Source: Pseudomonas versuta (lineage in GTDB: Bacteria > Pseudomonadota > Gammaproteobacteria > Pseudomonadales > Pseudomonadaceae). From it: a DNA stretch of 64,000 bases. The DNA is taken from assembly GCF_001294575.1 (NCBI RefSeq), contig NZ_CP012676.1, positions 1,674,001 to 1,738,000 on the forward strand, written 5' to 3'. Shown here in pieces: positions 1 to 64,000 of the stretch (within the stretch, counting starts at the first letter, position 1; each line of letters opens with the position of its first letter). The position numbers were made by a program, and so were the translations under genes. Under the pieces are notes generated by a model. It was not told the DNA's origin. It ran no database searches and worked only from the letters and a program-made list of their open reading frames with translations.

Positions 1-427
1 TTTCCATCTTCAATTCAATACCAACGTGCTAGGCCTACTCCTAATGACTCGTGCAGCCGTCAAACACCTGGGCGAAGGCGCCAGCATCATCAACATCAGC
101 TCGAGTATCACCTCCCTGTTGCCAGCAGACTCCGTTCTTTACAGCGGCACAAAAGCTGCTGTCGACGCCATTACCGGGGTGCTTGCTAAAGAGTTAGCTC
201 CGCGCAAAATCCGCGTAAACGCGATTAATCCGGGATATACGGAAACCGAGGGCACCCATCGCACCGGTATCACCGGGTCGGATATGGAAAAAAATCTGAT
301 TGCCTCGACGCCTCTAGGTCGGGGCGGAAAGCCCGAAGATATTGCCGATGTGGCCGTGATCCTGGCTTCGGATGCTGCGCGTTGGCTGACGGGGGAGCGG
401 CTTTTCGCCTCCGGAGGGATGCGTTAG
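1..427 (+). CDS. SDR family oxidoreductase, 5'-truncated by window edge
   Basis: The reading frame is open from base 2 and ends in TAG at 425-427, so the visible part is the C-terminal half of a short-chain dehydrogenase/reductase. The first residues read FHLQFNTNVLG, the usual SDR stretch before helix alpha-E. The catalytic Ser lies in NISSS and the Tyr/Lys pair in YSGTKAA; the C-terminal substrate loop and a final GGMR follow. The GTG at base 26 is internal, not the start. The N-terminal NAD(P)-binding Rossmann motif lies outside the window. The substrate cannot be told. It sits on the left side of a probable tRNA-Pro att scar (1941-1991), so it may belong to an integrated element. Confidence 0.85.
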   Translation, partial: FHLQFNTNVLGLLLMTRAAVKHLGEGASIINISSSITSLLPADSVLYSGTKAAVDAITGVLAKELAPRKIRVNAINPGYTETEGTHRTGITGSDMEKNLIASTPLGRGGKPEDIADVAVILASDAARWLTGERLFASGGMR

Positions 428-612
428 CCCGCATAGATTCGAATAACATGAGAAGGGTGCCGTGCTTATCAGTCATCTGAGACTGGTTACAGGCATAAAG
501 CCTGGCACGATATTGTATTGATATCGCACCTGCGCTCTCAACGGGAAAATGTTAGGAGCTTATTGTGTTGTAGAATCAACAGGTTGTGGCTTACTAACAG
601 TTAGTATCATTC

Positions 613-1782
613 AGATCGACTGACGGCTGCGTAATTGCTCGCAGCTATGACGCCAAGCCCCACGTGAAAATGGGGGAGCCGTATTTCCAGATAAAGCATC
701 GCCTGGAGAAGCTGGGCATTGTGGCCTTCTCATCGAACTATGCGCTGTATGGCGACATGAGCGAGCGGGTCATGAGCTTGATCGAAGCGATGGTGCCGGC
801 GGTGGAGGTCTACAGCATTGATGAGTCATTCGCTGATCTGACCGGCATAGCTGATGCTTCGGCCATGGGGCGGAAAATACGCAGCCGCATATTTCAATGT
901 ACCGGCATCCCCGTCGGCGTAGGGATCGCGCATACCAAAACCCTGGCCAAGCTAGCCAACCACACTGCGAAGCGATTACAGGCCCAAACCGGCGGGGTCG
1001 TGAACCTATGCGGGGACTTTGAACGCGATTGGGTGCTGCGTAATACAGACGTCTCTGAGGTGTGGGGGGTAGGGCGGAAAATGACTGCACACCTGGAAAC
1101 AATGGGCATTCGTACTGCCATGGACCTAGCCAAGGCTGATCCGTGGACGCTGCGCAAGAAATTCAGCATCGTTATTGAGAAAACCGCCCGGGAGTTAGCC
1201 GGGACGCCTTGTCTTGAGCTGGACGAGCCTGATCCGCCAAAGCAGGAAATCTGTTGCAGCCGCATGTTCGGCAAACGACTGACTGAGCTGGCACCCATAA
1301 AAGAGGCGGTGGCCACTTACATGATGCGTGCCTCAGAGAAGCTGCGCGCCCAGAAGTCCTACTGTAAAAAGGTTCGGGTCAGTATCCGCACCGGTATGTT
1401 CAATCCGGATGAGGCCAAATACGCCAAGGGAGTGGTGGTAACGCTTCCTTATCCCACTGACGATGTACGGCTGCTGACAAAGGCTGCAGTGGATGCACTC
1501 GATCATGTATTTCAACCCGGATTTAAGTACAGCAAGGCTGAGGTCTTGCTGCTGGACCTTCGGCAGCCTGGTGAGTTTTCAGATGATCTGTTTGCAGTTA
1601 ACCAGCCGGCAGAAGCATCCCGGGTGATGGCTGTGCTGGATGAAATCAATGGTCGCTGGGGAAGGGGTACGCTGCGTGCAGCGAGTGTGCCGAGCAACCC
1701 CGATTGGGGTATGAGGCGAGAGATGATGAGTCAGAGCTACACGACACAGATTCAGCAATTATGGCAGGTGTCTTGTAGGTAG
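613..1782 (+). pseudogene. umuC: umuC/rulB-like Y-family DNA polymerase V subunit, 5' end missing
   Basis: Strong UmuC similarity runs from about base 616 (TDGCVIARSYDAKPHVKMGEP, positions 619-681) through the palm motif YSIDESFADL, the helix-hairpin-helix region (VWGVGRKM) and the little-finger domain to the usual end near QLWQV. The first ~35-40 residues of the family, with the metal-binding DCNxFYASCE motif, are absent. Upstream, the same frame meets a TAA at 595-597, and I found no displaced copy of the N-terminus in the preceding bases. The longest possible protein starts at GTG 664 (372 aa) and would lack one catalytic Asp, so I call it a pseudogene. No umuD is upstream. Pseudomonas rulAB/umuDC genes are known insertion hot spots for mobile elements, which fits this position inside an island edge. 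Confidence 0.85.
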
Positions 1783-1906
1783 ATGGGAAGTGGATTTTCA
1801 GTTGGCAGGACGCCAAGGAAGGTTGATATGTGCGTCGGGAGATATTCGGGGAATTGCTACTCAGGGTCAAGCATCGTGGGGCGTCGTTGCAGCGAGCGCG
1901 AGATGC

Positions 1907-1931
1907 AAAGCCCTGATTTCATTGGGCTTTT
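1907..1931 (+). terminator. stem-loop terminator downstream of the umuC remnant
   Basis: A 7-bp perfect inverted repeat, AAAGCCC (1907-1913) and GGGCTTT (1924-1930), with a 10-nt loop and a short T-run. It would end rightward transcription from the umuC remnant just before the tRNA fragment. Confidence 0.5.
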
Positions 1932-1940
1932 AGGAGTTAT

Positions 1941-1991
1941 GCAAGCATGGGGTGCTAGGGGTCGAGTGTTGGAATCACTCCGTCCCGACCA
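1941..1991 (+). other. 3' fragment of tRNA-Pro(GGG), probable att site remnant
   Basis: The bases fold as the 3' half of a tRNA. There is a degenerate anticodon arm, CAAGC (1942-1946), loop ATGGGGT with GGG anticodon (1947-1953), GCTAG (1954-1958, one mismatch). The T-arm is GAGTG, loop TTGGAAT, CACTC (1964-1980). The acceptor strand CGTCCCG, discriminator A and CCA follow (1981-1991). The sequence matches what I know of Pseudomonas tRNA-Pro(GGG), which begins CGGGACG. The 5' half (D arm, acceptor 5' strand) is absent, so it is not a gene. A tRNA 3' end duplicated from the anticodon loop to CCA is the classic footprint of a tyrosine-recombinase island; the intact tRNA would then lie left of the window. 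Confidence 0.75.
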
Positions 1992-2010
1992 TGTTTTTCA
2001 ATGACTTAGA

Positions 2011-2035
2011 CCAACTTTCGCGAGTTGGGCTTTTT
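2011..2035 (+). terminator. Rho-independent terminator after the tRNA fragment
   Basis: CCAACT (2011-2016) pairs with AGTTGG (2023-2028) around TTTCGC-type loop bases, followed by GCTTTTT. Its position 20 bases past the CCA end suggests it is the native terminator of the original tRNA-Pro gene, which marks the right side as ancestral chromosome. Confidence 0.6.
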
Positions 2036-2440
2036 CATGTGCGTGACTTTTGCGTGGCTTCTCCAAATCTACGCCTGCTTCCTCTTCAGAATCGTCAGCA
2101 CCGGCCCGCGCGAGTCAGTTGCTGATACCTTATTTGCAGCTTATATCAGCTGCCCCAGTTCAGCGCCGGAGTAGTGGCTGGAGATGTCTAAAATACCGGG
2201 CGCTATTCAGTCGCCTGTGCCAGTCCAAAACCTGCCGTTGGTTGCATTCAATAGTCATCGAAGACGGCTGGAAATAGGGCTAAAAGTCACACCAGTCTGA
2301 CCACATGCCGGGGGGAGCGGTAGTGATGTGGTACAGCCAATTGTTTGAGCCGACCTCGTTTACTAGCCGAATCGTCCCAAGACTGACTTTCGCCAATTAA
2401 TCCAATTCTTCCGGGCGCCTGTGGCGGCAGGCAGAATAAA
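2036..2440. other. intergenic stretch, nothing recognised
   Basis: No convincing coding sequence, RNA or repeat was recognised. A 38-codon frame beginning at an ATG near 2183 has a GGAG motif directly abutting the start, which is too close, so it is not called. Confidence 0.4.
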
Positions 2441-2916
2441 TCATTCCAACTCAAGCTTCATGTGAATGATTTCTATGGGTAGCCCACCCACACCGTGACT
2501 GAAAAAACCGTGCTTTTGTGCCACAAAGCCATGCTTTTTATAGAAGCCTTCTGCGTTTAAAGTCGACTCTACCTTTATAAAGCGGATGTCAGGCCCACGT
2601 GCATTATCAATACCTGTCTTGAGCAAATGCGCACCAAGCACCTTACTGGAGGCCTCGCGAAGAAGAAAAAGCGCGTCACTTCTCCTGGCTCTGAATCGAC
2701 AAAGCCAACGATCCTGCCCAGTTGCAGGGCCACCACCAGTTGCCCTTGTTTTATCAGTCGCTCATAAAACTCTGGGGTCCTTTCGCCCATCCAGCCATTG
2801 AGTTGCTCTGGGGTATACAGTCCGTTCGACAGCTCGGCTATCGACTGCCGAGTGACATGGAAAATAGCTTCGCCATCTCCTGGTTGTGCAGTTCGAAGGG
2901 TAAATTCCTTTTTCAT
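2441..2916 (-). pseudogene. GNAT family N-acetyltransferase, frameshifted
   Basis: Two overlapping leftward frames together make one GNAT protein of about 157 residues. The 5' part (from ATG 2916, MKKEFTLRTAQPGD...) carries the beta-strand end GRIVGFVDSEPGEVTR. The 3' part carries the motif-A/B region SSKVLGAHLL and KVESTLNAEGFYKKHGF to the stop at 2441. They are joined if one base is added to the A-run at 2666-2670 (a T5 on the coding strand), giving TRFFLLREASSKVLG across the junction. Without it, translation runs into an unrelated frame and stops near 2575. The homopolymer makes a sequencing error or slippage possible, so inactivation is likely but not certain. Substrate unknown. Confidence 0.75.
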
Positions 2917-3401
2917 GTCCGCTGCTTTTTTTGTTTGGATTTATGGTGCCCTTGAATCTTGTTCGAAGGTCCGTTTTTGGCCGAAAGCAGACCCTCTTAC
3001 AACACTGTCAGTTTTGGAGTTCTAGGAAAAATTATCAGTCAGCAGAACTCCGTAGGAAACGACAAGGACTCGTACTGTCTTTGATTGGACGGATCGGGGG
3101 AGAGCGCTTAAGTCGCAGTTTCAATCAAGTCTAACGGGCTGCTTTAATTTTGCTACAGCAATACTGAAATAAAACATAAGTTATTGATTAATAATGATTT
3201 TTTAAGTCAGTGGCTTCGATCCATCATAGGGGCCACGCTAAAGCGTCTGGACACCGCAGAGCCCGTGTTTACGTGGGGTGCAACTGAATTCTGTACCATT
3301 TTGCTCTACGTGTTTTAGGCGTGTTTTAGGGGGTAAAAGTGCGTTTTTGATGGCTCGCTGGTACAAGGTACCAACTCATTTTTGAATTGTACCAGTTGAC
3401 C
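2917..3401. other. non-coding, partly AT-rich stretch upstream of integrase remnant
   Basis: No gene was found. Bases 3140-3230 are clearly more AT-rich than the surroundings. At 3308-3332 a near-direct repeat (GTGTTTTAGGC, GTGTTTTAGGG) lies before the integrase-like ATG at 3402, as is usual for the att/leader zone of integrase genes. Confidence 0.4.
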
Positions 3402-3530
3402 ATGGCCACGATCAGAGCACGGATATGCACCGACGGCAGCATCAGTTAGACGGCCCAAATACGCCTGATTCGTGAAGGGGCGCAAGTCTACCAAGAGTGA
3501 CTGACTTTCGCCCGTAAACAGGCTGCCCAG
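3402..3530 (+). pseudogene. tyrosine-type integrase, decayed N-terminal fragment
   Basis: From ATG 3402 the frame reads MATIRARICTDGSIS, stop, TAQIRLIREGAQVYQE, stop, LTFARKQAAQ. If the TAG (3447-3449) and TGA (3498-3500) are read as sense codons, this is the well-known N-terminal Arm-binding region of phage/island tyrosine integrases (MA.IRAR...YTAQIR..R.G.QVYQE..TF.RK..A). After about 3530 the similarity is lost and I see no catalytic domain; bases 3531-3789 hold nothing else recognisable. It is a dead remnant of an integration module, separate from the tRNA-Pro scar 1.4 kb to the left. The opposite-strand frame at 3315-3629 is its shadow. Confidence 0.7.
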
Positions 3531-3789
3531 CCACGGGGGGCAGGCTTCTGTTTGAGATAGATTGGGACACTCCCAGGGTTGCAAGCGTCTCAGGTCGTCG
3601 CGACTGGAACTCGATGCGCGGCTACACACTTCATCGTGGGCGATGGGGATGCTGACTGGCCGTCCATGGCCGGATGTTTTGGCTGCAGGTGGATATTGCT
3701 GGATGTTCTAGAAGGGCGGTCTAGGCACCATAAAGGCACTTTGATATCATTTTGATACCGCATTAACGCCACAACAACAGGATTTTTTT

Positions 3790-4398
3790 GTGCCTAAGTT
3801 CTTTACTTCGGACTGTGTGATTTCTAACTTGAGCCGGATTGAGCCCGGTAAAGATGTGTTCAAGGCGACCATTGATGGCCGGCAGATTGAGCGTTTGGTA
3901 ATGGAGCCTGAGGTTCATCAGTACCTGACGGGTGTCGGTAAGGATACAAAAAACCGCGTGTGGTTTTTTGCGCCGGGATTCAAAAAAGCGCTGATCATTG
4001 GCGGCATAGAAAATGCCGCCGGTGAGCGTCAAGTCATCAAAAGCAAGCTATCGCACAAATTGTATAATCTGACGATTCGTCCAGCCTGTGCGGGTTTTCT
4101 GTTCTGGTTTGCGAGCTGGTTAGTGTTAGTCATTCCGGTTGCACTGTATGCCTACAACGTTGCCGAAAAATCATGGAAGGGGCCGGGTGCGACCATCTAC
4201 AACATCATTAATCCGATTGGGATCTATGGTGGTATCGCTGTCGCCATAGGGCTTAGCTTTTCAGCCTGGCATCTGTATAAAAAACTGGCCAACCTGGAAG
4301 CTTGGCAGTCCGGTGACACCACCGCTTACACCAAGGTCGTTAAACCGGCATTTGGCTCGGGGCTGGCTGCAAAATCCAGGGCCGAAAGCATCGGTTGA
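3790..4398 (+). CDS. putative membrane protein with two TM segments, family not recognised
   Basis: A 202-aa protein with a GTG start at 3790, preceded by AGGA at suitable spacing. Residues 1-95 are soluble and mixed alpha/beta in look. Two hydrophobic segments follow at about 98-122 (ending LYAYN) and 137-160 (GIYGGIAVAIGLSFSAW), then a soluble tail of ~40 residues. I do not recognise the family. The N-terminal part (ISNLSRIEPGKDVFKATIDGRQIERL...) could be a small cytosolic domain of a membrane-anchored protein. It stands alone between mobile-element debris and gcd and converges on gcd with a shared terminator. Coding bias and the GTG/SD arrangement make it likely real. Confidence 0.7.
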   Translation: MPKFFTSDCVISNLSRIEPGKDVFKATIDGRQIERLVMEPEVHQYLTGVGKDTKNRVWFFAPGFKKALIIGGIENAAGERQVIKSKLSHKLYNLTIRPACAGFLFWFASWLVLVIPVALYAYNVAEKSWKGPGATIYNIINPIGIYGGIAVAIGLSFSAWHLYKKLANLEAWQSGDTTAYTKVVKPAFGSGLAAKSRAESIG

Positions 4399-4413
4399 TT
4401 AAAGTGTTCCCGA

Positions 4414-4445
4414 CAAAAAAAGCCCGCTGATAGCGGGCTTTTTCA
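4414..4445. terminator. bidirectional terminator between the two-TM gene and gcd
   Basis: AGCCCGC (4421-4427) and GCGGGCT (4433-4439) form a perfect 7-bp stem with loop TGATA, flanked by an A-run on the left and T-run on the right, so it can serve both convergent genes. Confidence 0.9.
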
Positions 4446-4464
4446 GGTCACATCAACCAAGGCG

Positions 4465-6864
4465 TTATTTTTGGTTAATGGTGTCCGGCAATGCATAAGC
4501 GATGATGTAGTCACCCACATCAGGCGAGTGGCTCATGCCACCTGCCGAGATGACCACGTATTGCTTGCCGGTGGCGGGGGATTTGTAGATCAGCGGGGCT
4601 GCAACCGCGCCAACCGGCAGGCGTGCTTTCCAGACCTCTCTACCGGTGGCCGAATCGAGGGCTCTGAGGTAGTAGTCCTGGGTACCGGCGAAGAACACCA
4701 GGCCAGATGCTGTTGAGGTCGGGCCACCCAGGGTCGGCATGCCCAACGGGATCGGCATATGGGTTTTGATACCCAGCGGGCCGGTGTCCTGGACGGTGCC
4801 CAGTGGGACCTGCCAGACCAGTTTCTGGCTGTTCAGGTCGATTGCGCTCATGCTGCCGAAGGGCGGGGTGTTGCACGGTACGCCTAGTGGTGACTGCAGA
4901 ATGTCGATTTTTACACCGCCATAGATACCGGCAACTTGTGGCCGAATGGTTCCCATGAAACCAGGCACTTCATCGCTCGAAACCTTGAACTTCTTGGTGT
5001 CTTCCTTAGTGACCAGTGACATGCGCAGCGGCATACGCATGTCGTTGACGAACATCATGCCGGTGTTTTCGTCGATGGAGATGCCGCCCCAGTTCATGCC
5101 GCCCAGCAAACCTGGCCATTCGATGTACGGTTTTTCACTTGGAGGTGTAAATGGACCCAGGTACACGGAGTCTTTGAACATGATCCGGCAATACAGTTGG
5201 TCGAATGTCGTCACGCCCCACATGGACTTCTCTGTCAGCGGGTCGACCCCAATGGTCGGCATCCCTACGGAGAAGGGTTGGGTAGGCGAAAGATGCTCGC
5301 CTTCGGCTGCTGGCGAGGTAGGAACAGCGCGTTCTTCAACTTCTGTGACTGGCTTGCCGGTACGACGATCCAGCACAAAAATGTTGCCGGTTTTGCTGGT
5401 CTGGATCAGGACTGGAGTTTTCACGCCCTGGGCGTTTTTGATGTCATAGAGGACCGGCTGCGAAGGCAGGTCATAATCCCAGACATCATGGTGAACGATC
5501 TGATAAACCCACTTGGCTTTACCGGTTGATGCATCGACTGCAACGACCGCTGTACCAAACTTTTCTTTGACCTGGTTGCGATCACCACCCCAGTAGTCGG
5601 GCGGGCCATTACCCGTAGGCAGGTAAACCAGATTCAACTCTTTATCGTAGGTCGGAACAGTCCAAACGTTAGGCGTCTCAAGGGTGAACTGATGATCGGC
5701 TGCTGCTGTGTCCTTGGCCTCTGGAGCGCCCACATCCCATGCCCACACCAACGCACCGGTCAGGACGTCGAATGCACGCACGGCGCCGGAAGGCTCGCCT
5801 GCCACAATGTCACGTACCCAGCCACCGACCACGGTGAGATGGCCCATGACTACTGGCAGTGAGGTTGGGTGATAGCGCTTGCTGTGTTCTGTCGGGCCCA
5901 TGCCTTTCTTGAGATCAACGTAACCGTTGTCGCCAAAGCTCGGGCACAGGGTGCCGGTATGCGCATCAAGTGCGAACAATCGGGCATCTACAGACGACAC
6001 CAGAATACGCTGGCGGCACTGCTGTTCAGTGCTGTATGACGCCTTGACCTCAGCGCTCAGGCTGTCGTCTTTATCGATGTCGTAATAGCCCACACCGCGG
6101 CAAGTTACATGCTCTTCGCTTTTGGCGTGGGGATCGAATTTCCAGATCGGGGTCCCGGTATCACCGTCCAGGGCGGTTATCAGGTTTTCCGGCGTGCACG
6201 AGTACAGAACGTTACCGATCTGTAACGGTGTGTTTTCGTCTACACCCGCGCCAGCACCCGTGGTGCGACGGCCTGTTCTGTAGGTCCATGCAACCTGCAG
6301 ATCCTTGACGTTGTCCGGTGTGATTTGCGTGTAAGGGGCAAACCTTGTTCCCGATGCATTACGCCCAAAGAACTCCCAGTTTTGATCGATGCCGGAGGGC
6401 TCTTCGGCCTTGGGTGTGCCAGTGGCAGCGACCGGGTTGGAGATCCCTCCGTGCGGGTAGAACGCAGCAATAAAGGTCGCGATCAATGCCAGGAATACGG
6501 CGATCCCTAAGCGGTTGGCAACGCGTCGAGTATTCAAGGACGTGTCCGGCAACGCGGCGCCCACCCACAAGCTGAGCGTCAGGATAATGGCTGGCACGAC
6601 CAGGCGTGGCAACAGTTCCCAATAGCTGAACTGACCGACCTCATAAAAGGCCCAGGCACAAGTTGCCAGGAAGATGGCAACGGAGAGGGTAATGCCAAGG
6701 CGCTTGCGCAACAGAAAGAGGACGGTAAGCACCAGATAAGCCAAGCCTGCAATCAAGTAGTAACTTGAGCCGCCCAGTGCCACTAGTTGGATACCGCCAT
6801 AAATCAAAGCGATGCCCACGGTAAATACAAACAGGGAAAACAGGACCCTCGCGATATTGCTCAT
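4465..6864 (-). CDS. gcd: membrane-bound PQQ-dependent glucose dehydrogenase
   Basis: Oxidises periplasmic glucose to gluconolactone with pyrroloquinoline quinone and passes electrons to ubiquinone. The 799-aa protein (E. coli Gcd is 796) has five N-terminal hydrophobic segments within the first ~150 residues and then the PQQ beta-propeller. The propeller contains NWEFFGRNASGTRFAP, TPLQIGNVLY, the family stretch YQIVHHDVWDYDLPSQP, and GGMNWGGISID. I chose ATG 6864 because AAGG lies 6 bases upstream; ATG 6903 (13 residues longer) has no clear SD, and the frame is open further up. The adjacent porin gene oprB, its usual partner, is broken here. No pqq genes are in the window, so the cofactor must be made elsewhere. 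Confidence 0.95.
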   Translation of the reverse strand: MSNIARVLFSLFVFTVGIALIYGGIQLVALGGSSYYLIAGLAYLVLTVLFLLRKRLGITLSVAIFLATCAWAFYEVGQFSYWELLPRLVVPAIILTLSLWVGAALPDTSLNTRRVANRLGIAVFLALIATFIAAFYPHGGISNPVAATGTPKAEEPSGIDQNWEFFGRNASGTRFAPYTQITPDNVKDLQVAWTYRTGRRTTGAGAGVDENTPLQIGNVLYSCTPENLITALDGDTGTPIWKFDPHAKSEEHVTCRGVGYYDIDKDDSLSAEVKASYSTEQQCRQRILVSSVDARLFALDAHTGTLCPSFGDNGYVDLKKGMGPTEHSKRYHPTSLPVVMGHLTVVGGWVRDIVAGEPSGAVRAFDVLTGALVWAWDVGAPEAKDTAAADHQFTLETPNVWTVPTYDKELNLVYLPTGNGPPDYWGGDRNQVKEKFGTAVVAVDASTGKAKWVYQIVHHDVWDYDLPSQPVLYDIKNAQGVKTPVLIQTSKTGNIFVLDRRTGKPVTEVEERAVPTSPAAEGEHLSPTQPFSVGMPTIGVDPLTEKSMWGVTTFDQLYCRIMFKDSVYLGPFTPPSEKPYIEWPGLLGGMNWGGISIDENTGMMFVNDMRMPLRMSLVTKEDTKKFKVSSDEVPGFMGTIRPQVAGIYGGVKIDILQSPLGVPCNTPPFGSMSAIDLNSQKLVWQVPLGTVQDTGPLGIKTHMPIPLGMPTLGGPTSTASGLVFFAGTQDYYLRALDSATGREVWKARLPVGAVAAPLIYKSPATGKQYVVISAGGMSHSPDVGDYIIAYALPDTINQK

Positions 6865-7721
6865 GGAGAGCCTTGCAGTTGGAGATGGATTGTCATTCGT
6901 CATTTTCGTGAATGCTCTGCTAGTGGATACAAGACTGTTCGCGCCGGGTGCGAACAGCTGAGTCGAATGTTCAGTTCGATCCGTAATGCACTGATGGTGG
7001 CGCGTGTTGGATTGCGCATCTTGTCGACAACAAGTGAGCACTGGACATCAACGCCGAGGACTCTACGAAAAGTAAGGCAGGTGTTTGCTTGGGTATTGAG
7101 GATTCTCGACGCTCTGTTCGTTGCCCAGAGACGCTGAGTCAGTTTATACGGGGGCGGATTTGGATAAATCCAACAGCAGGAGAAACATTGTTCAAAAAAC
7201 AGTAACAATCCGTGGTGGCCTGGAGGTTGCTTATTCTCCAAGTCCTCTTTTGGCTCGATCCACTAATGATCTCAAGAGCAACTTGTTCAGAAAATGATCG
7301 CCGCTTTTGCAAGCGAAAGTCCGTAGATTACCGGTGGATTATTGCCTCATCACCCACATAATTTTTCAATTTCGTGGATATATCCAAAAAATCATCCGCT
7401 TAAACTTGCCCTCACGACTCGCGCCCGATGACATCTGTAGTTCAATAACTTTCAGGGCGACGATGCCACTGTAAAGCGAAGTTCCCGGCGGCTTCGAGCA
7501 CCCGTAATCACGTTGCATTGACGGGGCTGCCCCTCAAGAAACCAGATCATGGACCCCCCTTGATGCCGCCGGTAGAAACCGGTTCGGCCCGGGTTTTCAA
7601 TGGCTGGCCAGCGCCCCGGTTCTGACGAAACTTTCAGGCGTTAAGCAGGAACGGCCAGCCTGCTGCCAGGTCCGCGCGTGGTGGATCAGTACACCAACAT
7701 TTTTTACGGAGCACAGCCCAA
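6865..7721. other. long intergenic region between gcd and the oprB pseudogene
   Basis: About 850 bases separating divergent genes, presumably holding both promoters and leaders. No ORF with family similarity was found. A GGAG motif at 7708-7711 is the SD for the original oprB start at 7722. No confident promoter hexamers could be assigned by eye. Confidence 0.4.
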
Positions 7722-9015
7722 ATGCTTTTTTCTTTGCGCACCCTGCTGGCACACCAGCCTGTGCGGCGGTTTGTCATTAAGTATCTTGACTCCATCCTGG
7801 GCACTGGCGGACTCATCCGCCCTGATGAATCGTTCGACACTTACCGGTGATTGGGGCGGTGAGCGTCGAAAGCTTGCTGACAAGGGAATCACGATTACCG
7901 GTGATTACAGCTCAGAAACAATTTCTAACCTGCATGGGGGGATCAAACGCGGTACGCGTTATGCGCAGCAATTACGTGTGGCTGTCAAGTTTGATCTGAG
8001 TAAATTGCTCGACACTCCGGACGCCGGATTTGTGCAGATAATGGTTAACGACCGTCGCGGCAATAGCGCCACGGAAGACTTGCTCGGCAATCGGCTGTCA
8101 GCACAAGAAAACTACGGAGGGGAATACACCCGACTGACTGAGTTCAGTTACCAGCGCAATCTGTTCTCTGCAGCGGTGTCCGCCACAGTCGGTTACCTGG
8201 TGATGGGCACCGATTTTGGTGGCATGCCGATTTTGACCAATTTTGTGAGCGCCGGCTTTTGTGCGCATCCGTTGACCATGTCCAGCGGAAGTGGGTGGGG
8301 CAACTATCCCACGGCCCATTGGGGGGCAGAGTTACGCTATGACGTTAACGACTCACTGACGTTGCAAACAGCGGTATTCCAGGTCAACCCGGAGCACAAC
8401 AGTCTTCCCTCTGAAGCGTTTTCAATGCCCAGACACGATACCACCGGGGCCATTTTGCCACTGGAAGCTATCTTCAATAACCACGCCTTTCTCAGTGGCT
8501 AATACAAAGCAGGTTGGTACTACGACAGTTCGCACTCGCCAAAAATTGGCAGCATCGAAAAAAGCAGCAACCGCACCGGTGCTTATGTGCTGATGGACCA
8601 GGCTATCTGGCGGGATGAGCAAGACCCTGAAAGTGTGCTGCGTCTGTTTGGCCAGGCGGCCACCAGCAACGCGGCAACCTCGCCGATGCGGCGCTGGTAT
8701 TCGGTCGGCCTGGTCAAGCAAAAGCCATTTGCCAGCCGCCCGCATGACACCATCGCATTTGGCTACGGTCGAGCCGTGCTCAATTCGCGAGCGCGGGACC
8801 TACAAGAATCGGCTGCAACCAGCCTCGGCGAATCCGAAATTATCGCCAGCCTCGACAATGGCGAGCAAATGCTTGAGCTCAATTATGGTGCGCAGGTCAC
8901 CCCATGGCTGTTGCTGCGTCCGGACCTGCAGTATTACATCGAGCCGGGTGCTTTCTCCGGTAAAAAAAGAGCCAACGCATTGGCCGCTGGCCTACAGGTC
9001 AAAGTGACGTTTTAA
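7722..9015 (+). pseudogene. oprB: OprB-type carbohydrate-selective porin, inactivated
   Basis: OprB lets glucose across the outer membrane. The mature region is clear (TGDWGGERRKLADKGITITGDY, VNDRRGNS, then C-terminal PGAFSGKKRANALAAGLQVKVTF ending with the outer-membrane Phe). Two lesions are visible. First, the frame is interrupted by TAA at 8500-8502, after which the same frame continues as YKAGWYYDSS to the natural stop at 9015. Second, ATG 7722 with its SD starts a plausible signal peptide (MLFSLRTLLAHQPV) that must shift frame by one base before about 7766 to join GGLSLSILTPSWALA and the mature chain. The un-shifted frame has an unlikely start at 7678. Two independent defects argue against a sequencing error. 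Gene neighbour gcd is intact. Confidence 0.85.
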
Positions 9016-9133
9016 AAGAGTCGTTTGGGTGAGCATTCAGCGAAAACCCTGCGCCAATCAAGCTATGCATCACTGCTTTGCCTTCGACACTTTATGATTG
9101 AGTATGATTATTTCTAAAAGGAGGTTTTGCAGT

Positions 9134-9274
9134 ATGGACAAGGCATTCAAGCAGCCATTATTCGTGGTCGGGATATCGATGTTTACTACAGGCCTGGCGA
9201 CTTCAATTCCCGGACTTTGGATACCCGGTAGCGTATTCATGGCCATAGGCTGGTCGCAGAAGTCGAAGGATTGA
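9134..9274 (+). CDS. 46-aa small membrane protein
   Basis: ATG 9134 is preceded by an excellent ribosome binding site, AAGGAGG (9118-9124). The 46 residues begin MDKAFKQPLFVVGISMF and end WSQKSKD. The middle (residues 9-40) is hydrophobic with two short segments split by a Pro/Gly-rich turn (SIPGLWIPG), so a membrane hairpin is likely. It lies just after the oprB remnant. Its 3' end overlaps the spurious tail of the leftward kinase gene. No family recognised; the SD strength and amphipathic layout are the evidence that it is translated. Confidence 0.6.
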   Translation: MDKAFKQPLFVVGISMFTTGLATSIPGLWIPGSVFMAIGWSQKSKD

Positions 9275-9893
9275 GGCTAGCCAAGGTCGAGCAAGTCCCG
9301 CCGGTATTCCTTATGGCAGTGCTGCTGCTTATCGGCGCAGGCCCGAGCGTGATCACAGCGCTCAGGCCCGAGGCTGGCTCGGGTCGCGGATGACATCCAG
9401 TATGCGGCGCAACAGAGATGTCACCTTCTAGCCGGAGTACAGGGCAGCTACGTCTGGACAGCCACTCTTGATGTCTGGCCAGGCTGCGGCCCGGAGCGCT
9501 GTCATCCTCGTACTGAGCCGCCCACTCCAGGAACTCCGGTTTGGCGCGACCGAAGCGTTCGATTTCCCGACGTTCGAGTCTCTCCAGCCGCAGTTCCACA
9601 GGCAGGGCAAGAAATACCACGAGATCAAATATATCTTCAAGGGCCTGACCCCAGCCCATGATGGAGCCGGCAACCACGGCCCTGGCTGCGCAGCGCATTT
9701 GCACAAGCAAGTGCTCATCGCGCAGGTCTTTATCAGCCAGATGCTGATAGGGCGGGTCACTGGGCAGCCACAAATAATCATCTGCTTCCAGATGCGCCAG
9801 CTGCCACTCGGCTGCCAAGGCCCGAGCCAGGGTGGTTGTGCCTGTACCTGCGGCACCAGTAATCAGGATGTAGCGTGGTGGCTCTTCGATCAT
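9237..9893 (-). CDS. P-loop nucleotide kinase-like ATPase with frameshifted C-terminus
   Basis: A small adenylate/shikimate-kinase-like AAA protein. The Walker A motif is GAAGTGTTT near residue 15, the DD of EADDYLWLP follows near residue 38, and a LID-like Arg-rich helix (LERLERREIERF) lies around residue 105. After LRLEGDIS (about residue 157) the frame runs on for ~58 residues that look like shadow sequence. If two bases (AC) are restored near 9415, the protein instead continues TSLLRRILDVIRDPSQPRA and stops at 9362, a natural kinase tail. So the true gene was 9362-9893, and a 2-bp loss in an ACAC run altered only the last helix. The kinase core may still work. It lies downstream of the XRE-cupin gene on the same strand. 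Confidence 0.7.
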   Translation of the reverse strand: MIEEPPRYILITGAAGTGTTTLARALAAEWQLAHLEADDYLWLPSDPPYQHLADKDLRDEHLLVQMRCAARAVVAGSIMGWGQALEDIFDLVVFLALPVELRLERLERREIERFGRAKPEFLEWAAQYEDDSAPGRSLARHQEWLSRRSCPVLRLEGDISVAPHTGCHPRPEPASGLSAVITLGPAPISSSTAIRNTGGTCSTLASLNPSTSATSLWP

Positions 9894-10012
9894 TTTGTTT
9901 AAACCGTCTTGAACCTGCGCCGTCTTCCACCAGAAGCCAGAACCCCGTCCAGTTCGGTGCAGGTGTCGTTTTCACTTCATTCTGGCCGCAAAGGGCAAGC
10001 GGTTCCTCAGGT

Positions 10013-10600
10013 TCATCCTAATGGATGCTCGATCACCATCACGGCAGTCGTATCCGCCTCGAGGGCTTCGAACACGTGGGGCGCATTGGCGAGGTAACTG
10101 ATGTAGTCGCCGGCATGCAGCAGCACCGGCTCATTGGCCGGGCCGATATTAGCGCTGCCGCTGCACAGCACCACATGTTCCACAGTCCCTGGCGGGTGGG
10201 GTAGAGACTGGCGCAATGCGCCGGGCTGCACCTCGAGCCGATAGATATCGCGCCGTACCCCTGCCGGGCAGTCCGCCAGCAGGGTCGCCGCGTAGTTGCC
10301 GTTCTCGGTATAGGCCGTCGAGCCCTCATTGGCACGAATGACCCGCGTATTCTGCCGCGGTTGCTCGAAGAACCGGGTGACCTGCAAACCCATGGCCATG
10401 GCCAGCGCCCACAACGTTTCGATGCTCGGATTGCCGAGGCCGGACTCCAGCTGGGACAAGGTCGATTTAGCCACCCCGGCGCGTTTTGCCAGCTCTGTCA
10501 CTGAAAGCCCGGCTGCCAGGCGCTCGCGTCTGATCGATAGAGCCAGTTGATCTATTCGACTCAGGTGGATTGCGAGTTTATCGTTCGTTATATCGGTCAT
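10013..10600 (-). CDS. XRE family transcriptional regulator with C-terminal cupin
   Basis: 195 aa. An N-terminal helix-turn-helix of the Cro/CI type covers residues ~16-75 (RRERLAAGLSVTELAKRAGVAKSTLSQLE), and a cupin fold covers ~110-190 (VEHVVLCSGSANIG, LHAGDYISYLANAPHVFEAL), which usually senses a small effector. Such regulators control neighbouring amino-acid exporters or catabolic genes. Here the downstream gene is the kinase-like ATPase at 9237-9893, 119 bases away. The divergent upstream region (10601-11013) has no intact target gene, so its regulon is unclear. Confidence 0.85.
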   Translation of the reverse strand: MTDITNDKLAIHLSRIDQLALSIRRERLAAGLSVTELAKRAGVAKSTLSQLESGLGNPSIETLWALAMAMGLQVTRFFEQPRQNTRVIRANEGSTAYTENGNYAATLLADCPAGVRRDIYRLEVQPGALRQSLPHPPGTVEHVVLCSGSANIGPANEPVLLHAGDYISYLANAPHVFEALEADTTAVMVIEHPLG

Positions 10601-11013
10601 TTGTTTTTCAAATCGTCCTTAATCGGGTTGACGCTCGGGTATGCAGTGTTCAGTATGGCGGTCATTCGTTCATTATATTATTGGTGTTGCCGTGCGATAG
10701 CCAGCACGGGGTGGGCCTGAGTTCACGGTGATGCCAGCGCCAGGGAAGCAATGGGTAATGAAGTCACACACTCGTCATAGATATGATTCCAGCGGGCAGG
10801 TCCCGTGAGCTGGTTTGTGTTGCGACTTTGCTGCTTTTGGGTGTACCTGCACTGGCAGGAGCCCGAGGGCTGGCGGTCGTTGCTGGTTGCCACGCAATTG
10901 GCTGAACAACATTGCCAGCGGTTATTCTGCGGACCGCTCTGAGTGTGCACAGCCCGTAGGCAGTTACCTGTTCAGCGATTTATGTTCACGATATTCATGG
11001 AGGATTCTGACTG
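10601..11013. other. intergenic region with a possible decayed hydrophobic ORF
   Basis: This contains the promoter side of the XRE-cupin gene and the leader of the DJ-1 gene (GGAGG-like SD near 10999). On the + strand at about 10805-10910 one frame reads a hydrophobic string (ELVCVATLLLLGVPALAGA...) broken by TGA, which might be debris of a transporter of the kind often found beside XRE-cupin genes. I could not assign it to a family. Confidence 0.3.
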
Positions 11014-11583
11014 ATGGCACGTGTGAGTTTGATCTTGACCCCCGGTTTTGCGGACTGGGAATACGCTTTGATCGCAGGAACCGGTTCTGCGTTTTATGGA
11101 ATCGATGTCAGGTTTTTTGCTCCCGCTACGGGAGAGTTCCGATCGCAGGGTGGGTTGGCAGTCACCGTCGAAGGCACCTTGCAGCAATGTCTGGACTGGA
11201 ATCCGGACGTAGTTGCCGTCATTGGGGGAATGATCTGGGAAAGTGCAGATGCACCGCATCTTGGAGATTTTCTACACGCCAGTCGATCAGGTGGCGCCAT
11301 CTTTGCGGGTATCTGTGGTGGAACGTTGGCACTTGCAAGGGCAGGGCTTCTCGACACGGTGACCCATACCTCGAACAGTGCTGAGTTCTTGCAACACAAC
11401 GCCGCTGATTATAAAGGGGCAGGGCTTTATACAAGCAGCCCCGCAGCGGTGGCCGCTGATCGCATCATCACGGCCCCTGGCACTGCTCCGGTGAGCTTTA
11501 CCTGCGCAGTGTTTGAAGGTGCCGGGCTATCGACAGAGATCATTGCGCAATTCAGGTCAATGCTGGCGGCGGAACATGAGTGA
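11014..11583 (+). CDS. DJ-1/PfpI family (class I glutamine amidotransferase-like) protein
   Basis: 189 aa with the flavodoxin-like DJ-1/PfpI fold. The nucleophile elbow is AGICGGTLALA with Cys101, the family Glu/Asp region is near residue 15 (DWEYALI), and strand-turn GGMIWE is at ~71. These proteins act as glyoxalases, deglycases or regulators; the exact reaction cannot be read from the sequence. An SD (ATGGAGGA) precedes ATG 11014. It has no operon partner; the next gene is 430 bases away. Confidence 0.85.
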   Translation: MARVSLILTPGFADWEYALIAGTGSAFYGIDVRFFAPATGEFRSQGGLAVTVEGTLQQCLDWNPDVVAVIGGMIWESADAPHLGDFLHASRSGGAIFAGICGGTLALARAGLLDTVTHTSNSAEFLQHNAADYKGAGLYTSSPAAVAADRIITAPGTAPVSFTCAVFEGAGLSTEIIAQFRSMLAAEHE

Positions 11584-12017
11584 GCGCCTGGTCATCCGCA
11601 GCGCCGATCAGATGCTGCTTTTAATTAGCCACTCTTGCGGGTCGTGTTGAAAAATCCGGTTTTTGACTCGTTGCTGGCACCCATGAGAATGCTTTGTTTA
11701 TCCGGACTATTTCTTGTGTCGACTCCCGCTGTGGCGTCCTGACCCTGGCTGGACGACAGGGCGTTCATGCAACGCAAACCTGCCCGCCAAGTGTTCAACT
11801 CCTGTGATCTACCCGCCAAATGTCCGCCGTAATCAGGCACCGCTGTAAACTGCCTGACCCACAGGCGGTTTAATTTATCGGGCTCCAGGGTGCCGCATGC
11901 GCTTACATCCCGTTCAGCCAGGCGGCACCGGGAACTGGTTTTTGCTCTTTCGATATCCTGTTAGTGAAGGCACAATGCGCATCCTTTTTTGGCTGGCCTT
12001 GCTGGAGGCGCCTCGAA
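11584..12017. other. intergenic region upstream of the carboxynorspermidine pair
   Basis: No gene was recognised. It should contain the promoter of the nspC operon. The final bases before ATG 12018 include GGAGG at 12004-12008. Small GC-rich inverted repeats exist (around 11850-11920) but none is a convincing terminator or operator. Confidence 0.4.
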
Positions 12018-13115
12018 ATGATCAAAACGCCGTACTACCTGATTGATAAACAGAAACTGCTGGCGAACATGCAAAAGATTGCCTATGTGCGCGAACAGTC
12101 CGGGGCCAAGGCTCTGCTGGCTCTCAAGTGCTTCGCCACCTGGTCGGTATTCGACCTGATGCAGCAATACATGGACGGCACCACTTCGTCGTCGCTGTAC
12201 GAGTTGAAGCTGGGCCGCCAAAAGTTCGAAGGTGAGACTCACGCCTACAGCGTCGCCTGGGCCGACGATGAAATCGAAGAGATGCTCGCCAACTGCGACA
12301 AGATCATCTTCAACTCCATCGGCCAGCTGCAGCGTTTTGCCGAGCGCTCCGAAGGCAAGATCCGTGGTCTGCGGGTTAACCCGCAAGTCAGCAGCTCCGA
12401 CTACCTGCTGGCCGACCCGGCGCGTCCGTTCAGCCGTCTGGGTGAATGGGACCCGGTGAAGATCGAAGGCGTCATCGATCAGATTTCCGGTTTCATGTTC
12501 CACAACAATTGCGAGAACGGTGACTTTGGCCTGTTCGACCAGATGCTGTGCACCATCGAAGAACGCTTCGGTGAGCTGCTGCACAAAGTCCAATGGGTCA
12601 GCCTGGGCGGCGGCATCCACTTTACCGGTGAAGGCTATGCACTGGACGCGTTCTGCGCCCGCCTCAAAGCGTTCTCCCAAAAGTACGGCGTGCAGGTCTA
12701 CCTGGAGCCGGGCGAAGCGGCGATCACCAACAGCGCCTCGCTGGAAGTCACCGTGCTCGACACGCTCTACAACGGCAAGCACCTGGCCGTGGTAGACAGC
12801 TCTATCGAAGCTCACCTGCTGGACCTGCTGATCTATCGCCTCAACGCCAAGCTGGCACCGAGCGACGGTGAACACACCTACATGGTGTGCGGTAAGTCCT
12901 GCCTGGCCGGGGACATTTTTGGCGAATACCAATTTGATCGTCCGTTGACCATCGGCGATCGGCTGTCGTTCATCGACACAGCGGGCTACACCATGGTCAA
13001 GAAAAACTGGTTCAACGGCCTGAAAATGCCGTCCATCGTAGTGAAACAACTCGACGGTACAGTCGAAGTGGTTCGTGAATTTGGTTACGAAGACTACCTG
13101 TCCAGCCTTTCATAA
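12018..13115 (+). CDS. nspC: carboxynorspermidine/carboxyspermidine decarboxylase
   Basis: PLP enzyme of the alanine-racemase-fold group IV decarboxylases that removes CO2 from carboxy(nor)spermidine to give (nor)spermidine. The 365-aa length matches the family. The PLP Lys lies in ALLALKCFATW (about residue 33), the substrate/phosphate loop in SLGGGIHFTGEGY, EPGEA follows, and the catalytic Cys lies in CGKSCLAGD. I chose ATG 12018 (MIKTPYYLID) with GGAGG 10 bases upstream; the open frame reaches back to 11964. It is followed after 28 bases by the dehydrogenase that makes its substrate, so the two form an operon for the alternative spermidine route. Confidence 0.93.
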   Translation: MIKTPYYLIDKQKLLANMQKIAYVREQSGAKALLALKCFATWSVFDLMQQYMDGTTSSSLYELKLGRQKFEGETHAYSVAWADDEIEEMLANCDKIIFNSIGQLQRFAERSEGKIRGLRVNPQVSSSDYLLADPARPFSRLGEWDPVKIEGVIDQISGFMFHNNCENGDFGLFDQMLCTIEERFGELLHKVQWVSLGGGIHFTGEGYALDAFCARLKAFSQKYGVQVYLEPGEAAITNSASLEVTVLDTLYNGKHLAVVDSSIEAHLLDLLIYRLNAKLAPSDGEHTYMVCGKSCLAGDIFGEYQFDRPLTIGDRLSFIDTAGYTMVKKNWFNGLKMPSIVVKQLDGTVEVVREFGYEDYLSSLS

Positions 13116-13143
13116 GCTGGCGGATAAAGGAGAGATAAAGCAA

Positions 13144-14388
13144 TTGAAAAAGAACGTTCTTATCATTGGTGCAGGAGGTGTCGCCAAGGTGGTGGCCCAC
13201 AAATGCGCGCAGCACAACGACGAACTCGGTCGTATTGCTATCGCGTCGCGCAACATCTCCAAATGCCAGGCCATCATCGATAGCGTCAAGGCCAAGGGCA
13301 GCCTCAAACTGCCTGCCGAAATCAAGGCTTACACGCTAAACGCCCTGGACGTGGAAGCGACCAAGGCCCTTATCCAGGAAACCGAATCGCAGATCGTGAT
13401 CAACGTTGGTTCCTCGTTCCTCAACATGTCGGTGCTGCGTGCCTGCATCGATACCGGCGTGGCCTACCTGGACACCGCCATCCACGAAGAGCCGGGCAAA
13501 GTCTGCGAGACGCCGCCCTGGTATGGCAACTACGAGTGGAACCACCTCGAGGAATGCAAAGAGAAGAACATCACCGCCATCCTCGGTGTAGGTTTCGATC
13601 CGGGCGTAGTCAACGCCTATGCTGCGCTGGCCAAGCAAAAGTATTTCGACAGCATTGATTCGATCGATATTCTCGACGTCAATGCCGGTTCACATGGCAA
13701 GTATTTCGCTACCAATTTCGACCCTGAAATCAACTTCCGTGAATTTACCGGACAGGTCTGGAGTTGGCAGAACAGCCAGTGGACGAGCAACACCATGTTC
13801 GAAGTCAAGCGCACTGACGACCTGCCGGTCGTAGGTGAGCAGAACCTGTACCTGACCGGCCACGATGAAGTGCATTCGCTGTCGAAGAATCTGGACGTGC
13901 CTAACGTGCGGTTCTGGATGAGCTTTGGCGAACACTACATCAACGTGTTTACCGTGCTGAGAAACCTCGGCCTGCTCTCCGAGCAGCCGGTCAGGACCGC
14001 CGAGGGCCTGGAAGTGGTGCCGTTGAAAGTGGTCAAGGCCGTCCTGCCGGATCCGAGCTCGCTGGCTCCCGGTTATACCGGCAAGACCTGCATCGGCGAT
14101 CTGGTCAAGGGCACCAAGGATGGACAGCCACGCGAGGTGTTCATCTACAACGTCGCCGACCATGAAGAAGCCTACGCAGAAACCGACAGCCAGGGCATCT
14201 CCTATACCGCTGGCGTGCCGCCTGTAGCGGCAGCACTTCTGGTCGCCCGTGGCGAATGGGACGTGCAGCGCATGGTCAACGTCGAAGAGCTACCGGCCGA
14301 GCCGTTCCTCAACGCGCTGGATGTGATGGGTCTGCCGACCCGCATCAAGGACGAGAATGGCGATCGTCCATGGAACCGCAACGCCTGA
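13144..14388 (+). CDS. carboxynorspermidine synthase (saccharopine dehydrogenase family)
   Basis: NADPH-dependent enzyme that condenses aspartate semialdehyde with putrescine or diaminopropane to carboxy(nor)spermidine. The 414-aa protein opens with the Rossmann motif NVLIIGAGGVAKVVAH and contains the saccharopine-dehydrogenase stretch VINVGSSFLNMSVLRACIDTGVAYLDTA. The start is a rare TTG at 13144 (LKKNVLIIGAGG), with GGAG at 13129-13132. The ATG-less frame upstream (from 13075) overlaps nspC and is out of family. A strong terminator follows. Together with nspC it provides the two-step polyamine pathway. Confidence 0.92.
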   Translation: MKKNVLIIGAGGVAKVVAHKCAQHNDELGRIAIASRNISKCQAIIDSVKAKGSLKLPAEIKAYTLNALDVEATKALIQETESQIVINVGSSFLNMSVLRACIDTGVAYLDTAIHEEPGKVCETPPWYGNYEWNHLEECKEKNITAILGVGFDPGVVNAYAALAKQKYFDSIDSIDILDVNAGSHGKYFATNFDPEINFREFTGQVWSWQNSQWTSNTMFEVKRTDDLPVVGEQNLYLTGHDEVHSLSKNLDVPNVRFWMSFGEHYINVFTVLRNLGLLSEQPVRTAEGLEVVPLKVVKAVLPDPSSLAPGYTGKTCIGDLVKGTKDGQPREVFIYNVADHEEAYAETDSQGISYTAGVPPVAAALLVARGEWDVQRMVNVEELPAEPFLNALDVMGLPTRIKDENGDRPWNRNA

Positions 14389-14435
14389 GTCGCCTGAATA
14401 ACAGGTGAGCCTCAGACCCGGGTTCCACGATACGC

Positions 14436-14464
14436 AAAACGCCGCTTATTAAGCGGCGTTTTGA
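14436..14464 (+). terminator. Rho-independent terminator of the nspC operon
   Basis: A perfect hairpin AAAACGCCGCTT-ATT-AAGCGGCGTTTT ending in a T-run, 48 bases after the stop of the synthase gene. Confidence 0.92.
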
Positions 14465-14663
14465 TTGAAGCCGATTGTTAAATGTATGCAGCCTTGAGTT
14501 TTGCCCCCCCTGAGCAGTGATCTTCTGTCCTGCTACCGCCAACCTCCCCCCAGTACTGCAGCAGGCGCTGTCCTGCGTGGCCTGATGCGGCGCTGTAAAG
14601 TGAACCAAAAGCGTATTACAGGTTTACATTACAGTGGTTAACCCGCTTTCTCAGGATGTGCAT

Positions 14664-15173
14664 ATGTCCACTTCTCGTAAACTGATTTCAGCTTTCACCT
14701 GCCTTGCATTGGCTTGCAGCTGCGCTGGCGCATTGGCCGACCCCGGTAACGGTAACGGGGGCGGGCAGGGCGGCCCGCCAAATAGCCAGGGGCATGGCAA
14801 CCAGGACAACCCTGGCCACCCGGACGACCACGGCAAGCAGGGCGGGCCAAGTGGGCATGACGCCAACGACGGGCATCCGGGAAAGGGCGACCGGGGCCAT
14901 GGCCCGAGCGTCAATTATGAAAGTGCCCGGGGCATTATCGGTGGTCATCGGGACTACTGGCGCCCGGGTCCGGCCTTGCCACCCGGCATTCAAAAAAACC
15001 TGGCGCGAGGCAAGCCTCTGCCGCCCGGCATCGGCCAAAGGCTTGATTCCCGGCTGGAGGGTCGCCTGCCGCGTTATGAGGGCTACGAATGGCGCCAGGC
15101 AGGCACGGAGCTGGTGCTGGTGTCGCTTGCATCCGGGCTCATCTATGAAATTGTCAATGGCGCGTTCAATTGA
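14664..15173 (+). CDS. CigR/RcnB-like secreted protein, Gly/His/Asp-rich
   Basis: 169 aa from ATG 14664; the open frame starts earlier at 14634 but MSTSRKL begins a normal signal peptide ending near ALA-DPG. Residues ~25-95 are low-complexity and rich in Gly, His, Asp, Asn and Pro, so probably disordered and metal-binding in composition. The C-terminal ~75 residues hold the conserved core: ARGKPLPPGIGQRL, LPRYEGYEWRQ, LVLVSLASGLIYEIVN. That core is the family of anti-virulence regulator CigR and RcnB-like periplasmic proteins. Its role in Pseudomonas is unknown. A 12-bp stem-loop lies 26 bases after the stop. Confidence 0.8.
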   Translation: MSTSRKLISAFTCLALACSCAGALADPGNGNGGGQGGPPNSQGHGNQDNPGHPDDHGKQGGPSGHDANDGHPGKGDRGHGPSVNYESARGIIGGHRDYWRPGPALPPGIQKNLARGKPLPPGIGQRLDSRLEGRLPRYEGYEWRQAGTELVLVSLASGLIYEIVNGAFN

Positions 15174-15199
15174 AACAACGGGCCATCCCCGCCGCAGTA

Positions 15200-15234
15200 G
15201 TCATGCACCGGGAGCGCAGGAGCCGGTGCATGAC
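15200..15234. terminator. 12-bp perfect stem-loop after the CigR-like gene
   Basis: GTCATGCACCGG (15200-15211) pairs exactly with CCGGTGCATGAC (15223-15234) around an 11-nt loop. There is no long T-run, so it may act as a weak terminator or mRNA 3' stabiliser. Confidence 0.55.
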
Positions 15235-15303
15235 CTGTTCAAAGGTGTACATCACAAACCCCGGCTATAGTGAAACTCCACTCCTTGAATTATCGAGAGC
15301 CTT

Positions 15304-15564
15304 ATGAAACGGTCAGTTTTATTTGTTCTGGCGGGCCTGGTCGCAACTCCGATTTTTGCAGCCGAAGATTTGTGCGCCATCAATCTGCAGAAATTATCCG
15401 ATTACAAAGCCACAGCCAGCACGCTGGGGCAGCCACTGCTCGGGCAGATACGTGATGCGCGAGTTGAGGCACAAAAAGCACAGGCTGAAGGTGATACGCA
15501 GAAGTGCATCAGCCTCACCAATAAAGCACTGCAGGATGTTGTGAACTCGCAAAAAGGTCAGTAG
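15304..15564 (+). CDS. small secreted protein of unknown function
   Basis: 86 aa with a clear signal peptide (MKRSVLFVLAGLVATPIFA, then AEDLCA). The mature ~67 residues are helical, rich in Ala, Gln and Lys, with heptad-like spacing (QIRDARVEAQKAQAEGD) and two Cys (24 and about 68) that could form one disulfide. No enzyme motif. I do not recognise a named family. It has its own short leader with GAGAG before ATG 15304. Confidence 0.75.
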   Translation: MKRSVLFVLAGLVATPIFAAEDLCAINLQKLSDYKATASTLGQPLLGQIRDARVEAQKAQAEGDTQKCISLTNKALQDVVNSQKGQ

Positions 15565-15591
15565 CCGAAGAGGCGGGCCCGCAGTGAACCC

Positions 15592-15789
15592 TCAGTGAAG
15601 CGTGCGGCGATTTTCGCCAATCCGGATCCTGTCCAGAGCCCGATTTAAAGCGTCCAGGGCATCAAGCAGGGCTTTGGCCTCGGCTTCTCTGCCATCCCCC
15701 CAAAGGCGCTCAGCCATTTTGTTGAGCGCCTGTATCGATCTTTCTATATCGGCAGCGGTTACTGTCTTGGCGGGCGGCTTGTTTGGCAT
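15592..15789 (-). CDS. 65-aa hypothetical protein
   Basis: A short, mostly helical cytosolic protein (IERSIQALNKMAERLWGDGREAEAKALLDALDALNRALDR), with AGGA 8 bases before ATG 15789. The alternating hydrophobic pattern suggests a coiled coil or helical hairpin. It converges with the secreted-protein gene at 15304-15564, 27 bases apart. Function unknown. Confidence 0.65.
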   Translation of the reverse strand: MPNKPPAKTVTAADIERSIQALNKMAERLWGDGREAEAKALLDALDALNRALDRIRIGENRRTLH

Positions 15790-15878
15790 GGGTGATTCCT
15801 GCTGGTGCTGCCCCTAACGTCATGGCCGCTGAATATCGGCTGTGCTGCGGTTTGCTTCGGGGCGACTATCGAGGGGGC

Positions 15879-16115
15879 TTACTGCTTGCTGCGCAGGCGT
15901 TTGAAAAGCTTCACCAGATACCAGGGGGTGGCAAGGATCAACACCAGAATGGCTGCGAGCGGCAGAGACTCGAGCCAGAGGGATGCCATAAGCCTGGACT
16001 GGATCAGCCATCCCTCAGCGCTATTGGGATCGGTCTGGGCATACGCCGAAAGCAGTGAAATCACGCACGTGATCAGCGCCAGCCAAATGGCGGTACGAAC
16101 CTGCTCTCTATTCAT
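15879..16115 (-). CDS. 78-aa small membrane protein
   Basis: ATG 16115 (MNREQVRTAIWLALITCVIS) is preceded by AAGGGA. The longer open frame to 16250 lacks such a site and has a poor N-terminus. The protein has two TM segments, at residues ~9-25 and ~48-68 (LPLAAILVLILATPWYLVKLF), joined by a short hydrophilic loop, and a basic tail (KRLRSKQ). A two-helix inner-membrane topology is likely. No family recognised. Confidence 0.65.
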   Translation of the reverse strand: MNREQVRTAIWLALITCVISLLSAYAQTDPNSAEGWLIQSRLMASLWLESLPLAAILVLILATPWYLVKLFKRLRSKQ

Positions 16116-16280
16116 GTTTTTTCGATTCCCTTGGAGGCTGAGTAAAGCGCGCGATGCTATCAACATCGATACCGAGCCGGACAGAAGAATATTGTCATGC
16201 ACCCGGATGCCAAAGTCGTCCACCATTGAGGAAACGCCGTTTGTGGACATAGCCTTTGCGGCCCGGATTTCACGAGCATA

Positions 16281-16352
16281 CGCCCCCCTGTAGGAGCGAG
16301 CTTGCTCGCGAGCTTTTCAACGCGCAGAGCACGGCTCGCGAGCAGGGGGGCG
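16281..16352. repeat. Pseudomonas REP pair (inverted)
   Basis: CCCCCCTGTAGGAGCGAGCTTGCTCGCGAGC on the left and GGCTCGCGAGCAGGGGGG on the right form an inverted REP pair. This is a typical extragenic palindrome of the fluorescens group, and it lies just downstream of gltP. Confidence 0.75.
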
Positions 16353-16365
16353 GGTATCTTGGGTA

Positions 16366-17697
16366 TCAGTTGTCAGAAACCTCGCCAGCCGGCAGGGCTT
16401 CCTTGCTGCGCCAGTGCGGCAGCGAGTTCCAGTAACGCTCGCCCTTGGCGTCGTCGTACATGCCTTCCCAACGCGAAATCACCAGTACCGCCAGGGCGTT
16501 ACCAATCACGTTCAGGGCGGTACGCGCCATGTCCATCACACGGTCAACACCGGCGATAAAGGCCAGGCCTTCAAGCGGAATACCCACGCTGCCCAGGGTT
16601 GCCAGCAGCACTACGAAGGACACGCCCGGTACGCCGGCGATGCCTTTGGAGGTGACCATCAAGGTCAGTACCAACAGCAATTGCTGGCTGATCGACAGGT
16701 CGATGCCATACAGCTGCGCGATAAAAATCGCCGCGATACTTTGATACAGGGTCGAACCGTCAAGGTTGAACGAGTAGCCGGTCGGTACCACGAAGCTGCA
16801 GATAGCCTTCGGTGCGCCGTAGGCTTCCATCTTCTCGATCACCCGCGGCAGCACGGTTTCAGAGCTGGCAGTGGAGTAAGCCAGAACCAGCTCGTCCTTG
16901 AAGATGCGCATCAGCTTGATCACCGAGAACCCGAACAGACGAGCAATCAGGCCCAGCACCACGAAGGCGAAGAAGGCAATGGCGAAGTAAACCAGAAGCA
17001 CCAGCTTGGCCAGCGGCACCAGCGACGCAAAACCGAAGTTGGCAACGGTCACGGCGATCAGCGCAAACACACCGATTGGCGCGTAGTTCATGATCATGTG
17101 CGTGACTTTGAACATCGACTCGGACACGCCCTGGAAGGTTTTCACCAACGGGTCACGCAGCTCGGCGTTCAGGCTCGACAGGCCGAGGCCGAAGAGTACC
17201 GAGAAGAAGATGATCGGCAGCATCTCACCGCGAGCCATGGCAGCGAAGATGTTCGACGGAATCAGATTGAGGATGGTTTGAATGAAGGCGTGCTCATGGG
17301 TCACTTCAGCGGCAGTGGCCTGATACTTGGAAATATCGACCGTGCCCAGTGTACTCATGTCGATGCCGGTGCCCGGCTGGAACACGTTGGCCAGCACCAG
17401 GCCGACCAGAATCGCGATGGTGGTCACCACCTCGAAGTAAAGGATGGTTTTAAGACCGATACGCCCAAGCTTCTTCGCATCACCGACGCCTGCAATCCCG
17501 ACAACCAGCGAGGAAATCACGATCGGGATCACGATCATCTTGATCAGACGGATAAAGATATCACCGGCAGGTTGCAGAACGTTGCTGATCCACCAGGCCT
17601 TTTCGGCACTGAAATGGTTAAGCAGGGCGCCGATTGCAATCCCCAGTACCAGACCGATGAGGATTTGCCAGGCGAGGCTAAGTTTTGCCTTCTTCAT
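16366..17697 (-). CDS. gltP: glutamate/aspartate:proton symporter
   Basis: 443-aa inner-membrane carrier of the DAACS family taking up glutamate and aspartate with protons. There are eight TM segments plus re-entrant loops. The HP1 serine-rich stretch is AYSTASSETVLPRV, the NMDGT-equivalent motif appears as YSFNLDGSTLY, and the HP2 region is VTSKGIAGVPGVSFVVL. Length and N-terminus (MKKAKLSLAWQILIGLVLG) match GltP rather than DctA. A single gene with its own upstream region (17698-18062); a REP pair follows its 3' end. Confidence 0.93.
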   Translation of the reverse strand: MKKAKLSLAWQILIGLVLGIAIGALLNHFSAEKAWWISNVLQPAGDIFIRLIKMIVIPIVISSLVVGIAGVGDAKKLGRIGLKTILYFEVVTTIAILVGLVLANVFQPGTGIDMSTLGTVDISKYQATAAEVTHEHAFIQTILNLIPSNIFAAMARGEMLPIIFFSVLFGLGLSSLNAELRDPLVKTFQGVSESMFKVTHMIMNYAPIGVFALIAVTVANFGFASLVPLAKLVLLVYFAIAFFAFVVLGLIARLFGFSVIKLMRIFKDELVLAYSTASSETVLPRVIEKMEAYGAPKAICSFVVPTGYSFNLDGSTLYQSIAAIFIAQLYGIDLSISQQLLLVLTLMVTSKGIAGVPGVSFVVLLATLGSVGIPLEGLAFIAGVDRVMDMARTALNVIGNALAVLVISRWEGMYDDAKGERYWNSLPHWRSKEALPAGEVSDN

Positions 17698-18062
17698 ATT
17701 ATTTTTCTTTTACCTTTACTTCAGTTTTACGTAGGTGGGTGCCCGAGCCGGAACGCTCTTTGGCGCAAAAATCTGAGTATGTGCCCCCGGACAGGGTCGC
17801 CTGCAGCTCTCTGGCAGGTGCCCAGGGCGGCGCGACTATTCCAATGCGCGAGGGCGCCGTCTAATGCTGTAAATGCCTACCCCATGCTGAAACTGCATGG
17901 GATTTGTCCAGCAATACCTCTGCCGGCAACGGTTCGAATACGCCATTTCGGGGGGCATAAGTGCCGGAATCCGGCCATCGCAGATCAGGGTGAAGCGTTT
18001 TCTGGTTGGCCAAATCAAGGGCTAAAGCCAAGGCCGATGAGCCCTGCACAAAGGCCTTTATG
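17698..18062. other. intergenic region with a doubtful 62-codon ORF
   Basis: Holds the gltP promoter. On the - strand, 17861-18049 (GTG start) encodes 62 residues with a protein-like string (RNGVFEPLPAEVLLD, HAVSAWGRHLQH). The frame continues upstream into the 3' end of the MFS gene and no SD is visible, so it may be the tail of a decayed gene. I did not recognise it. Confidence 0.35.
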
Positions 18063-19601
18063 TTAGTTTTTGGCGGTATTGCCGCTGCCCGATCCGGTAT
18101 TTGCAGATGCTGAAGCCATCAGCAGGGTTGCCGATGACATGTTCGACCATGGCCTGAACACCGCAAAGCTGGCGAGCGCCAGCAACAATACGCTGCTGGC
18201 GCCATACACCAGTACCCAGCCGAAACCCTGGTTCAGGGCCGCGTGAAAGATAGCGGCTGGCACTTCGATCTTGCCGGCCGCCAGGGTTTGCGCTGCGGCC
18301 TGTAATGCCAGCGGGTCAGGCGTACCAGGTAAGGTCTGGCGCAGGCTGGCAGCAATCCCTTCCACCAGTATCCAGCCCATTACGGCGATGTTGATCGCAA
18401 GCGATATCATCCGCGCGCTCATGTCCATGCCGGATGCCATGCCTGTCCTGGCCGGGGGCACGGACCCGGTACTGAGATTGGTCACCGGGGTATTAGTCAG
18501 GCCAAGCCCGGTACCCGCCAGCAAGCAACCGGCGGTCATGCACGCCAGCAGCCACTGCGGGTTCGCGACACCTGTAGCCATCACTATCAGCCCTGCACCT
18601 ATGGCCAGCATTCCGGCGGGAATCATCACCCCCGGGTGGAGGGTGAGCATCAGTCGCTCAGCCAGCGGTGGAATCAACAAGGTCGGGAGGGTGTAAGCCA
18701 GTAGCAGCAATCCACCCTCGAGCCCGCTAAGCCCCATGCCTGTCTGGACGTAGATGGGCAGATAAATCATTAACGGCCAAAAGCTGAAATTCATGCCCAT
18801 GGATCCCAGCAGTGCCCCAGAGAATTGCCGGATCCGGAATACCGAAAAGTCGATCACCGGTTGCGGGTTGAGCTTTTGTGAAATCAGAAAAACCATGAAG
18901 GTCAACAGCGTGGCCAGTGCTGCCCAGCAGACCGTCGCTCTCGACATATCGGGCTGGGGGCCTTGAATAATCAGGTAGGTCAAGCCAAAAACGCTCAACG
19001 CCAACAGCACGATACCGAGGCTATCAAGCTTGCCTGCGGGAGCATCCCGTGACGACTGCACACCTGCCCGGCCGAGGGCTGCGGTCAGCAGTGCCAACGG
19101 CACATGCACCAGAAACACCCATTGCCAGCTCGACAGGGCAACGATCCCCGCGCCGATCACAGGCCCCAATCCCAGCCCTGCGCCAAACACCACACCCCAC
19201 CAGGCAAAGGCTTTGCTGCGGCTGACGGGATCGGCGAACTGTCGGGACAGAATGGAAATCTGGCAAATCAACATCGCGCCCCCGCAGGCTCCTTGCAAAG
19301 CCCTGGCGACAATCAGCAGTGGCGCGCTGTCGGCAAGCCCGCAGGCCAGCGAGGTCAGACCGAACAGCGTCACGCTGGTTAAAAACAGGGTTTTGCGACC
19401 GTAGCGGTCGAGCCAGGCGCCGACCGCCATCAACACCGTGGTACAGGCCAGGGTGTAGGCATTCATGACCCATTGCAGGTCGCTGAAACGGGCTCCGAGC
19501 TGGGTGTCCAGGGTTGGCAGGATCACCGGCACGCTGGATATTTCCAGGCCGAACATCATCGCCGCCAGGCATACCGCCGCCAACGTTACTGGCGCTCTCA
19601 T
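18063..19601 (-). CDS. MFS transporter, DHA2 (EmrB/QacA-like) family
   Basis: 512-aa, ~14 TM drug:H+ antiporter-type exporter. The motif A analogue is WLDRYGRKTLF after TM2, and the motif C-like Gly/Pro-rich TM5 is GVVFGAGLGLGPVIGAGI. I chose ATG 19601 (MRAPVTLAAV) with AAGGA five bases upstream; ATG 19613 is also possible, and the frame opens at 19694. The divergent GlxA/FtrA-type regulator starts 108 bases away, so this exporter is its likely target. Substrate unknown. Confidence 0.9.
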   Translation of the reverse strand: MRAPVTLAAVCLAAMMFGLEISSVPVILPTLDTQLGARFSDLQWVMNAYTLACTTVLMAVGAWLDRYGRKTLFLTSVTLFGLTSLACGLADSAPLLIVARALQGACGGAMLICQISILSRQFADPVSRSKAFAWWGVVFGAGLGLGPVIGAGIVALSSWQWVFLVHVPLALLTAALGRAGVQSSRDAPAGKLDSLGIVLLALSVFGLTYLIIQGPQPDMSRATVCWAALATLLTFMVFLISQKLNPQPVIDFSVFRIRQFSGALLGSMGMNFSFWPLMIYLPIYVQTGMGLSGLEGGLLLLAYTLPTLLIPPLAERLMLTLHPGVMIPAGMLAIGAGLIVMATGVANPQWLLACMTAGCLLAGTGLGLTNTPVTNLSTGSVPPARTGMASGMDMSARMISLAINIAVMGWILVEGIAASLRQTLPGTPDPLALQAAAQTLAAGKIEVPAAIFHAALNQGFGWVLVYGASSVLLLALASFAVFRPWSNMSSATLLMASASANTGSGSGNTAKN

Positions 19602-19708
19602 CGATTCCTTCATGCTGCATGACTTCCATGGGTTCAAGTTCAGGCAGCGATGATCAGGGGAGGGCGCACGGGTGGAAATCGGCATAAAGGCCATGTATCG
19701 TCAATTTC

Positions 19709-20704
19709 ATGCCAAAACTCATTGATGACACTCTTGCCCCCTTTAACGCCATGCTGGTGGTACTGGCTTACGATCAGCTGTGCACTTTCGAGTTCGGCAC
19801 CGCCATCGAGGCATTCGGGCGCGATGATCCGCAGCGCAAGGCACCGCTCTACGATCTGCGGGTTGCTGCTGTGGAGCCGGGACCGCTGAGGGCCTTCGGG
19901 GGTGTGCAGATCGTTGTGCAAGGAGGGCTTGAGTTACTGGCGCAGGCCGGCACCATTGTCATCCCGGGCTGGCGCGACCTTGCACCGGACGTGCCCGCAG
20001 AACTGCTTGAGCAATTGAGGGCGGCCAGTGCCCGGGGCTGCCGGATTGTCACGATTTGTGCCGGCACCTTTGTACTTGCAGCCACCGGCTTGCTGGCGGG
20101 CAAGCGTGCCACTACCCACTGGCATCATCACCTGGCCCTGGCCCGTGCCTACCCGGATATCCAGGTTGAGCCCTCGGTGCTTTACGTCGATGAGGGCGAC
20201 ATCCTGACGTCCGCGGGCAGCTCCTCCGGGATCGATGCCTGCCTGCATTTGATCCGCCGCGACTTTGGCCCTGACGCTGCGAACCGCGCCGCCCGGCGCA
20301 TGGTGACGCCTCCGCACCGGTTGGGGTGTCAGGCGCAATACATTGAGCAACCCGTCAGCGTCAAACCCGGCAGCAGCCTGGCGCCCCTGCTGGATCAGTT
20401 GCGGGCGCACCCGAACAGCGAAATTGATATTGCGCATTTAGCCCGCATCGTCAACATGAGCCGCCGCACCTTCCTGCGCCGCTTTCACGATGCCACCGGC
20501 ACCACTCCCGGCGACTGGTTGCTTGGGGTCCGGCTAGAGCGTGCCAAGGTCTTGCTGGAGACCAGCGTATTGTCCATACCGCGGATTGCCGAACAATGCG
20601 GGCTGGGTTCGGCAGAGAACTTGCGCCACCACTTTCGCAACAAACTGGGGAGCAGTCCTACCTGTTATCGCAAACAGTTCGGGCGGGCAGTGCCGGCTGA
20701 TTGA
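19709..20704 (+). CDS. ftrA: GlxA/FtrA-type AraC family transcriptional regulator
   Basis: 331 aa. The N-terminal DJ-1/PfpI-like domain (VVLAYDQLCTFEFGTAIEAFG, TICAGTFVLAATGLLAGKRATTHW) is followed by an AraC-type double HTH from ~residue 230 (DIAHLARIVNMSRRTFLRRFH, and IPRIAEQCGLGSAENLRHHF). The LCTFEFG signature and the layout match the FtrA group. It is divergent to the DHA2 exporter gene and probably controls it from the shared 108-bp gap. Confidence 0.88.
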   Translation: MPKLIDDTLAPFNAMLVVLAYDQLCTFEFGTAIEAFGRDDPQRKAPLYDLRVAAVEPGPLRAFGGVQIVVQGGLELLAQAGTIVIPGWRDLAPDVPAELLEQLRAASARGCRIVTICAGTFVLAATGLLAGKRATTHWHHHLALARAYPDIQVEPSVLYVDEGDILTSAGSSSGIDACLHLIRRDFGPDAANRAARRMVTPPHRLGCQAQYIEQPVSVKPGSSLAPLLDQLRAHPNSEIDIAHLARIVNMSRRTFLRRFHDATGTTPGDWLLGVRLERAKVLLETSVLSIPRIAEQCGLGSAENLRHHFRNKLGSSPTCYRKQFGRAVPAD

Positions 20705-20755
20705 ATAGAGCGCGCCAAGGCGGTTCACCTCGACAGGTCATTAAACGGGATCTAC

Positions 20756-21187
20756 ATGGACGAGCAAGAGGTTTGCAGCAACAGCCACTGGGCAGTGACT
20801 CATCGGCGAGATGCCCGTTACGACGGCTACTTGATCATGTCATCGGTACAGGTCGCATCCGACCTCAGCGATTTAAGCGACCAGGCGCTGTCATCCCTGG
20901 GGCTAATGATGAAAACCCTGGAGTGCCTGCTGGTAAAGGCGTATTCGCCCTACAAGGTGGTGTTTTACAAATTGGGTTTCTCCCCGGGTTTCAACGTACA
21001 TTTTCATGTTGCTCCCGTCTCCCGGGCCTTGCTGTCAGAGATAGCAGAACACCCCGCATACCCCGACGAGCCTGACGGAAATGACGTCATCCTTTATCTG
21101 AGTCGGCACTATTGCGAAAGACCTCTGCGCGCAGAGGAAACCGCAAAACAGCGCTCGGCGGTTCGTCTGCTGCGCACTTTTGTGTGA
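20756..21187 (+). CDS. HIT-like protein with degenerate histidine triad
   Basis: 143 aa. The region FNVHFHVAPV (residues 79-88) resembles the histidine-triad motif HxHxHxx, but the third His is Ala (H82, H84, A86). HIT proteins hydrolyse or transfer nucleotidyl groups through the middle His of the triad; H84 is retained, so a reduced or altered activity is possible. The preceding stretch (DARYDGYLIMSSVQVASDLSDLSD) fits the HIT N-terminal layout. GGGA precedes ATG 20756. It is transcribed behind the AraC-type gene (51-base gap). Confidence 0.65.
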   Translation: MDEQEVCSNSHWAVTHRRDARYDGYLIMSSVQVASDLSDLSDQALSSLGLMMKTLECLLVKAYSPYKVVFYKLGFSPGFNVHFHVAPVSRALLSEIAEHPAYPDEPDGNDVILYLSRHYCERPLRAEETAKQRSAVRLLRTFV

Positions 21188-21774
21188 ACAAATACCCATC
21201 AGTGGAGGGTTGCAGTCCGGTGCCTTGTCGTTTCTTCAACTGTGTTGCTATGTGGTTTGTTCTCTCATATCGGGCATAAAATTTGTATTTATTGACCGGT
21301 ATCGACTGAGGCGTGCAGGTTCGGCCATGTAGTTCGATCGCAGAATTGTGCGTTACGCCAGTGCCGCTTCAATCTGCAGTCCCGATGAAACAAGGCTTAT
21401 AGCCTTAAAAGTGTGCAAAGGTAACGACTGCCTGCTGCGTTGTGTAGCCTCGTAACGCTTCTTTGACCTATTGACTGATTCCACATAATTGTTGGCGTCG
21501 CTGGGTTTTGACTGAGTGACACTCCGGTCTGGCGATCTGCTAAGCATGCTGTTAGCGCTCAAAAATCTCCTCTTGGACCCTCTGCACGCAGTAACCATTG
21601 GCTATTGAGAGAGACTTGATTGCGGCCCCGGCATCACGGCATTCCAGGGGCGTTCGTTTGGCGAGTGAATAGTGGCTGCCAATCGGTCATTCCAACCCCG
21701 AATCGGTCAATGGCATATGCAATGCAGTCTTGCAGGCATTACAGATGCTGCCACTTCACCAGACAGGCTTGATC
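21188..21774. other. intergenic region before the flavoprotein/kinase operon
   Basis: About 590 bases without a confident gene. A leftward open frame at 21353-21598 has a Lys/Arg-rich part (NNYVES, KKRYEATQRS) vaguely like the C-terminus of IS6-type transposases, but the match is too weak to call. The promoter for the operon starting at 21775 must be here or just upstream of 21730. Confidence 0.35.
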
Positions 21775-23184
21775 ATGACGAAACCATTCCCGAATCAGAC
21801 CGATGCCTACGACGTTGTCGTTATTGGCGGCGGCGTTGTGGGATGCGCGATGGTACGGCGCTTTACCCTCGAAGGCGCGCGGGTGCTCCTTCTGGAGAAA
21901 AGCCCTGACATCCTTTCCGGCGCCAGCAAAGGCAACAGCGCCATTTTGCATACCGGCTTCGATGCGCCGACCGCAAGTCTCGAACTGCAGTGCATGAAAG
22001 ACGGCTACCGGGAATACCTGGATATTCGCTCGAAAATGTCGCTGCCCCTGCTGGAAACCGGGGCAATGGTCGTGGCCTGGAATGAGGCTGACCTGCACAA
22101 GCTGCAGGGGATTGTTCAGCAGGCCCATGACAACGGTGTCGCGGACGTCTCGTTGATCGATCGCCAACAGGTGCACGCCCTGGAACCGTACCTGGCACTG
22201 AACGCACTGGGGGCGGCCAGGGTCCCGGGTGAATTTTTGATTGATCCGTGGTCGGCCCCGTTGGGCTATCTGCTGCAGGCGCTGATGCACGGCGCTGAAG
22301 TGAAATTCAATACACAAGTCGACGGCGGCCGGTTTGATGGTCAGATCTGGTCTCTGGAGACCACTGCCGGGATGATCCGTGGCAAGACCATCATCAACTG
22401 CGCCGGTTTGTTCGGCGATGTGCTGGAGCAAAAGCTGCTGGGCCAGTCAAGCTTCTCGATCCATCCGCGCAAGGGCCAATTTGTGGTGTTCGACAAGGCA
22501 GCAGCCCGCTACCTGACGAACATCATCTTGCCGGTTCCGAATGAACGAACCAAAGGCATCGTCCTGACCCGCACGGTCTACGGCAATCTGCTGGTCGGGC
22601 CTACGGCCGAAGAACAGCAAGACCGGATTCATGCAGGGCTGGACAGCGAGGTGCTGCAACAGTTGGTGGATGCTGCGGTTGAGCGTATTCCGCAACTCGA
22701 GGGCATGCCTGTCACGGCAACCTACGCCGCGCTGCGACCTGCAAGTGACAAGAAAGAGTATCGGGTGGGCCGGGTCGAAGGTAAAAACTGGATGACCGTC
22801 GGCGGCATTCGCTCAACGGGGCTGACCGCTGCGCTGGGGATCGCAAAGCACGTGTTCAGCCTTTACCAGGAACACCATGTGCCGCTCCCTGCTACCAGCC
22901 TGCAATGGCCGGCGCTGCCTAACCTTGCCGAACATTTGCCGCGGGATTATCAGCGCCCCGGCTACGGGGAAATCATTTGCCACTGTGAAATGGTCACCCT
23001 CAGAGAAATCGAGAATGCTCTGGCCAGTGCACTTCCACCCGGCGATCTGGGGGGGCTGAAGCGCCGCACCCGTGCCTGCATGGGGCGCTGTCAGGGTTTT
23101 TATTGTGGGGCCCGGGTAGCTGAGCTAAGCGCCGGCCATCTGGCCATTCCCCTCGCTACAGGTGTTTGTCATGAATCCCATTGA
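21775..23184 (+). CDS. GlpA-like FAD-dependent oxidoreductase with C-terminal [2Fe-2S] (BFD-like) domain
   Basis: 469 aa. The N-terminal FAD motif is YDVVVIGGGVVGCAMVRRF (residues ~12-30), followed by the DAO-type fold (GASKGNSAILHTGFDAP; RKGQFVVFDK). The last ~75 residues hold four Cys in CHCEMV and CMGRCQGFYC, the BFD-like iron-sulfur domain of GlpA. It resembles the catalytic subunit of anaerobic glycerol-3-phosphate dehydrogenase, so it likely oxidises a phosphorylated polyol or hydroxyacid. Start ATG 21775 has AGG upstream; the frame opens at 21730. It overlaps the next flavoprotein gene by 14 bases, and the FGGY kinase follows, which implies a kinase-then-dehydrogenase pathway. Confidence 0.85.
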   Translation: MTKPFPNQTDAYDVVVIGGGVVGCAMVRRFTLEGARVLLLEKSPDILSGASKGNSAILHTGFDAPTASLELQCMKDGYREYLDIRSKMSLPLLETGAMVVAWNEADLHKLQGIVQQAHDNGVADVSLIDRQQVHALEPYLALNALGAARVPGEFLIDPWSAPLGYLLQALMHGAEVKFNTQVDGGRFDGQIWSLETTAGMIRGKTIINCAGLFGDVLEQKLLGQSSFSIHPRKGQFVVFDKAAARYLTNIILPVPNERTKGIVLTRTVYGNLLVGPTAEEQQDRIHAGLDSEVLQQLVDAAVERIPQLEGMPVTATYAALRPASDKKEYRVGRVEGKNWMTVGGIRSTGLTAALGIAKHVFSLYQEHHVPLPATSLQWPALPNLAEHLPRDYQRPGYGEIICHCEMVTLREIENALASALPPGDLGGLKRRTRACMGRCQGFYCGARVAELSAGHLAIPLATGVCHESH

Positions 23185-24409
23185 AATCCAGTACGTTGAT
23201 GTCGCCATTGTCGGTGGTGGCCCGTCGGGCCTTTCGGCTGCGATAGAGCTGCGCAGGCTTGGCGTATCCAGAGTGGTGGTGATTGAGCGCGAGCCGCAAG
23301 CGGGCGGCATACCGCGCCATTGCGGGCATCCGCCTTTTGGCTTGCGCGAATACGCAAGGGTTTATACCGGTCCCGATTACGCCCGGCGCAACGTGGATGA
23401 GGCGTTAAAGGCCGGCGTGGATATTCGGCTTCAACACTCGGTAACCCGGCTGGGGGACGATGGCCTTCTGGAGGTTGCAACGCCCGACAAGGCAATCATT
23501 ATCCAGGCCGGTCGCGTGCTGATTGCCACAGGCGCAAGGGAAACCCCGCGTTCTGCCCGCCTGGTAGGGGGCGATCGCCCGCTCGGGGTCATCAATACCG
23601 GGGCCTTGCATTCCTATCTCTACCTTGAACACCTCAAGCCTTTCGAGCGGCCATTGATTGTGGGGACCGAGCTGGTCAGTCTGTCTGCGGTGCTGAGCTG
23701 CCGTCGTGCCGCAATCAAGCCCGTGGCGATGATCGAGAGCAATGCTAGGGCCACGGCCCGCTGGCCGTTGTCCCTGTTCCCCAGGCTGTGCGGGGTACCC
23801 ATGTACTTCGGTGCGCAGTTGCTGGAGATCCACGGCACCGGCCGGGTAGAGGGCGCAAGCGTGCGGCTGGCCAATGGCAGTGTCAGGCAACTGGACTGTG
23901 ACGGGGTGTTGCTTACCGGGTGTTTTATCCCTGAGTCCAGCCTGGTGCGAATGAGCAATCTGAAGCTGGATCTCAAGAGTGGCGGGCCGGAAATTGACCA
24001 GTACGGTCGCTGTTCCGATCCGGTGTACTTCGCTGCGGGCAACCTGTTGCGGCCTGTCGAAACCGCAGGCTGGTCGTTCCGTGAGGGCCGTAAAATAGCC
24101 GCCATGATGGTCAAGGACATGCACGGCCAGCTTCCGGATGCAGAGCATGGGGTGCCAATCATCTGCAAGGGCGGGTTGAAACTGTGTGTGCCACAACGCT
24201 TGAACCTCTCTTCAGTAGCCGGTATGACGCACCTGCAAATGAGGGTGGGCAAGGCAGTCAAAGGGCGTCTGGTGGTGCGCGCGGATGGCAAGGAACTTTG
24301 GTCGCGTGCCGGCTCCTGCCTGCCGGAGCGCCGGCTGCTGGTGCCGATTGCAAGTTTGAATGTGCCAAAGGGCGTGCAGCAACTCGAAGTCGACTTTGTC
24401 GGCCAATAA
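23171..24409 (+). CDS. FAD/NAD(P)-binding oxidoreductase, partner of the GlpA-like protein
   Basis: 412 aa. An N-terminal dinucleotide motif, DVAIVGGGPSGLSAAIELRR, is followed by EREPQAGGIPRHCGHPPFG, a second ATG-type motif VLIATGARETPRSAR and a C-terminal extension of ~80 residues. The layout resembles the flavoprotein partners of GlpA-like enzymes (GlpB or NADH-oxidase-like subunits), which pass electrons to quinone or NAD+. ATG 23171 overlaps the previous gene, so translation is coupled. No GlpC-type iron-sulfur membrane subunit is present; the electron acceptor is therefore open. The tail (RLVVRADGKELWSRAG...) could be a protein-protein contact region. Confidence 0.8.
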   Translation: MNPIEIQYVDVAIVGGGPSGLSAAIELRRLGVSRVVVIEREPQAGGIPRHCGHPPFGLREYARVYTGPDYARRNVDEALKAGVDIRLQHSVTRLGDDGLLEVATPDKAIIIQAGRVLIATGARETPRSARLVGGDRPLGVINTGALHSYLYLEHLKPFERPLIVGTELVSLSAVLSCRRAAIKPVAMIESNARATARWPLSLFPRLCGVPMYFGAQLLEIHGTGRVEGASVRLANGSVRQLDCDGVLLTGCFIPESSLVRMSNLKLDLKSGGPEIDQYGRCSDPVYFAAGNLLRPVETAGWSFREGRKIAAMMVKDMHGQLPDAEHGVPIICKGGLKLCVPQRLNLSSVAGMTHLQMRVGKAVKGRLVVRADGKELWSRAGSCLPERRLLVPIASLNVPKGVQQLEVDFVGQ

Positions 24410-24435
24410 CAACCCATACGGCGAGGAGACTTTAA

Positions 24436-25851
24436 ATGCGTATTGCCGCTCTCGATCAAGGCACCACCAGCACCCGGGTGCTGGTGGTGACCGAAAATGG
24501 CTCGGCCGACATCCAGCTGTCGCTCCGTCACCAGCAGCACCATCCACAGCCGGGCTGGGTAGAGCACGATCCGCTTGAGTTGCTGAGCAACATTGAGCGG
24601 TGCCTGGAAGCCACGGGCCAGGTGGACGCCATCGGGATCGCCAATCAGGGGGAGAGTTGTCTGGCGTGGGATGCCAGGACCGGAGAGCCTTTATCTGCGG
24701 TCATCGTCTGGCAGGATAATCGTACCTCTGCACAGATCGCCAGGCTGCGCAGTGACGGCGGCGAGACATTGACCCTGGAGCGGGCCGGGCTGCCGCTGGA
24801 CCCTTATTTTTCGGCCAGCAAACTCGCCTGGATAGTACAAAACCTGCCCGCCGCCCAGAACGCCCTGAAAGCGGGCCGGTTGCGTCTGGGTACCACGGAT
24901 GCCTACTTTCTGGATCGCCTCACCGGTGTCTTTGCCACCGATGTCACCACCGCATCGCGAACCTCGCTGATGAATCTGTCTACCGGGCAATGGGACAGCG
25001 AGCTGTGCGAATTATTTGGCGTGCCCATTGAGACGCTGCCTGAAATCCGCGATACCGTCGGCCACTTTGGCGAGATTGGGGTGACCCCGGTAACGGCATC
25101 CATTGTCGATCAGCAGGCCTCTCTCTATGGTCACGGTTGCCGTGAAGAAGGCGATGCAAAGATTACCTTCGGTACCGGTGCATTCGCGCTGACCCTGACC
25201 GGCGAGCAAATTATCAGGGCTCCGGAAAAGGGACTTTTGGCAACCATCGCCTGGCAGATAAACGGCAAGCCGACCTATGCCATGGATGGCGGCGTTTATG
25301 ATGCGAGCGCGGCGGTCGAATGGGCAGGGCGGCTCGGCTTGTTCTCGGACTTTTCGCAGCTTGCGGCTTTTGATCAGCCGCCAGCCATTTCCCGGCAGCT
25401 GGCATTTGTGCCTGCGTTGTCCGGGCTCGGCTGCCCGCACTGGGATCGAAGTGCAGCAGCGCTCTGGGTCGGCATGAATGGCGGTACGACACGCGAGGAC
25501 ATGTGCCAGGCATTGCTTGAAGGCGTTGCGTTGCGCAGTGTTGAAGTGATCACGTCCATGGATGATTTCTTGAATGTGACCGATCATTTATCCATCGACG
25601 GCGGGCTGGCGCGCAGCCCCTATTTTGCCCAGTTTCTCGCGGATACCTTGCAACGCAGCATTGTCACCCAGCGTTTTGACGAACTGACTGCCTTCGGTTG
25701 TGCCGCTCTGGCCGCTAAAGGCATAGGTGTCGAACTCAAAGCCCCGCGCAACACCAGTACCACGTTCCGACCCAAAGCCAGCGCCGGGGAGGCGCTGCAA
25801 TGGCGAGCTACCTTCGCCGATGCCGTGAAGCGCTGCACCCACTGGCGTTAG
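24436..25851 (+). CDS. FGGY-family (glycerol-kinase-like) carbohydrate kinase with altered substrate pocket
   Basis: 471 aa with the ATPase motif DQGTTSTR (residues 7-14), DPYFSASKLAWI (Tyr124), TTASRT and VDQQASLYG (Asp225-Gln226), all close to glycerol kinase. In GlpK, glycerol is held by Arg83, Glu84, Tyr135 and Asp245. Here the Arg of the NQRE motif is Gly (NQGES, Gly72-Glu73) while Glu, Tyr and Asp are kept, so a substrate larger than or different from glycerol is inferred. It is also ~30 residues shorter than GlpK. GAGGAG precedes ATG 24436, 26 bases after the second flavoprotein, forming a three-gene operon. Confidence 0.85.
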   Translation: MRIAALDQGTTSTRVLVVTENGSADIQLSLRHQQHHPQPGWVEHDPLELLSNIERCLEATGQVDAIGIANQGESCLAWDARTGEPLSAVIVWQDNRTSAQIARLRSDGGETLTLERAGLPLDPYFSASKLAWIVQNLPAAQNALKAGRLRLGTTDAYFLDRLTGVFATDVTTASRTSLMNLSTGQWDSELCELFGVPIETLPEIRDTVGHFGEIGVTPVTASIVDQQASLYGHGCREEGDAKITFGTGAFALTLTGEQIIRAPEKGLLATIAWQINGKPTYAMDGGVYDASAAVEWAGRLGLFSDFSQLAAFDQPPAISRQLAFVPALSGLGCPHWDRSAAALWVGMNGGTTREDMCQALLEGVALRSVEVITSMDDFLNVTDHLSIDGGLARSPYFAQFLADTLQRSIVTQRFDELTAFGCAALAAKGIGVELKAPRNTSTTFRPKASAGEALQWRATFADAVKRCTHWR

Positions 25852-25907
25852 ATGCCGGGCAACCGGATTCAGCGAGGGGCAGACAACCGCGTTCGCCCCT
25901 CGATCAT

Positions 25908-26690
25908 TCATGGCCAGTCGGGTTTGTTCAGGGCGGGGGCCTCATGCACCTCAACCCGGGCGTCGGCCAATGCTTTGGCAAGTTCACCCATGGGTTTTCG
26001 ATCGATCACAAGCCGGTCAATCCGCTCCAGCGGGAACACCTGGAACAGCGCTCTTTTGCCCAGCTTCGAAGAGTCTGCAATGACGGTCAGGTAGCGTGTA
26101 CGCGCAATCATCGCCCGGGTGATTTCCGCTTCCTCAATCGAAAAGTCAAAAGCCCCGTCCGTGCTCAGCGCACCAATCGTCACCACGGCATGTTCGGCGT
26201 TAAATCTGGCGATTTGCTCCATGGCCAGTGCGCCGGTGTTCTGCTCCGATTCGGGGCGATATTCCCCTCCGATCATAAATACTCGATTGCCGCTTGCGCC
26301 AATACTAGCCGCGATTTGCAGTGAGTTGGTAATCACCGTAATGCGATTGAGGCGCGCCAGGTCCCGGGCAAAAAACAAGGTGGTGGTGCCCGTGTCGATG
26401 AGGATGCTGTCGCCGGGTGCGTAGAGCCCTGCCGCATATTTGGCCACTGCCCGTTTTTCCTGGGAGAACTCGTTCATCCGTGTCTGAAACGCGTTTTCGT
26501 GTTCGCCGCAGGGTGGCAGCGATGCACCGCCATGGAATTTGGTGACTTGCCCATCCTCGGCCAGAGAGGTCAAATCCCTGCGAATGGTTTCCTGTGACGT
26601 GCTCAGGGTTCGTGCCAGTTCGTCGACCGAAATCCGCTCGCGCTGACGAAGCAGTTCAAGGATGTGTTGTCGTCTTTCGTTGGGGCGCAT
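25908..26690 (-). CDS. DeoR family transcriptional regulator
   Basis: 260 aa from ATG 26690 (MRPNERRQHILELLRQRERISVDELA), preceded by GAGGA. The frame is open to 26753 but that part is unlikely. An N-terminal HTH_DeoR (ELARTLSTSQETIRRDLTSL) is followed by the DeoRC sugar-phosphate sensor domain (IDTGTTTLFFARDL, VIADSSKLGKRALF). Such repressors respond to the phosphorylated intermediate of the pathway they control, here presumably the product of the neighbouring kinase. It is convergent with the kinase gene and divergent from the EutH-like gene, so it probably controls both. Confidence 0.88.
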   Translation of the reverse strand: MRPNERRQHILELLRQRERISVDELARTLSTSQETIRRDLTSLAEDGQVTKFHGGASLPPCGEHENAFQTRMNEFSQEKRAVAKYAAGLYAPGDSILIDTGTTTLFFARDLARLNRITVITNSLQIAASIGASGNRVFMIGGEYRPESEQNTGALAMEQIARFNAEHAVVTIGALSTDGAFDFSIEEAEITRAMIARTRYLTVIADSSKLGKRALFQVFPLERIDRLVIDRKPMGELAKALADARVEVHEAPALNKPDWP

Positions 26691-26911
26691 GTTCAATCCT
26701 CTCAGTGCTACGCGAATGCTCTTTGGCCGCGCATTGCTGTTACCCGGGCACACAAATGATGCCGGGGTAACGACGTCAGTGAATAGCTGCTCGCCATGGA
26801 AGACTTCAGCGTTTGGTATTCACCTTTGCCGCCACACATCGCTGGCCCATTGCTTTCAAGGGGTCGCTCAAGAGTACGGAATAAAAATGACCGATTCCAG
26901 TGGGTTTAACG

Positions 26912-26930
26912 ATCAAAACCACATCAAAAC
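26912..26930. promoter_or_regulatory. direct repeat, possible DeoR-type operator
   Basis: ATCAAAAC occurs twice (26912-26919 and 26923-26930) one helical turn apart in the gap between the DeoR gene and the EutH-like gene. Repeats of this kind are common DeoR operators. The assignment is an inference. Confidence 0.35.
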
Positions 26931-27168
26931 AACAAATGGCATGCGAAGTGGTTACTAATACGGCGTGAGTGAAACCTTTGGGCGCAGATACACAGCGTGC
27001 AGACGATGAAGCACAAACAAAACAGGGTATTTGAGTCCTGGTCGCTTCGGTTGATCCCCGGTGGATTTTCGCGAACGATCCAGCAATCGGTTTATGAGCC
27101 TCAGCGCTCATTCGTTGGTGCGACCAGCTTTGGCTGCGCCCGTTCAAGCATTTGATTCAGCACAGGTG

Positions 27169-28422
27169 ATGGCAATGGCGGAATTCGGGAATTACGTAAT
27201 TTATCTGATCATGATAGGTGCCGTTGTCGGGGCTTTCGCCTCGGTGCTCAAGCCAGAGAGCGGCCTTGGTAAAGAGTTCGTGAACGGCATTCACTCGATC
27301 GGTCCTGTGTTTCTGGCGCAGGCAGGGATCATGGTGGCAATCCCGTACCTGTCGAAATTCATCGAAGTCGCTCTGGGGCCTTATTTCGGTGCAATGGGCT
27401 CGGATGTCTCGATTGCCGCGCTGTCCATCATTGCCGTGGACATGGGCGGGTACCAGTTGGCCGATGCTCTGGCGGCGAACCGCGACATGTGGATTACCGC
27501 AATGATTGTCGGCTACACCTCGGGCGCCACCATCGTTTATCTGATCCCGGTCGGCTTGATGATGCTTGACCGTAAAGACCACAAGTATCTGGCGTTGGGT
27601 GCGATGGCCGGTTTGATCAGCATCCCGTTTGCAGTGCTGGCATCGCTGATGATGATCACCGCATTCAATCTGCCGGTACGTGAAGTCGTGTCCACCACCG
27701 CCCCCGCACTGCACTACCTGACACTGGACTTCGTCGGCTGTCTCAAGTTGCTCGCGCCGCTGTTTGTGTTTTGTTTTTTGCTGGCTGGCGGGTTGCGCTA
27801 CAAGGCCTCGCTGATGGTGTCCGGCTTTCTGATCTTCGGCAAATTGATGGATGCTTTCATCAAGATCGTATTGGCCCTGGCAATCGTGGAGCACTTCACC
27901 GGTTTCTTCATGAAGAATTTTGGCGTATGGGGCTTCGATCCGATGTTTGCTGATCAGAAGGAGCTGTTCCGCGCCATCGAAATTGCCGGTTATATCGGCA
28001 TCATGCTCGCGGGCACATTTCCGATCTGCTACCTGTTTCAGCGCTACTGCAAAAAACCGATGGAAGTGCTGGGCAAGCATCTCGGGCTTTCGGCCAATGG
28101 TGCCGCGGCATTCATCATGGTGTTCGCCAATATCATTGCGGTGTATCACCTGTTCAAGAAGATGAATGCCAGGGACAAAGTCCTGTGTGTGGCGCTGGGT
28201 GTTTGCGCTCAGGCGACCATTGGCGATCACCTGGCATTCACCGCGAACTTCCAGCCGACGCTGATCATGCCGATTCTGCTGGGCAAACTTTTCGGCGGCC
28301 TGCTGGCGGTCGCGATCGCGATCCGTATCTCCGTGCCAGCCGCTCAACGTTATGAAGCCGAGGAGCAGGCACGGGCGCAAATTGCCGATCAGTTTGGTGT
28401 TGCGTCGATCCAGCCTGCCTGA
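27169..28422 (+). CDS. EutH-family permease (ethanolamine/amino-alcohol transporter-like)
   Basis: About 417 aa with ten or more hydrophobic segments. EutH hallmarks are visible: IIAVDMGGYQLADALA, GATIVYLIPVGLM, RAIEIAGYIGIMLAGTFPI, and ATIGDHLAFTANFQPTLIMPILLGKL. EutH takes up ethanolamine. Start ATG 27169 is chosen to place TM1 as in EutH; the frame opens at 27061 and the SD is weak, so the start is uncertain. No eutBC, eutD or microcompartment genes are near. Its neighbours are the DeoR regulator, the kinase and the flavoproteins, suggesting it imports the cluster's substrate rather than ethanolamine for EutBC. Confidence 0.82.
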   Translation: MAMAEFGNYVIYLIMIGAVVGAFASVLKPESGLGKEFVNGIHSIGPVFLAQAGIMVAIPYLSKFIEVALGPYFGAMGSDVSIAALSIIAVDMGGYQLADALAANRDMWITAMIVGYTSGATIVYLIPVGLMMLDRKDHKYLALGAMAGLISIPFAVLASLMMITAFNLPVREVVSTTAPALHYLTLDFVGCLKLLAPLFVFCFLLAGGLRYKASLMVSGFLIFGKLMDAFIKIVLALAIVEHFTGFFMKNFGVWGFDPMFADQKELFRAIEIAGYIGIMLAGTFPICYLFQRYCKKPMEVLGKHLGLSANGAAAFIMVFANIIAVYHLFKKMNARDKVLCVALGVCAQATIGDHLAFTANFQPTLIMPILLGKLFGGLLAVAIAIRISVPAAQRYEAEEQARAQIADQFGVASIQPA

Positions 28423-28478
28423 AACCGGACATCCGTAGTCGGGGAGGGCACAGGCTCTCCCGTTATAACGAGGTAAAC

Positions 28479-28835
28479 ATGAGAAAGATTTTTCTGGCCT
28501 GCCCTTACAGCCATGCAGACGCATCGGTCACCCATAATCGTTTCATCGAGTGCAACAAGGTGGCAGCAAGGATCATTGAGTCGGGCAACGTGGTCTTCAG
28601 CCAGGTTTCAATGTCCCACCCGATCAACCTGGCATTTGCAGGCAAGGACAGCGCCACCATCGGCAAGCTGTGGGCGCCGGTGGATGCGGTGTTCATGGAC
28701 ATGATGGAGGAACTGATCGTTCTTGATCTCGTAGGTTGGGACCTGAGCTCGGGGATCAAGCGTGAAATCGAGTTCTACAAAAACCGTGGGCAGAAGGTAA
28801 GCCTGTGGTCGGAAGTGCAAAGCGAATTTAACTGA
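28479..28835 (+). CDS. DUF1937 family protein
   Basis: 118 aa, opening MRKIFLACPYSH and containing NVVFSQVSMSHPINL, MDMMEELIVLDLVGWDLSSGI and KREIEFYKNRGQKVSLW, the pattern of DUF1937 (a Rossmann-like, nucleoside 2-deoxyribosyltransferase-type fold). GAGG precedes ATG 28479, 57 bases after the EutH-like gene, and a strong terminator follows, so the two form one transcript. The reaction is unknown. A ribosyl or glycosyl transfer on the imported substrate is conceivable but only inferred from fold. Confidence 0.8.
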   Translation: MRKIFLACPYSHADASVTHNRFIECNKVAARIIESGNVVFSQVSMSHPINLAFAGKDSATIGKLWAPVDAVFMDMMEELIVLDLVGWDLSSGIKREIEFYKNRGQKVSLWSEVQSEFN

Positions 28836-28853
28836 CGCTCCTGCAAGCAGTCC

Positions 28854-28878
28854 GGGGCCCTGCAAGGGGCCCTTTTTT
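28854..28878 (+). terminator. Rho-independent terminator after DUF1937 gene
   Basis: GGGCCC (28855-28860) and GGGCCC (28867-28872) pair around TGCAAG, followed by six T's. Confidence 0.9.
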
Positions 28879-28929
28879 ATGGGCACCAGTGTGCATTTAC
28901 GGGCGGTCGGGTTTTTGCCGTGGCTGCGC

Positions 28930-28957
28930 TTGACACAGAGACTGATTAGACGATAAA
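28930..28957 (+). promoter_or_regulatory. sigma70-type promoter of the liv-like operon
   Basis: A perfect TTGACA (28930-28935), a 16-base spacer and GATAAA (28952-28957) lie 150 bases upstream of the substrate-binding protein gene. The -10 box abuts a 16-bp palindrome, a good arrangement for repression. Confidence 0.65.
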
Positions 28958-28973
28958 TATGAAGCGCTTCATA
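28958..28973. promoter_or_regulatory. LacI-type operator O1 (16-bp perfect palindrome)
   Basis: TATGAAGCGCTTCATA is self-complementary over 16 bases, with the central CG and TGAA/TTCA arms typical of LacI/GalR operators. It overlaps the expected transcription start. The likely binder is the LacI regulator at 34664-35683, at the end of the same operon. Confidence 0.7.
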
Positions 28974-29056
28974 AAACGACTTGGTAAAAAATAAATCTAA
29001 TAAATTGTTTCGTGTCAGTGCTTATTTTAATTGGCTATAGCCGAGTGGCATGCATC

Positions 29057-29068
29057 TGAAGCGATTCA
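29057..29068. promoter_or_regulatory. second LacI-type operator O2, one mismatch
   Basis: TGAAGCGATTCA differs from the core of O1 (TGAAGCGCTTCA) at one base and lies 97 bases downstream, before the SD of the first gene. Two in-phase sites suggest DNA looping. Confidence 0.55.
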
Positions 29069-29107
29069 TTTAGTGTCGAGGCATCGGCACTGAACCAGGA
29101 GAGAATA

Positions 29108-30319
29108 ATGAATAAAAAACACTGGGTTGCCTCTGTCTGCGCGCTCTTGACGGTCAGCGCATCGCTTGTAGCCCATGCCGATGTAAAGCTGGGCGCGCTG
29201 TATCCCTTCAGCGGTTCCCTGGCCCTACTCGGTGACGAGAGCTATCGCGGACTGGAAATCGCCATCGCAGAGCGCAATGCTTCAGGGGGCTTGAAGGGCG
29301 AACAGATCAAACTGCTCAAGGCGGACGCGGTAGATGCCGGTCAGGCCGTGGGGGCTGCGCGCAAGCTCACCTCGGTAGAAAATGTTACGGCAGTGTTCGG
29401 CAGTTATTCTTCAGCCCTGGCTTTTGCCGCGACCCAGGTCACCGAGCTGGCAGGTGTGCCTTATTTCGAGTTGGGCGCGGTGTCGGACAACATCACCGAG
29501 CGCGATCTTAAATACGTGATGCGCAGCAATCCCACCGCGCGCAATTTTGCTGAAGGCACCATCACGGCGATCACCGACGTTGCGGCTCCCGCACTGGATA
29601 TCGACCCGCAAAAGCTAAAGGTCGCAATCATTCACGAAGATGCCCTGTATGGCACCACGATCGCGAACTTCCAGAAAAAAATTGCCCAGGAAAAAGGCTT
29701 GAATGTGGTTGAGGTGCTGCCCTATTCAGCCAAGGCGGTCGATCTGTCTTCCTTGATTCTGCGCCTCAAGGGCTCACAGGCCGATGTGGTTCTGCAAACC
29801 AGTTATCAGAATGATACGACCCTGTTTTTCCGTCAGATCCGCGAGGCCGGTTTCAAGCCCAAGGCCGTAATTGGCGCGGGTGGCGGCTATTCCATGCAGG
29901 ACACGCTCAAGGTCGTGGGTGCAGAAAATATGGAAGGCATCCTGGACGTGGATTTCCCGCAGTTTCAAACCAACGAGGCAGGCGCGCCGGGGATTGCTGC
30001 ATTCGCCCGGGTCTATAAAGAACGCTACGGCACGGACCCGCGTTCAGGGCACAGTCTGATGAATTACGTGGGGGCAAAGATCTTTCTCGACGCCATGGAA
30101 AGCAGCGAGTCTCTGGACGCAGATGCCATTCGGGCGTCGGTGTCCCGGGTCGACATTGCCGTGGGTAATACCGCCGCCGGGGTCGGTGCAAAGTTTGCCG
30201 ATAACGGACAGAACGAGCGCGCCAGTACCGCCATCATGCAATGGCAGGACGGTGTGTTGAAAACGGTTTATCCAGAGTCTGCAGCTGTGGCCAATGTGCG
30301 GTTTATCGACCCCCAGTAA
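29108..30319 (+). CDS. ABC transporter periplasmic substrate-binding protein (LivK-like)
   Basis: 403 aa with a signal peptide cleaved after ASLVAHA, then a type-1 periplasmic binding fold (Peripla_BP_6: LGALYPFSGSLALLGDESYRGLEIAIAERNASGG; AVFGSYSSALAFAATQV; HEDALYGTTIANF). It captures the solute for the permease genes downstream. Family members bind branched-chain amino acids, amides or urea, and also aromatic acids, so the ligand is not defined. AGGAGAG precedes ATG 29108. It is the first gene of the operon whose promoter has two LacI-type operators. Confidence 0.92.
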   Translation: MNKKHWVASVCALLTVSASLVAHADVKLGALYPFSGSLALLGDESYRGLEIAIAERNASGGLKGEQIKLLKADAVDAGQAVGAARKLTSVENVTAVFGSYSSALAFAATQVTELAGVPYFELGAVSDNITERDLKYVMRSNPTARNFAEGTITAITDVAAPALDIDPQKLKVAIIHEDALYGTTIANFQKKIAQEKGLNVVEVLPYSAKAVDLSSLILRLKGSQADVVLQTSYQNDTTLFFRQIREAGFKPKAVIGAGGGYSMQDTLKVVGAENMEGILDVDFPQFQTNEAGAPGIAAFARVYKERYGTDPRSGHSLMNYVGAKIFLDAMESSESLDADAIRASVSRVDIAVGNTAAGVGAKFADNGQNERASTAIMQWQDGVLKTVYPESAAVANVRFIDPQ

Positions 30320-30372
30320 TGCACTGACACTAGTAGTGTTGCCTATTCGTTCGCTCGACAAGAGGGCGCTCC

Positions 30373-31248
30373 GTGGATATTTTTCTGCAGCTGGTTCTGA
30401 ACGGCTTATTGCTGGGAGGAACATTAGCCATCATCAGTATCGGCCTGACTTTGATATTCGGCATCGTGCGCGTGGTCAACTTTGCCCACGGCGAATTTTT
30501 AATGATCGGGCTGTACGCCGTTTATTTCATGAATGCCAAGTTCGGGATTCATCCCTACGTTGCAATTATTCCGGCGACGATAGTGTTGTTTGCGGCAGGC
30601 GCGGCGATGCAGCGCTTCATCATTGAGCCGCTGCTGAGCGCTGAGGGGCATATTCAAATCTTCGCCACGGTAGGCGTCTCCATCGCGCTGATGAACGCAG
30701 CGCTGCTCATGTTTGGCGCTGATGTGAGGACGGTGCAGGACGTTTCATTCGGGACCGGGTCCGTGACCCTTGGCCCGTTTCGCGCCAGCAGCGGGCAGTT
30801 GATTACCTTTGCCGCTTCGCTGGTGATGGTTGCCGGCCTGCACTGGTTCTTGCACAGCACATTTCTGGGGCGGGCCGTACGGGCAACCGCCCAGCATCGC
30901 GACGCTGCCCAGCTGATGGGCGTGGATGTGAAAAAAATCTACATCTTTGCCTTCGGTCTCGGCTGTGCATGCCTGGGCGTGGCGTCCGGCCTGATTGCAC
31001 CGCAATACCCGGTATTCCCTACGGTGGGTACTTTCTTCGTGCTGACCGCTTTCGTCATCGTTGTTCTCGGCGGTCTGGGAAGTTTGTCGGGAGCGCTGAT
31101 GGGCTCCATGGTCATTGGTGTGGTGGACAGTCTGGCGGGTTATTACATTGCCCCGGACTTGAAGGAGGTCGTCTACTTTTCGATCTTTCTGGCCATTCTG
31201 GTTTTCCGCCCGACCGGGCTCTTCGGCGCCGGCCGCGGGTCTGAATAG
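30373..31248 (+). CDS. branched-chain-type ABC transporter permease (LivH-like)
   Basis: 291 aa, about eight TM helices. It opens with MDIFLQLVLNGLLLGGTLAIISIGLTLIFG and contains RVVNFAHGEFLMIG and the cytoplasmic EAA-like loop GRAVRATAQHRDAAQLMGVDVKK that docks the ATPases. Start is GTG 30373 with GAGGG upstream, 53 bases after the binding-protein gene. Confidence 0.92.
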   Translation: MDIFLQLVLNGLLLGGTLAIISIGLTLIFGIVRVVNFAHGEFLMIGLYAVYFMNAKFGIHPYVAIIPATIVLFAAGAAMQRFIIEPLLSAEGHIQIFATVGVSIALMNAALLMFGADVRTVQDVSFGTGSVTLGPFRASSGQLITFAASLVMVAGLHWFLHSTFLGRAVRATAQHRDAAQLMGVDVKKIYIFAFGLGCACLGVASGLIAPQYPVFPTVGTFFVLTAFVIVVLGGLGSLSGALMGSMVIGVVDSLAGYYIAPDLKEVVYFSIFLAILVFRPTGLFGAGRGSE

Positions 31249-31259
31249 GAATTAGGCTG

Positions 31260-33041
31260 ATGAATATCTTGCATCCCCGCGTCTATATGAGTTTTTTGCT
31301 TCTGGCGCTGTTGCTGATCATCCCGATCAGTGCCGGATCGCCCTTTGTTTACCACCTCTTCATCTTGATTTGCAGTTACGCGGCGCTGGCCAGTGCCTGG
31401 AACATAGTGGGCGGTTTTGCCGGCCAGCTGTCTCTTGGGCACGCGGTGTTTTATGGCGTCGGCGCCTACACAACCACCTTGCTGATGATCAACTTTGGCT
31501 TGAGCCCGTGGATCGGCATGTTTGCGGGGGCCATTCTCTCGGCGCTGGTTGCGATAGTTATCAGTTGGCCGTGCTTCAGGCTGCGCGGGCCATTCTTTGC
31601 CCTGGCAACCATCGCCGTACTTGAAGTGGTGCGGCTGGTAGCCATCAATCAGCACGATGTCACCGGCGGCGCGGCAGGGCTGGGGGTGCCCCTCAAGCTG
31701 GGTTTTGAATGGATGTTGTTTCGGCCTCGCTGGCCGTACCTGTTAATAGCCTTCGGGTTCTTGGTCATCACCCTGGCAGTGTCCTGGAAAATCAAGACGT
31801 CACGTTTGGGCTATTACCTCATCGCCGTGCGCGAGCGTGAAGACGCGGCGCATGCAGTGGGGGTCAACTCGGTAAAAGTGAAGCTCATAGCAGTGGTGCT
31901 GTCTGCTTTCCTGACCAGTCTGATCGGCAGTTTCCATGCGATGTACCTGACGTTTATTGAGCCGGGGTCCATGTTCTCTCTCGACTTGTCGATCCAGATT
32001 GCGATGTTCGCGCTGATCGGTGGTCTGGGTACGGTTTCGGGGCCGCTGATCGGCACTCTTCTGGTTCTGCCGCTGGCCGAGCTTGCCCGTGGCTGGCTCG
32101 GAGACATGGGCAGCGGTGTACATGGCCTGGTGTACGGCATTGTCCTGGTGGTGGTGGTACTCACTATTCCCCAAGGGCTTGTGGGCAGGTTCGGCGCGAG
32201 AGTGTTTGGCTGGATCGATTCGTTACCTGGCGGCAAGACACCGCAGCGCAGGCCGGCACCGCTCGCAACTGTTTCGCCGACGCCACAGCGCCCGGTGACA
32301 AAGGGCGAGCCGATTCTTGTTGCAAAGCATTTGCACAAGTTTTTCGGCGGTTTGCACGCCACCAACGATGTGTCATTGAGCCTGGCCGAAGGTGAGATCG
32401 TCGGGGTTATCGGCCCGAACGGCGCGGGTAAAACCACCGTGTTTAACCAATTGTCAGGCTTCCTCTTGCCGTCCGAGGGGAGGGTCAGGGTGCGCCTGCC
32501 GGACGGTGAGTGGGTGACACCCGCCAGCCCGGCAGAGTTTGCAAGGGCAGGAATCGGCCGGACCTTCCAGATCGTGCAGCCATTTGCTGATCTGAGCGTG
32601 AGTGAAAACATCATGCTCGGTGCGTTCATGCATACCGCCGACACGGACGAGGCCCGGGCTATCGCCAGCCAGGTCGCGCAGTTGACGGATCTGGCAGCCT
32701 TGCTCGACACCAGGGCCCGAAACCTCACCGTAGGCGGCATGAAGCGCCTTGAAATGGCCCGGGCACTGGCGACCCGTCCGCGAATCCTGTTGCTTGATGA
32801 GGTGATGGCCGGCCTCAATCCGACCGATGTGGTCAAGGCCATCGAAGTCATTCGCCGGGTTCGCGACTCCGGTGTGAGTGTGCTGATGATTGAGCACCTG
32901 ATGCAGGCCACCATGAGTCTGTCCGATCGAATTATCGTCATCAGCTCAGGCTCGATGCTGACCCAGGGTGCGCCTCAGGATGTGATCAATGATCCCCGGG
33001 TAATCGAGGCCTATCTGGGCAAGGAGTACAGCCATGCTTAA
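31260..33041 (+). CDS. fused ABC permease-ATPase (LivM-LivG fusion)
   Basis: 593 aa. Residues ~1-320 form a LivM-type permease (SAWNIVGGFAGQLSLGHAVFYGVGAY; docking loop YLIAVREREDAAHAVGVNSVKVK). A Pro-rich linker (~320-350) leads to a LivG-type ATPase with Walker A GPNGAGKTT (~residue 385), Q-loop IGRTFQIVQPF, signature-like LTVGGMKRLEMARAL and Walker B ILLLDEVMAGL. LivM and LivG are usually separate; a fusion is known in some proteobacterial transporters. It overlaps livF by 8 bases. Confidence 0.92.
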   Translation: MNILHPRVYMSFLLLALLLIIPISAGSPFVYHLFILICSYAALASAWNIVGGFAGQLSLGHAVFYGVGAYTTTLLMINFGLSPWIGMFAGAILSALVAIVISWPCFRLRGPFFALATIAVLEVVRLVAINQHDVTGGAAGLGVPLKLGFEWMLFRPRWPYLLIAFGFLVITLAVSWKIKTSRLGYYLIAVREREDAAHAVGVNSVKVKLIAVVLSAFLTSLIGSFHAMYLTFIEPGSMFSLDLSIQIAMFALIGGLGTVSGPLIGTLLVLPLAELARGWLGDMGSGVHGLVYGIVLVVVVLTIPQGLVGRFGARVFGWIDSLPGGKTPQRRPAPLATVSPTPQRPVTKGEPILVAKHLHKFFGGLHATNDVSLSLAEGEIVGVIGPNGAGKTTVFNQLSGFLLPSEGRVRVRLPDGEWVTPASPAEFARAGIGRTFQIVQPFADLSVSENIMLGAFMHTADTDEARAIASQVAQLTDLAALLDTRARNLTVGGMKRLEMARALATRPRILLLDEVMAGLNPTDVVKAIEVIRRVRDSGVSVLMIEHLMQATMSLSDRIIVISSGSMLTQGAPQDVINDPRVIEAYLGKEYSHA

Positions 33042-33738
33042 GTTGACTGATGTGCATGCCGGGTATGGCGGTACCGAGATTTTGCGCGGTGTTTCATTTG
33101 AAGTGAATGCCGGTGAAGTCATCACCATTGTCGGTGCCAACGGTGCCGGCAAAACCACCACGCTGCGCAGCCTTTGTGGTGTGGTGGAGCCCACCCGGGG
33201 CACCATCGAGTTTGAAGGCGAGCGCATTGACGGGCGCCGTCCCGACCAGATTGTTGCAGCAGGTCTGACCCTTATCCCGGAAGGGCGACAGCTGTTTCCT
33301 TTCTTGAGTGTGCGCGACAATTTGCTGATGGGGGCCTACAAGCGCAGCGCACGTTTGAATTACAAAAAGCAGCTGGATGATGTGCTTGATCTGTTTCCTC
33401 GAGTACGCGAACGGCTGGAGCAAAATGCCGGGACCCTGTCGGGCGGTGAGCAGCAAATGGTTGCCATTGCCCGTGGCCTCATGGCGCAACCCAAGTTGCT
33501 GATGTTCGATGAACCGTCCCTGGGCCTCTCGCCGCTGCTGGTTTCCCAGGTCTTCGACATCATCAACAAGATCCTGGCGCTCGGCACCACGGTGCTGATC
33601 GTCGAGCAGAACATCGTTCACACACTGCGCATCGCCGATCGCGGGTACGTACTCGAAAACGGCGAAGTGGTACTCAGCGGGACGGGGCAGGAGTTACTCG
33701 ATAACCCCCACGTCAAGCGCGCATACCTGGGGCTGTAA
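33034..33738 (+). CDS. ABC transporter ATP-binding protein (LivF-like)
   Basis: 234 aa. Walker A GANGAGKTT, Q-loop-adjacent LIPEGRQLFPFLSVRDNLLMGAY, signature TLSGGEQQMVAIARGL, Walker B LLMFDEPSLGLSP and H-loop region IVEQNIVHTLRIADRGYVLENG all match LivF. It pairs with the ATPase half of the upstream fusion to form the nucleotide-binding dimer. ATG 33034 lies inside the end of the fusion gene, indicating coupled translation. Confidence 0.93.
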   Translation: MLKLTDVHAGYGGTEILRGVSFEVNAGEVITIVGANGAGKTTTLRSLCGVVEPTRGTIEFEGERIDGRRPDQIVAAGLTLIPEGRQLFPFLSVRDNLLMGAYKRSARLNYKKQLDDVLDLFPRVRERLEQNAGTLSGGEQQMVAIARGLMAQPKLLMFDEPSLGLSPLLVSQVFDIINKILALGTTVLIVEQNIVHTLRIADRGYVLENGEVVLSGTGQELLDNPHVKRAYLGL

Positions 33739-33782
33739 GCCGGTGACCGGGTCACCTACGATTATCAAGTAAGAGGCGGGTC

Positions 33783-34553
33783 ATGAAAAATCTCCGACAT
33801 GCCGGACGTGTAGTCCTGGTCACGGGCGCCGGTGGCGGAATCGGCGCTGCTATCGCCCGGCTGTATTGCGAAGAAGGCGCCAGTGTTGCACTGGTTGATT
33901 TTGATGAGGCCAGTGTGCGGCAGCAGGCGGCTTTGCTGCGCGAGGCCGGACATACGGTTGAATGGGCCAACGCCGATGTCGCGCAGTATGACGCGTGTGC
34001 AAGGGCTTGCGCTCAGCTCGCGGCGAAGCTCGGCCCGATCGACACGCTGATCAACAATGCCGGGGTGTCGCCCAAGCACAACGGTGCTCCGGCGCCGGTC
34101 TGGGAAATGCACCCGCAAGAGTGGGAGAGGGTGGTCGGGATCAACCTTACGGGTTCTTTCAATCTTGTACGGGTGCTGACGCCGTCGATGGTCGAGCGCC
34201 GCTTCGGGCGCATTGTTAACATGTCGTCCGTCGCAGGGAGTGCATACCTGCCCATAGTGGCGGTTCATTACAGCGCTACCAAAGCGGCGATTATCGGTTT
34301 TACCCGGCATTTGGCCGGTGAGCTTGGGCCATACGGCATTACGGCCAACGCCCTCGCGCCCGGCCGGATCGAAACGCCAATGCTCAAGACGGTGTCTGCC
34401 CAGGCTAACCAGGCGGTGGCTGCCGAGACTCCGCTGCGGCGTCTCGGCACGCCTCTGGAAGTGGCGAAGGTGGCGTGTTTCCTGACCTCGAACGAAAGTG
34501 ATTTTGTGACCGGGCAGGTTGTTGACGTAGCGGGTGGCTGGTTGATGCGTTAA
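33783..34553 (+). CDS. SDR family oxidoreductase
   Basis: 256 aa classical short-chain dehydrogenase: VTGAGGGIGAAIA, NADVAQYD, NNAGVSP, Ser in NMSSVAGSA and YSATKAA. The C-terminal DVAGGWLMR resembles 3-ketoacyl-ACP reductase/polyol dehydrogenase-type SDRs. AGAGGCGG precedes ATG 33783, 44 bases after livF, so it belongs to the transporter operon and probably oxidises the imported compound or its product. Substrate unknown. Confidence 0.9.
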   Translation: MKNLRHAGRVVLVTGAGGGIGAAIARLYCEEGASVALVDFDEASVRQQAALLREAGHTVEWANADVAQYDACARACAQLAAKLGPIDTLINNAGVSPKHNGAPAPVWEMHPQEWERVVGINLTGSFNLVRVLTPSMVERRFGRIVNMSSVAGSAYLPIVAVHYSATKAAIIGFTRHLAGELGPYGITANALAPGRIETPMLKTVSAQANQAVAAETPLRRLGTPLEVAKVACFLTSNESDFVTGQVVDVAGGWLMR

Positions 34554-34663
34554 GGGTCTGCCGCCGCCCGGGCAAATTGCATAAGCTGATTGCGGGGGCT
34601 ATGGTCCGGTGGTCCCCGGCCACATTTTTTCCGGCGTGTTGATCCAGGAATGCAGATCTTTAG

Positions 34664-35683
34664 ATGAAAAATAACCAAAAGCCCAAGCTCAAGGATGTCG
34701 CTGAACTGGCGGGGGTTTCGATTGGCAGTGCTTCCCGGGCCTTGTCCGTACCGCACCTGGTAAAGCCTGTAACGTTAGAAAAGGTTTCAGCGGCTGTATT
34801 GAAGCTTGGCTATGTGCGCGATGGCGCAGCGCGGGCCCTGGCGTCACGGCGAACCCATAGCATCGGGGCGATCTTTCCGACCTTCAATAACCCGGCTTTT
34901 GCCGAAGCGGTGCAGGCCCTTCAGCAGCGACTGAGCGAGCTTGGCTACCACCTGATCATTTCTTCGCACGAGTATGATCAGGGCCAGGAACTGATCTGTG
35001 TCAGGAACATGATCGAGCGGGGCGTGGAAGGGTTGCTGCTCGTGGGTACAGAGCACAGCCAGTCGGTGCATGATGTATTAAACAGCTCCAAATGCCCGTT
35101 TATCCTCATGTGGTCCCTGGATGGCGCGCACCCCCATCACTGTGTCGGTTTCAGTAATGAGGAGGGCGGGCGCATGATCGCGCGGCATTTGATCAGCCTT
35201 GGGCACAAACATATCGCCATGATTGGGGGTGTCGCTGCCTACAACGAGCGGGCCCACTACCGAAGGGTCGGCCTGGTCGGCGAACTCCTGCAGAGCTCGA
35301 TCGAACTGCCCGGCTCGCGGATCATTGAACAGCCCTTTACCCTGGAAGGCGGGCGGGCAGGTCTGCGGATTGCCATGGAGATGACGCCCAGGCCAACAGC
35401 GATTGTCTGCAGCACCGATGTGACCTGTATGGGGGCCATCGCCGAAGCACGGATCATGGGGATCAAGGTACCCGAAGAGCTGTCCATTACCGGTTTTGAC
35501 GATATCGACTTTGCGGCTGTATCGGTCCCGGCGCTTACCACGGTGAACGTACCGTCTTCGAAAATCGGCATCAGCAGTGCCAACAACATTGTCTCGTTGA
35601 TTGAAGGGCGCCCGTTTGCCCGCCGCGAGCGCGTGCAAATAGAGCTGATTGTTCGTCAGAGCACTGCTGCCTGTCCTGATTGA
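34664..35683 (+). CDS. LacI family transcriptional regulator
   Basis: 339 aa. The N-terminal HTH (KLKDVAELAGVSIGSASRALS) and hinge helix (GAARALASRRTHSIGAIFP) are followed by a periplasmic-binding-like effector domain (FGF-type end: ITGFDDIDFAAVSVPALTTVNVP). It is the last gene after the ABC transporter and SDR. Two LacI-type palindromes lie at the promoter of the first gene of this set, so it is probably the local repressor. The effector would be the transported solute. LacI control of a Liv-type transporter is unusual. Confidence 0.9.
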   Translation: MKNNQKPKLKDVAELAGVSIGSASRALSVPHLVKPVTLEKVSAAVLKLGYVRDGAARALASRRTHSIGAIFPTFNNPAFAEAVQALQQRLSELGYHLIISSHEYDQGQELICVRNMIERGVEGLLLVGTEHSQSVHDVLNSSKCPFILMWSLDGAHPHHCVGFSNEEGGRMIARHLISLGHKHIAMIGGVAAYNERAHYRRVGLVGELLQSSIELPGSRIIEQPFTLEGGRAGLRIAMEMTPRPTAIVCSTDVTCMGAIAEARIMGIKVPEELSITGFDDIDFAAVSVPALTTVNVPSSKIGISSANNIVSLIEGRPFARRERVQIELIVRQSTAACPD

Positions 35684-35697
35684 ATCCCTTTCCATGC

Positions 35698-35733
35698 GGC
35701 CACGAAGAGCTCGCTCCTACAGGGTGTTTTCAG
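35698..35733. repeat. single REP-like fragment
   Basis: GCGGCCACGAAGAGCTCGCTCCTACAGGG matches half of the Pseudomonas REP consensus, just after the LacI gene. Confidence 0.45.
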
Positions 35734-35737
35734 CCAT

Positions 35738-35776
35738 AAAAAACCTCGCTTCCTTGACAGGAGGAGAGGTTTTTTT
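35738..35776. terminator. bidirectional terminator between lacI-type gene and potI
   Basis: AAAAAACCTC (35738-35747) pairs with GAGGTTTTTT (35766-35775), with A/T runs on both sides, serving the two convergent genes. Confidence 0.85.
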
Positions 35777-35787
35777 ATGGTGCTGTC

Positions 35788-36678
35788 TTATGCCGAAGTG
35801 GGCGTTTTCGGACGGCGTACATCAGGCTGCTTCCAGGACTCGGCCGAGGCTTCGTCGATGGCTTGCTGGATGGCCTTTTTGCGATGCTCTTCGGCACGGC
35901 GGCTGAAGAACCACACCAGGAAGGTCACCAGCGACACCGCCAGCAGAATCAGGCTGGCCACGGCGTTGATCTCGGGTTTGACCCCCAGACGTACCGCCGA
36001 GAACACTTCCATCGGCAAGGTGGTGGAGCCCGGCCCGGACACGAAGCTGGCCAGTACCAGGTCATCCAGCGACAGGGCGAACGACATCATGGCGCCCGCC
36101 GCCAGTGACGGCGCAATCATCGGGATGGTGATCAGGAAGAACACTTTCCACGGTTTGGCACCCAGGTCCATGGCCGCTTCTTCGATCGACAGGTCCAGCT
36201 CGCGTAAGCGCGACGACACCACCACGGCCACATAGGCCGAGCAGAACGTGGTGTGGGCAATCCAGATGGTGACGATGCCGCGTTCCTGCGGCCAGCCAAT
36301 CATCTGCGCCATGGCCACGAACAGCAGCAACAGCGACAGACCGGTGATCACTTCGGGCATCACCAGCGGTGCAGTCACCAGGCCGCCGAACAGCGTGCGG
36401 CCCTTGAAGTGGCTGATCCGGGTCAGCACGAAGGCTGCCAGGGTGCCCAGCGCCACCGCCGCAATCGCCGTGTACAGGGCGATTTCCAGCGAGCGCATCA
36501 CCGAGCCCATCAGTTGCGTGTTGTCCAGCAGGCCCACGTACCACTTCAGCGACCAGCCGCCCCACACCGTCACCAGCTTGGACGCATTGAACGAGTAGAT
36601 GACCAGAATCAGCATCGGCAGGTAGATGAACAACAAGCCTGCGACCAGCATAAAGCTGGAAAAACGGAAGCGATTCAT
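35788..36678 (-). CDS. potI: putrescine ABC transporter permease PotI
   Basis: 296 aa inner-membrane permease with ~6 TM helices. The opening RFSSFMLVAGLLFIYLPMLILVIYSFN and the binding-protein-dependent loop EEAAMDLGAKPWKVFFLITIPMIAPSLAAGAMMSF match PotI. It forms the channel with PotH. ATG 36678 overlaps the stop of potH by 4 bases (ATGA), so the genes are translationally coupled. Confidence 0.93.
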   Translation of the reverse strand: MNRFRFSSFMLVAGLLFIYLPMLILVIYSFNASKLVTVWGGWSLKWYVGLLDNTQLMGSVMRSLEIALYTAIAAVALGTLAAFVLTRISHFKGRTLFGGLVTAPLVMPEVITGLSLLLLFVAMAQMIGWPQERGIVTIWIAHTTFCSAYVAVVVSSRLRELDLSIEEAAMDLGAKPWKVFFLITIPMIAPSLAAGAMMSFALSLDDLVLASFVSGPGSTTLPMEVFSAVRLGVKPEINAVASLILLAVSLVTFLVWFFSRRAEEHRKKAIQQAIDEASAESWKQPDVRRPKTPTSA

Positions 36679-37595
36679 ACCTTGCCCTCCAGTTCTTTAG
36701 CCTGGCTGCGGTTGAACAGAATGATTGGCACGATCAGGATCGCCAGCATGACCACGGCAAGCGCAGAGGCTACCGGCCAGTCACGGTTGTTGAAGAACTC
36801 TTGCCACAAGACTTTACCGATCATCAGGGTTTCCGGGCCGCCCAGCAGTTCCGGGATCACGAACTCGCCCACCACCGGGATAAACACCAGCATGCAGCCA
36901 GCGATGATGCCGTTCTTGGACAGTGGGACGGTGATTTTCCAGAAGCTGTTGAAGGTGCTCGAGCCCAGGTCGGACGCGGCTTCCAGCAGGCTGTGATCGT
37001 GTTTGACCAGGTTGGCGTACAGCGGCAGGATCATGAACGGCAGGTACGAGTAAACGATGCCGATATAGACCGCGATGTTGGTGTTGAGGATCTGCAGCGG
37101 TTCGCTGATCCAGCCCATCGACATCAGGAAGCCATTGAGCAGGCCGTTATTGCTGAGGATGCCCATCCACGCGTAAACGCGGATCAGGATCGCGGTCCAG
37201 GTCGGCATCATGATCAGCAGCACCAGCACGGTCTGCATCTCTTTGCGCGCATTGGCAATGGCGTAGGCCATCGGATAACCGATCAGCAGGCACAGCGCCG
37301 TGCTGAAGAAAGCCATCTTCAGCGAGCCCAGATAAGCGGCGATGTACAACTCGTCGTCACCCAGCATGGCGTAGTTGCCCAGGTTCAGCAGTAGCTGAAT
37401 TTTTTGGTCAACGTAGCTGTAGATCTCGGTGTACGGCGGAATCGCGACGTCGGCTTCGGCAAAGCTGATCTTCAGGACGATGAAGAACGGCAGCATGAAA
37501 AACAGGAACAGCCACAGGAATGGAATCCCGATGACCATCTGGCGGCCACCGGGGGTTATTCGTTGCAGACGGCGTTTGAGTTTTCGAAGGTTCAT
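36675..37595 (-). CDS. potH: putrescine ABC transporter permease PotH
   Basis: 306 aa from ATG 37595 (MNLRKLKRRLQRITPGGRQ); the open frame to 37628 is not used. It has an N-terminal TM (GIPFLWLFLFFMLPFFIVLKISF), the periplasmic loop typical of PotH with SYVDQKIQLLLNLGNY, and the EAA loop EAASDLGSSTFNSFWKITVPLSKNG. It overlaps potG by 4 bases and potI by 4 bases. Confidence 0.93.
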   Translation of the reverse strand: MNLRKLKRRLQRITPGGRQMVIGIPFLWLFLFFMLPFFIVLKISFAEADVAIPPYTEIYSYVDQKIQLLLNLGNYAMLGDDELYIAAYLGSLKMAFFSTALCLLIGYPMAYAIANARKEMQTVLVLLIMMPTWTAILIRVYAWMGILSNNGLLNGFLMSMGWISEPLQILNTNIAVYIGIVYSYLPFMILPLYANLVKHDHSLLEAASDLGSSTFNSFWKITVPLSKNGIIAGCMLVFIPVVGEFVIPELLGGPETLMIGKVLWQEFFNNRDWPVASALAVVMLAILIVPIILFNRSQAKELEGKV

Positions 37596-38734
37596 GAGCG
37601 CAATACCACGCCGCTGTCGTCTTCCCACCAGACATAGACTTCGTCGTCCCAGGTCGGACGCGCACCGCGGCGTTCGGCGTTGGCGACAAACGACTGCACG
37701 ATCTTGCCGCTCGGCAGTTCGACGTAGAACACCGAGTGGCCACCCAGGTAGGCGATGTCATGCACCTTGCCCCGCGACCAGTTGTATTCGAAGACCGGCT
37801 TGACGGTCGTGACCAGCATTTTTTCCGGGCGGATTGCGTAGGTGGTCGACTTGTCCTCCAGAGAGGTGGTTACGCCGTGACCCACATAGATATTACGCTC
37901 CAGTTCCGGGCAGTGAATGATTGCGAACCCTTCCTCGTCCTCAATCACGGAGCCTTCGAAGGCATTCACGTTGCCGATGAATTCACACACCATCCGGCTC
38001 ACCGGTGCTTCGTAGATATCCACCGGGCTGCCGATCTGGGCAATCCAGCCCAAGTGCATGATCGCGATGCGCTGGGCCATGGTCATGGCCTCTTCCTGAT
38101 CGTGGGTCACCATGACGCAGGTCACGCCGACGCGCTCGATGATTTCCACCAGTTCGAGCTGCATTTGCGAGCGCAGTTTTTTATCCAGCGCCCCCATCGG
38201 CTCATCGAGCAGCAGCAGCTTTGGACGTTTGGCCAGCGAGCGGGCCAGGGCCACACGTTGACGCTGGCCGCCGGACAACTGATGCGGCCTGCGCTTGGCG
38301 TATTGGGTCATGTGCACCAGCTTGAGCATCTCTTCAACGCGGGCGTCGATTTCGCTGGCAGGCAGGCGGTCCTGTTTGAGGCCGAAGGCAATGTTTTGCG
38401 CCACGGTCATGTGCGGGAACAGGGCATAGGACTGGAACATCATGTTGATCGGCCGCTCGTAGGGCGGCATGTCGGTGATGTCGATCCCGTCGAGATAAAT
38501 CCGTCCTTCTGTCGGGCGTTCGAAGCCTGCCAGCATGCGCAGCAGGGTCGATTTTCCGGAGCCGGAACCGCCGAGAAGGGCGAAGATTTCGCCTTGATGG
38601 ATCTCCAGGGACACATCGTCCACGGCGGTGGTTTCGTCGAATTTTTTACTGACCCGGTCGACTTTCAGCAGCACCTTTTTGGGTGTGTGCTGGCCTTCAA
38701 GTGCCTTTCTGTAGAGGCTGGAGGCGTTTGCCAT
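37592..38734 (-). CDS. potG: putrescine ABC transporter ATP-binding protein PotG
   Basis: 380 aa from ATG 38734 (MANASSLYRKALEGQ), preceded by GGGAG. Walker A is GGSGSGKST, the signature QLSGGQRQRVALARSL, and Walker B LLLLDEPMGALDKKL. A C-terminal TOBE-like domain spans from ~residue 270. It energises the PotHI channel. The usual next gene upstream, potF for the periplasmic putrescine-binding protein, is absent; 690 bases of non-coding DNA lie there instead. Confidence 0.93.
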   Translation of the reverse strand: MANASSLYRKALEGQHTPKKVLLKVDRVSKKFDETTAVDDVSLEIHQGEIFALLGGSGSGKSTLLRMLAGFERPTEGRIYLDGIDITDMPPYERPINMMFQSYALFPHMTVAQNIAFGLKQDRLPASEIDARVEEMLKLVHMTQYAKRRPHQLSGGQRQRVALARSLAKRPKLLLLDEPMGALDKKLRSQMQLELVEIIERVGVTCVMVTHDQEEAMTMAQRIAIMHLGWIAQIGSPVDIYEAPVSRMVCEFIGNVNAFEGSVIEDEEGFAIIHCPELERNIYVGHGVTTSLEDKSTTYAIRPEKMLVTTVKPVFEYNWSRGKVHDIAYLGGHSVFYVELPSGKIVQSFVANAERRGARPTWDDEVYVWWEDDSGVVLRS

Positions 38735-39424
38735 GTGAAACTCCCAACAGATTTCAGTCGTCAGGCCAGAAGGGCCCGACTTAATAATGGATTGCAAGCC
38801 GGCTGTGAACGGGCTTGCCCGGCGCCGCCGTCCTGGCTGTCTGGTTGTACTTTTTTGTTATTGCGGTTTGTTGTTGTGCGGGGCGGGCGTGCACAGGCCC
38901 GGCCGTCCCTCACAAGGGCAGCTAACTATTGAATCGGATTGTGGGGTTTTCAGTCAGCGGGCTTCATGGGGCGCCGCCCGCTGCAAACACGGCATGCATA
39001 AGAGGAAGGGGGTGGTGATGGGTGCCGCAAACACCTGGATCGCGACTCTGACAACACACAAATGCGGGGCGCCGCTGACATGCCAGGGATGCAGGCCAGT
39101 CTGTTTTGACGCACGCAGTAACACCGGTCAATGGCTTGATTGCCATTTTTATCACCTCGAAGTTTCACACTTGAACGAGCTTTTTCGGAGCTTAGCCTTG
39201 TTGATTTTAATTAACAACTCCCATGTAAAAAATTCTAAACACGCAACGTCTAACTTTCATAATTAACCGCTAGGCCACGATTCAATGGGCTCAATTTGAC
39301 CCAGAAATTGCCTAAAAAATAACAATGGAGGGCGGGGTGTTCGCTATTGACTTCACTTTGCCTTTCGGATTGACTGAGTTCCAGAAACGGCTGTGAACAT
39401 AATAATTAACATAATAGGTGCCTC
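38735..39424. other. divergent intergenic region between potG and puuA
   Basis: About 690 bases without a gene. It holds a perfect 8-bp inverted repeat CAGCGGGC (38955-38962)/GCCCGCTG (38976-38983). An AT-rich zone with TTGTTGATTTTAATTAACAA lies near 39198-39217. A direct repeat AACATAATA sits at 39396-39404 and 39408-39416, just before the SD of puuA, and may bind the PuuR-like regulator. No potF remnant was recognised. Confidence 0.5.
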
Positions 39425-40801
39425 ATGTCGGTCCCCCTGCGTGCCATTCAGCTCAATGAAGCGAACGCATTCCTTAAGAAATATCCTGAGGTTTTGTACG
39501 TCGACCTTCTGATTGCAGATATGAACGGTGTGGTGCGCGGCAAGCGCATCGAGCGCACCAGCCTGCACAAGGTCTACGAAAAAGGCATTAACCTGCCGGC
39601 ATCCCTGTTTGCTCTGGACATCAACGGTTCTACGGTAGAAAGCACCGGTCTGGGCCTGGACATCGGTGATTCGGACCGCATCTGCTACCCCATCCCGAAT
39701 ACGCTTTGCATCGAGCCCTGGCAGAAGCGCCCGACGGCGCAACTGTTAATGACCATGCATGAACTCGAAGGCCAGCCGTTTTTCGCTGACCCGCGCGAAG
39801 TGTTGCGTCAGGTTGTCAGCAAGTTCGATGACATGGGGCTGACCATTTGCGCCGCCTTTGAACTCGAGTTCTATCTGATCGACCAGGACAACGTGAACGG
39901 TCGTCCGCAGTCACCACGCTCGCCGGTATCCGGCAAACGTCCAATGTCGACCCAGGTGTACCTGATCGATGATCTCGACGAGTACGTTGACTGCCTGCAG
40001 GACATTCTCGAAGGTGCCAAAGAGCAGGGCATCCCGGCTGACGCAATCGTCAAGGAGAGCGCCCCGGCGCAATTCGAAGTCAACCTGCATCACGTCAACG
40101 ACCCGATCAAGGCGTGCGATTACGCGGTGCTGCTCAAGCGCCTGGTGAAGAACATCGCCTACGACCATGAGATGGACACCACCTTCATGGCCAAGCCGTA
40201 CCCGGGTCAGGCGGGTAACGGGTTGCACGTGCACATTTCGATTCTGGACAAGGAAGGCAATAACATCTTTGCCAGCGAGGATCCCGAGCAGAACGCCGCA
40301 CTGCGTCACGCGATCGGCGGTGTGCTCGAGACCCTGCCGGCGCAGATGGCGTTCCTGTGCCCGAACGTCAACTCGTACCGTCGTTTCGGTGCGCAGTTCT
40401 ATGTGCCCAACTCGCCGAGCTGGGGCATCGACAACCGTACCGTGGCGGTGCGTGTGCCTACCGGTTCTGCCGATTCGGTGCGTATTGAACACCGGGTTGC
40501 CGGTGCAGATGCCAACCCGTACTTGCTGATGGCTTCGGTACTGGCCGGTATACACCACGGTCTGACCAACGAAATCGAACCCGGCCCGCCGGTGGAAGGC
40601 AACAGCTACGAGCAGAACGAACAGAGCCTGCCGAACAACTTGCGCGATGCCCTGCGCGAGCTGGATGACAGTGAAGTCATGGCCAAATACATCGACCCGC
40701 TGTACATCGATGTATTTGTCGCCTGCAAGGAAAGCGAGCTGGCCGAGTTCGAGAACTCAATCTCCGACCTTGAGTACAACTGGTACTTGCACACGGTTTG
40801 A
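39425..40801 (+). CDS. puuA: gamma-glutamylputrescine synthetase (glutamine synthetase family)
   Basis: 458 aa. It joins glutamate to putrescine or other polyamines with ATP, the first step of the Puu route. Glutamine-synthetase motifs are visible: YVDLLIADMNGVVRGKRI, catalytic ELEFYLIDQ, the ATP/substrate regions NGLHVHISILDKEG and RIEHRVAGADANPYL. The length and the missing adenylylation Tyr loop fit PuuA/SpuI rather than GlnA. AGGTG precedes ATG 39425. puuB follows after 147 bases and the pot genes lie divergently upstream. Confidence 0.9.
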   Translation: MSVPLRAIQLNEANAFLKKYPEVLYVDLLIADMNGVVRGKRIERTSLHKVYEKGINLPASLFALDINGSTVESTGLGLDIGDSDRICYPIPNTLCIEPWQKRPTAQLLMTMHELEGQPFFADPREVLRQVVSKFDDMGLTICAAFELEFYLIDQDNVNGRPQSPRSPVSGKRPMSTQVYLIDDLDEYVDCLQDILEGAKEQGIPADAIVKESAPAQFEVNLHHVNDPIKACDYAVLLKRLVKNIAYDHEMDTTFMAKPYPGQAGNGLHVHISILDKEGNNIFASEDPEQNAALRHAIGGVLETLPAQMAFLCPNVNSYRRFGAQFYVPNSPSWGIDNRTVAVRVPTGSADSVRIEHRVAGADANPYLLMASVLAGIHHGLTNEIEPGPPVEGNSYEQNEQSLPNNLRDALRELDDSEVMAKYIDPLYIDVFVACKESELAEFENSISDLEYNWYLHTV

Positions 40802-40948
40802 TTGGCCGAGCCGTCATTCAGAAACAGAACATAGCGCGGTTGGCGGGTGGTGCAGAAGCTATGTCCACCGCGATCAGCTGTGCTCTCGCTTGCGCGCTGC
40901 CGGCGCCGGGGTCCACCGGCGCGACGGCGGCGCCCATCGGAGACATTC

Positions 40949-42232
40949 ATGAAGTACACCCATGTAAACAGCTATTACGCTGCGACCCGAAACCTCACGA
41001 CTGACTTCCCGGCACTTGAAGAGTCGGTGGAATGTGATGTCTGTGTCATCGGCGCCGGGTACACCGGCCTGTCATCGGCCCTGTTCCTGGCTGAAGCAGG
41101 CTACAACGTGACGGTACTTGAAGCCGCGCAGGTCGGGTTCGGTGCCAGCGGTCGCAATGGCGGTCAGTTGGTCAACTCCTATAGCCGCGACGTCGATGTC
41201 ATCGAGGCCCGTTATGGCGAGAAGACCGCCCGGGTGCTCGGCAGCATGATGTTCGAAGGCGCCGATATCATTCGCCAGCGCATCGGGCACTACGACATCC
41301 AGTGCGATTACCGGCCGGGCGGGATCTTTGCTGCGCTGAATAAAAAACAGCTAAAAGCCCTGGCCGAGCAGAAAAGCAGCTGGGAGGCGTACGGCAACCA
41401 GAACCTGACAATGCTCGATGCGGCTGACATCAAGCACGAAGTGGGCTGCGCCAACTACGTTGGCGGTCTGCTGGACTTGCAGGGTGGCCACATCCATCCG
41501 CTGAACCTGGCACTGGGTGAAGCCGCGGCCTTCATCGGCCTGGGCGGCAAGATCTTCGAGCAGTCGGCTGCCGTGGAAATTACTTACGGCGAGCCGATCA
41601 CTGTGCGTACCGCCAGGGGCGTGGTGCGCGCCAAGTACCTGCTGATCGCCGGTAACGCTTATCTGGCGCAGAACCTCGACAATCGCGTGACCGCCAAAAG
41701 CATGCCCTGCGGGTCGCAAATTGCCGTGACCGAACCACTTCCCGAAGATGTGGCCCGCAGCCTGATCGCCAACAACTACTGCGTCGAAGACTGCAATTAT
41801 CTGCTCGATTACTACCGCCTGACCGCCGACAACCGTTTGTTGTATGGCGGTGGTGTGGTCTATGGCGCCCGCGAGCCGGACGACATCGAGCAACTGATCA
41901 AACCGAAAATCCTCAAGACCTTCCCGCAATTGAAGGACGTCAAAATCGACTATCGCTGGACCGGCAATTTCTTGCTGACCATGTCACGCATGCCGCAATT
42001 CGGCCGTATCGAGAAAAACGCCTACTACATGCAGGGTTACAGCGGCCACGGTGTTACCTGTTCGCACCTGGCCGGCAAATTGATCTCGGAAATGATCCGT
42101 GGCGATGCCGAGCGTTTCGACGCGTTTGCCTCCTTGCCGCATATGCCGATGATCGGTGGTCGCACCTTCCAGGCGCCGCTTACAGCCATGGGCGCGGCGT
42201 ATTACGCCCTGCGTGACCGGTTCGGGATCTGA
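40949..42232 (+). CDS. puuB: FAD-dependent gamma-glutamylputrescine oxidase
   Basis: 427 aa DAO-family flavoenzyme that oxidises the gamma-glutamylated amine to the aldehyde with release of ammonia and H2O2. The FAD motif is CVIGAGYTGLSSALFLAEAG, with FGASGRNGGQ and the C-terminal YYMQGYSGHGVTCSHLAGKLI. Start ATG 40949 (MKYTHVNSYYAAT) has CGGAGA upstream; the frame opens at 40847 without family similarity. It lies between puuA and the PuuR-like regulator. Confidence 0.9.
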   Translation: MKYTHVNSYYAATRNLTTDFPALEESVECDVCVIGAGYTGLSSALFLAEAGYNVTVLEAAQVGFGASGRNGGQLVNSYSRDVDVIEARYGEKTARVLGSMMFEGADIIRQRIGHYDIQCDYRPGGIFAALNKKQLKALAEQKSSWEAYGNQNLTMLDAADIKHEVGCANYVGGLLDLQGGHIHPLNLALGEAAAFIGLGGKIFEQSAAVEITYGEPITVRTARGVVRAKYLLIAGNAYLAQNLDNRVTAKSMPCGSQIAVTEPLPEDVARSLIANNYCVEDCNYLLDYYRLTADNRLLYGGGVVYGAREPDDIEQLIKPKILKTFPQLKDVKIDYRWTGNFLLTMSRMPQFGRIEKNAYYMQGYSGHGVTCSHLAGKLISEMIRGDAERFDAFASLPHMPMIGGRTFQAPLTAMGAAYYALRDRFGI

Positions 42233-42433
42233 TCCCGAACTGGCCACGTGGTAGCGGGGGTCGTCAGCGCGCTGCCACTCAGTTATTGATCGGCCATTTA
42301 GCGAACCTGCTGAGCAAGAACCGCAAACGTGATTTAATAGCCGCCTTTCACGTTTGTGGTACAGGGGTACGGTGCGCTCAACGCCCTCCGTCGCCCCCCC
42401 ATTACCCTTAAGTAGTTCACGCATAAGGCTGTC

Positions 42434-42982
42434 ATGGACACGGGCTCACGACTCAAACTAGTACGCGAAAGCTACAAAATGTCCCAGCGCGAGCTGGCCC
42501 GACGTAGCGGCGTCACCAATGCCACAATCTCCCTGATCGAGCAGAATCGCGTCAGCCCTTCTGTCAGCTCCCTCAAGAAACTGCTTGAAGGCATCCCCAT
42601 GTCTTTGGCGGACTTCTTCACCTTCGACCAACCGCCCCGCGCCCACCAGTATGTTTTCCGCGCCAATGAGCAGCCGGATCTCGGGCGCGATGGCTTGCGC
42701 CTGTTGCTGATCGGCGCTTCGGTACCGGGCCGGCAGATGCGCCTGTTGCGCGAGCAATATGCCCCGGGCGCAAGCACGGGGGCAGAAGCGATCGTGCACG
42801 CCGAAGGGGAGGAGTGCGGGCTAGTCACCCGTGGTGTTATCGAGCTCACCGTGGACGGTATGAGCAGCATCTTGAATGCCGGGGACGGCTACTACTTCCC
42901 GAGTACGCTGGCGCACAGGTTCAGAAATATCGGCGCCGACGAGGCAGAAATCATCAGTGCCAACACCCCGGCCAACTTCTGA
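42434..42982 (+). CDS. puuR: XRE-cupin regulator, PuuR-like
   Basis: 182 aa. HTH residues 6-60 (LKLVRESYKMSQRELARRSGVTNATISLIEQN) and a C-terminal cupin (HAEGEECGLVTRGVIELTVDG, YYFPSTLAHRFRN). This architecture and the position after puuAB match PuuR, the putrescine-responsive repressor of puu genes. Its likely sites are in the 38735-39424 gap. Confidence 0.87.
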   Translation: MDTGSRLKLVRESYKMSQRELARRSGVTNATISLIEQNRVSPSVSSLKKLLEGIPMSLADFFTFDQPPRAHQYVFRANEQPDLGRDGLRLLLIGASVPGRQMRLLREQYAPGASTGAEAIVHAEGEECGLVTRGVIELTVDGMSSILNAGDGYYFPSTLAHRFRNIGADEAEIISANTPANF

Positions 42983-43058
42983 TGTGAAAGCATCCGGATG
43001 GCCTCGTTTGGCACTTTGTGCGCAAGCCTTGCGCTAATAAACGCCAGGAAAGTCTTCC

Positions 43059-43673
43059 ATGAACATACCGCCAATCTGCTCGTTTATTGCTCGCTGGCCC
43101 GAACTGGGGCTGGTGCCATCCGTTGCGTGGCAAATCACCCGGGACTGTGAAAACCAGGTGTTGTTTTTACTGGCCAGGCTTGGGCCGGGTTATCAACGCC
43201 AAGGGGTTTGTGCAATTCACGAAACGGCGGTGGTGGAGCCGGGTGCCGTATTGAAGGGGCCGATCATAGTCGGCCCCGGTGCTTTCGTTGCGGCGGGTGC
43301 TTACCTGCGAGGCGGGGTATATCTGGGGCGCAACTGCATCGTTGGCCCGAGCTGCGAAGTGAAAAGCAGTTTCATGCTGGAAGGCAGCAAGCTGGCGCAC
43401 TTCAACTTTGTTGGTGACTCGTTGATTGGCGAGAAGGTAAACATCGAGGCGGGTGCGATCATTGCCAATTACCGCAACGAGCTGGACGGTGCGCCGATCA
43501 ACATCCGTCATGCGGGCTATGTGATCGAGACCGGAGCCAATAAATTCGGGGCCTTGATTGGAGATGGCTGCAAAATCGGGGCAAACGCAGTGATTGCCCC
43601 CGGCGCGCTGCTACTGCCCGAGACACGAGTGCCGCGACTCGGTCTGATTGACCAGTTTGCCTATGTTGACTAA
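43059..43673 (+). CDS. left-handed beta-helix (LpxA/GlmU-type) transferase-like protein
   Basis: 204 aa. From about residue 55 the sequence shows hexapeptide repeats ([LIV]-G-x4 periodicity: AVVEPGAVLKGPIIVGPGAFVAAGAYLRGGVYLGRNCIVGP), the mark of LbH acyl- or nucleotidyltransferases. The first ~50 residues are a short helical cap. The catalytic His and the substrate cannot be assigned by eye. The gene stands alone behind the puu set. Confidence 0.78.
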   Translation: MNIPPICSFIARWPELGLVPSVAWQITRDCENQVLFLLARLGPGYQRQGVCAIHETAVVEPGAVLKGPIIVGPGAFVAAGAYLRGGVYLGRNCIVGPSCEVKSSFMLEGSKLAHFNFVGDSLIGEKVNIEAGAIIANYRNELDGAPINIRHAGYVIETGANKFGALIGDGCKIGANAVIAPGALLLPETRVPRLGLIDQFAYVD

Positions 43674-43694
43674 TACCCCCGCCAACTGCTGACA

Positions 43695-43762
43695 ACCCCC
43701 TGTAGGAGCAGGCAAGCCAGGCTCCTACAGATCTGCTGCGCTCCCTGTGGGAGCTGGCCAGT
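43695..43762. repeat. REP elements between acyltransferase-like gene and acpA-like gene
   Basis: CCCTGTAGGAGC...GGCTCCTACAG forms a palindromic REP, followed by a second, diverged copy CCCTGTGGGAGCTGGCC. It sits between two convergent genes. Confidence 0.7.
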
Positions 43763-43763
43763 C

Positions 43764-45440
43764 TCAGAACTTCAATGCATTGGTCAGGTCGCCCATGGGC
43801 GTTTGTCCGCGGGCTTTCATTGCATCGTCACGCGCCTTGAGGCCATCAAGCATTTCCAACTGATGCACCCGGGTGATCAGGCGCAGGATCGAGGCGGTGT
43901 CATACACCGTGTGGTCCACCGTGCCCTTGCGAGCGAAAGGGGAGACCACCAGCGACGGGATTCGTGTACCCGGGCCCCAGCGGTCGCCTTTGGGCGGCGC
44001 CACATGGTCCCACCAGCCGCCGTTCTCATCCACAGTGACCACAACCACCATGTTCTGCCATTGCGGGCTGTTGCGCAGCACCTTGATGACACGGTCAAGG
44101 TGCCGGTCCCCGGCCGCCACGTCGGCATAACCGGCATGCATGTTGAGGTTGCCCTGGGGTTTGTAGAAGGTCACCGCGGGCAGTTTGCCGGCCTCGGCAT
44201 CGGCGACAAACCGGTTGGTAGCAGATTCGTCCCCCAGGCCGCCGTCACGCAGGCGCTTGCTGCGCTCGAGCGGGTTTTGCGGACCTTGCTGCACGAAGTA
44301 GTTGAACGGCTGGTGGTGGTACTGGAAGTTTGGAATCTTCGGCAGGGTGCCCGAGTCTTTGAACTGGTCCAGAGTGGCTTGCCAGGCACCGGCGTACCAG
44401 GCCCAGTCGATGTTCTTTTTGCTCAGTTTGTCGCCAATGTGCTCGTGGGTCTGGGGCACCAGCACGCTGGGCAAATCAGGTTTTGAGTAATCCGGATGTT
44501 CGGGGTCGCGGATCCAGGTAGGCCAGTAGGGCGGGGCCATGGTGTTCACGGCAAAACCGTCCGGGGTGAGGGCGCTGGGGCCGAACTGCGGGGCGCCGGT
44601 CATGGCGCTGGCCGGGGATTTGTCTAACGGTTTGAGGCGCGTGCCGGTGGGGTCGTCGCCTTGTAGCGAGGCGATCTGGGACTCGGCCACCGAGGTGCTG
44701 GCGTTCGGATAAAACGGTACTGCGGCGCTGATCAAGTACTGATGATTGAGGTACGAGCCGCCAAAAGCACCCTGGAAGAAGTTGTCACACAGCACGAACT
44801 CCCGGGCCACGTCCCACAGGCGCAGGGAATACTGGGTCTGGGCGTAATAGCCCATGGTCAGGCCGCCCGAGTCGGCCCAGGCGACGAACCGGTCGTTCTT
44901 GCCATCGTTGATCTGCATCTGGTTCTGGTAGAAGACGTGCCATAAATCGCGGGTCACCAGATTCAGCGGCAGGTCTTCCCGGTTCGGCCCCTTCAGGGCA
45001 AACGGGGCATTGGGCAGGTTTTCCTGGTACTGCACTCCGGTGGCATAAGTCACGCCGTCCACTGTCTGTGGCCCCACCTGAACCACTCCGCCCCAGGCGG
45101 GAGGCAAGGTCTGTAACAGGCTGCCATCACGGTCGCGTTGCTGGTAGTCGGCGGGTTCGAGTGCCGACAATGGCCGCTCTACGCCAGGGAAGTTGGCGAA
45201 CAGATTGTTGAAGCTGCGGTTCTCGGCATAGATCACCACGATGGTCTTCACCTGCTCCCCAAGTTTGTTGTCCAGTTCAGTCGGCGTCAGCGGCTGCGCT
45301 TTGGCGCCGCTGTCCTGCTGACTGCCCCCGCAAGCGCCCAGAGCGGCTGCGCCCACCCCCAGCGCCGCAGCACCGGCAAGGAAATGACGGCGGCTGGTAC
45401 TGGCGGGCAGTCGGGTGTCCTGGTCTTTCTGGTCGCTCAT
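43764..45440 (-). CDS. AcpA-type acid phosphatase / phosphoesterase family protein
   Basis: 558 aa. A twin-arginine signal (SRRHFLAGAAALGVGAAALGACGG) contains a possible lipobox (ALGAC), so the enzyme is exported folded and may be lipid-anchored. The phosphoesterase domain starts TIVVIYAENRSFNNLFANF (metal-binding Glu/Asn) and has GGSYLNHQY, TVDENGGWWDHVAPP and GPGTRIPSLVVSPFA, as in AcpA and phospholipase-C-type enzymes. It releases phosphate from periplasmic phosphoesters. It is a single gene, with REPs at its 3' end and a 225-base upstream region. Confidence 0.88.
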   Translation of the reverse strand: MSDQKDQDTRLPASTSRRHFLAGAAALGVGAAALGACGGSQQDSGAKAQPLTPTELDNKLGEQVKTIVVIYAENRSFNNLFANFPGVERPLSALEPADYQQRDRDGSLLQTLPPAWGGVVQVGPQTVDGVTYATGVQYQENLPNAPFALKGPNREDLPLNLVTRDLWHVFYQNQMQINDGKNDRFVAWADSGGLTMGYYAQTQYSLRLWDVAREFVLCDNFFQGAFGGSYLNHQYLISAAVPFYPNASTSVAESQIASLQGDDPTGTRLKPLDKSPASAMTGAPQFGPSALTPDGFAVNTMAPPYWPTWIRDPEHPDYSKPDLPSVLVPQTHEHIGDKLSKKNIDWAWYAGAWQATLDQFKDSGTLPKIPNFQYHHQPFNYFVQQGPQNPLERSKRLRDGGLGDESATNRFVADAEAGKLPAVTFYKPQGNLNMHAGYADVAAGDRHLDRVIKVLRNSPQWQNMVVVVTVDENGGWWDHVAPPKGDRWGPGTRIPSLVVSPFARKGTVDHTVYDTASILRLITRVHQLEMLDGLKARDDAMKARGQTPMGDLTNALKF

Positions 45441-45591
45441 ACGGGTTCCTGATCAGATGTAACAAAATATTATCGGGCCGGAGGCTAACAGGGGATTGTG
45501 ACGGCGCCGTGGCAGCAAGTCGACCTTGAGGAAGATTTCATCCCATATATAGGGTTATTAAGCCACATATTGAACTGTCGTCGAGACTGGT

Positions 45592-45608
45592 TTATGGTCT
45601 GGCCATAA
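45592..45608. promoter_or_regulatory. inverted repeat upstream of the ACS-family MFS gene
   Basis: TTATGG (45592-45597) and CCATAA (45603-45608) form a perfect 6-bp inverted repeat with 5-base spacing, with looser extension (TGGT/ACCA) on both sides, 58 bases before the gene. It is a possible operator; the cognate regulator is unknown. Confidence 0.35.
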
Positions 45609-45665
45609 CCAAGGGATCAGGCGGCTGTCGGGTTCCGAAAATAAATACAACAAGAGGTTTTCCCC

Positions 45666-47006
45666 ATGACAGGTCCTTCGCTGGACAGTTGTCTGCATGC
45701 CAGCACCATGAAGAAGCTCAATCTGAAGCTGATTCCCTTCCTGATGCTGTTGTACATGGTGGCTTACATTGATAAGTCGAACATTTCGGTGGCGGCGTTA
45801 ACCATGAACGCCGACCTGGGGCTCAGCGTGCGGATGTATGGCATCGGCGTGGGTCTGTTCTTCCTCACCTACATTCTGTTCGAAGTGCCCAGCAGCATCA
45901 TCCTGACCCGGGTCGGTGCACGGCGCTGGATTGCCCGGATCATGATCACCTGGGGCATCATCGCTGCCGGCATGAGCCTGATCCAGAGCGCCAACCAGCT
46001 CTACGTCATGCGCCTGTTGCTGGGCGCGGCCGAAGCCGGTTTCACCCCCGGCATCATCTACTACCTGTCGCAGTGGTACCCGCGCAGTGACCGGGCCAGG
46101 GCCATGTCATGGTTCTACATCGGCGCGGCTCTGGCGTCGGTGATCGGGTTGCCGCTGTCGGGTGCCTTTCTGCATCTGGACGGTCTGCTGGGCATCAACG
46201 GCTGGCGGTGGTTGTTCTTTCTCCAGGGCATCCCTGCAGTGGCACTGGGCATTGTGGTATTGCGCTACATGCCTGACTCCCCGGCCTCTACCAACTGGCT
46301 CGACAGCGCGCAAAAAGCCTGGCTCAGCCGCACCATGCAGGCCGAACAGGCGACCACCGTCATCTCGCACAAGGACGCCTGGCATGTGGCGTTTCGCAGC
46401 CGGCAGGTGTGGCTGCTGAGCCTGTTCTGGTTGCTACAGGCGTTCGGCACTATCGGGGTCACCCTGTTTTTGCCATTGATCGTGCAGTCGGTGTCCAAAC
46501 AGGGGTCGTTTATTGTCAGCCTGCTGTCGGCGATGCCGTTTTTCCTGGCTTGCGTATTCATGTACGCCAACGGCCGTCATTCCGACCGCACCGGTGAGCG
46601 CGGCTGGCACCTGGGCGGCCCGCTGTTGCTGGCCGGGATCATGCTGGGCCTGGCGGTGTTTACCGGCAATCAGTGGCTGGCCTACGTGATGCTGGTGGTG
46701 GCAGTTGGCCTGAACTGGGCGGCGACTCCGGTATTCTGGGCCACCACCACCGAGTATCTGTCCGGGCCTGCAGCCGCTGTTTCAATCGCCTTGATCAACT
46801 CCATCGCCAACATCGCCGGGCTTGGCCTGCCGCCCGTAATGGGCTGGATCAAGGACACCACCCATAGCTATGACTACGCCTTGTTGATGGTCGCCGTCGC
46901 CTTGTTGGCCGGTGGCATGCTGGGTCTGTACCTGGGCGGTCAACGCAAGCGCCAAGTCATGCGTGACGCCATCCTGGAGGGCCACAAAAATGTACACAGT
47001 GCTTAA
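45666..47006 (+). CDS. MFS transporter, anion:cation symporter (ACS) family
   Basis: 446 aa, 12 TM. It opens MKKLNLKLIPFLMLLYMVAYIDKSNISVAAL with the ACS signature after TM1, then GFTPGIIYYLSQWYPRSDRARAMSWFY in the TM4-5 region, typical of hexuronate, phthalate or tartrate carriers. AAGAGG precedes ATG 45666. The downstream 2-hydroxyacid dehydrogenase starts inside its 3' end, so the substrate is probably a hydroxy- or keto-acid such as a sugar acid. Confidence 0.88.
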   Translation: MTGPSLDSCLHASTMKKLNLKLIPFLMLLYMVAYIDKSNISVAALTMNADLGLSVRMYGIGVGLFFLTYILFEVPSSIILTRVGARRWIARIMITWGIIAAGMSLIQSANQLYVMRLLLGAAEAGFTPGIIYYLSQWYPRSDRARAMSWFYIGAALASVIGLPLSGAFLHLDGLLGINGWRWLFFLQGIPAVALGIVVLRYMPDSPASTNWLDSAQKAWLSRTMQAEQATTVISHKDAWHVAFRSRQVWLLSLFWLLQAFGTIGVTLFLPLIVQSVSKQGSFIVSLLSAMPFFLACVFMYANGRHSDRTGERGWHLGGPLLLAGIMLGLAVFTGNQWLAYVMLVVAVGLNWAATPVFWATTTEYLSGPAAAVSIALINSIANIAGLGLPPVMGWIKDTTHSYDYALLMVAVALLAGGMLGLYLGGQRKRQVMRDAILEGHKNVHSA

Positions 47007-47919
47007 AGTTGCGCGTTTGCCGGACATGCTCAGCGAGGGTTTACATGCCCGATATGAAGTATTGGAATGCAGTGAGAGCGGCAGCGAACTGGATGCGTCA
47101 AAGGCCCGGGGGATCCGCGCTCTGGTTGCCAATGGCGAGTCGCGGGTGCGGGCCGACTTGATCGGGCGGCTGCCCGACCTGCAAGTGATCGTGGTGTTCG
47201 GCGTCGGCTACGACGGTATCGATGTGGCGGCTGCCAGGGCTCGGGGCATTGTGGTGACGCACACGCCGGACGTGCTCACCGACGACGTGGCTGATTTCGC
47301 CATTACCCTGATGCTCGGCACTGCCCGGCGCATTGCCAAAGCCGATCAGTTCGTGCGTAGCGGGCAGTGGCAGCAAGGTCCGTTCGGCTTTACCCGCAAG
47401 GTCAGCGGGGCGCGGCTGGGCATTGTTGGCCTGGGGCGGATCGGCATGGCGATTGCCCGGCGCGCGGCGGCGTTCGACATGCGCATCAGCTACCACGGGC
47501 GTCGTCCGCTGGCGGTTGATTACCCGTACTACGCCTCGTTGACCGAACTGGCCGCCGCGGTGGATTTTCTGGTGATTGCCGTGGGCGGTGGAGAGTCGAC
47601 CCGGCACCTGGTCGATGCCAAGGTGCTCGCGGCACTGGGCAGTGAAGGCATCCTGATCAATGTGGGGCGCGGTAGCGTGGTTGACGAGGCCGCGCTTGCC
47701 AGTGCATTGGCCCAGGGGCGCCTTTTGGGGGCCGGGCTGGATGTATTCGAGGATGAACCGCGGCCCCATCCCGGCTTGCTGGCGCTGGACAATGTGTTGT
47801 TGGCGCCGCATATGGCCAGTGCCACCTGGGATACGCGGCGGGCGATGTCCGACCTGACCCTGGCCAATCTGGCCGCGCATTTTAGCGGTGCTGCTTACCC
47901 CACTCCGATCCCGGATTGA
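46990..47919 (+). CDS. D-2-hydroxyacid dehydrogenase (NAD(P)-dependent)
   Basis: 309 aa. The Rossmann motif GIVGLGRIGMAIARRAAAFDM is at ~residue 145. The catalytic triad regions are VGRGSVVDEAAL (Arg), VFEDEPRPHP (Glu) and LAPHMASAT (His). The group includes glyoxylate/hydroxypyruvate and 2-ketogluconate reductases. ATG 46990 with GGAGG upstream overlaps the MFS gene by 17 bases, so carrier and enzyme are coupled. Confidence 0.9.
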   Translation: MYTVLKVARLPDMLSEGLHARYEVLECSESGSELDASKARGIRALVANGESRVRADLIGRLPDLQVIVVFGVGYDGIDVAAARARGIVVTHTPDVLTDDVADFAITLMLGTARRIAKADQFVRSGQWQQGPFGFTRKVSGARLGIVGLGRIGMAIARRAAAFDMRISYHGRRPLAVDYPYYASLTELAAAVDFLVIAVGGGESTRHLVDAKVLAALGSEGILINVGRGSVVDEAALASALAQGRLLGAGLDVFEDEPRPHPGLLALDNVLLAPHMASATWDTRRAMSDLTLANLAAHFSGAAYPTPIPD

Positions 47920-47928
47920 ACTGCCATT

Positions 47929-48303
47929 TTATGGCGCGAGCCCTTGCGCTTGTTCTTGCAGACCGGTTTCGATCAAGCCGGCCAGGTGTTTGATGGCAGG
48001 TGCCTGCAGCTCGGCGCCGGCATGCAGTACATAACCCAGGGTCGGCATTGGCGGTAAGCCGTCAATGACCTTGAGGTTGCCCGGCAGCCCGATACGGGTA
48101 CGCAGGGTTACCCCAAGCCCGCCAGCGACAGCTGCCCAGAGGCCACCCACGCTGGGGCTGGTCAGGGCAATTCGCCACGGTATATTGGCTGCATCCAGCG
48201 CCCGGGTTGCAGCACTGCGCAACAGGCAGGGGGCATCGAACAGGACTAATGGCAGCGGGGTGTCCGTGAGTTGTGGCGCCGGCATGTCCCGCGGCCCTCT
48301 CAC
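47929..48303 (-). pseudogene. LysR family regulator, 3' remnant
   Basis: Only the C-terminal ~115 residues of a LysR effector domain are present: LPLVLFDAPCLLRSAATRALDAANIPWRIAL, SPSVGGLWAAVAGGLGVTLRTR and LPTLGYVLHAG-type strands, with a normal stop at 47929. The first ~175 residues, including the DNA-binding HTH, are gone. The start of this frame at 48303 runs into sequence that belongs to the opposite-strand tautomerase gene. The break is near 48275-48290. Confidence 0.8.
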
Positions 48304-48605
48304 AGAGCCTGCACGCTGCCTTGGTCGAGAGCTTCGACGTACCGCCGACAGACCGCTTTCAGGTGATCCATCAGCACGAAGCCGGCGAGTTGATATTTGA
48401 CCGTCATTACCCGCGCAGCGACGATTTTCTGCTGATCGAAATCACTGCCGGGCGTGTACGCGATACCGCGACCAAACAGCGCTTCTATCGATCCCTGGTC
48501 CAACGGTTGCAGCGTGAACCGGGTATCGATCCTGAGGACGTGATGGTGGTGATCACTACCACCGATGCCCAGGCACGGTCGTTTGGAGGAGGGCGGGGCA
48601 ACTAG
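48273..48605 (+). pseudogene. tautomerase family protein, 5' end missing
   Basis: From about 48287 the frame is a clear tautomerase (SQSLHAALVESFDVPPTDRFQVIHQH, SDDFLLIEITAGRV, FYRSLVQRLQREPGIDPEDVMVVI, ending SFGGGRGN). The N-terminal ~15-20 residues, with the catalytic Pro1 of the family, are missing. The preceding MAPACPA comes from the fused LysR fragment. The deletion that beheaded the LysR gene also took this gene's start and promoter, so it is most likely inactive. Confidence 0.78.
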
Positions 48606-48729
48606 CGCCGGTTTCAGGCTGTATCAGCTAAATGCGCGCCAGCTGTGACTGTCGACAGGACTGGCGCAATGCTAGGGTCGGCATTCAATTCCCGGCCGAT
48701 CAAAGCCAGCACAGACAAGGAACCCTTCC

Positions 48730-49215
48730 ATGGCGCTACCGACCCTGCATCTTTTATGCGGCAAGATCGCTTCCGGCAAATCGACCCTGGCCAAAACCCT
48801 TGCCGTCGAGCACCGGGCCATTGTGCTGAGTGAAGACCAGTGGTTAGCCCGGCTTTACCCGGGTGAAATCAACTCGATCGCTGACTATGTGCGATACGCA
48901 CGGCGGATTCGCGAGGTGCTGGGCCCTCTGGTGATTGGGGTGCTTGAGTCGGGTACCCCTGTGGTGCTGGATTTTCCTGCCAACACCGTCGCCGATCGTC
49001 AGTGGCTACTCAGCCTGGCGCAAGCGGCGCTGGTGCCGCACCGCTTGCATTATCTGGAGGTGGATGACGCTAGCTGCAGGGCCCGGCTGCATGCTCGCAA
49101 TGCGCAGGGCGAGCATGACTTTGCTGCGACTGATGCAGAGTTTGATCTGATCACCCGCTACTTCAGTGTCCCGCAAGCAGATGAGGGGCTGGTTATCGTG
49201 ACTCACCGCCCGTAG
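48730..49215 (+). CDS. small P-loop ATPase/kinase-like protein
   Basis: 161 aa. Walker A GKIASGKST at residues ~11-19, LSEDQWLARLYPGE with an acidic pair, VVLDFPANTVADRQW, and a C-terminal RYFSVPQADEGL. It is of the AAA_33/zeta-toxin-like or gluconate-kinase-like fold and probably phosphorylates a small molecule. ATG 48730 follows AAGGAA. It converges with, and overlaps by 23 bases, the MHS-family transporter gene. Confidence 0.82.
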   Translation: MALPTLHLLCGKIASGKSTLAKTLAVEHRAIVLSEDQWLARLYPGEINSIADYVRYARRIREVLGPLVIGVLESGTPVVLDFPANTVADRQWLLSLAQAALVPHRLHYLEVDDASCRARLHARNAQGEHDFAATDAEFDLITRYFSVPQADEGLVIVTHRP

Positions 49216-50566
49216 TCATCTCCAGTGGCCGGTAGTGCTGTTGGTCTGCTGCGCCCGGGGTTGCGGCACCGGCCTCATGCAGGGAAATCCTAGAGGTCTC
49301 CGGCAACGCCAGGCCACCGAGCAATGCCAGCAGGGCAACGGCGATCAGGTAAAACGCCGGTGAAAGGTTGCTGCCGGTGGTGCTGATCAGCCATGTCGCC
49401 ACCAGCGGAGCAGTGCCGCCGAACAGGGTGTAGGCCATGTTGTAGGTAATGGCCGACGCGGTATATCGGGTGCGGGTCGGGAAGGTTTCCGAGAGCAGGG
49501 CGGCAGTTACCACCCCGCATAGCACCGCACCGACCGCCAGCAGCATGACGCCGATGATGGACGCCGCGAAGCCGCCGGAACTGGCCATCAGCAACGATGG
49601 ATACACCACGACAATCAGCAGTGCACACGCCGTCATCACCGTGACCCTGCGCCCGACCCGGTCTGAATACAGCCCGGCCAGCGGGCAGATCGCGGCAGCA
49701 AACAGCAAGGCAATCAGCGATACCAGCAAGGCCGTTGCACGACTCAGGCCCCCGGCCACTTGCAGGTAAGTCGCGAAGTAAGTGGTGAACATATAGAAAG
49801 ACAATGCCGTCAGCGACACAAAGGCGCCCAGGCCACAGATAGCCCCGCCATGGTTGCGCAAGGTTTCCTTGAGCGGGGAGTGGGCCACCGCATGTTCCTC
49901 GGCCACCGCCTGGAATGCAGGGGTTTCATCCAGCTTCAAGCGCATGTAAAGCCCCACCAGACCCAGTGGCGCAGCGATCAGGAACGGCAGGCGCCAGCCC
50001 CAGTCGGCCATGGATTGTGCCGATAGCGACGCTTCGAGTGCATAGGCCACCACGGCCGCTGCAGCGAAGGCGCAGAAGGTCGATACCGGCAGGAAGCTGC
50101 CATACCAGGCCCGTTTATCATTCGGCGCGTGTTCCATGAGGTAGGCACAGGCACCGGCGTATTCACCCCCGGCGCTAAAGCCTTGAGCGCAACGGATCAG
50201 GGTCAACAGGATGGGGGCCATCACGCCAATGGCGGCATAGGCAGGCAGTACCCCGATCAGTGTCGTGGCCCCTGCCATCAACAGGATTGTCATTGCCAGG
50301 GTTCTTTTGCGACCGATACGGTCACCCAGCATGCCGAAGAAAATTCCGCCAAGGGGACGGAACGCAAAGGCTACGGCGAACACGGCGAAGGTCTTGAGCA
50401 GCGCGGCACTGGCATCGCCGCTGGGGAAAAACTGCTGGGCGATGGTGGTTGCCAGAAAGCCATAAACCGCGAAGTCGAACCACTCGACGAAGTTACCGAT
50501 GGCCGCGGCGGCAATGACTTTTCTCAGGGTTTTGGGGCTGACCTGCCCGGTGATGGCACTCGTCAT
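49193..50566 (-). CDS. MFS transporter, metabolite:H+ symporter (MHS) family
   Basis: 457 aa, 12 TM. MHS signatures are IAAAAIGNFVEWFDFAVYGFLATTIA, FRPLGGIFFGMLGDRIGRKRTL and QGFSAGGEYAGACAYLMEHAPNDKRAWYGSF, as in ProP, KgtP and citrate carriers. ATG 50566 (MTSAITGQVSPK) has GAGG seven bases upstream, better than ATG 50581. The substrate is probably an organic acid or osmolyte; no catabolic partner is adjacent. Confidence 0.9.
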   Translation of the reverse strand: MTSAITGQVSPKTLRKVIAAAAIGNFVEWFDFAVYGFLATTIAQQFFPSGDASAALLKTFAVFAVAFAFRPLGGIFFGMLGDRIGRKRTLAMTILLMAGATTLIGVLPAYAAIGVMAPILLTLIRCAQGFSAGGEYAGACAYLMEHAPNDKRAWYGSFLPVSTFCAFAAAAVVAYALEASLSAQSMADWGWRLPFLIAAPLGLVGLYMRLKLDETPAFQAVAEEHAVAHSPLKETLRNHGGAICGLGAFVSLTALSFYMFTTYFATYLQVAGGLSRATALLVSLIALLFAAAICPLAGLYSDRVGRRVTVMTACALLIVVVYPSLLMASSGGFAASIIGVMLLAVGAVLCGVVTAALLSETFPTRTRYTASAITYNMAYTLFGGTAPLVATWLISTTGSNLSPAFYLIAVALLALLGGLALPETSRISLHEAGAATPGAADQQHYRPLEMTTGGESR

Positions 50567-50672
50567 GCTGAACCTCGACATTTCATCAGAATGCTTTCGA
50601 TTATCGAGGCAGCCAGTGAAAGGGTTCGCTTCAAAAGTGTCATCGGCATAGTCAGCACCGACGCTTTGCTGC

Positions 50673-51386
50673 CTAGCCGCCTTTGGTCGAGACGATACTC
50701 GCCACCAGCCGTGGCTTGCAGTTCAGATAAGCCGAAGACTGCAGCCAGTGCTGGTCGGGGTACCAGGCAAACATGAACTGACCGTCCTTGAGTTTGTCTA
50801 CCACCTGGCGCGCCACTTGCGGGCGTACGGCAGGGCAGCCCTGGCTTCGGCCGATGCGGCCCTGGGTCTGGCTCCACAACGGGTTCACATAGCTGGCGGG
50901 GTGAATCACGATGGCCCGCTCACGGGCACTGTCATTGATACCCGGCTCCAGGCCGTCCATACGCAGCGAGTAACCGTTGGCACCCTGGTAACTCTCCTGG
51001 GTGCGGAACAGGCCAAGGCTGGATTGATGACTGCCTTCATTATTGGAGAATTGAGTGGCGAAGTTTTCCCCGGATTTTTGCCCGTGGGCCACCAGGTCGC
51101 GCAGCACCAGGGTCTGTTTACGCAAGTCGAAGATCCACAGGCGGCGGGCCGTGGAAGGTTGCGAATAGTCGATGACGGCAAGGTTCTGTGCGGGGCTGGC
51201 GCCATTGCTGACGGCGCATTGCATGGCACTGAGGGCGCTTTTAAGTGCCTGGGGATTGAGTTCCGGAGCGGCCTGGGCGAGGCTGTTGTAAAGCCCTGGT
51301 GAGGAAGTATTGGCGGCGAACGCTGGGCTGCACAAGGCTCCCAGGGTCGCGGCGACCAGAAAAAGTCGTCGCAAAGAAATCAGCAT
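50673..51386 (-). CDS. murein L,D-transpeptidase catalytic-domain (YkuD_2-type) protein
   Basis: 237 aa. Signal peptide up to SPAFA-ANT. The C-terminal half contains SLGLFRTQESYQGANGYSLRMDGLEPGIN, VIHPASYVNP and the catalytic GRSQGCPAVRP with its Cys, the hallmark of this family. Predicted to act on periplasmic peptidoglycan. It is divergent from a larger YcbB-type L,D-transpeptidase; the 134-base gap (51387-51520) must hold both promoters. Confidence 0.88.
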   Translation of the reverse strand: MLISLRRLFLVAATLGALCSPAFAANTSSPGLYNSLAQAAPELNPQALKSALSAMQCAVSNGASPAQNLAVIDYSQPSTARRLWIFDLRKQTLVLRDLVAHGQKSGENFATQFSNNEGSHQSSLGLFRTQESYQGANGYSLRMDGLEPGINDSARERAIVIHPASYVNPLWSQTQGRIGRSQGCPAVRPQVARQVVDKLKDGQFMFAWYPDQHWLQSSAYLNCKPRLVASIVSTKGG

Positions 51387-51520
51387 AGATTAAGAGTTTC
51401 CACTATTGAATTAGCTCCTGACGCTGCGTCGAGTTAATAGCGATCCTGTTTAGCTGCTAGCCTTCAGGACGGCTGTAATGGTGACCCCCAACGTGACGGC
51501 CATGGATTGGAGTAAAGCAG

Positions 51521-53080
51521 TTGATCAAAAAACACGCATGTTACTTGAGCATTGCCTTGCTCGTAGCGCCATTGGTCGCGTGGGCCGATGTGCTGCCAGA
51601 CCCGCCTGCCAACCCGTTGCAGCAGACCCTGCTGCAACTGCCCCAGGCCTGCCCGACACTGGCACCCGGCCTGACGCCTCAGACCCAGGCACTTTTGCAG
51701 GCCTTTTATGAGGGCCAGAACTACCAGCCGGTATGGGCGCAAGAAGGGCGCCTGACGGCTTTGCAGGCAGCCTTGTCACAGCTGGCCGACGACGGGCTGG
51801 ACCCGCTCAATTACCGGTTGCCCCAGGGCCAGGACCTGTGCGCCGACATCGGTACCAGTCGTCAATACCTGCAAGCCCTGCAGGACTTGCGTTTCGGTCG
51901 CCTGGCACAAAACCGTTTTGAACCGGTCTGGCACGCCAATACTGAAGAGCCTGACCGTCAGGCCGAACTCCTGGCAATCGCCGGGCCCGGGGTACAGAAC
52001 GTAGCCGGTGCTTTCGAACTGGCCCGCCCCGCGCTGGCGCAGTATCAAGACTTGCGCCGGGTCTATGCCCGGGAGCGCCAACAGCCGCTGCCCCAGTGGC
52101 AGTCGATCCCGGATGGCCCCTTGCTGCGCCCCGGCATGCAGGATGCACGGGTACCGGCACTGGCCAGGCGTTTGGCCAGCGAGGGTTACCTGAGTGCTCA
52201 GACGCAAACTGACAACAACACGTACTCCAATGAACTGGCCTCCGCGGTCAAGAGCTTTCAGCTCGATCACTCATTGCAGGCCGATGGCGTCATCGGGCCA
52301 GGCACCGTTAAAGAGTTGAACGTCAGTCCGGCAACCCGCCGCGAACAGTTGCGGATCAATCTGGAGCGTTTCCGCTGGATGGCCCGTGACTTTGAACCCA
52401 CCAGCCTGCTGGTCAATGTTCCGGCGGCACAGTTGACCGTCTACCAGAATGGCCAGCCGGTGTGGCAGACCCGCACCCAGGTAGGGCGGGCCGACCGCCA
52501 GACACCGTTGCTCAAATCCCGGGTGACGCGCCTGACCCTGAACCCGACCTGGACCATTCCGCCGACCATCTTCAAGGAAGACAAGTTGCCGCAGATTCGC
52601 CGCGATCCGTCCTTCCTGAGCAAGCATGACCTGCAGGTGCTCGACAGCAGCGGGCAGCCGCTGGCGGTGCAAAGTATCGACTGGGACCGTCCGGGCAACA
52701 TCCTGCTGCGCCAGGGTGCCGGGCCACGCAACCCGCTGGGGCGTATCGTTATCCGCTTCCCCAACCCGTTTTCCGTGTACCTGCACGACACCCCGAGCCA
52801 GGCCCTGTTCAGTAAAGGGCCGCGTGCCTTCAGTTCAGGGTGCGTGCGGGTGGAGTCGGTGTTCCAGTTGCGCGATTTGCTGGTGACCCCGGCGGAGAAG
52901 GCCCGGACCGAGGAATTGCTGGCCACCGGGCGCACCACCGAGTTCAGGCTGTCCAACCCGGTGCCGATCCTCATGACGTACTGGACAGCCCATGCCGATA
53001 AAAACGGCAAAGTGGTGTACTCGCCGGACATTTATAATCGTGACCCGGCATTGATATCGGCCCTGTCTGCCAAGCGCTGA
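51521..53080 (+). CDS. L,D-transpeptidase, YcbB/LdtD-like
   Basis: 519 aa periplasmic enzyme making 3-3 crosslinks in peptidoglycan. The start is a TTG at 51521 (MIKKHACYLSIALLVAPLVAWA, a good signal peptide) with GGAG upstream. A peptidoglycan-binding domain spans ~215-270 (VPALARRLASEGYL, KSFQLDHSLQADGVIGPGTVKELN). The catalytic domain follows, with HDTPSQALFSKGPRAFSSGCVRVES containing the His, Ser and Cys. Length is somewhat below E. coli LdtD (615). It is paired divergently with the YkuD_2-type gene. Confidence 0.92.
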   Translation: MIKKHACYLSIALLVAPLVAWADVLPDPPANPLQQTLLQLPQACPTLAPGLTPQTQALLQAFYEGQNYQPVWAQEGRLTALQAALSQLADDGLDPLNYRLPQGQDLCADIGTSRQYLQALQDLRFGRLAQNRFEPVWHANTEEPDRQAELLAIAGPGVQNVAGAFELARPALAQYQDLRRVYARERQQPLPQWQSIPDGPLLRPGMQDARVPALARRLASEGYLSAQTQTDNNTYSNELASAVKSFQLDHSLQADGVIGPGTVKELNVSPATRREQLRINLERFRWMARDFEPTSLLVNVPAAQLTVYQNGQPVWQTRTQVGRADRQTPLLKSRVTRLTLNPTWTIPPTIFKEDKLPQIRRDPSFLSKHDLQVLDSSGQPLAVQSIDWDRPGNILLRQGAGPRNPLGRIVIRFPNPFSVYLHDTPSQALFSKGPRAFSSGCVRVESVFQLRDLLVTPAEKARTEELLATGRTTEFRLSNPVPILMTYWTAHADKNGKVVYSPDIYNRDPALISALSAKR

Positions 53081-53118
53081 TGCCCGTTTCAACCTTGAAT
53101 TGATCTGCGAGACCTGCA

Positions 53119-54204
53119 ATGACTCAATGGCCCGACTCCTGTTTTACCGACCTGGTTGGCATTGCCCACCCGATCATCCAGGCCCCGATGCTGGGCGCGG
53201 GGGCGCCAATGATGATCGGCGTGGCCAAGGCTGGTGGGCTTGGCTCACTGGCCTGCGCCACGCTGACCCTGGACGCGGTGCGCGCCGAAGTGGCGGCCTT
53301 TCGTGAAGCCTGCGATCAACCGTTCAATCTGAATTTCTTCTGCCATCAGGCCCCGGAACCCGACGAGGCCCGGGCCCGGCAGTGGAAGTCTTTGTTCAAA
53401 GATTATTACCGCGAACTGGGAGTGGACTATGACGCGCCAACCCCGGTGTCGAGCCGTGCACCCTTTGATGAAGCCACTTGCGCACTGGTTGAGGAACTGC
53501 GCCCACCGGTGGTCAGTTTTCACTTCGGTTTGCCGGCCCCGCATCTACTGGCCCGGGTCAAAGCCTGTGGTGCCAGGGTTTTAAGTTCCGCCACCACCGT
53601 TGAAGAAGCGCAGTGGCTGGAGCGCAACGGCTGTGACGCAATCATTGCCATGGGTTACGAAGCCGGTGGCCACCGCGCGATGTTCTTGAGCAATGAGCTG
53701 ACGACCCAGATCGGCACCTTTGCCCTGGTGCCGCAGATTGTTGATGCGGTATCGGTGCCGGTGATTGCCGCAGGCGGGATCGCGGATGCGCGTGGCATTG
53801 CGGCGGCCTTTGCTCTGGGCGCCAGTGCGGTGCAAATCGGCACAGCATACCTGTTCTGCCTGCAGGCCAGACTTGCCCGGCCCCATTACCGCGCCTTGCG
53901 TGAGGCCGGTTCCAGCGAGACTGCACTCACCAACCTGTTTACCGGCCGCCCGGCCCGCGGCATCGTCAATCGGGTGATGCGTGAACTGGGGCCGATCAAC
54001 CCCCAGGCCCCGGAGTTTCCGTTGGCGGGTGGCGTACTGCTACCGCTCAAGGCCAAAACCGAGCCTGCCGGCTCCACAGATTTCATCAACCTGTGGGCGG
54101 GTCAGGCTTTCGCACTGAGTCCTGGACGCAGTGTCGAATTGTCGTCCGAGGAACTGACCCGCAAGTTGGTCGATGACTACACCGCGCGTTCCACATGTAA
54201 ATAA
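53119..54204 (+). CDS. NAD(P)H-dependent flavin oxidoreductase / nitronate monooxygenase family
   Basis: 361 aa TIM-barrel flavoprotein: IIQAPMLGAGAPMMIGVAKAGGLGSLA, SFHFGLP, GYEAGGHRAMF (FMN phosphate-binding Gly-rich loop) and VIAAGGIADARGIAAAFALGASAVQIGTAYL. Members oxidise alkyl nitronates or act as enoyl/2-nitropropane reductases. It sits tail-to-tail with the MFS gene of the aromatic operon (28-base overlap) and 38 bases after the YcbB gene, so its link to either is uncertain. Confidence 0.88.
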   Translation: MTQWPDSCFTDLVGIAHPIIQAPMLGAGAPMMIGVAKAGGLGSLACATLTLDAVRAEVAAFREACDQPFNLNFFCHQAPEPDEARARQWKSLFKDYYRELGVDYDAPTPVSSRAPFDEATCALVEELRPPVVSFHFGLPAPHLLARVKACGARVLSSATTVEEAQWLERNGCDAIIAMGYEAGGHRAMFLSNELTTQIGTFALVPQIVDAVSVPVIAAGGIADARGIAAAFALGASAVQIGTAYLFCLQARLARPHYRALREAGSSETALTNLFTGRPARGIVNRVMRELGPINPQAPEFPLAGGVLLPLKAKTEPAGSTDFINLWAGQAFALSPGRSVELSSEELTRKLVDDYTARSTCK

Positions 54205-55490
54205 CGGGTTTGCGCGGCATGGGTGGAGGTGCGAATTAAAAGCATGATCGCACCCACCACCGGCAGGCTCACCAGCAGCAAGCCGTAGCGCAACGATTCA
54301 TTGCCAAAGCGCGGCAGCAGTGCATCGCTGAACAAACCGGCGAGCAAAGGCCCGACACCGACCCCCAGCAGTGTCGAAATGATCGTCTGCAAAGCCATTG
54401 CTGTGCCCCGGCGATTGGGCGGCACCAGTTGCGTGACCAGGTTGTAGGACGGCGCCACCCACCACACCACAAAAAAACTGTACAGCGCACACCACAGCAT
54501 GGCGCTGGGGATCGGCACCCCTGCCACCTGCGCCCAGATCGTGTTGGGCCACAATAAATAAGCGAACAGTGCGCTGATCGCGGCCACGTGCCCGATCACC
54601 GGAATGCCCACTTGCCAGTGCGGGTTGCGGGGCGTCAGGTGGTCGCTCAACCAGCCGCTAAATAACGCGCCGATGCCGGCAAAACCGCCACAAATGAACC
54701 CGGCCAACAGTCCGGCATGCTGCAACGACAAGCCATGGGAGCGCACCAGAAAACTGGTGTTCCACATGCCGATTGCATAGGAGCTGAGGGTGCTCAGGCC
54801 GCCGGCCATGATCAGGCAACGGTAAGCGGGCAGGGCCCAGAGCTTGCGGGCTTCGCTGCTCAGGCTTTGCAGGGGATGCGCGGCATGGGCATTGGCCAGG
54901 TCCCAGCGTCCACGGTCCGGATCCTTGGCCACCAGCGCCAGCACCAGTGAAAACAGCAGCGCCGGCATGCCAATCACGATAAACGCCGTGCGCCAGCCAT
55001 AGTGTTCGACCACCCAGGCGCCAAGGCTCAAGCCGATCACCGCCGAGAAAGTCGGTGCGGCGGTGAAGCAACTGATGGCAAACGAACGGCGATGGGGCGG
55101 GTACAAGTCGGCAATGATCGACATCGACGCCGAGGTGGTAGGCGACTCACTCACTGCAACCGCCATGCGTGCCAGGGCCAGCATCCAGAAACTCACGGCC
55201 AGGCCGCAGACCATGGTAGCCACGGCCCAGAGCAGGCACGCCATGGCCAGCAAGCGGGTGCGCGACATGCGATCGGCCAGGCGTCCGGCAGGCAAGCCGA
55301 GCAGGGCGTAGACCCCGGCAAATGCCAGGCCGGAAATCAGCCCCATGGCTGTGTCACTGACACCGAATTCGAGTTTGATCGGTTCAATCATGACCGCCAG
55401 AATCTGCCGGCCGACAAAGTTGTCGGCAAACACCGCAGCCAGCAACAACAGCAAGGCATGGCTGCGCCAGCCGACGTGAGCCTTGGACAT
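54177..55490 (-). CDS. MFS transporter (spinster-like), last gene of the aromatic operon
   Basis: 437 aa, 12 TM, from ATG 55490 (MSKAHVGWRSHALLLLLAAVFADNFVGRQ). AGGGA lies upstream; the open frame to 55556 is ignored. Motifs: LGLPAGRLADRMSRTRLLA after TM2-3 and ESPTTSASMSIIADLYPPHRRS. It likely imports the aromatic substrate or exports an intermediate. The gap to the aldolase gene is 75 bases. Confidence 0.87.
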   Translation of the reverse strand: MSKAHVGWRSHALLLLLAAVFADNFVGRQILAVMIEPIKLEFGVSDTAMGLISGLAFAGVYALLGLPAGRLADRMSRTRLLAMACLLWAVATMVCGLAVSFWMLALARMAVAVSESPTTSASMSIIADLYPPHRRSFAISCFTAAPTFSAVIGLSLGAWVVEHYGWRTAFIVIGMPALLFSLVLALVAKDPDRGRWDLANAHAAHPLQSLSSEARKLWALPAYRCLIMAGGLSTLSSYAIGMWNTSFLVRSHGLSLQHAGLLAGFICGGFAGIGALFSGWLSDHLTPRNPHWQVGIPVIGHVAAISALFAYLLWPNTIWAQVAGVPIPSAMLWCALYSFFVVWWVAPSYNLVTQLVPPNRRGTAMALQTIISTLLGVGVGPLLAGLFSDALLPRFGNESLRYGLLLVSLPVVGAIMLLIRTSTHAAQTRYLHVERAV

Positions 55491-55565
55491 ATTCGTTTCC
55501 CTGTCAGATAAAAATGCCAAAGGCGCTGACACGCAACGCGTCAGCGCCTTTGACAAACCCCTGCG

Positions 55566-56588
55566 TCAGCCGCGTCGGCGAGCCAGGGTCATGGCGGTGT
55601 CTTCGATCATGTCTTCCTGGCCGCCGACCATGCCGCGTCGGCCCATTTCCACCAGAATTTCCCGCGCCGGTACGCCGTACTTCTTCTCGGCGCGCTTGGC
55701 GAACAGCAGGAACGAGCCATAAACACCGGCATAGCCCATGGTCAGGGCATCGCGATCGCTGCGGATCGGGAAGTCCATGATCGGCACTACCAGGTCTTCG
55801 GCCACGTCCTGGATACCGAACACGCTGACCCCGGTTTCAATGCCCATGCGGTCACAGACCGCCACCAGGATTTCCATCGGCGTATTGCCCGCACCAGCGC
55901 CAAGACCTGCGGCGGCCGCATCGATGCGCGTGGCCCCGGCTTCGATCGCGGCGATGGAGTTGGACACCCCCATCGACAAGTTGTGATGCCCGTGAAAACC
56001 GATCTCGGTGTCCGGGTGCAGGGCTTCACGCATCGCCGCAACCCGGGCCTTGATGTCGTGGGGCAGCATGTAGCCCGCGGAGTCGGTGAGGTAAATACAG
56101 TTGGCGCCGTAGCTCTCCATCAACTTGCCTTGCTTGACCAGCCCTTCAGGGCTGTTCATGTGCGCCATCATCAGAAAGCCCACGGTGTCCATACCCAGCT
56201 TGCGGGCATAGGAAATATGCTGCTCGGAGACGTCCGCCTCGGTGCAATGGGTGGCGACCCGAATCGTGTTGACCCCCAGCTCGAAGGCCATTTGCAGGTG
56301 GTCCACGGTACCGATACCCGGCAACAGCAGGGCTGAGACTTTGGCCTGCTTCATCATCGGAATCACGGCCGACAGGTACTGCTCGTCGGTGTGCGCCGGA
56401 AAACCGTAGTTCACAGAGCTGCCGCCCAGGCCATCGCCGTGGGTTACTTCAATCAGGGGTACACCGGCGGCATCCAGACCGCAGGCGATGTCTTTCATTT
56501 GTTGCAGGGAAATCTGGTGACGCTTGGGGTGCATGCCGTCGCGCAGGCACATGTCATGCACGGTGATTTTTTTGCCGCGAAGATCCAT
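55566..56588 (-). CDS. 4-hydroxy-2-oxovalerate aldolase
   Basis: 340 aa (BphI/DmpG/MhpE family). It splits 4-hydroxy-2-oxovalerate into pyruvate and acetaldehyde and channels the aldehyde to the partner dehydrogenase. Visible features: [19 protein letters not shown] (Asp and His of the active site), [15 protein letters not shown] (metal-binding His-x-His), [17 protein letters not shown] 56588 with AAGGAG seven bases upstream. It lies 10 bases after the acetaldehyde dehydrogenase gene. Confidence 0.95.
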
Positions 56589-56598
56589 GGGTAGCTCC

Positions 56599-57528
56599 TT
56601 AAGCGAGGGCAGATTGAGGGGCAGTGGCCTTGAGTTGCAGCTCGCCCTTGAGGATTTCCTCGGCAAACATCTCAGCCGTACGCGCCGCCGCAGCGGTCAT
56701 GATGTCGAGGTTGCCGGCGTACTTGGGCAGGTAATCGCCCAGGCCTTCGACTTCCATAAAAATCGATACCCGGTTGCCGTCAAAAACCGGACCGTTCACC
56801 AGTTTGTAACCCGGTACGTACTTCTGTACCTCCTGGATCATGTCGGCGATCGCCAGGGTGATCGCAACCTTGTCCGGTGCGGTTTCGGTCAGGCAGTGCA
56901 CGGTGTCACGCATGATCAGCGGCGGCTCGGCCGGGTTGACGATAATGATTGCCTTGCCTTTTTTCGCGCCGCCGACCTGCTCGATGGCACTGGCCGTGGT
57001 GCGGGTGAATTCGTCGATGTTCTTGCGCGTGCCCGGGCCCACCGACTTGGACGCTGCGGTGGCCACGATCTCGGCATAGGCCACGGGTTGCACGCTGGAC
57101 ACCGCGGCTACCAGCGGAATCGTTGCCTGGCCGCCGCAGGTCACCATGTTGACGTTCATCACACCGCGCTTGAGATTGGCCTGCAGGTTGACCGGCGGCA
57201 CGCAATACGGGCCGATGGCGGCAGGCGTCAGGTCAATCATCAGCACTCCCAGCTCATTGAGCTTGCGGCTGTTTTCGGCGTGCACGTAGGCAGAGGTGGC
57301 ATCGAAGGCGATCTGGATATTGTCCGCCAATATATGGGGCAACAGGCCGTCGACCCCGTCACTGGTGGTTTTGAGCCCCAGTTCGCGGGCGCGGGTCAGG
57401 CCTTCTGAAGTGGCATCGATACCGACCATCCACACTGGCTCCAGCACCTCGCTGCGCAGCAATTTGTACAGCAGGTCGGTACCAATGTTGCCCGGCCCGA
57501 TCAGGGCGCATTTAATCTTTTTGCTCAT
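56599..57528 (-). CDS. acetaldehyde dehydrogenase (acylating)
   Basis: 309 aa (DmpF/BphJ/MhpF family). It converts acetaldehyde and CoA to acetyl-CoA with NAD+, in complex with the aldolase. NAD motif [17 protein letters not shown]; catalytic Cys in [27 protein letters not shown] is conserved. ATG 57528 was chosen; the frame opens to 57723 inside the hydratase gene but lacks similarity. It lies between hydratase and aldolase in the standard lower meta-pathway order. Confidence 0.95.
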
Positions 57529-57548
57529 GGGAAGGCTCTCGAACGGGT

Positions 57549-58340
57549 TTAGGACACAAAGCGCAGACGTGCAGAACCCAGGCCGCTGAGGGTCAGGCTG
57601 ACCTCGTCGCCGGGTTGCACCGGTACCAGCGGCGCCAGGGCCCCGGACAGAATGATTTCGCCTTTGCGAAACGGAATATCGAACTTGCCCAGGGTGTTGG
57701 CCAGCCAGGCCACGGCGGCACACGGATGACCTTGCACCGCCGAACCGAAGCCGTTACCGGCCGGCTGGCCATTTTTCAGCAAGTGCAACTCGACCTTGGC
57801 CAGGTCCAGTTCACGGGGATCGATGCGTTGCTCGCCGAGGGCAAAAACGCCGCATGACGCATTGTCGGCCACGGTGTCCTGAATGCGGATTTTCCAGTCG
57901 GCGATACGTGAGTCGACGATTTCGAAACACGGCATCACCCATTGGCTGGCGGCCATGACGTCTTCGGCGCTAATGCCGGGGCCGTGCAGGTCCTCGCCGA
58001 GAATAAAGGCGATTTCACCTTCGGCCCGCGGCTGCACCAGCAGCTTGGCGCTAAAGCTGACATCGCTGTTATCGGCGACCTGCATGCGGTTGGTCAAAAA
58101 GCCGAAGTCGGGCTGATGCACATCGAGCATGTCCTGCACGGCGCGGCTGGTAACACCGATCTTTTTGCCGATGACCTGTTCCCCGAGGGCTTCGCGCCGT
58201 TGCAGAAAACGCAATGAAATCTGATACGCCGTCTCCAGCGTCAAGTCGGGATAACGCTGGGTCAGCGGCTGCAGGCTACGGCGTTCAAGCAACGCGTGAA
58301 ACAGCTCATCGCCCAGGGCTTCAATCAACTTGGGGTCCAT
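57549..58340 (-). CDS. 2-keto-4-pentenoate hydratase
   Basis: 263 aa (DmpE/MhpD family) of the fumarylacetoacetate-hydrolase-like fold. It adds water to 2-hydroxypenta-2,4-dienoate. Features: [13 protein letters not shown], the metal-binding region [12 protein letters not shown] and [12 protein letters not shown], and [26 protein letters not shown] 58340 with AGAGAGAG upstream. A REP pair separates it from the upstream SDR gene. Confidence 0.94.
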
Positions 58341-58376
58341 AAACACTCTCTCTAAAATCCGGACTATATGAGTCAC

Positions 58377-58463
58377 TGTGGGAGCTGGCTTGCCAGCGAT
58401 GGATTGCGCGCGGTCTGACTGCAAAACCCAGTCGTGTGCATCGCTGGCAAGCTCGCTCCCACA
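58377..58463. repeat. inverted REP pair (REPIN-like)
   Basis: TGTGGGAGCTGGCTTGCCAG... (58377-58399) and its near-complement TCGCTGGCAAGCTCGCTCCC... (58441-58463) form a 23-bp inverted repeat with two mismatches and a 41-base loop, inside the operon between SDR and hydratase genes. It may set relative mRNA stability. Confidence 0.75.
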
Positions 58464-58480
58464 CGTTCATGGGTACAGCG

Positions 58481-59254
58481 TCAGCCCGGCCAGACGCTGG
58501 ACTCGGCGCCGCCGTCCACTTCCAGGATTTTGCCGGTTACCCAGCGTGACGCCGGGGTGGCCAGGTACAGTGCGGCGGCCGCAATATCCTCCACCTCGCC
58601 CAGACTCTGCAGCGGGGTGGCCTTGACCATGGCTTCACGCATGGCCACCGGCAGGACGCGGTTCAGGGCGTCGGTCAGAATGGGCCCCGGGGCAATGGCG
58701 TTGACCCGCACCAATGGCGCGAAATCCTGGGCCAGCAGACGGGTCATGTGGCTCAGCGCCGCTTTGGCGGTGCCGTAGGCGCTGAACTGGGTTTGCGCAT
58801 AGCGCGCCGCACCCGAGGTGATATTGATGATGTTGCCCGCGCCGGCAGCACGCATATGGGGCACGCAGAGCTGGCACAAGTGATAAGCCGAAGACACATT
58901 GAAGCGCATGATTTCTTCAAACCGCTCGACGCTCAGGGTCAGCGGATCGTTCGGGCCGGCGCCGCCGGCGTTGTTGACCAGATGCGTGATACGGCCCATG
59001 TGCTCACGTGCCTGCATCACCAGAGCCGTACGCTGCTCGGTGTCATTGACGTCACAACTCATGGCCAGGGCGCGACGGCCCAGCAGACGGATCTCTTGGG
59101 CAACCGCTTCGACATCGTTCAGGGTACGTGCCGCCAGCACCACGTCGGCGCCGGCCTCGGCGTAGGCCAGGGCAATGGCCCGGCCGATTCCGCGGCCACC
59201 GCCGGTAACGATGGCCACACTGCCGGTCAGGTCAAATCTGGAAATAATGCTCAT
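58481..59254 (-). CDS. SDR family oxidoreductase of the aromatic cluster
   Basis: 257 aa: AIVTGGGRGIGRAIALAYAEAG, NNAGGAGPND, Ser in NITSGAARY, YGTAKAA and an ending VDGGAESS. A classical SDR, probably oxidising a side-chain or ring alcohol of the aromatic substrate. AAAGGA precedes ATG 59254, 13 bases after the flavin reductase gene. Confidence 0.9.
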   Translation of the reverse strand: MSIISRFDLTGSVAIVTGGGRGIGRAIALAYAEAGADVVLAARTLNDVEAVAQEIRLLGRRALAMSCDVNDTEQRTALVMQAREHMGRITHLVNNAGGAGPNDPLTLSVERFEEIMRFNVSSAYHLCQLCVPHMRAAGAGNIINITSGAARYAQTQFSAYGTAKAALSHMTRLLAQDFAPLVRVNAIAPGPILTDALNRVLPVAMREAMVKATPLQSLGEVEDIAAAALYLATPASRWVTGKILEVDGGAESSVWPG

Positions 59255-59267
59255 AAATAGTCCTTTA

Positions 59268-60248
59268 TTAGCGAGGGGCCCACAGGTCGGGCAGCCCTGG
59301 GTCGCTGGCGCTGATCAGCCGCTTGAGCAACACCTTCAGCGCCTGGGCATCGCCGGGGCCGAGTTTGGCCGAAACGTTTTCCTCCACCGCCTTGGCCAGG
59401 GCCAGCTGTTGCAAGGAGGCCTCCCGGCCGGTCGCGGTCAGTACATAACGCGGTTCATGGGTGCTGCCCTCCAGTGCCACCAGATTCTGTTTTTCCAGAA
59501 AACGCATGCTGGCAACCGAGACCTCGTGGCCGGTGTAGCTGACGAAGGTGTTGATCTCGTCCAGGCTCATGTTGTCGCGAATGCACAGCACGGAGAGGAT
59601 GAAAAACGCGTGTTCGTCCAGTTGCTGGTTGCTCAGCAGGCGATGCAGCGCGTCCAGTAACTGGTAGTGCGCGCGGCCCAGCAAATAGCCCAACAGGTCC
59701 TCGGTGTAGCTGCACTCGGGCGGCGGCGGGGTGGTAGCCAGGCGCAGTTCACTGCGTGGCTTGCGGGTGGCCAGTGCGTATTGACCGCTCTGGAACGCCA
59801 GCGGTGCGCGGTCGCTGTGATCAAAGGCGAGCACCTCGCCGACAAAAATCACATGGTCGCCGCCTTCATATTGAAAGGCCGTACGGCACTGAAAGCGTGC
59901 GGTGCAATCCTGTAGCAGCGGTGCTTCGCTGATACCGCTGTCGAGTTCGATTTCCGCGAACTTGTTTTCGCCCTGCATGGCAAAGCGTCCGGACAGAGGT
60001 TCCTGTTCGGTCGACAGCACGTGCACGTTCCAGTGTTTGCCCGAGCTGAACACCGGCAGGCTGCGGGCGGACTTGGCCAGGCTCCACAGCACCAGCGGCG
60101 GGTTGAGCGACACCGAGTTGAAGCTGTTGGCGGTGATCCCGATAGGTGAGCCGTCTTCAGCCTGGGTGGTGATGATGGTCACCCCGGTGGTGAAGGTACC
60201 GAGCGCGGTACGGAAAGCCTGGGGATCGAAACTGCTTTGCATTGCCAT
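59268..60248 (-). CDS. flavin reductase with C-terminal MarR-like winged helix
   Basis: 326 aa. Residues ~5-165 are the split-barrel flavin reductase (FRTALGTFTTGVTIITTQ, GITANSFNSVSLNPPLVLWSLAK, GDHVIFVGEVLAF). Residues ~190-300 are a winged helix of MarR type (LLDALHRLLSNQQLDEHAFFILSVL). This two-domain layout is that of the C1 reductase of p-hydroxyphenylacetate 3-hydroxylase from Acinetobacter, where the second domain controls activity by ligand binding. ATG 60248 with GAGG upstream. It is the first gene of the leftward operon and would feed reduced flavin to the monooxygenase starting at 63824. Confidence 0.9.
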   Translation of the reverse strand: MAMQSSFDPQAFRTALGTFTTGVTIITTQAEDGSPIGITANSFNSVSLNPPLVLWSLAKSARSLPVFSSGKHWNVHVLSTEQEPLSGRFAMQGENKFAEIELDSGISEAPLLQDCTARFQCRTAFQYEGGDHVIFVGEVLAFDHSDRAPLAFQSGQYALATRKPRSELRLATTPPPPECSYTEDLLGYLLGRAHYQLLDALHRLLSNQQLDEHAFFILSVLCIRDNMSLDEINTFVSYTGHEVSVASMRFLEKQNLVALEGSTHEPRYVLTATGREASLQQLALAKAVEENVSAKLGPGDAQALKVLLKRLISASDPGLPDLWAPR

Positions 60249-60420
60249 GACGAACCTCATGGATTGAATTTTCGTGCTCGCAGTATTCCTCTCCAGGTGG
60301 GGCGCTACATCGTCTTAATGGACTAACGAATACAGCCGATTATCGTCCGATCGGACGAGGCGTACGGGGCCGTAATTGGCTAGCGTCGGGGCCTTGAAAC
60401 GATGCCAAGAGGACTCATCC

Positions 60421-61857
60421 ATGACGTGCAGCAGTACGGCCCCAGAACAGCTGTCCAGCCTGTTGGCAGCGCAAAAAAAAGCCTTTATCGAGGCGGGCCC
60501 GGTAAGCGTTGAGCAGCGCCGGCAACGGATTCAGCGGGTGATAGAGCTGTTGGTGCGATATCAGCAACCGCTGGTTGAAGCCATGGATGCGGATTTTGGT
60601 GGCAGGCCCCAGGGCTTTTCGTTAATGAATGATGTGCTGGGCTCCCTGGCATCGCTCAAATATGCCCGCGATCATCTGCCGCACTGGGTCGAAGATGAGC
60701 CGCGTCAGGTATTCGCGCCCTATGACCAGCTCGGCGCCAAGGCCTGGGTGATGCATCAGCCCAAGGGCTCGATCGGCATCATGGGCACCTGGAACGCGCC
60801 GCTGTTCACCCTGCTCAGCCCGCTGGCCTGCGTGCTGGCCGCGGGTAACCGGGCCATTCTCAAACCTTCGGAAGTGGTGCCGCTGACCGCCAGTGTGCTG
60901 GCCCGGGCCTTTGGCGAAATGTTCGACCCGCTGGAAGTGGCGGTGGTGCTCGGCGATGCAGACGTGGCCCAGGCGTTTACCGCACAGCCTTTTGACCACC
61001 TGGTCTTCACCGGCAGCACCGCCGTGGCGCGCTCGGTGATGCGCAATGCGGCTGAAAACCTGGTGCCGCTGACCCTTGAGCTCGGCGGTAAATCGCCGGT
61101 CATTATTTCCCGCAGTGCTGATCTGGCCAAGGCTGCATTCAGCATTGCCGTGGCCAAAGCCAACAACGGCGGGCAGATTTGTATCAACCCGGACGTGGTG
61201 TACGTGCCCCGCGAGCAAATGGCTGACTTTATCGGCGCCCTTGGCGCGGCCTACAGCGAGCTGCTGCCGACCGTGGAAGACAATCCGGATGTGGTGTCAG
61301 TGGTTAACGACCGGCACTTGCAGCGCGTTGAAAGCTACGTGCAGGACGCCCGGCAGCGGGGCGCCCGGGTTGAAAGTTTCCCGCGTGCGCTCAAGGCAGC
61401 CCCCCAGTCGCGACGTCGACCGCTACAAGTGGTGATCGACCCGCCGCGTGACAGCCTGATCATGCACGAAGAAATCTTCGGCCCGGCGCTGGTGCTGCTG
61501 CCCTATGAAAAGCTCGACCGGGCCCTGGCGGACATCAACTCACGGGAGCGGCCGCTGGCCTTGTATTACTTTGGCCAGAGCGAAGAAGAGCGCCGGCATG
61601 TGCTGCAGCACACCCTGTCGGGCGGTGTGACCATCAACGACGTGATGATGCACGCGGCCATGCACGACGCACCGTTTGGCGGGATTGGCGCCTCCGGCAT
61701 GGGCCATTATCACGGCCGCGAAGGCTTCCTGGAGTTCAGTCACATGCGCACCGTATTCAAGGCCCCGGCCCATGATCCGCGCCGCGAATGGGGCATGCTG
61801 CCGCCGTATGGCGAGCACTTCCAGGCAACCATGCAGTCGATGGTTACCCCCGACTGA
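60421..61857 (+). CDS. coniferyl-aldehyde-dehydrogenase-type ALDH
   Basis: 478 aa NAD(P)-dependent aldehyde dehydrogenase of the calB-like group. Features: GSIGIMGTWNAPLFTLLSPLACVLAAGN, catalytic Glu in LELGGKSPVI, catalytic Cys in NNGGQICIN, and the C-terminal HDAPFGGIGASGMGHYHGREGF. It would oxidise an aromatic aldehyde to the acid. GAGG precedes ATG 60421; the frame opens at 60376. It is divergent from the flavin reductase gene (172-base gap) and heads a rightward set with amidase and monooxygenase. Confidence 0.9.
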   Translation: MTCSSTAPEQLSSLLAAQKKAFIEAGPVSVEQRRQRIQRVIELLVRYQQPLVEAMDADFGGRPQGFSLMNDVLGSLASLKYARDHLPHWVEDEPRQVFAPYDQLGAKAWVMHQPKGSIGIMGTWNAPLFTLLSPLACVLAAGNRAILKPSEVVPLTASVLARAFGEMFDPLEVAVVLGDADVAQAFTAQPFDHLVFTGSTAVARSVMRNAAENLVPLTLELGGKSPVIISRSADLAKAAFSIAVAKANNGGQICINPDVVYVPREQMADFIGALGAAYSELLPTVEDNPDVVSVVNDRHLQRVESYVQDARQRGARVESFPRALKAAPQSRRRPLQVVIDPPRDSLIMHEEIFGPALVLLPYEKLDRALADINSRERPLALYYFGQSEEERRHVLQHTLSGGVTINDVMMHAAMHDAPFGGIGASGMGHYHGREGFLEFSHMRTVFKAPAHDPRREWGMLPPYGEHFQATMQSMVTPD

Positions 61858-61874
61858 TCCCCCCAGAAGAACCC

Positions 61875-61925
61875 TGCAGGCGCGAGCTTGCTCGCGATGC
61901 CGCCGGCCCCGGTGATGCTGTCGCG
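61875..61925. repeat. REP-like element
   Basis: GCGCGAGCTTGCTCGCGATG (about 61880-61899) followed by CTGTCGCGAGA (61919-61928) resembles a partial REP pair between the ALDH and amidase genes. Confidence 0.55.
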
Positions 61926-61975
61926 AGAAAAGCTCACGTCTGCCCATAAAACAAGAAGTGATCCGGAGATAAATT

Positions 61976-63550
61976 TTGCCAATTCCTGCCGCTACACCCG
62001 AAGACAGCCAGACCCCTGAAGGCTGGCAGCGCCGCCACGTACTCAAGGCGGCAGCCCTGGCTGCCGGCGCCGGGTTGCTCGGGCGCTATGCCAGCGCTGC
62101 GGGCTCAAGTGCCGTATCGCCCAGCGAATACCTGGCGCTGGACGCCACCGACATGGCCCGAGCCGTGCAAAAGGGCGAGCTGACCCCCGAGCATCTGCTG
62201 GCTGCGGCCATGGCCCGTTGTGATGCGGTCAACCCCAAGGTCAATGCGGTCAACATGCGTCATGACGAATACGCCCAGGCGCTGCTCAAGACGCGACGCG
62301 CAGCAGGGGCATCCACCACGGGTGCGCTGGCCGGTGTGCCCATCCTGCTCAAGGACCTCAACACCTACCTTGAAGGTACCCGCACCACCAATGGTTGCCG
62401 CTTGTTCAAGGATGCACCGCCGGCGCCACAAACCAGCACTCTGATAGCCCGCTACCAAGCGGCTGGCGCCGTGCCGTTCGGCAAAACCGCGTGCCCTGAG
62501 TTCGGCCTGACCACCACCACCGAATCCCTGCTCTGGGGGCAAACCCGCAATCCGTGGAACCTGGCCAGAAGCGCCGGCGGCTCTTCCGGTGGTGCGGCTT
62601 CAGCGGTCGCCGCAGGCATTGTGCCGGTGGCCCATGCCACCGACGGCGGCGGCTCGATTCGTATCCCGGCCTCCTATTGCGGCGTGGTCGGCCTCAAACC
62701 CACCCGTTACCGCACCCCCAGCGGCCCGGGCAAATATGAGGGCTGGTTCGGTGCCAGTGTTGGCAACGTGGTGTCGCGCAACATCCGCGACATGGCGTTG
62801 TTTCTGGATGTCGGCCAGGGTCATGAGCAAGGCAGTCCGTACTGGGCAAAACCGCTGGTACGCCCTTATATCGAAGAGCTGGGCACCGCTGCGGGGCGCC
62901 TGCGTATTGGCCTGGTGCGAGACTCGCTGACCAGTTCGCCGCTGGACCCGGCCGTTGCAAAAGTGCTGGACGACACGGCCAGACGTCTGAGCGCGATGGG
63001 GCACAACGTTGAAGAACTGCGTTTGAACATCGACCCTCGGCAGTTGTTCGGCGCCCATGGTTCAGTGATTGGCGATGCCTTGCTGACCCTGGTCCACGAC
63101 CGTGAACAGGCGCTGGGCCGAGCTGCCACTGCCGATGACTTCGAGCGCATCACCCAAGTGGTTCTGGACAATGGCAAGAAAGTCACGGGTGAAGGCCTGT
63201 ACCGCGCGCGCCAGTCGTTTGAAAGCATTGGCGGTTACATGGAACAGCAGTTCGACACCTTTGACGTCATCCTGTCGCCGGTCACTGCCAACGTCACACC
63301 GCAGCTGGGGTTACTGAGCCTGAACCAGCCATGGGACAGCTACGCCCACAACGCCATGGGCAGCGCAGCCTTTACCGTACTGGCCAACGTCAGCGGGCAA
63401 CCGGCGATCTCGTTGCCGGTGGGAATGAGCGAAAACGGCTTACCGATCGGCATGATGTTTACCGGGCCATTGGGCGGGGAAGACGTACTGCTGCGCCTGA
63501 GTGCGCAAATCGAGCAAGACCGGCCGTGGGCGAAATTACCGACCGTTTGA
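61976..63550 (+). CDS. amidase (amidase-signature family) with Tat signal
   Basis: 524 aa hydrolase of C-N amide bonds. The start is TTG 61976 with GGAG upstream. The N-terminus has a twin-arginine motif (WQRRHVLKAAALAAGAGLLG), so export to the periplasm is predicted. The Ser-cisSer-Lys triad is visible: Lys in PILLKDLN, cis-Ser in SAGGSSGGAAS and nucleophile Ser in DGGGSIRIPAS. In this context it may release an aromatic amine or acid from an amide before uptake. It follows the ALDH gene by 118 bases. Confidence 0.92.
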   Translation: MPIPAATPEDSQTPEGWQRRHVLKAAALAAGAGLLGRYASAAGSSAVSPSEYLALDATDMARAVQKGELTPEHLLAAAMARCDAVNPKVNAVNMRHDEYAQALLKTRRAAGASTTGALAGVPILLKDLNTYLEGTRTTNGCRLFKDAPPAPQTSTLIARYQAAGAVPFGKTACPEFGLTTTTESLLWGQTRNPWNLARSAGGSSGGAASAVAAGIVPVAHATDGGGSIRIPASYCGVVGLKPTRYRTPSGPGKYEGWFGASVGNVVSRNIRDMALFLDVGQGHEQGSPYWAKPLVRPYIEELGTAAGRLRIGLVRDSLTSSPLDPAVAKVLDDTARRLSAMGHNVEELRLNIDPRQLFGAHGSVIGDALLTLVHDREQALGRAATADDFERITQVVLDNGKKVTGEGLYRARQSFESIGGYMEQQFDTFDVILSPVTANVTPQLGLLSLNQPWDSYAHNAMGSAAFTVLANVSGQPAISLPVGMSENGLPIGMMFTGPLGGEDVLLRLSAQIEQDRPWAKLPTV

Positions 63551-63823
63551 TAACCCATCGCGACGCTTGTCGTCGCTGACGAGCAGCGCGAGGCTGCGAT
63601 CGGCGACGCAATCGTCGTAAATCCAGACACACCCGGTCCAAAGGATTCACGATCGCTGCGCAATCGATCGCAACCTCGCGCTGCTCGTCAGCGAATACGG
63701 GTTTCGTTGGTACAGGCTTTTGCCTAGTCCGCTTTGACGATGATCAGTAGCGCGCCAGGCCGGATTATTCGTCATACAGCGCCCGCGCATTCGCGCAGCG
63801 AGAGACTGACGGAGAACAGACGG
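63551..63823. repeat. long inverted repeat in amidase-monooxygenase gap
   Basis: A 30-bp arm at 63573-63602 (TCGCTGACGAGCAGCGCGAG...) pairs with 63665-63694 with a single mismatch; the 62-base centre is itself partly self-complementary. Repeats based on such palindromes occur as extragenic repeats in Pseudomonas. It forms a strong potential hairpin between the amidase stop and the next start. Confidence 0.7.
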
Positions 63824-64000
63824 ATGGATCAGATACGAGAGAAAAGTCCGATAGAGCTTGAGCTGCTGGAACGCGCGCGCAATCTGATACCTGCGCTTAA
63901 AAGCCGTTCAGCCCAGGCGGACAAGGATTGCAAACTGCCCGATGAAACCGTTCGCGACATGCAGGAGGCAGGTTTGTTTCGCGCCTTGCAGCCGAAGATG
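63824..64000 (+). CDS. acyl-CoA-dehydrogenase-fold flavin monooxygenase, 3' end outside window
   Basis: The last 59 codons of the window open at ATG 63824 after CGGAGAACAGACGG and stay open to the edge. The residues (LLERARNLIPALKSRS, ADKDCKLPDETVRDMQEAGLFRALQP) match the N-terminal helices of the two-component flavin monooxygenases of the HsaA / p-hydroxyphenylacetate hydroxylase C2 type. Together with the C1-like flavin reductase at 59268-60248 it would hydroxylate a phenol ring. The catalytic parts lie beyond the window, so acyl-CoA dehydrogenase proper is not excluded. Confidence 0.8.
   Translation, partial: MDQIREKSPIELELLERARNLIPALKSRSAQADKDCKLPDETVRDMQEAGLFRALQPKM

Follow-up and report, generated by a model that had tools for sequence, protein, structure and literature searches.

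A conserved Pseudomonas versuta gene cluster with an Arg83Gly glycerol-kinase-like protein, a candidate amino-diol catabolic system

Which compound is handled by a locus that places glycerol-type enzymes beside an ethanolamine-type permease? The question is raised by six genes at positions 21775-28835 of the DNA that we analyzed, a 64,000-nucleotide stretch of Pseudomonas versuta contig NZ_CP012676.1 (the window). A previous sequence-only reading had located these genes and proposed that they import, phosphorylate and oxidize a polyol or amino-polyol under DeoR control. Pfam domains found at these coordinates bear out the gene content:

21775..23184, + strand: gA, GlpA/GlpO-like FAD (DAO) dehydrogenase subunit with a C-terminal BFD-like [2Fe-2S] domain (Pfam DAO, Fer2_BFD)
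23174..24409, + strand: gB, second flavoprotein (Pfam Pyr_redox_2)
24436..25851, + strand: K, GlpK-branch member of the FGGY kinases, predicted amino-diol kinase (Pfam FGGY_N/C)
25908..26693, - strand: R, regulator of the DeoR/GlpR type that would repress both transcription units (Pfam HTH_DeoR, DeoRC)
27175..28422, + strand: EutH-type permease, predicted amino-alcohol importer (Pfam EutH, E 1.3e-111)
28479..28835, + strand: DUF1937 protein with a nucleoside-deoxyribosyltransferase fold (Pfam DUF1937, E 2.3e-37)

As most of the 120 EutH homologues listed are about 400-420 aa long, a EutH start at 27175 is likelier than one at 27094. The protein scores 672.3 bits with the EutH model NF011668 (cut-off 575).

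Conservation of the gene set

Among 89 kinase-bearing loci (numbered L below), gA is present in 76 and gB in 77. The flavo-iron-sulphur protein gA, the thioredoxin-reductase-like gB and the glycerol-kinase-like K constitute a core trio that is found in many further Proteobacteria, and no additional enzyme recurs with it across the kinase loci. The complete set including EutH occurs in 19 of the 89 loci, exclusively of the Pseudomonas type. Two P. protegens records (L021 and L024) are among the carriers of the set. DUF1937, which shows both the Pfam match and the fold of the N-deoxyribosyltransferase-like superfamily, gives strong matches in only 3 of 198 family genomes, always at 5.3 kb or less from the kinase, and is missing at 64 of the 89 kinase loci. 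Taking into account the frequencies of gA and gB and the constant proximity of DUF1937 to the kinase, the neighbourhood goes far beyond chance. The joint conservation expected for the six genes therefore holds for the core trio, but not for EutH, nor mostly for DUF1937, outside Pseudomonas-type loci, where other transporters take the place of EutH.

According to its annotation, the P. aeruginosa locus (L002) carries all six genes, in an order that differs in that EutH and DUF1937 lie on the opposite side of DeoR. This region probably corresponds to PA1487-PA1492, for which our literature search found no experimental function. Structure 1T1J (PA1492) is that of a DUF1937 protein. PA1490 is given as a predicted motility regulator in the P. 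aeruginosa transcription factor atlas (PMC8041468), whose passage on it states no motif.

The Arg83Gly kinase and the flavoproteins

K scores 427.1 bits with the GlpK model TIGR01311, below the equivalog cut-off of 590.35. It carries the motif NQGES, compared with the NQRET type of solved glycerol kinases, and all 88 aligned kinases have Gly where E. coli GlpK has Arg83, so that the Arg-to-Gly change previously noticed in the window has no exception. PMC3245297 lists Arg83, Glu84, Tyr135, Asp245 and Phe270 as the signature of GlpK at the site that binds glycerol, and describes Arg83 as extremely conserved across GlpK clusters. The other four signature residues, as well as Trp103 and Gln246, are unchanged in all 88 kinases. 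Judged by its sequence, K is distinct from ordinary GlpK. Kinases of this type are nevertheless labelled glycerol kinase in many of the database records consulted, P. aeruginosa included.

A sample of 30 kinase genomes was chosen from 80 named loci. In 24 of them, a GlpK above the cut-off is encoded alongside K; in five, belonging to Hyphomicrobium and Hansschlegelia (two are MAGs), the Arg83Gly kinase is the sole match to the GlpK model, and a glycerol role is therefore possible in those genomes. The P. versuta genome itself encodes a canonical GlpK (744.1 bits with TIGR01311) with GlpF adjoining.

The closest solved relative of gA is L-alpha-glycerophosphate oxidase (4x9m), and gA scores below the equivalog cut-offs for GlpO II (NF033460, 193 versus 460) and GlpA (TIGR03377, 118.1 versus 552.8). 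The positions of gA that align with the catalytic His of glycerophosphate oxidase and with its Lys, Arg and Ser near the substrate are invariant in 73 of 73 homologues (two short gA ORFs were omitted), which fits a phosphorylated substrate, the Lys and Arg being presumably the phosphate holders. The His of Mycoplasma GlpO takes the proton from the C2 hydroxyl (PMC10726252). Its retention throughout the gA homologues is expected for a C2 alcohol and counts against a C2 amine; oxidation of a C2 hydroxyl by gA is accordingly possible on the alignment, and the same His could also deprotonate an ammonium. As for gB, it is the predicted electron-transfer partner of gA. Its fold search gave mainly thioredoxin reductases among the matches listed, with residues past about 322 barely covered. 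The top sequence match, L-proline dehydrogenase alpha (1y56_A), is absent from the best 50 matches listed in that search.

Transporters and predicted operators

EutBC was not found beside the set in the window. The single EutB of the genome is encoded at contig position 5,116,987, far from the kinase at 1,698,436 (the set lies at about 1.70 Mb), and is accompanied by a separate ethanolamine permease, which scores 681.7 bits with TIGR00908. This arrangement supports the earlier view that EutH stands without EutBC and that the set does not serve ethanolamine as such. The corresponding view on glycerol is upheld by the separate GlpK and GlpF, by the invariant Arg83Gly change and by the transporters found at the loci, as GlpF was detected within 7 kb in none of 88 kinase loci. 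Within the same distance, we found EutH in 19 loci, amino-acid permeases in 18, TRAP transporters in 15, polyamine-type (Pot-type) ABC transporters in nine and ethanolamine permeases in four, while 26 loci showed none of the transporter types sought. An ethanolamine permease above the TIGR00908 cut-off lies 23 bp from the kinase in L027, and four Pseudomonas loci (L013, L017, L019 and L056) retain DeoR and DUF1937 with an amino-acid-type permease and without EutH. TRAP transporters carry mostly acids, and their presence in 15 loci counts against an amino-diol substrate, as do the 26 loci in which no sought transporter was detected.

Seven other EutH regions of family genomes (L113-L119) contain no kinase. 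EutB directly adjoins EutH in L119, lies within about 2 kb of it in L115 and L117, and was not seen in L113, L114, L116 and L118, where the Pfam domains of ten neighbour proteins did not point clearly to a substrate. EutH relatives from Enterobacterales are about 67-77% identical; a class-wide search toward them matched one in 369, the window's own genome.

R contains the HTH_DeoR and DeoRC domains of DeoR/GlpR regulators, and its DeoR cluster is represented in 58 kinase loci. The upstream regions of both transcription units have in common a nine-base site, AATCGGTCA, with three exact copies in the whole 64-kb window:

21472..21480, - strand: motif copy with one mismatch, upstream of gA
21681..21689, + strand: exact AATCGGTCA, predicted operator upstream of gA
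21701..21709, + strand: exact AATCGGTCA, predicted operator upstream of gA
26888..26896, - strand: exact AATCGGTCA, predicted operator in the divergent DeoR/EutH intergenic region

The motif is present in 41 of 45 upstream regions. It has 19 exact copies there, whereas shuffled motifs average 0.045. When the window and near-duplicates were removed, it was present in 23 of 27 regions, with nine exact copies against 0.07. It is absent upstream of gA in the P. aeruginosa locus. Sigma-54 (nitrogen-control) promoters were also sought by simple consensus upstream of gA, DeoR and EutH, and none were found. The conserved core, the upstream motif and the existence of a natural EutH-DUF1937 fusion protein (P0145) argue for import, phosphorylation, oxidation and DeoR control being one unit, as had been proposed.

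Candidate substrates and proposed route

Some loci include further genes that bear on the substrate. A DMFase-like hydrolase is encoded immediately before gA in L051, L052 and L054, a C-N hydrolase at L004 and L060, and EutBC adjoins DeoR in L007. Downstream in L004 there are a class II aldolase (FBA) and FBPase, which fits dihydroxyacetone phosphate (DHAP) as product. The amidase, EutBC and aldolase links each concern just 1-3 of the 89 loci. A parallel set in Nitratireductor combines DeoR, a choline/ethanolamine-kinase-like protein, a DAO-GCV_T flavoprotein and EutH. Chemoreceptors adjoining the kinase (L013, L018 and L022) lack R-x-W-Y, an amine/amino-acid signature. The amino-diol suggested by the sequence-only reading thus finds support in the amine-type transporter swaps, in the amide hydrolases or EutBC of a few genomes and in the Nitratireductor set. 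The substrate is probably some amino-diol.

Modelled on glycerol catabolism, the route would consist of phosphorylation followed by oxidation. EutH would import a small amino-diol, to be phosphorylated by the Arg83Gly kinase, where loss of the positive Arg beside Glu84 and Asp245 should favour a positively charged ammonium. The gA/gB pair would then oxidize C2 of the phosphate ester. If this is serinol phosphate, the resulting imine would hydrolyse to DHAP and ammonium, with no need for an extra dedicated enzyme. R would repress both transcription units via the AATCGGTCA sites until a phosphorylated intermediate binds to it. One DeoR-controlled amino-diol pathway of this kind, leading from serinol through serinol phosphate to DHAP and ammonium, has in our estimate slightly less than an even chance of being correct, and serinol (2-amino-1,3-propanediol) itself as the substrate is a tentative choice.

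An amine at C1 would also be suited by loss of Arg83 with Glu84 kept, the base acting on the C2 hydroxyl in GlpO is conserved in gA, and the amine-type transporters fit as well. The substrate might then be 3-amino-1,2-propanediol or another C1-substituted glycerol, oxidized by gA at the C2 hydroxyl to amino-hydroxyacetone phosphate. This product is not known among central metabolites, the core has no other recurrent partner enzyme, and FBA and FBPase near the L004 core better match DHAP; we consider this substrate unlikely. A second glycerol or glycerol-3-phosphate system, with a kinase of altered regulation or affinity, would agree with the six glycerol-pocket residues retained in K, with the solved structure closest to gA, with the five genomes in which the K-type kinase is the only GlpK-model match, and with the mention of PA1487 among presumed additional glycerol kinases (PMC8151288). 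Such a system is nonetheless improbable, given that the glycerol-binding Arg83 is gone throughout, K scores well under the GlpK cut-off, GlpF was detected in none of the 88 loci, the host has canonical glp genes and the transporters at the loci are amine-type. Finally, the substrate might be a polyol that is larger or has no amine (a substituted glycerol, a glyceryl ether or a short deoxy-polyol), taken up by repurposed EutH and other permeases. Gly at position 83 should widen the pocket, and the TRAP loci suggest that the substrate is not necessarily a cation. We consider such a polyol quite unlikely, since EutH, ethanolamine permeases, Pot-type ABC transporters and amide hydrolases come up repeatedly at the kinase loci.

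The amino-diol route would follow the logic order of the glp system (GlpF, GlpK, GlpABC or GlpO, GlpR), i.e., permease, FGGY kinase, DAO-family flavoprotein and DeoR-family repressor. It differs in the kinase without Arg83, in EutH, amino-acid-type permease, TRAP or Pot replacing GlpF, in K and gA lying under the GlpK, GlpA and GlpO cut-offs, and in the thioredoxin-reductase-like gB. With the eut system (EutH or Eat, EutBC) it shares EutH, and Chelatococcus has EutBC beside the core, whereas the window locus lacks EutBC and the host EutB is paired with a separate ethanolamine permease. Alphaproteobacterial plasmid sets likewise cluster DeoR, a kinase, a flavoprotein and an amine transporter (EutH or betaine/choline-type ABC), but their kinase is choline/ethanolamine-kinase-like and their flavoprotein of the folate type (DAO-GCV_T). 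TRIS degradation in Pseudomonas is also described as amino-polyol catabolism with ammonium release, but it proceeds by alcohol and aldehyde dehydrogenases to 2-hydroxymethylserine, without a kinase (PMC10848231). That study provides the one Pseudomonas serinol growth test found in our literature search, negative for P. hunanensis Teo1, a strain that may lack the set. The ethanolamine-responsive genes reported for a Burkholderia-fungus transcriptome (PMC5209427), a transporter and ethanolamine ammonia-lyase, are different from the six-gene set, and the K. pneumoniae eut loci described in PMC11101070 are unrelated to it.

Among the papers listed by our literature searches, no catabolic genes for serinol came up. 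That the cluster represents the first dedicated serinol pathway, in which the Arg83Gly kinase offshoot would yield serinol phosphate and the gA/gB pair, switched from alcohol to amine, would yield DHAP and ammonium, is rather doubtful. If true, the serinol-making step of rhizobitoxine producers would be reversed by different chemistry, and the hosts of a serinol pathway would be rhizobia, methylotrophs and pseudomonads, the latter comprising P. aeruginosa as well as plant-associated species. The analysis gives a context to EutH without EutBC and to the orphan structure 1T1J, and indicates that a conserved FGGY branch called glycerol kinase, also in P. aeruginosa, is probably misannotated. For soil and plant-associated bacteria, the cluster is a candidate route by which carbon and nitrogen may be obtained from serinol-like amino-diols.

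The gene set and the conservation of its core

All six genes proposed by the sequence-only reading are present in the window, their identities being confirmed by Pfam domains; the source genome is a single contig of 5.15 Mb. The set and its flanks are arranged as follows.

18063-21187: divergent MFS efflux-type gene, FtrA-type AraC regulator and 143-aa ORF, directly upstream of the set
21775-23184, plus strand: gA, GlpA/GlpO-like flavoprotein (DAO and BFD-like iron-sulphur domains), overlapping gB by a few bases
23174-24409, plus strand: gB, second flavoprotein (Pyr_redox_2)
24436-25851, plus strand: FGGY kinase, starting 26 bases 3' of gB
25908-26693, minus strand: DeoR-type regulator
27175-28422, plus strand: EutH permease
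28479-28835, plus strand: DUF1937 protein
29108-33738: branched-chain-amino-acid-type ABC genes (binding protein, permeases, ATPases), 3' of the DUF1937 gene

The 143-aa ORF has no Pfam match, and neither it nor the MFS and FtrA-type genes recur in the clustered related loci. The first three ABC genes do not recur there either, and the ABC genes were therefore treated as a separate unit.

A profile of 13 kinases yielded 80 named genome loci (the best 80 of 396), which together with eight plasmid loci and the window make 89 kinase loci. Of these, 76 contain gA and 77 contain gB, several loci lacking one or the other being short contigs; EutH was found in 19 and DUF1937 in 25. The expectation that the six genes are kept together holds for the gA-gB-kinase core but, outside Pseudomonas, not for EutH and mostly not for DUF1937. 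Every one of the 19 EutH loci, including one recorded as Pantoea sp. Ap-967, also carries DUF1937 and is Pseudomonas-type, and the closest named kinase relatives are from Pseudomonas (89-90% identity). Four Pseudomonas loci (L013, L017, L019, L056) have no EutH and carry an amino-acid-permease-type gene 236-262 bp 3' of the kinase. Among 198 genomes sampled from the family of the source organism, the kinase is present in four, EutH of any type in 24 and DUF1937 in seven; the three strong DUF1937 matches (>125 bits) all lie close to the kinase, and the fourth kinase-bearing genome has neither EutH nor DUF1937. The distribution of the set is patchy. A P. aeruginosa protein of 549 aa (P0145) is a natural EutH-DUF1937 fusion.

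Kinase pocket and candidate substrate

With the GlpK model the kinase reaches 427.1 bits (cut-off 590.35), and it shares 34.6% identity with the GlpK encoded elsewhere in the genome. Arg83, Glu84, Tyr135, Asp245 and Phe270 are named among GlpK signature residues (PMC3245297), and in the Plasmodium glycerol kinase the glycerol hydroxyls are described as satisfied by Arg83, Glu84, Asp246, Tyr135 and Gln247 (PMC2680290). The Arg-to-Gly pocket change noticed earlier extends to all 88 aligned kinases (of the 89, L052 was absent from the clustered set), and Glu84, Tyr135, Asp245, Phe270, Trp103 and Gln246 are likewise kept in 88 of 88. Since the glycerol-contacting residues are kept except Arg83, the kinase probably still binds a three-carbon polar substrate, in a pocket with one positive charge fewer; this loss would favour an ammonium group, at C1 or C2.

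The genome carries a separate GlpK (744.1 bits) with GlpF adjoining; its EutB is accompanied by an ethanolamine permease (TIGR00908, 681.7 bits; cut-off 381.75) and an aldehyde-dehydrogenase-like gene. The six-gene set is distinct from both systems, which supports the claim that it does not serve glycerol or ethanolamine as such. In a sample of 30 kinase-bearing genomes that we chose from the 80 named loci, a GlpK over the cut-off accompanies the kinase in 24 and EutB in 22. Counting against a non-glycerol substrate, the Arg83Gly kinase is the sole GlpK-model match in five of the 30 (three Hyphomicrobium, two Hansschlegelia); both genera are methylotrophs. In a sixth genome, from Acidocella, a further match stays below the cut-off. 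Besides the ordinary EutB (about 730 bits), four of the 30 genomes encode a weaker homologue scoring about 450 bits (G573:C1:2698227, G578:C3:138067, G579:C16:343249, G580:C5:215788), which might be the lyase of a different amino alcohol.

If the substrate is serinol (2-amino-1,3-propanediol), oxidation of its phosphate at C2 followed by hydrolysis would give DHAP and ammonium; among the amino-diols considered, only serinol would yield a central metabolite by these two enzymatic steps, phosphorylation and oxidation. Serinol formation by rhizobitoxine producers proceeds through a phosphate intermediate. In these organisms DHAP is converted to serinol via an aminotransferase (PMC3222319), and a word search of that review met no mention of degradation, catabolism or utilization. 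One Pseudomonas strain is recorded as not growing on serinol (PMC10848231). Setting the DHAP and ammonium route against this strain, we lean towards some amino-diol as the substrate, and name serinol itself only tentatively. The literature searched, which included few subscription journals and is weak evidence in this respect, yielded no paper assigning a substrate to the gene set; PA1487 appears in a listing as a presumed glycerol kinase (PMC8151288).

A shared upstream motif

The sequence AATCGGTCA, first spotted by eye, has three exact copies in the 64-kb window, two upstream of gA and one between DeoR and EutH. Across 22 gA-upstream and 23 DeoR-upstream regions from Pseudomonas loci, it occurs with at most one mismatch in 41 of the 45, being missing upstream of gA in L002 and L016 and upstream of DeoR in L020 and L033; the gA copy of L033 overlaps the start codon. 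Exact copies number 19; shuffled motifs gave 0.045 on average and never more than 2. Without the window and near-duplicates, the motif is present in 23 of 27 regions, with nine exact copies (shuffled mean 0.07) and 35 copies at no more than one mismatch (shuffled mean 1.4, maximum 9). Its density is 4.28 per kb upstream and 0.33 per kb across the loci. DeoR is the putative binder of AATCGGTCA.

Transporters, neighbours and a parallel set on plasmids

Transporter classes, each represented by one or two tblastn seeds, were looked for up to 7 kb from the kinase in 88 loci, some of them shortened by contig ends. EutH was found in 19 loci, an amino-acid permease in 18, TRAP in 15, Pot-type ABC in nine, ethanolamine permease and SDF in four each and SBP_bac_5 in three; GlpF was found in none, and 26 loci gave none of the classes sought. 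The permease in L027 exceeds the NCBIfam cut-off for ethanolamine permeases (564.2; cut-off 381.75), that of L034 falls slightly under it (358.7), and the Pot-type genes, at 163.7, are below the PotB cut-off of 348. A DMFase-like hydrolase lies 5' of gA in three loci, a C-N hydrolase beside the core in two, EutBC adjoins DeoR in Chelatococcus, and a class II aldolase with FBPase occurs at one Agrobacterium plasmid locus; these links, each rare, point to amines and triose phosphate.

An SDF-family symporter gene (16366-17697, minus strand) lies 4 kb upstream of gA in the window. It is 88% identical to a symporter that L016 carries between its kinase and DeoR genes, and L018 has a close relative; with its own position near gA, this makes it a possible additional transporter of the set. 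Shortly 3' of the kinase, three Pseudomonas loci carry a dCache/PDC-type chemoreceptor gene (L013:13169-15202; L018:11500-13473; L022 near 11572-13482), a candidate sensor of the pathway substrate.

Alphaproteobacterial plasmids carry a parallel set (L123:2651-8233; L128:955-9311; L129:856-9314). Like the six-gene set, it joins DeoR, a kinase, a flavoprotein and EutH (in Nitratireductor) or another amine-type transporter, a betaine/choline-type ABC system (in Ruegeria and Shinella); unlike it, the kinase is choline/ethanolamine-kinase-like and the flavoprotein is of DAO-GCV_T type. The plasmid set shows a second instance of the same pathway logic, and is a candidate for a second amino-alcohol pathway.
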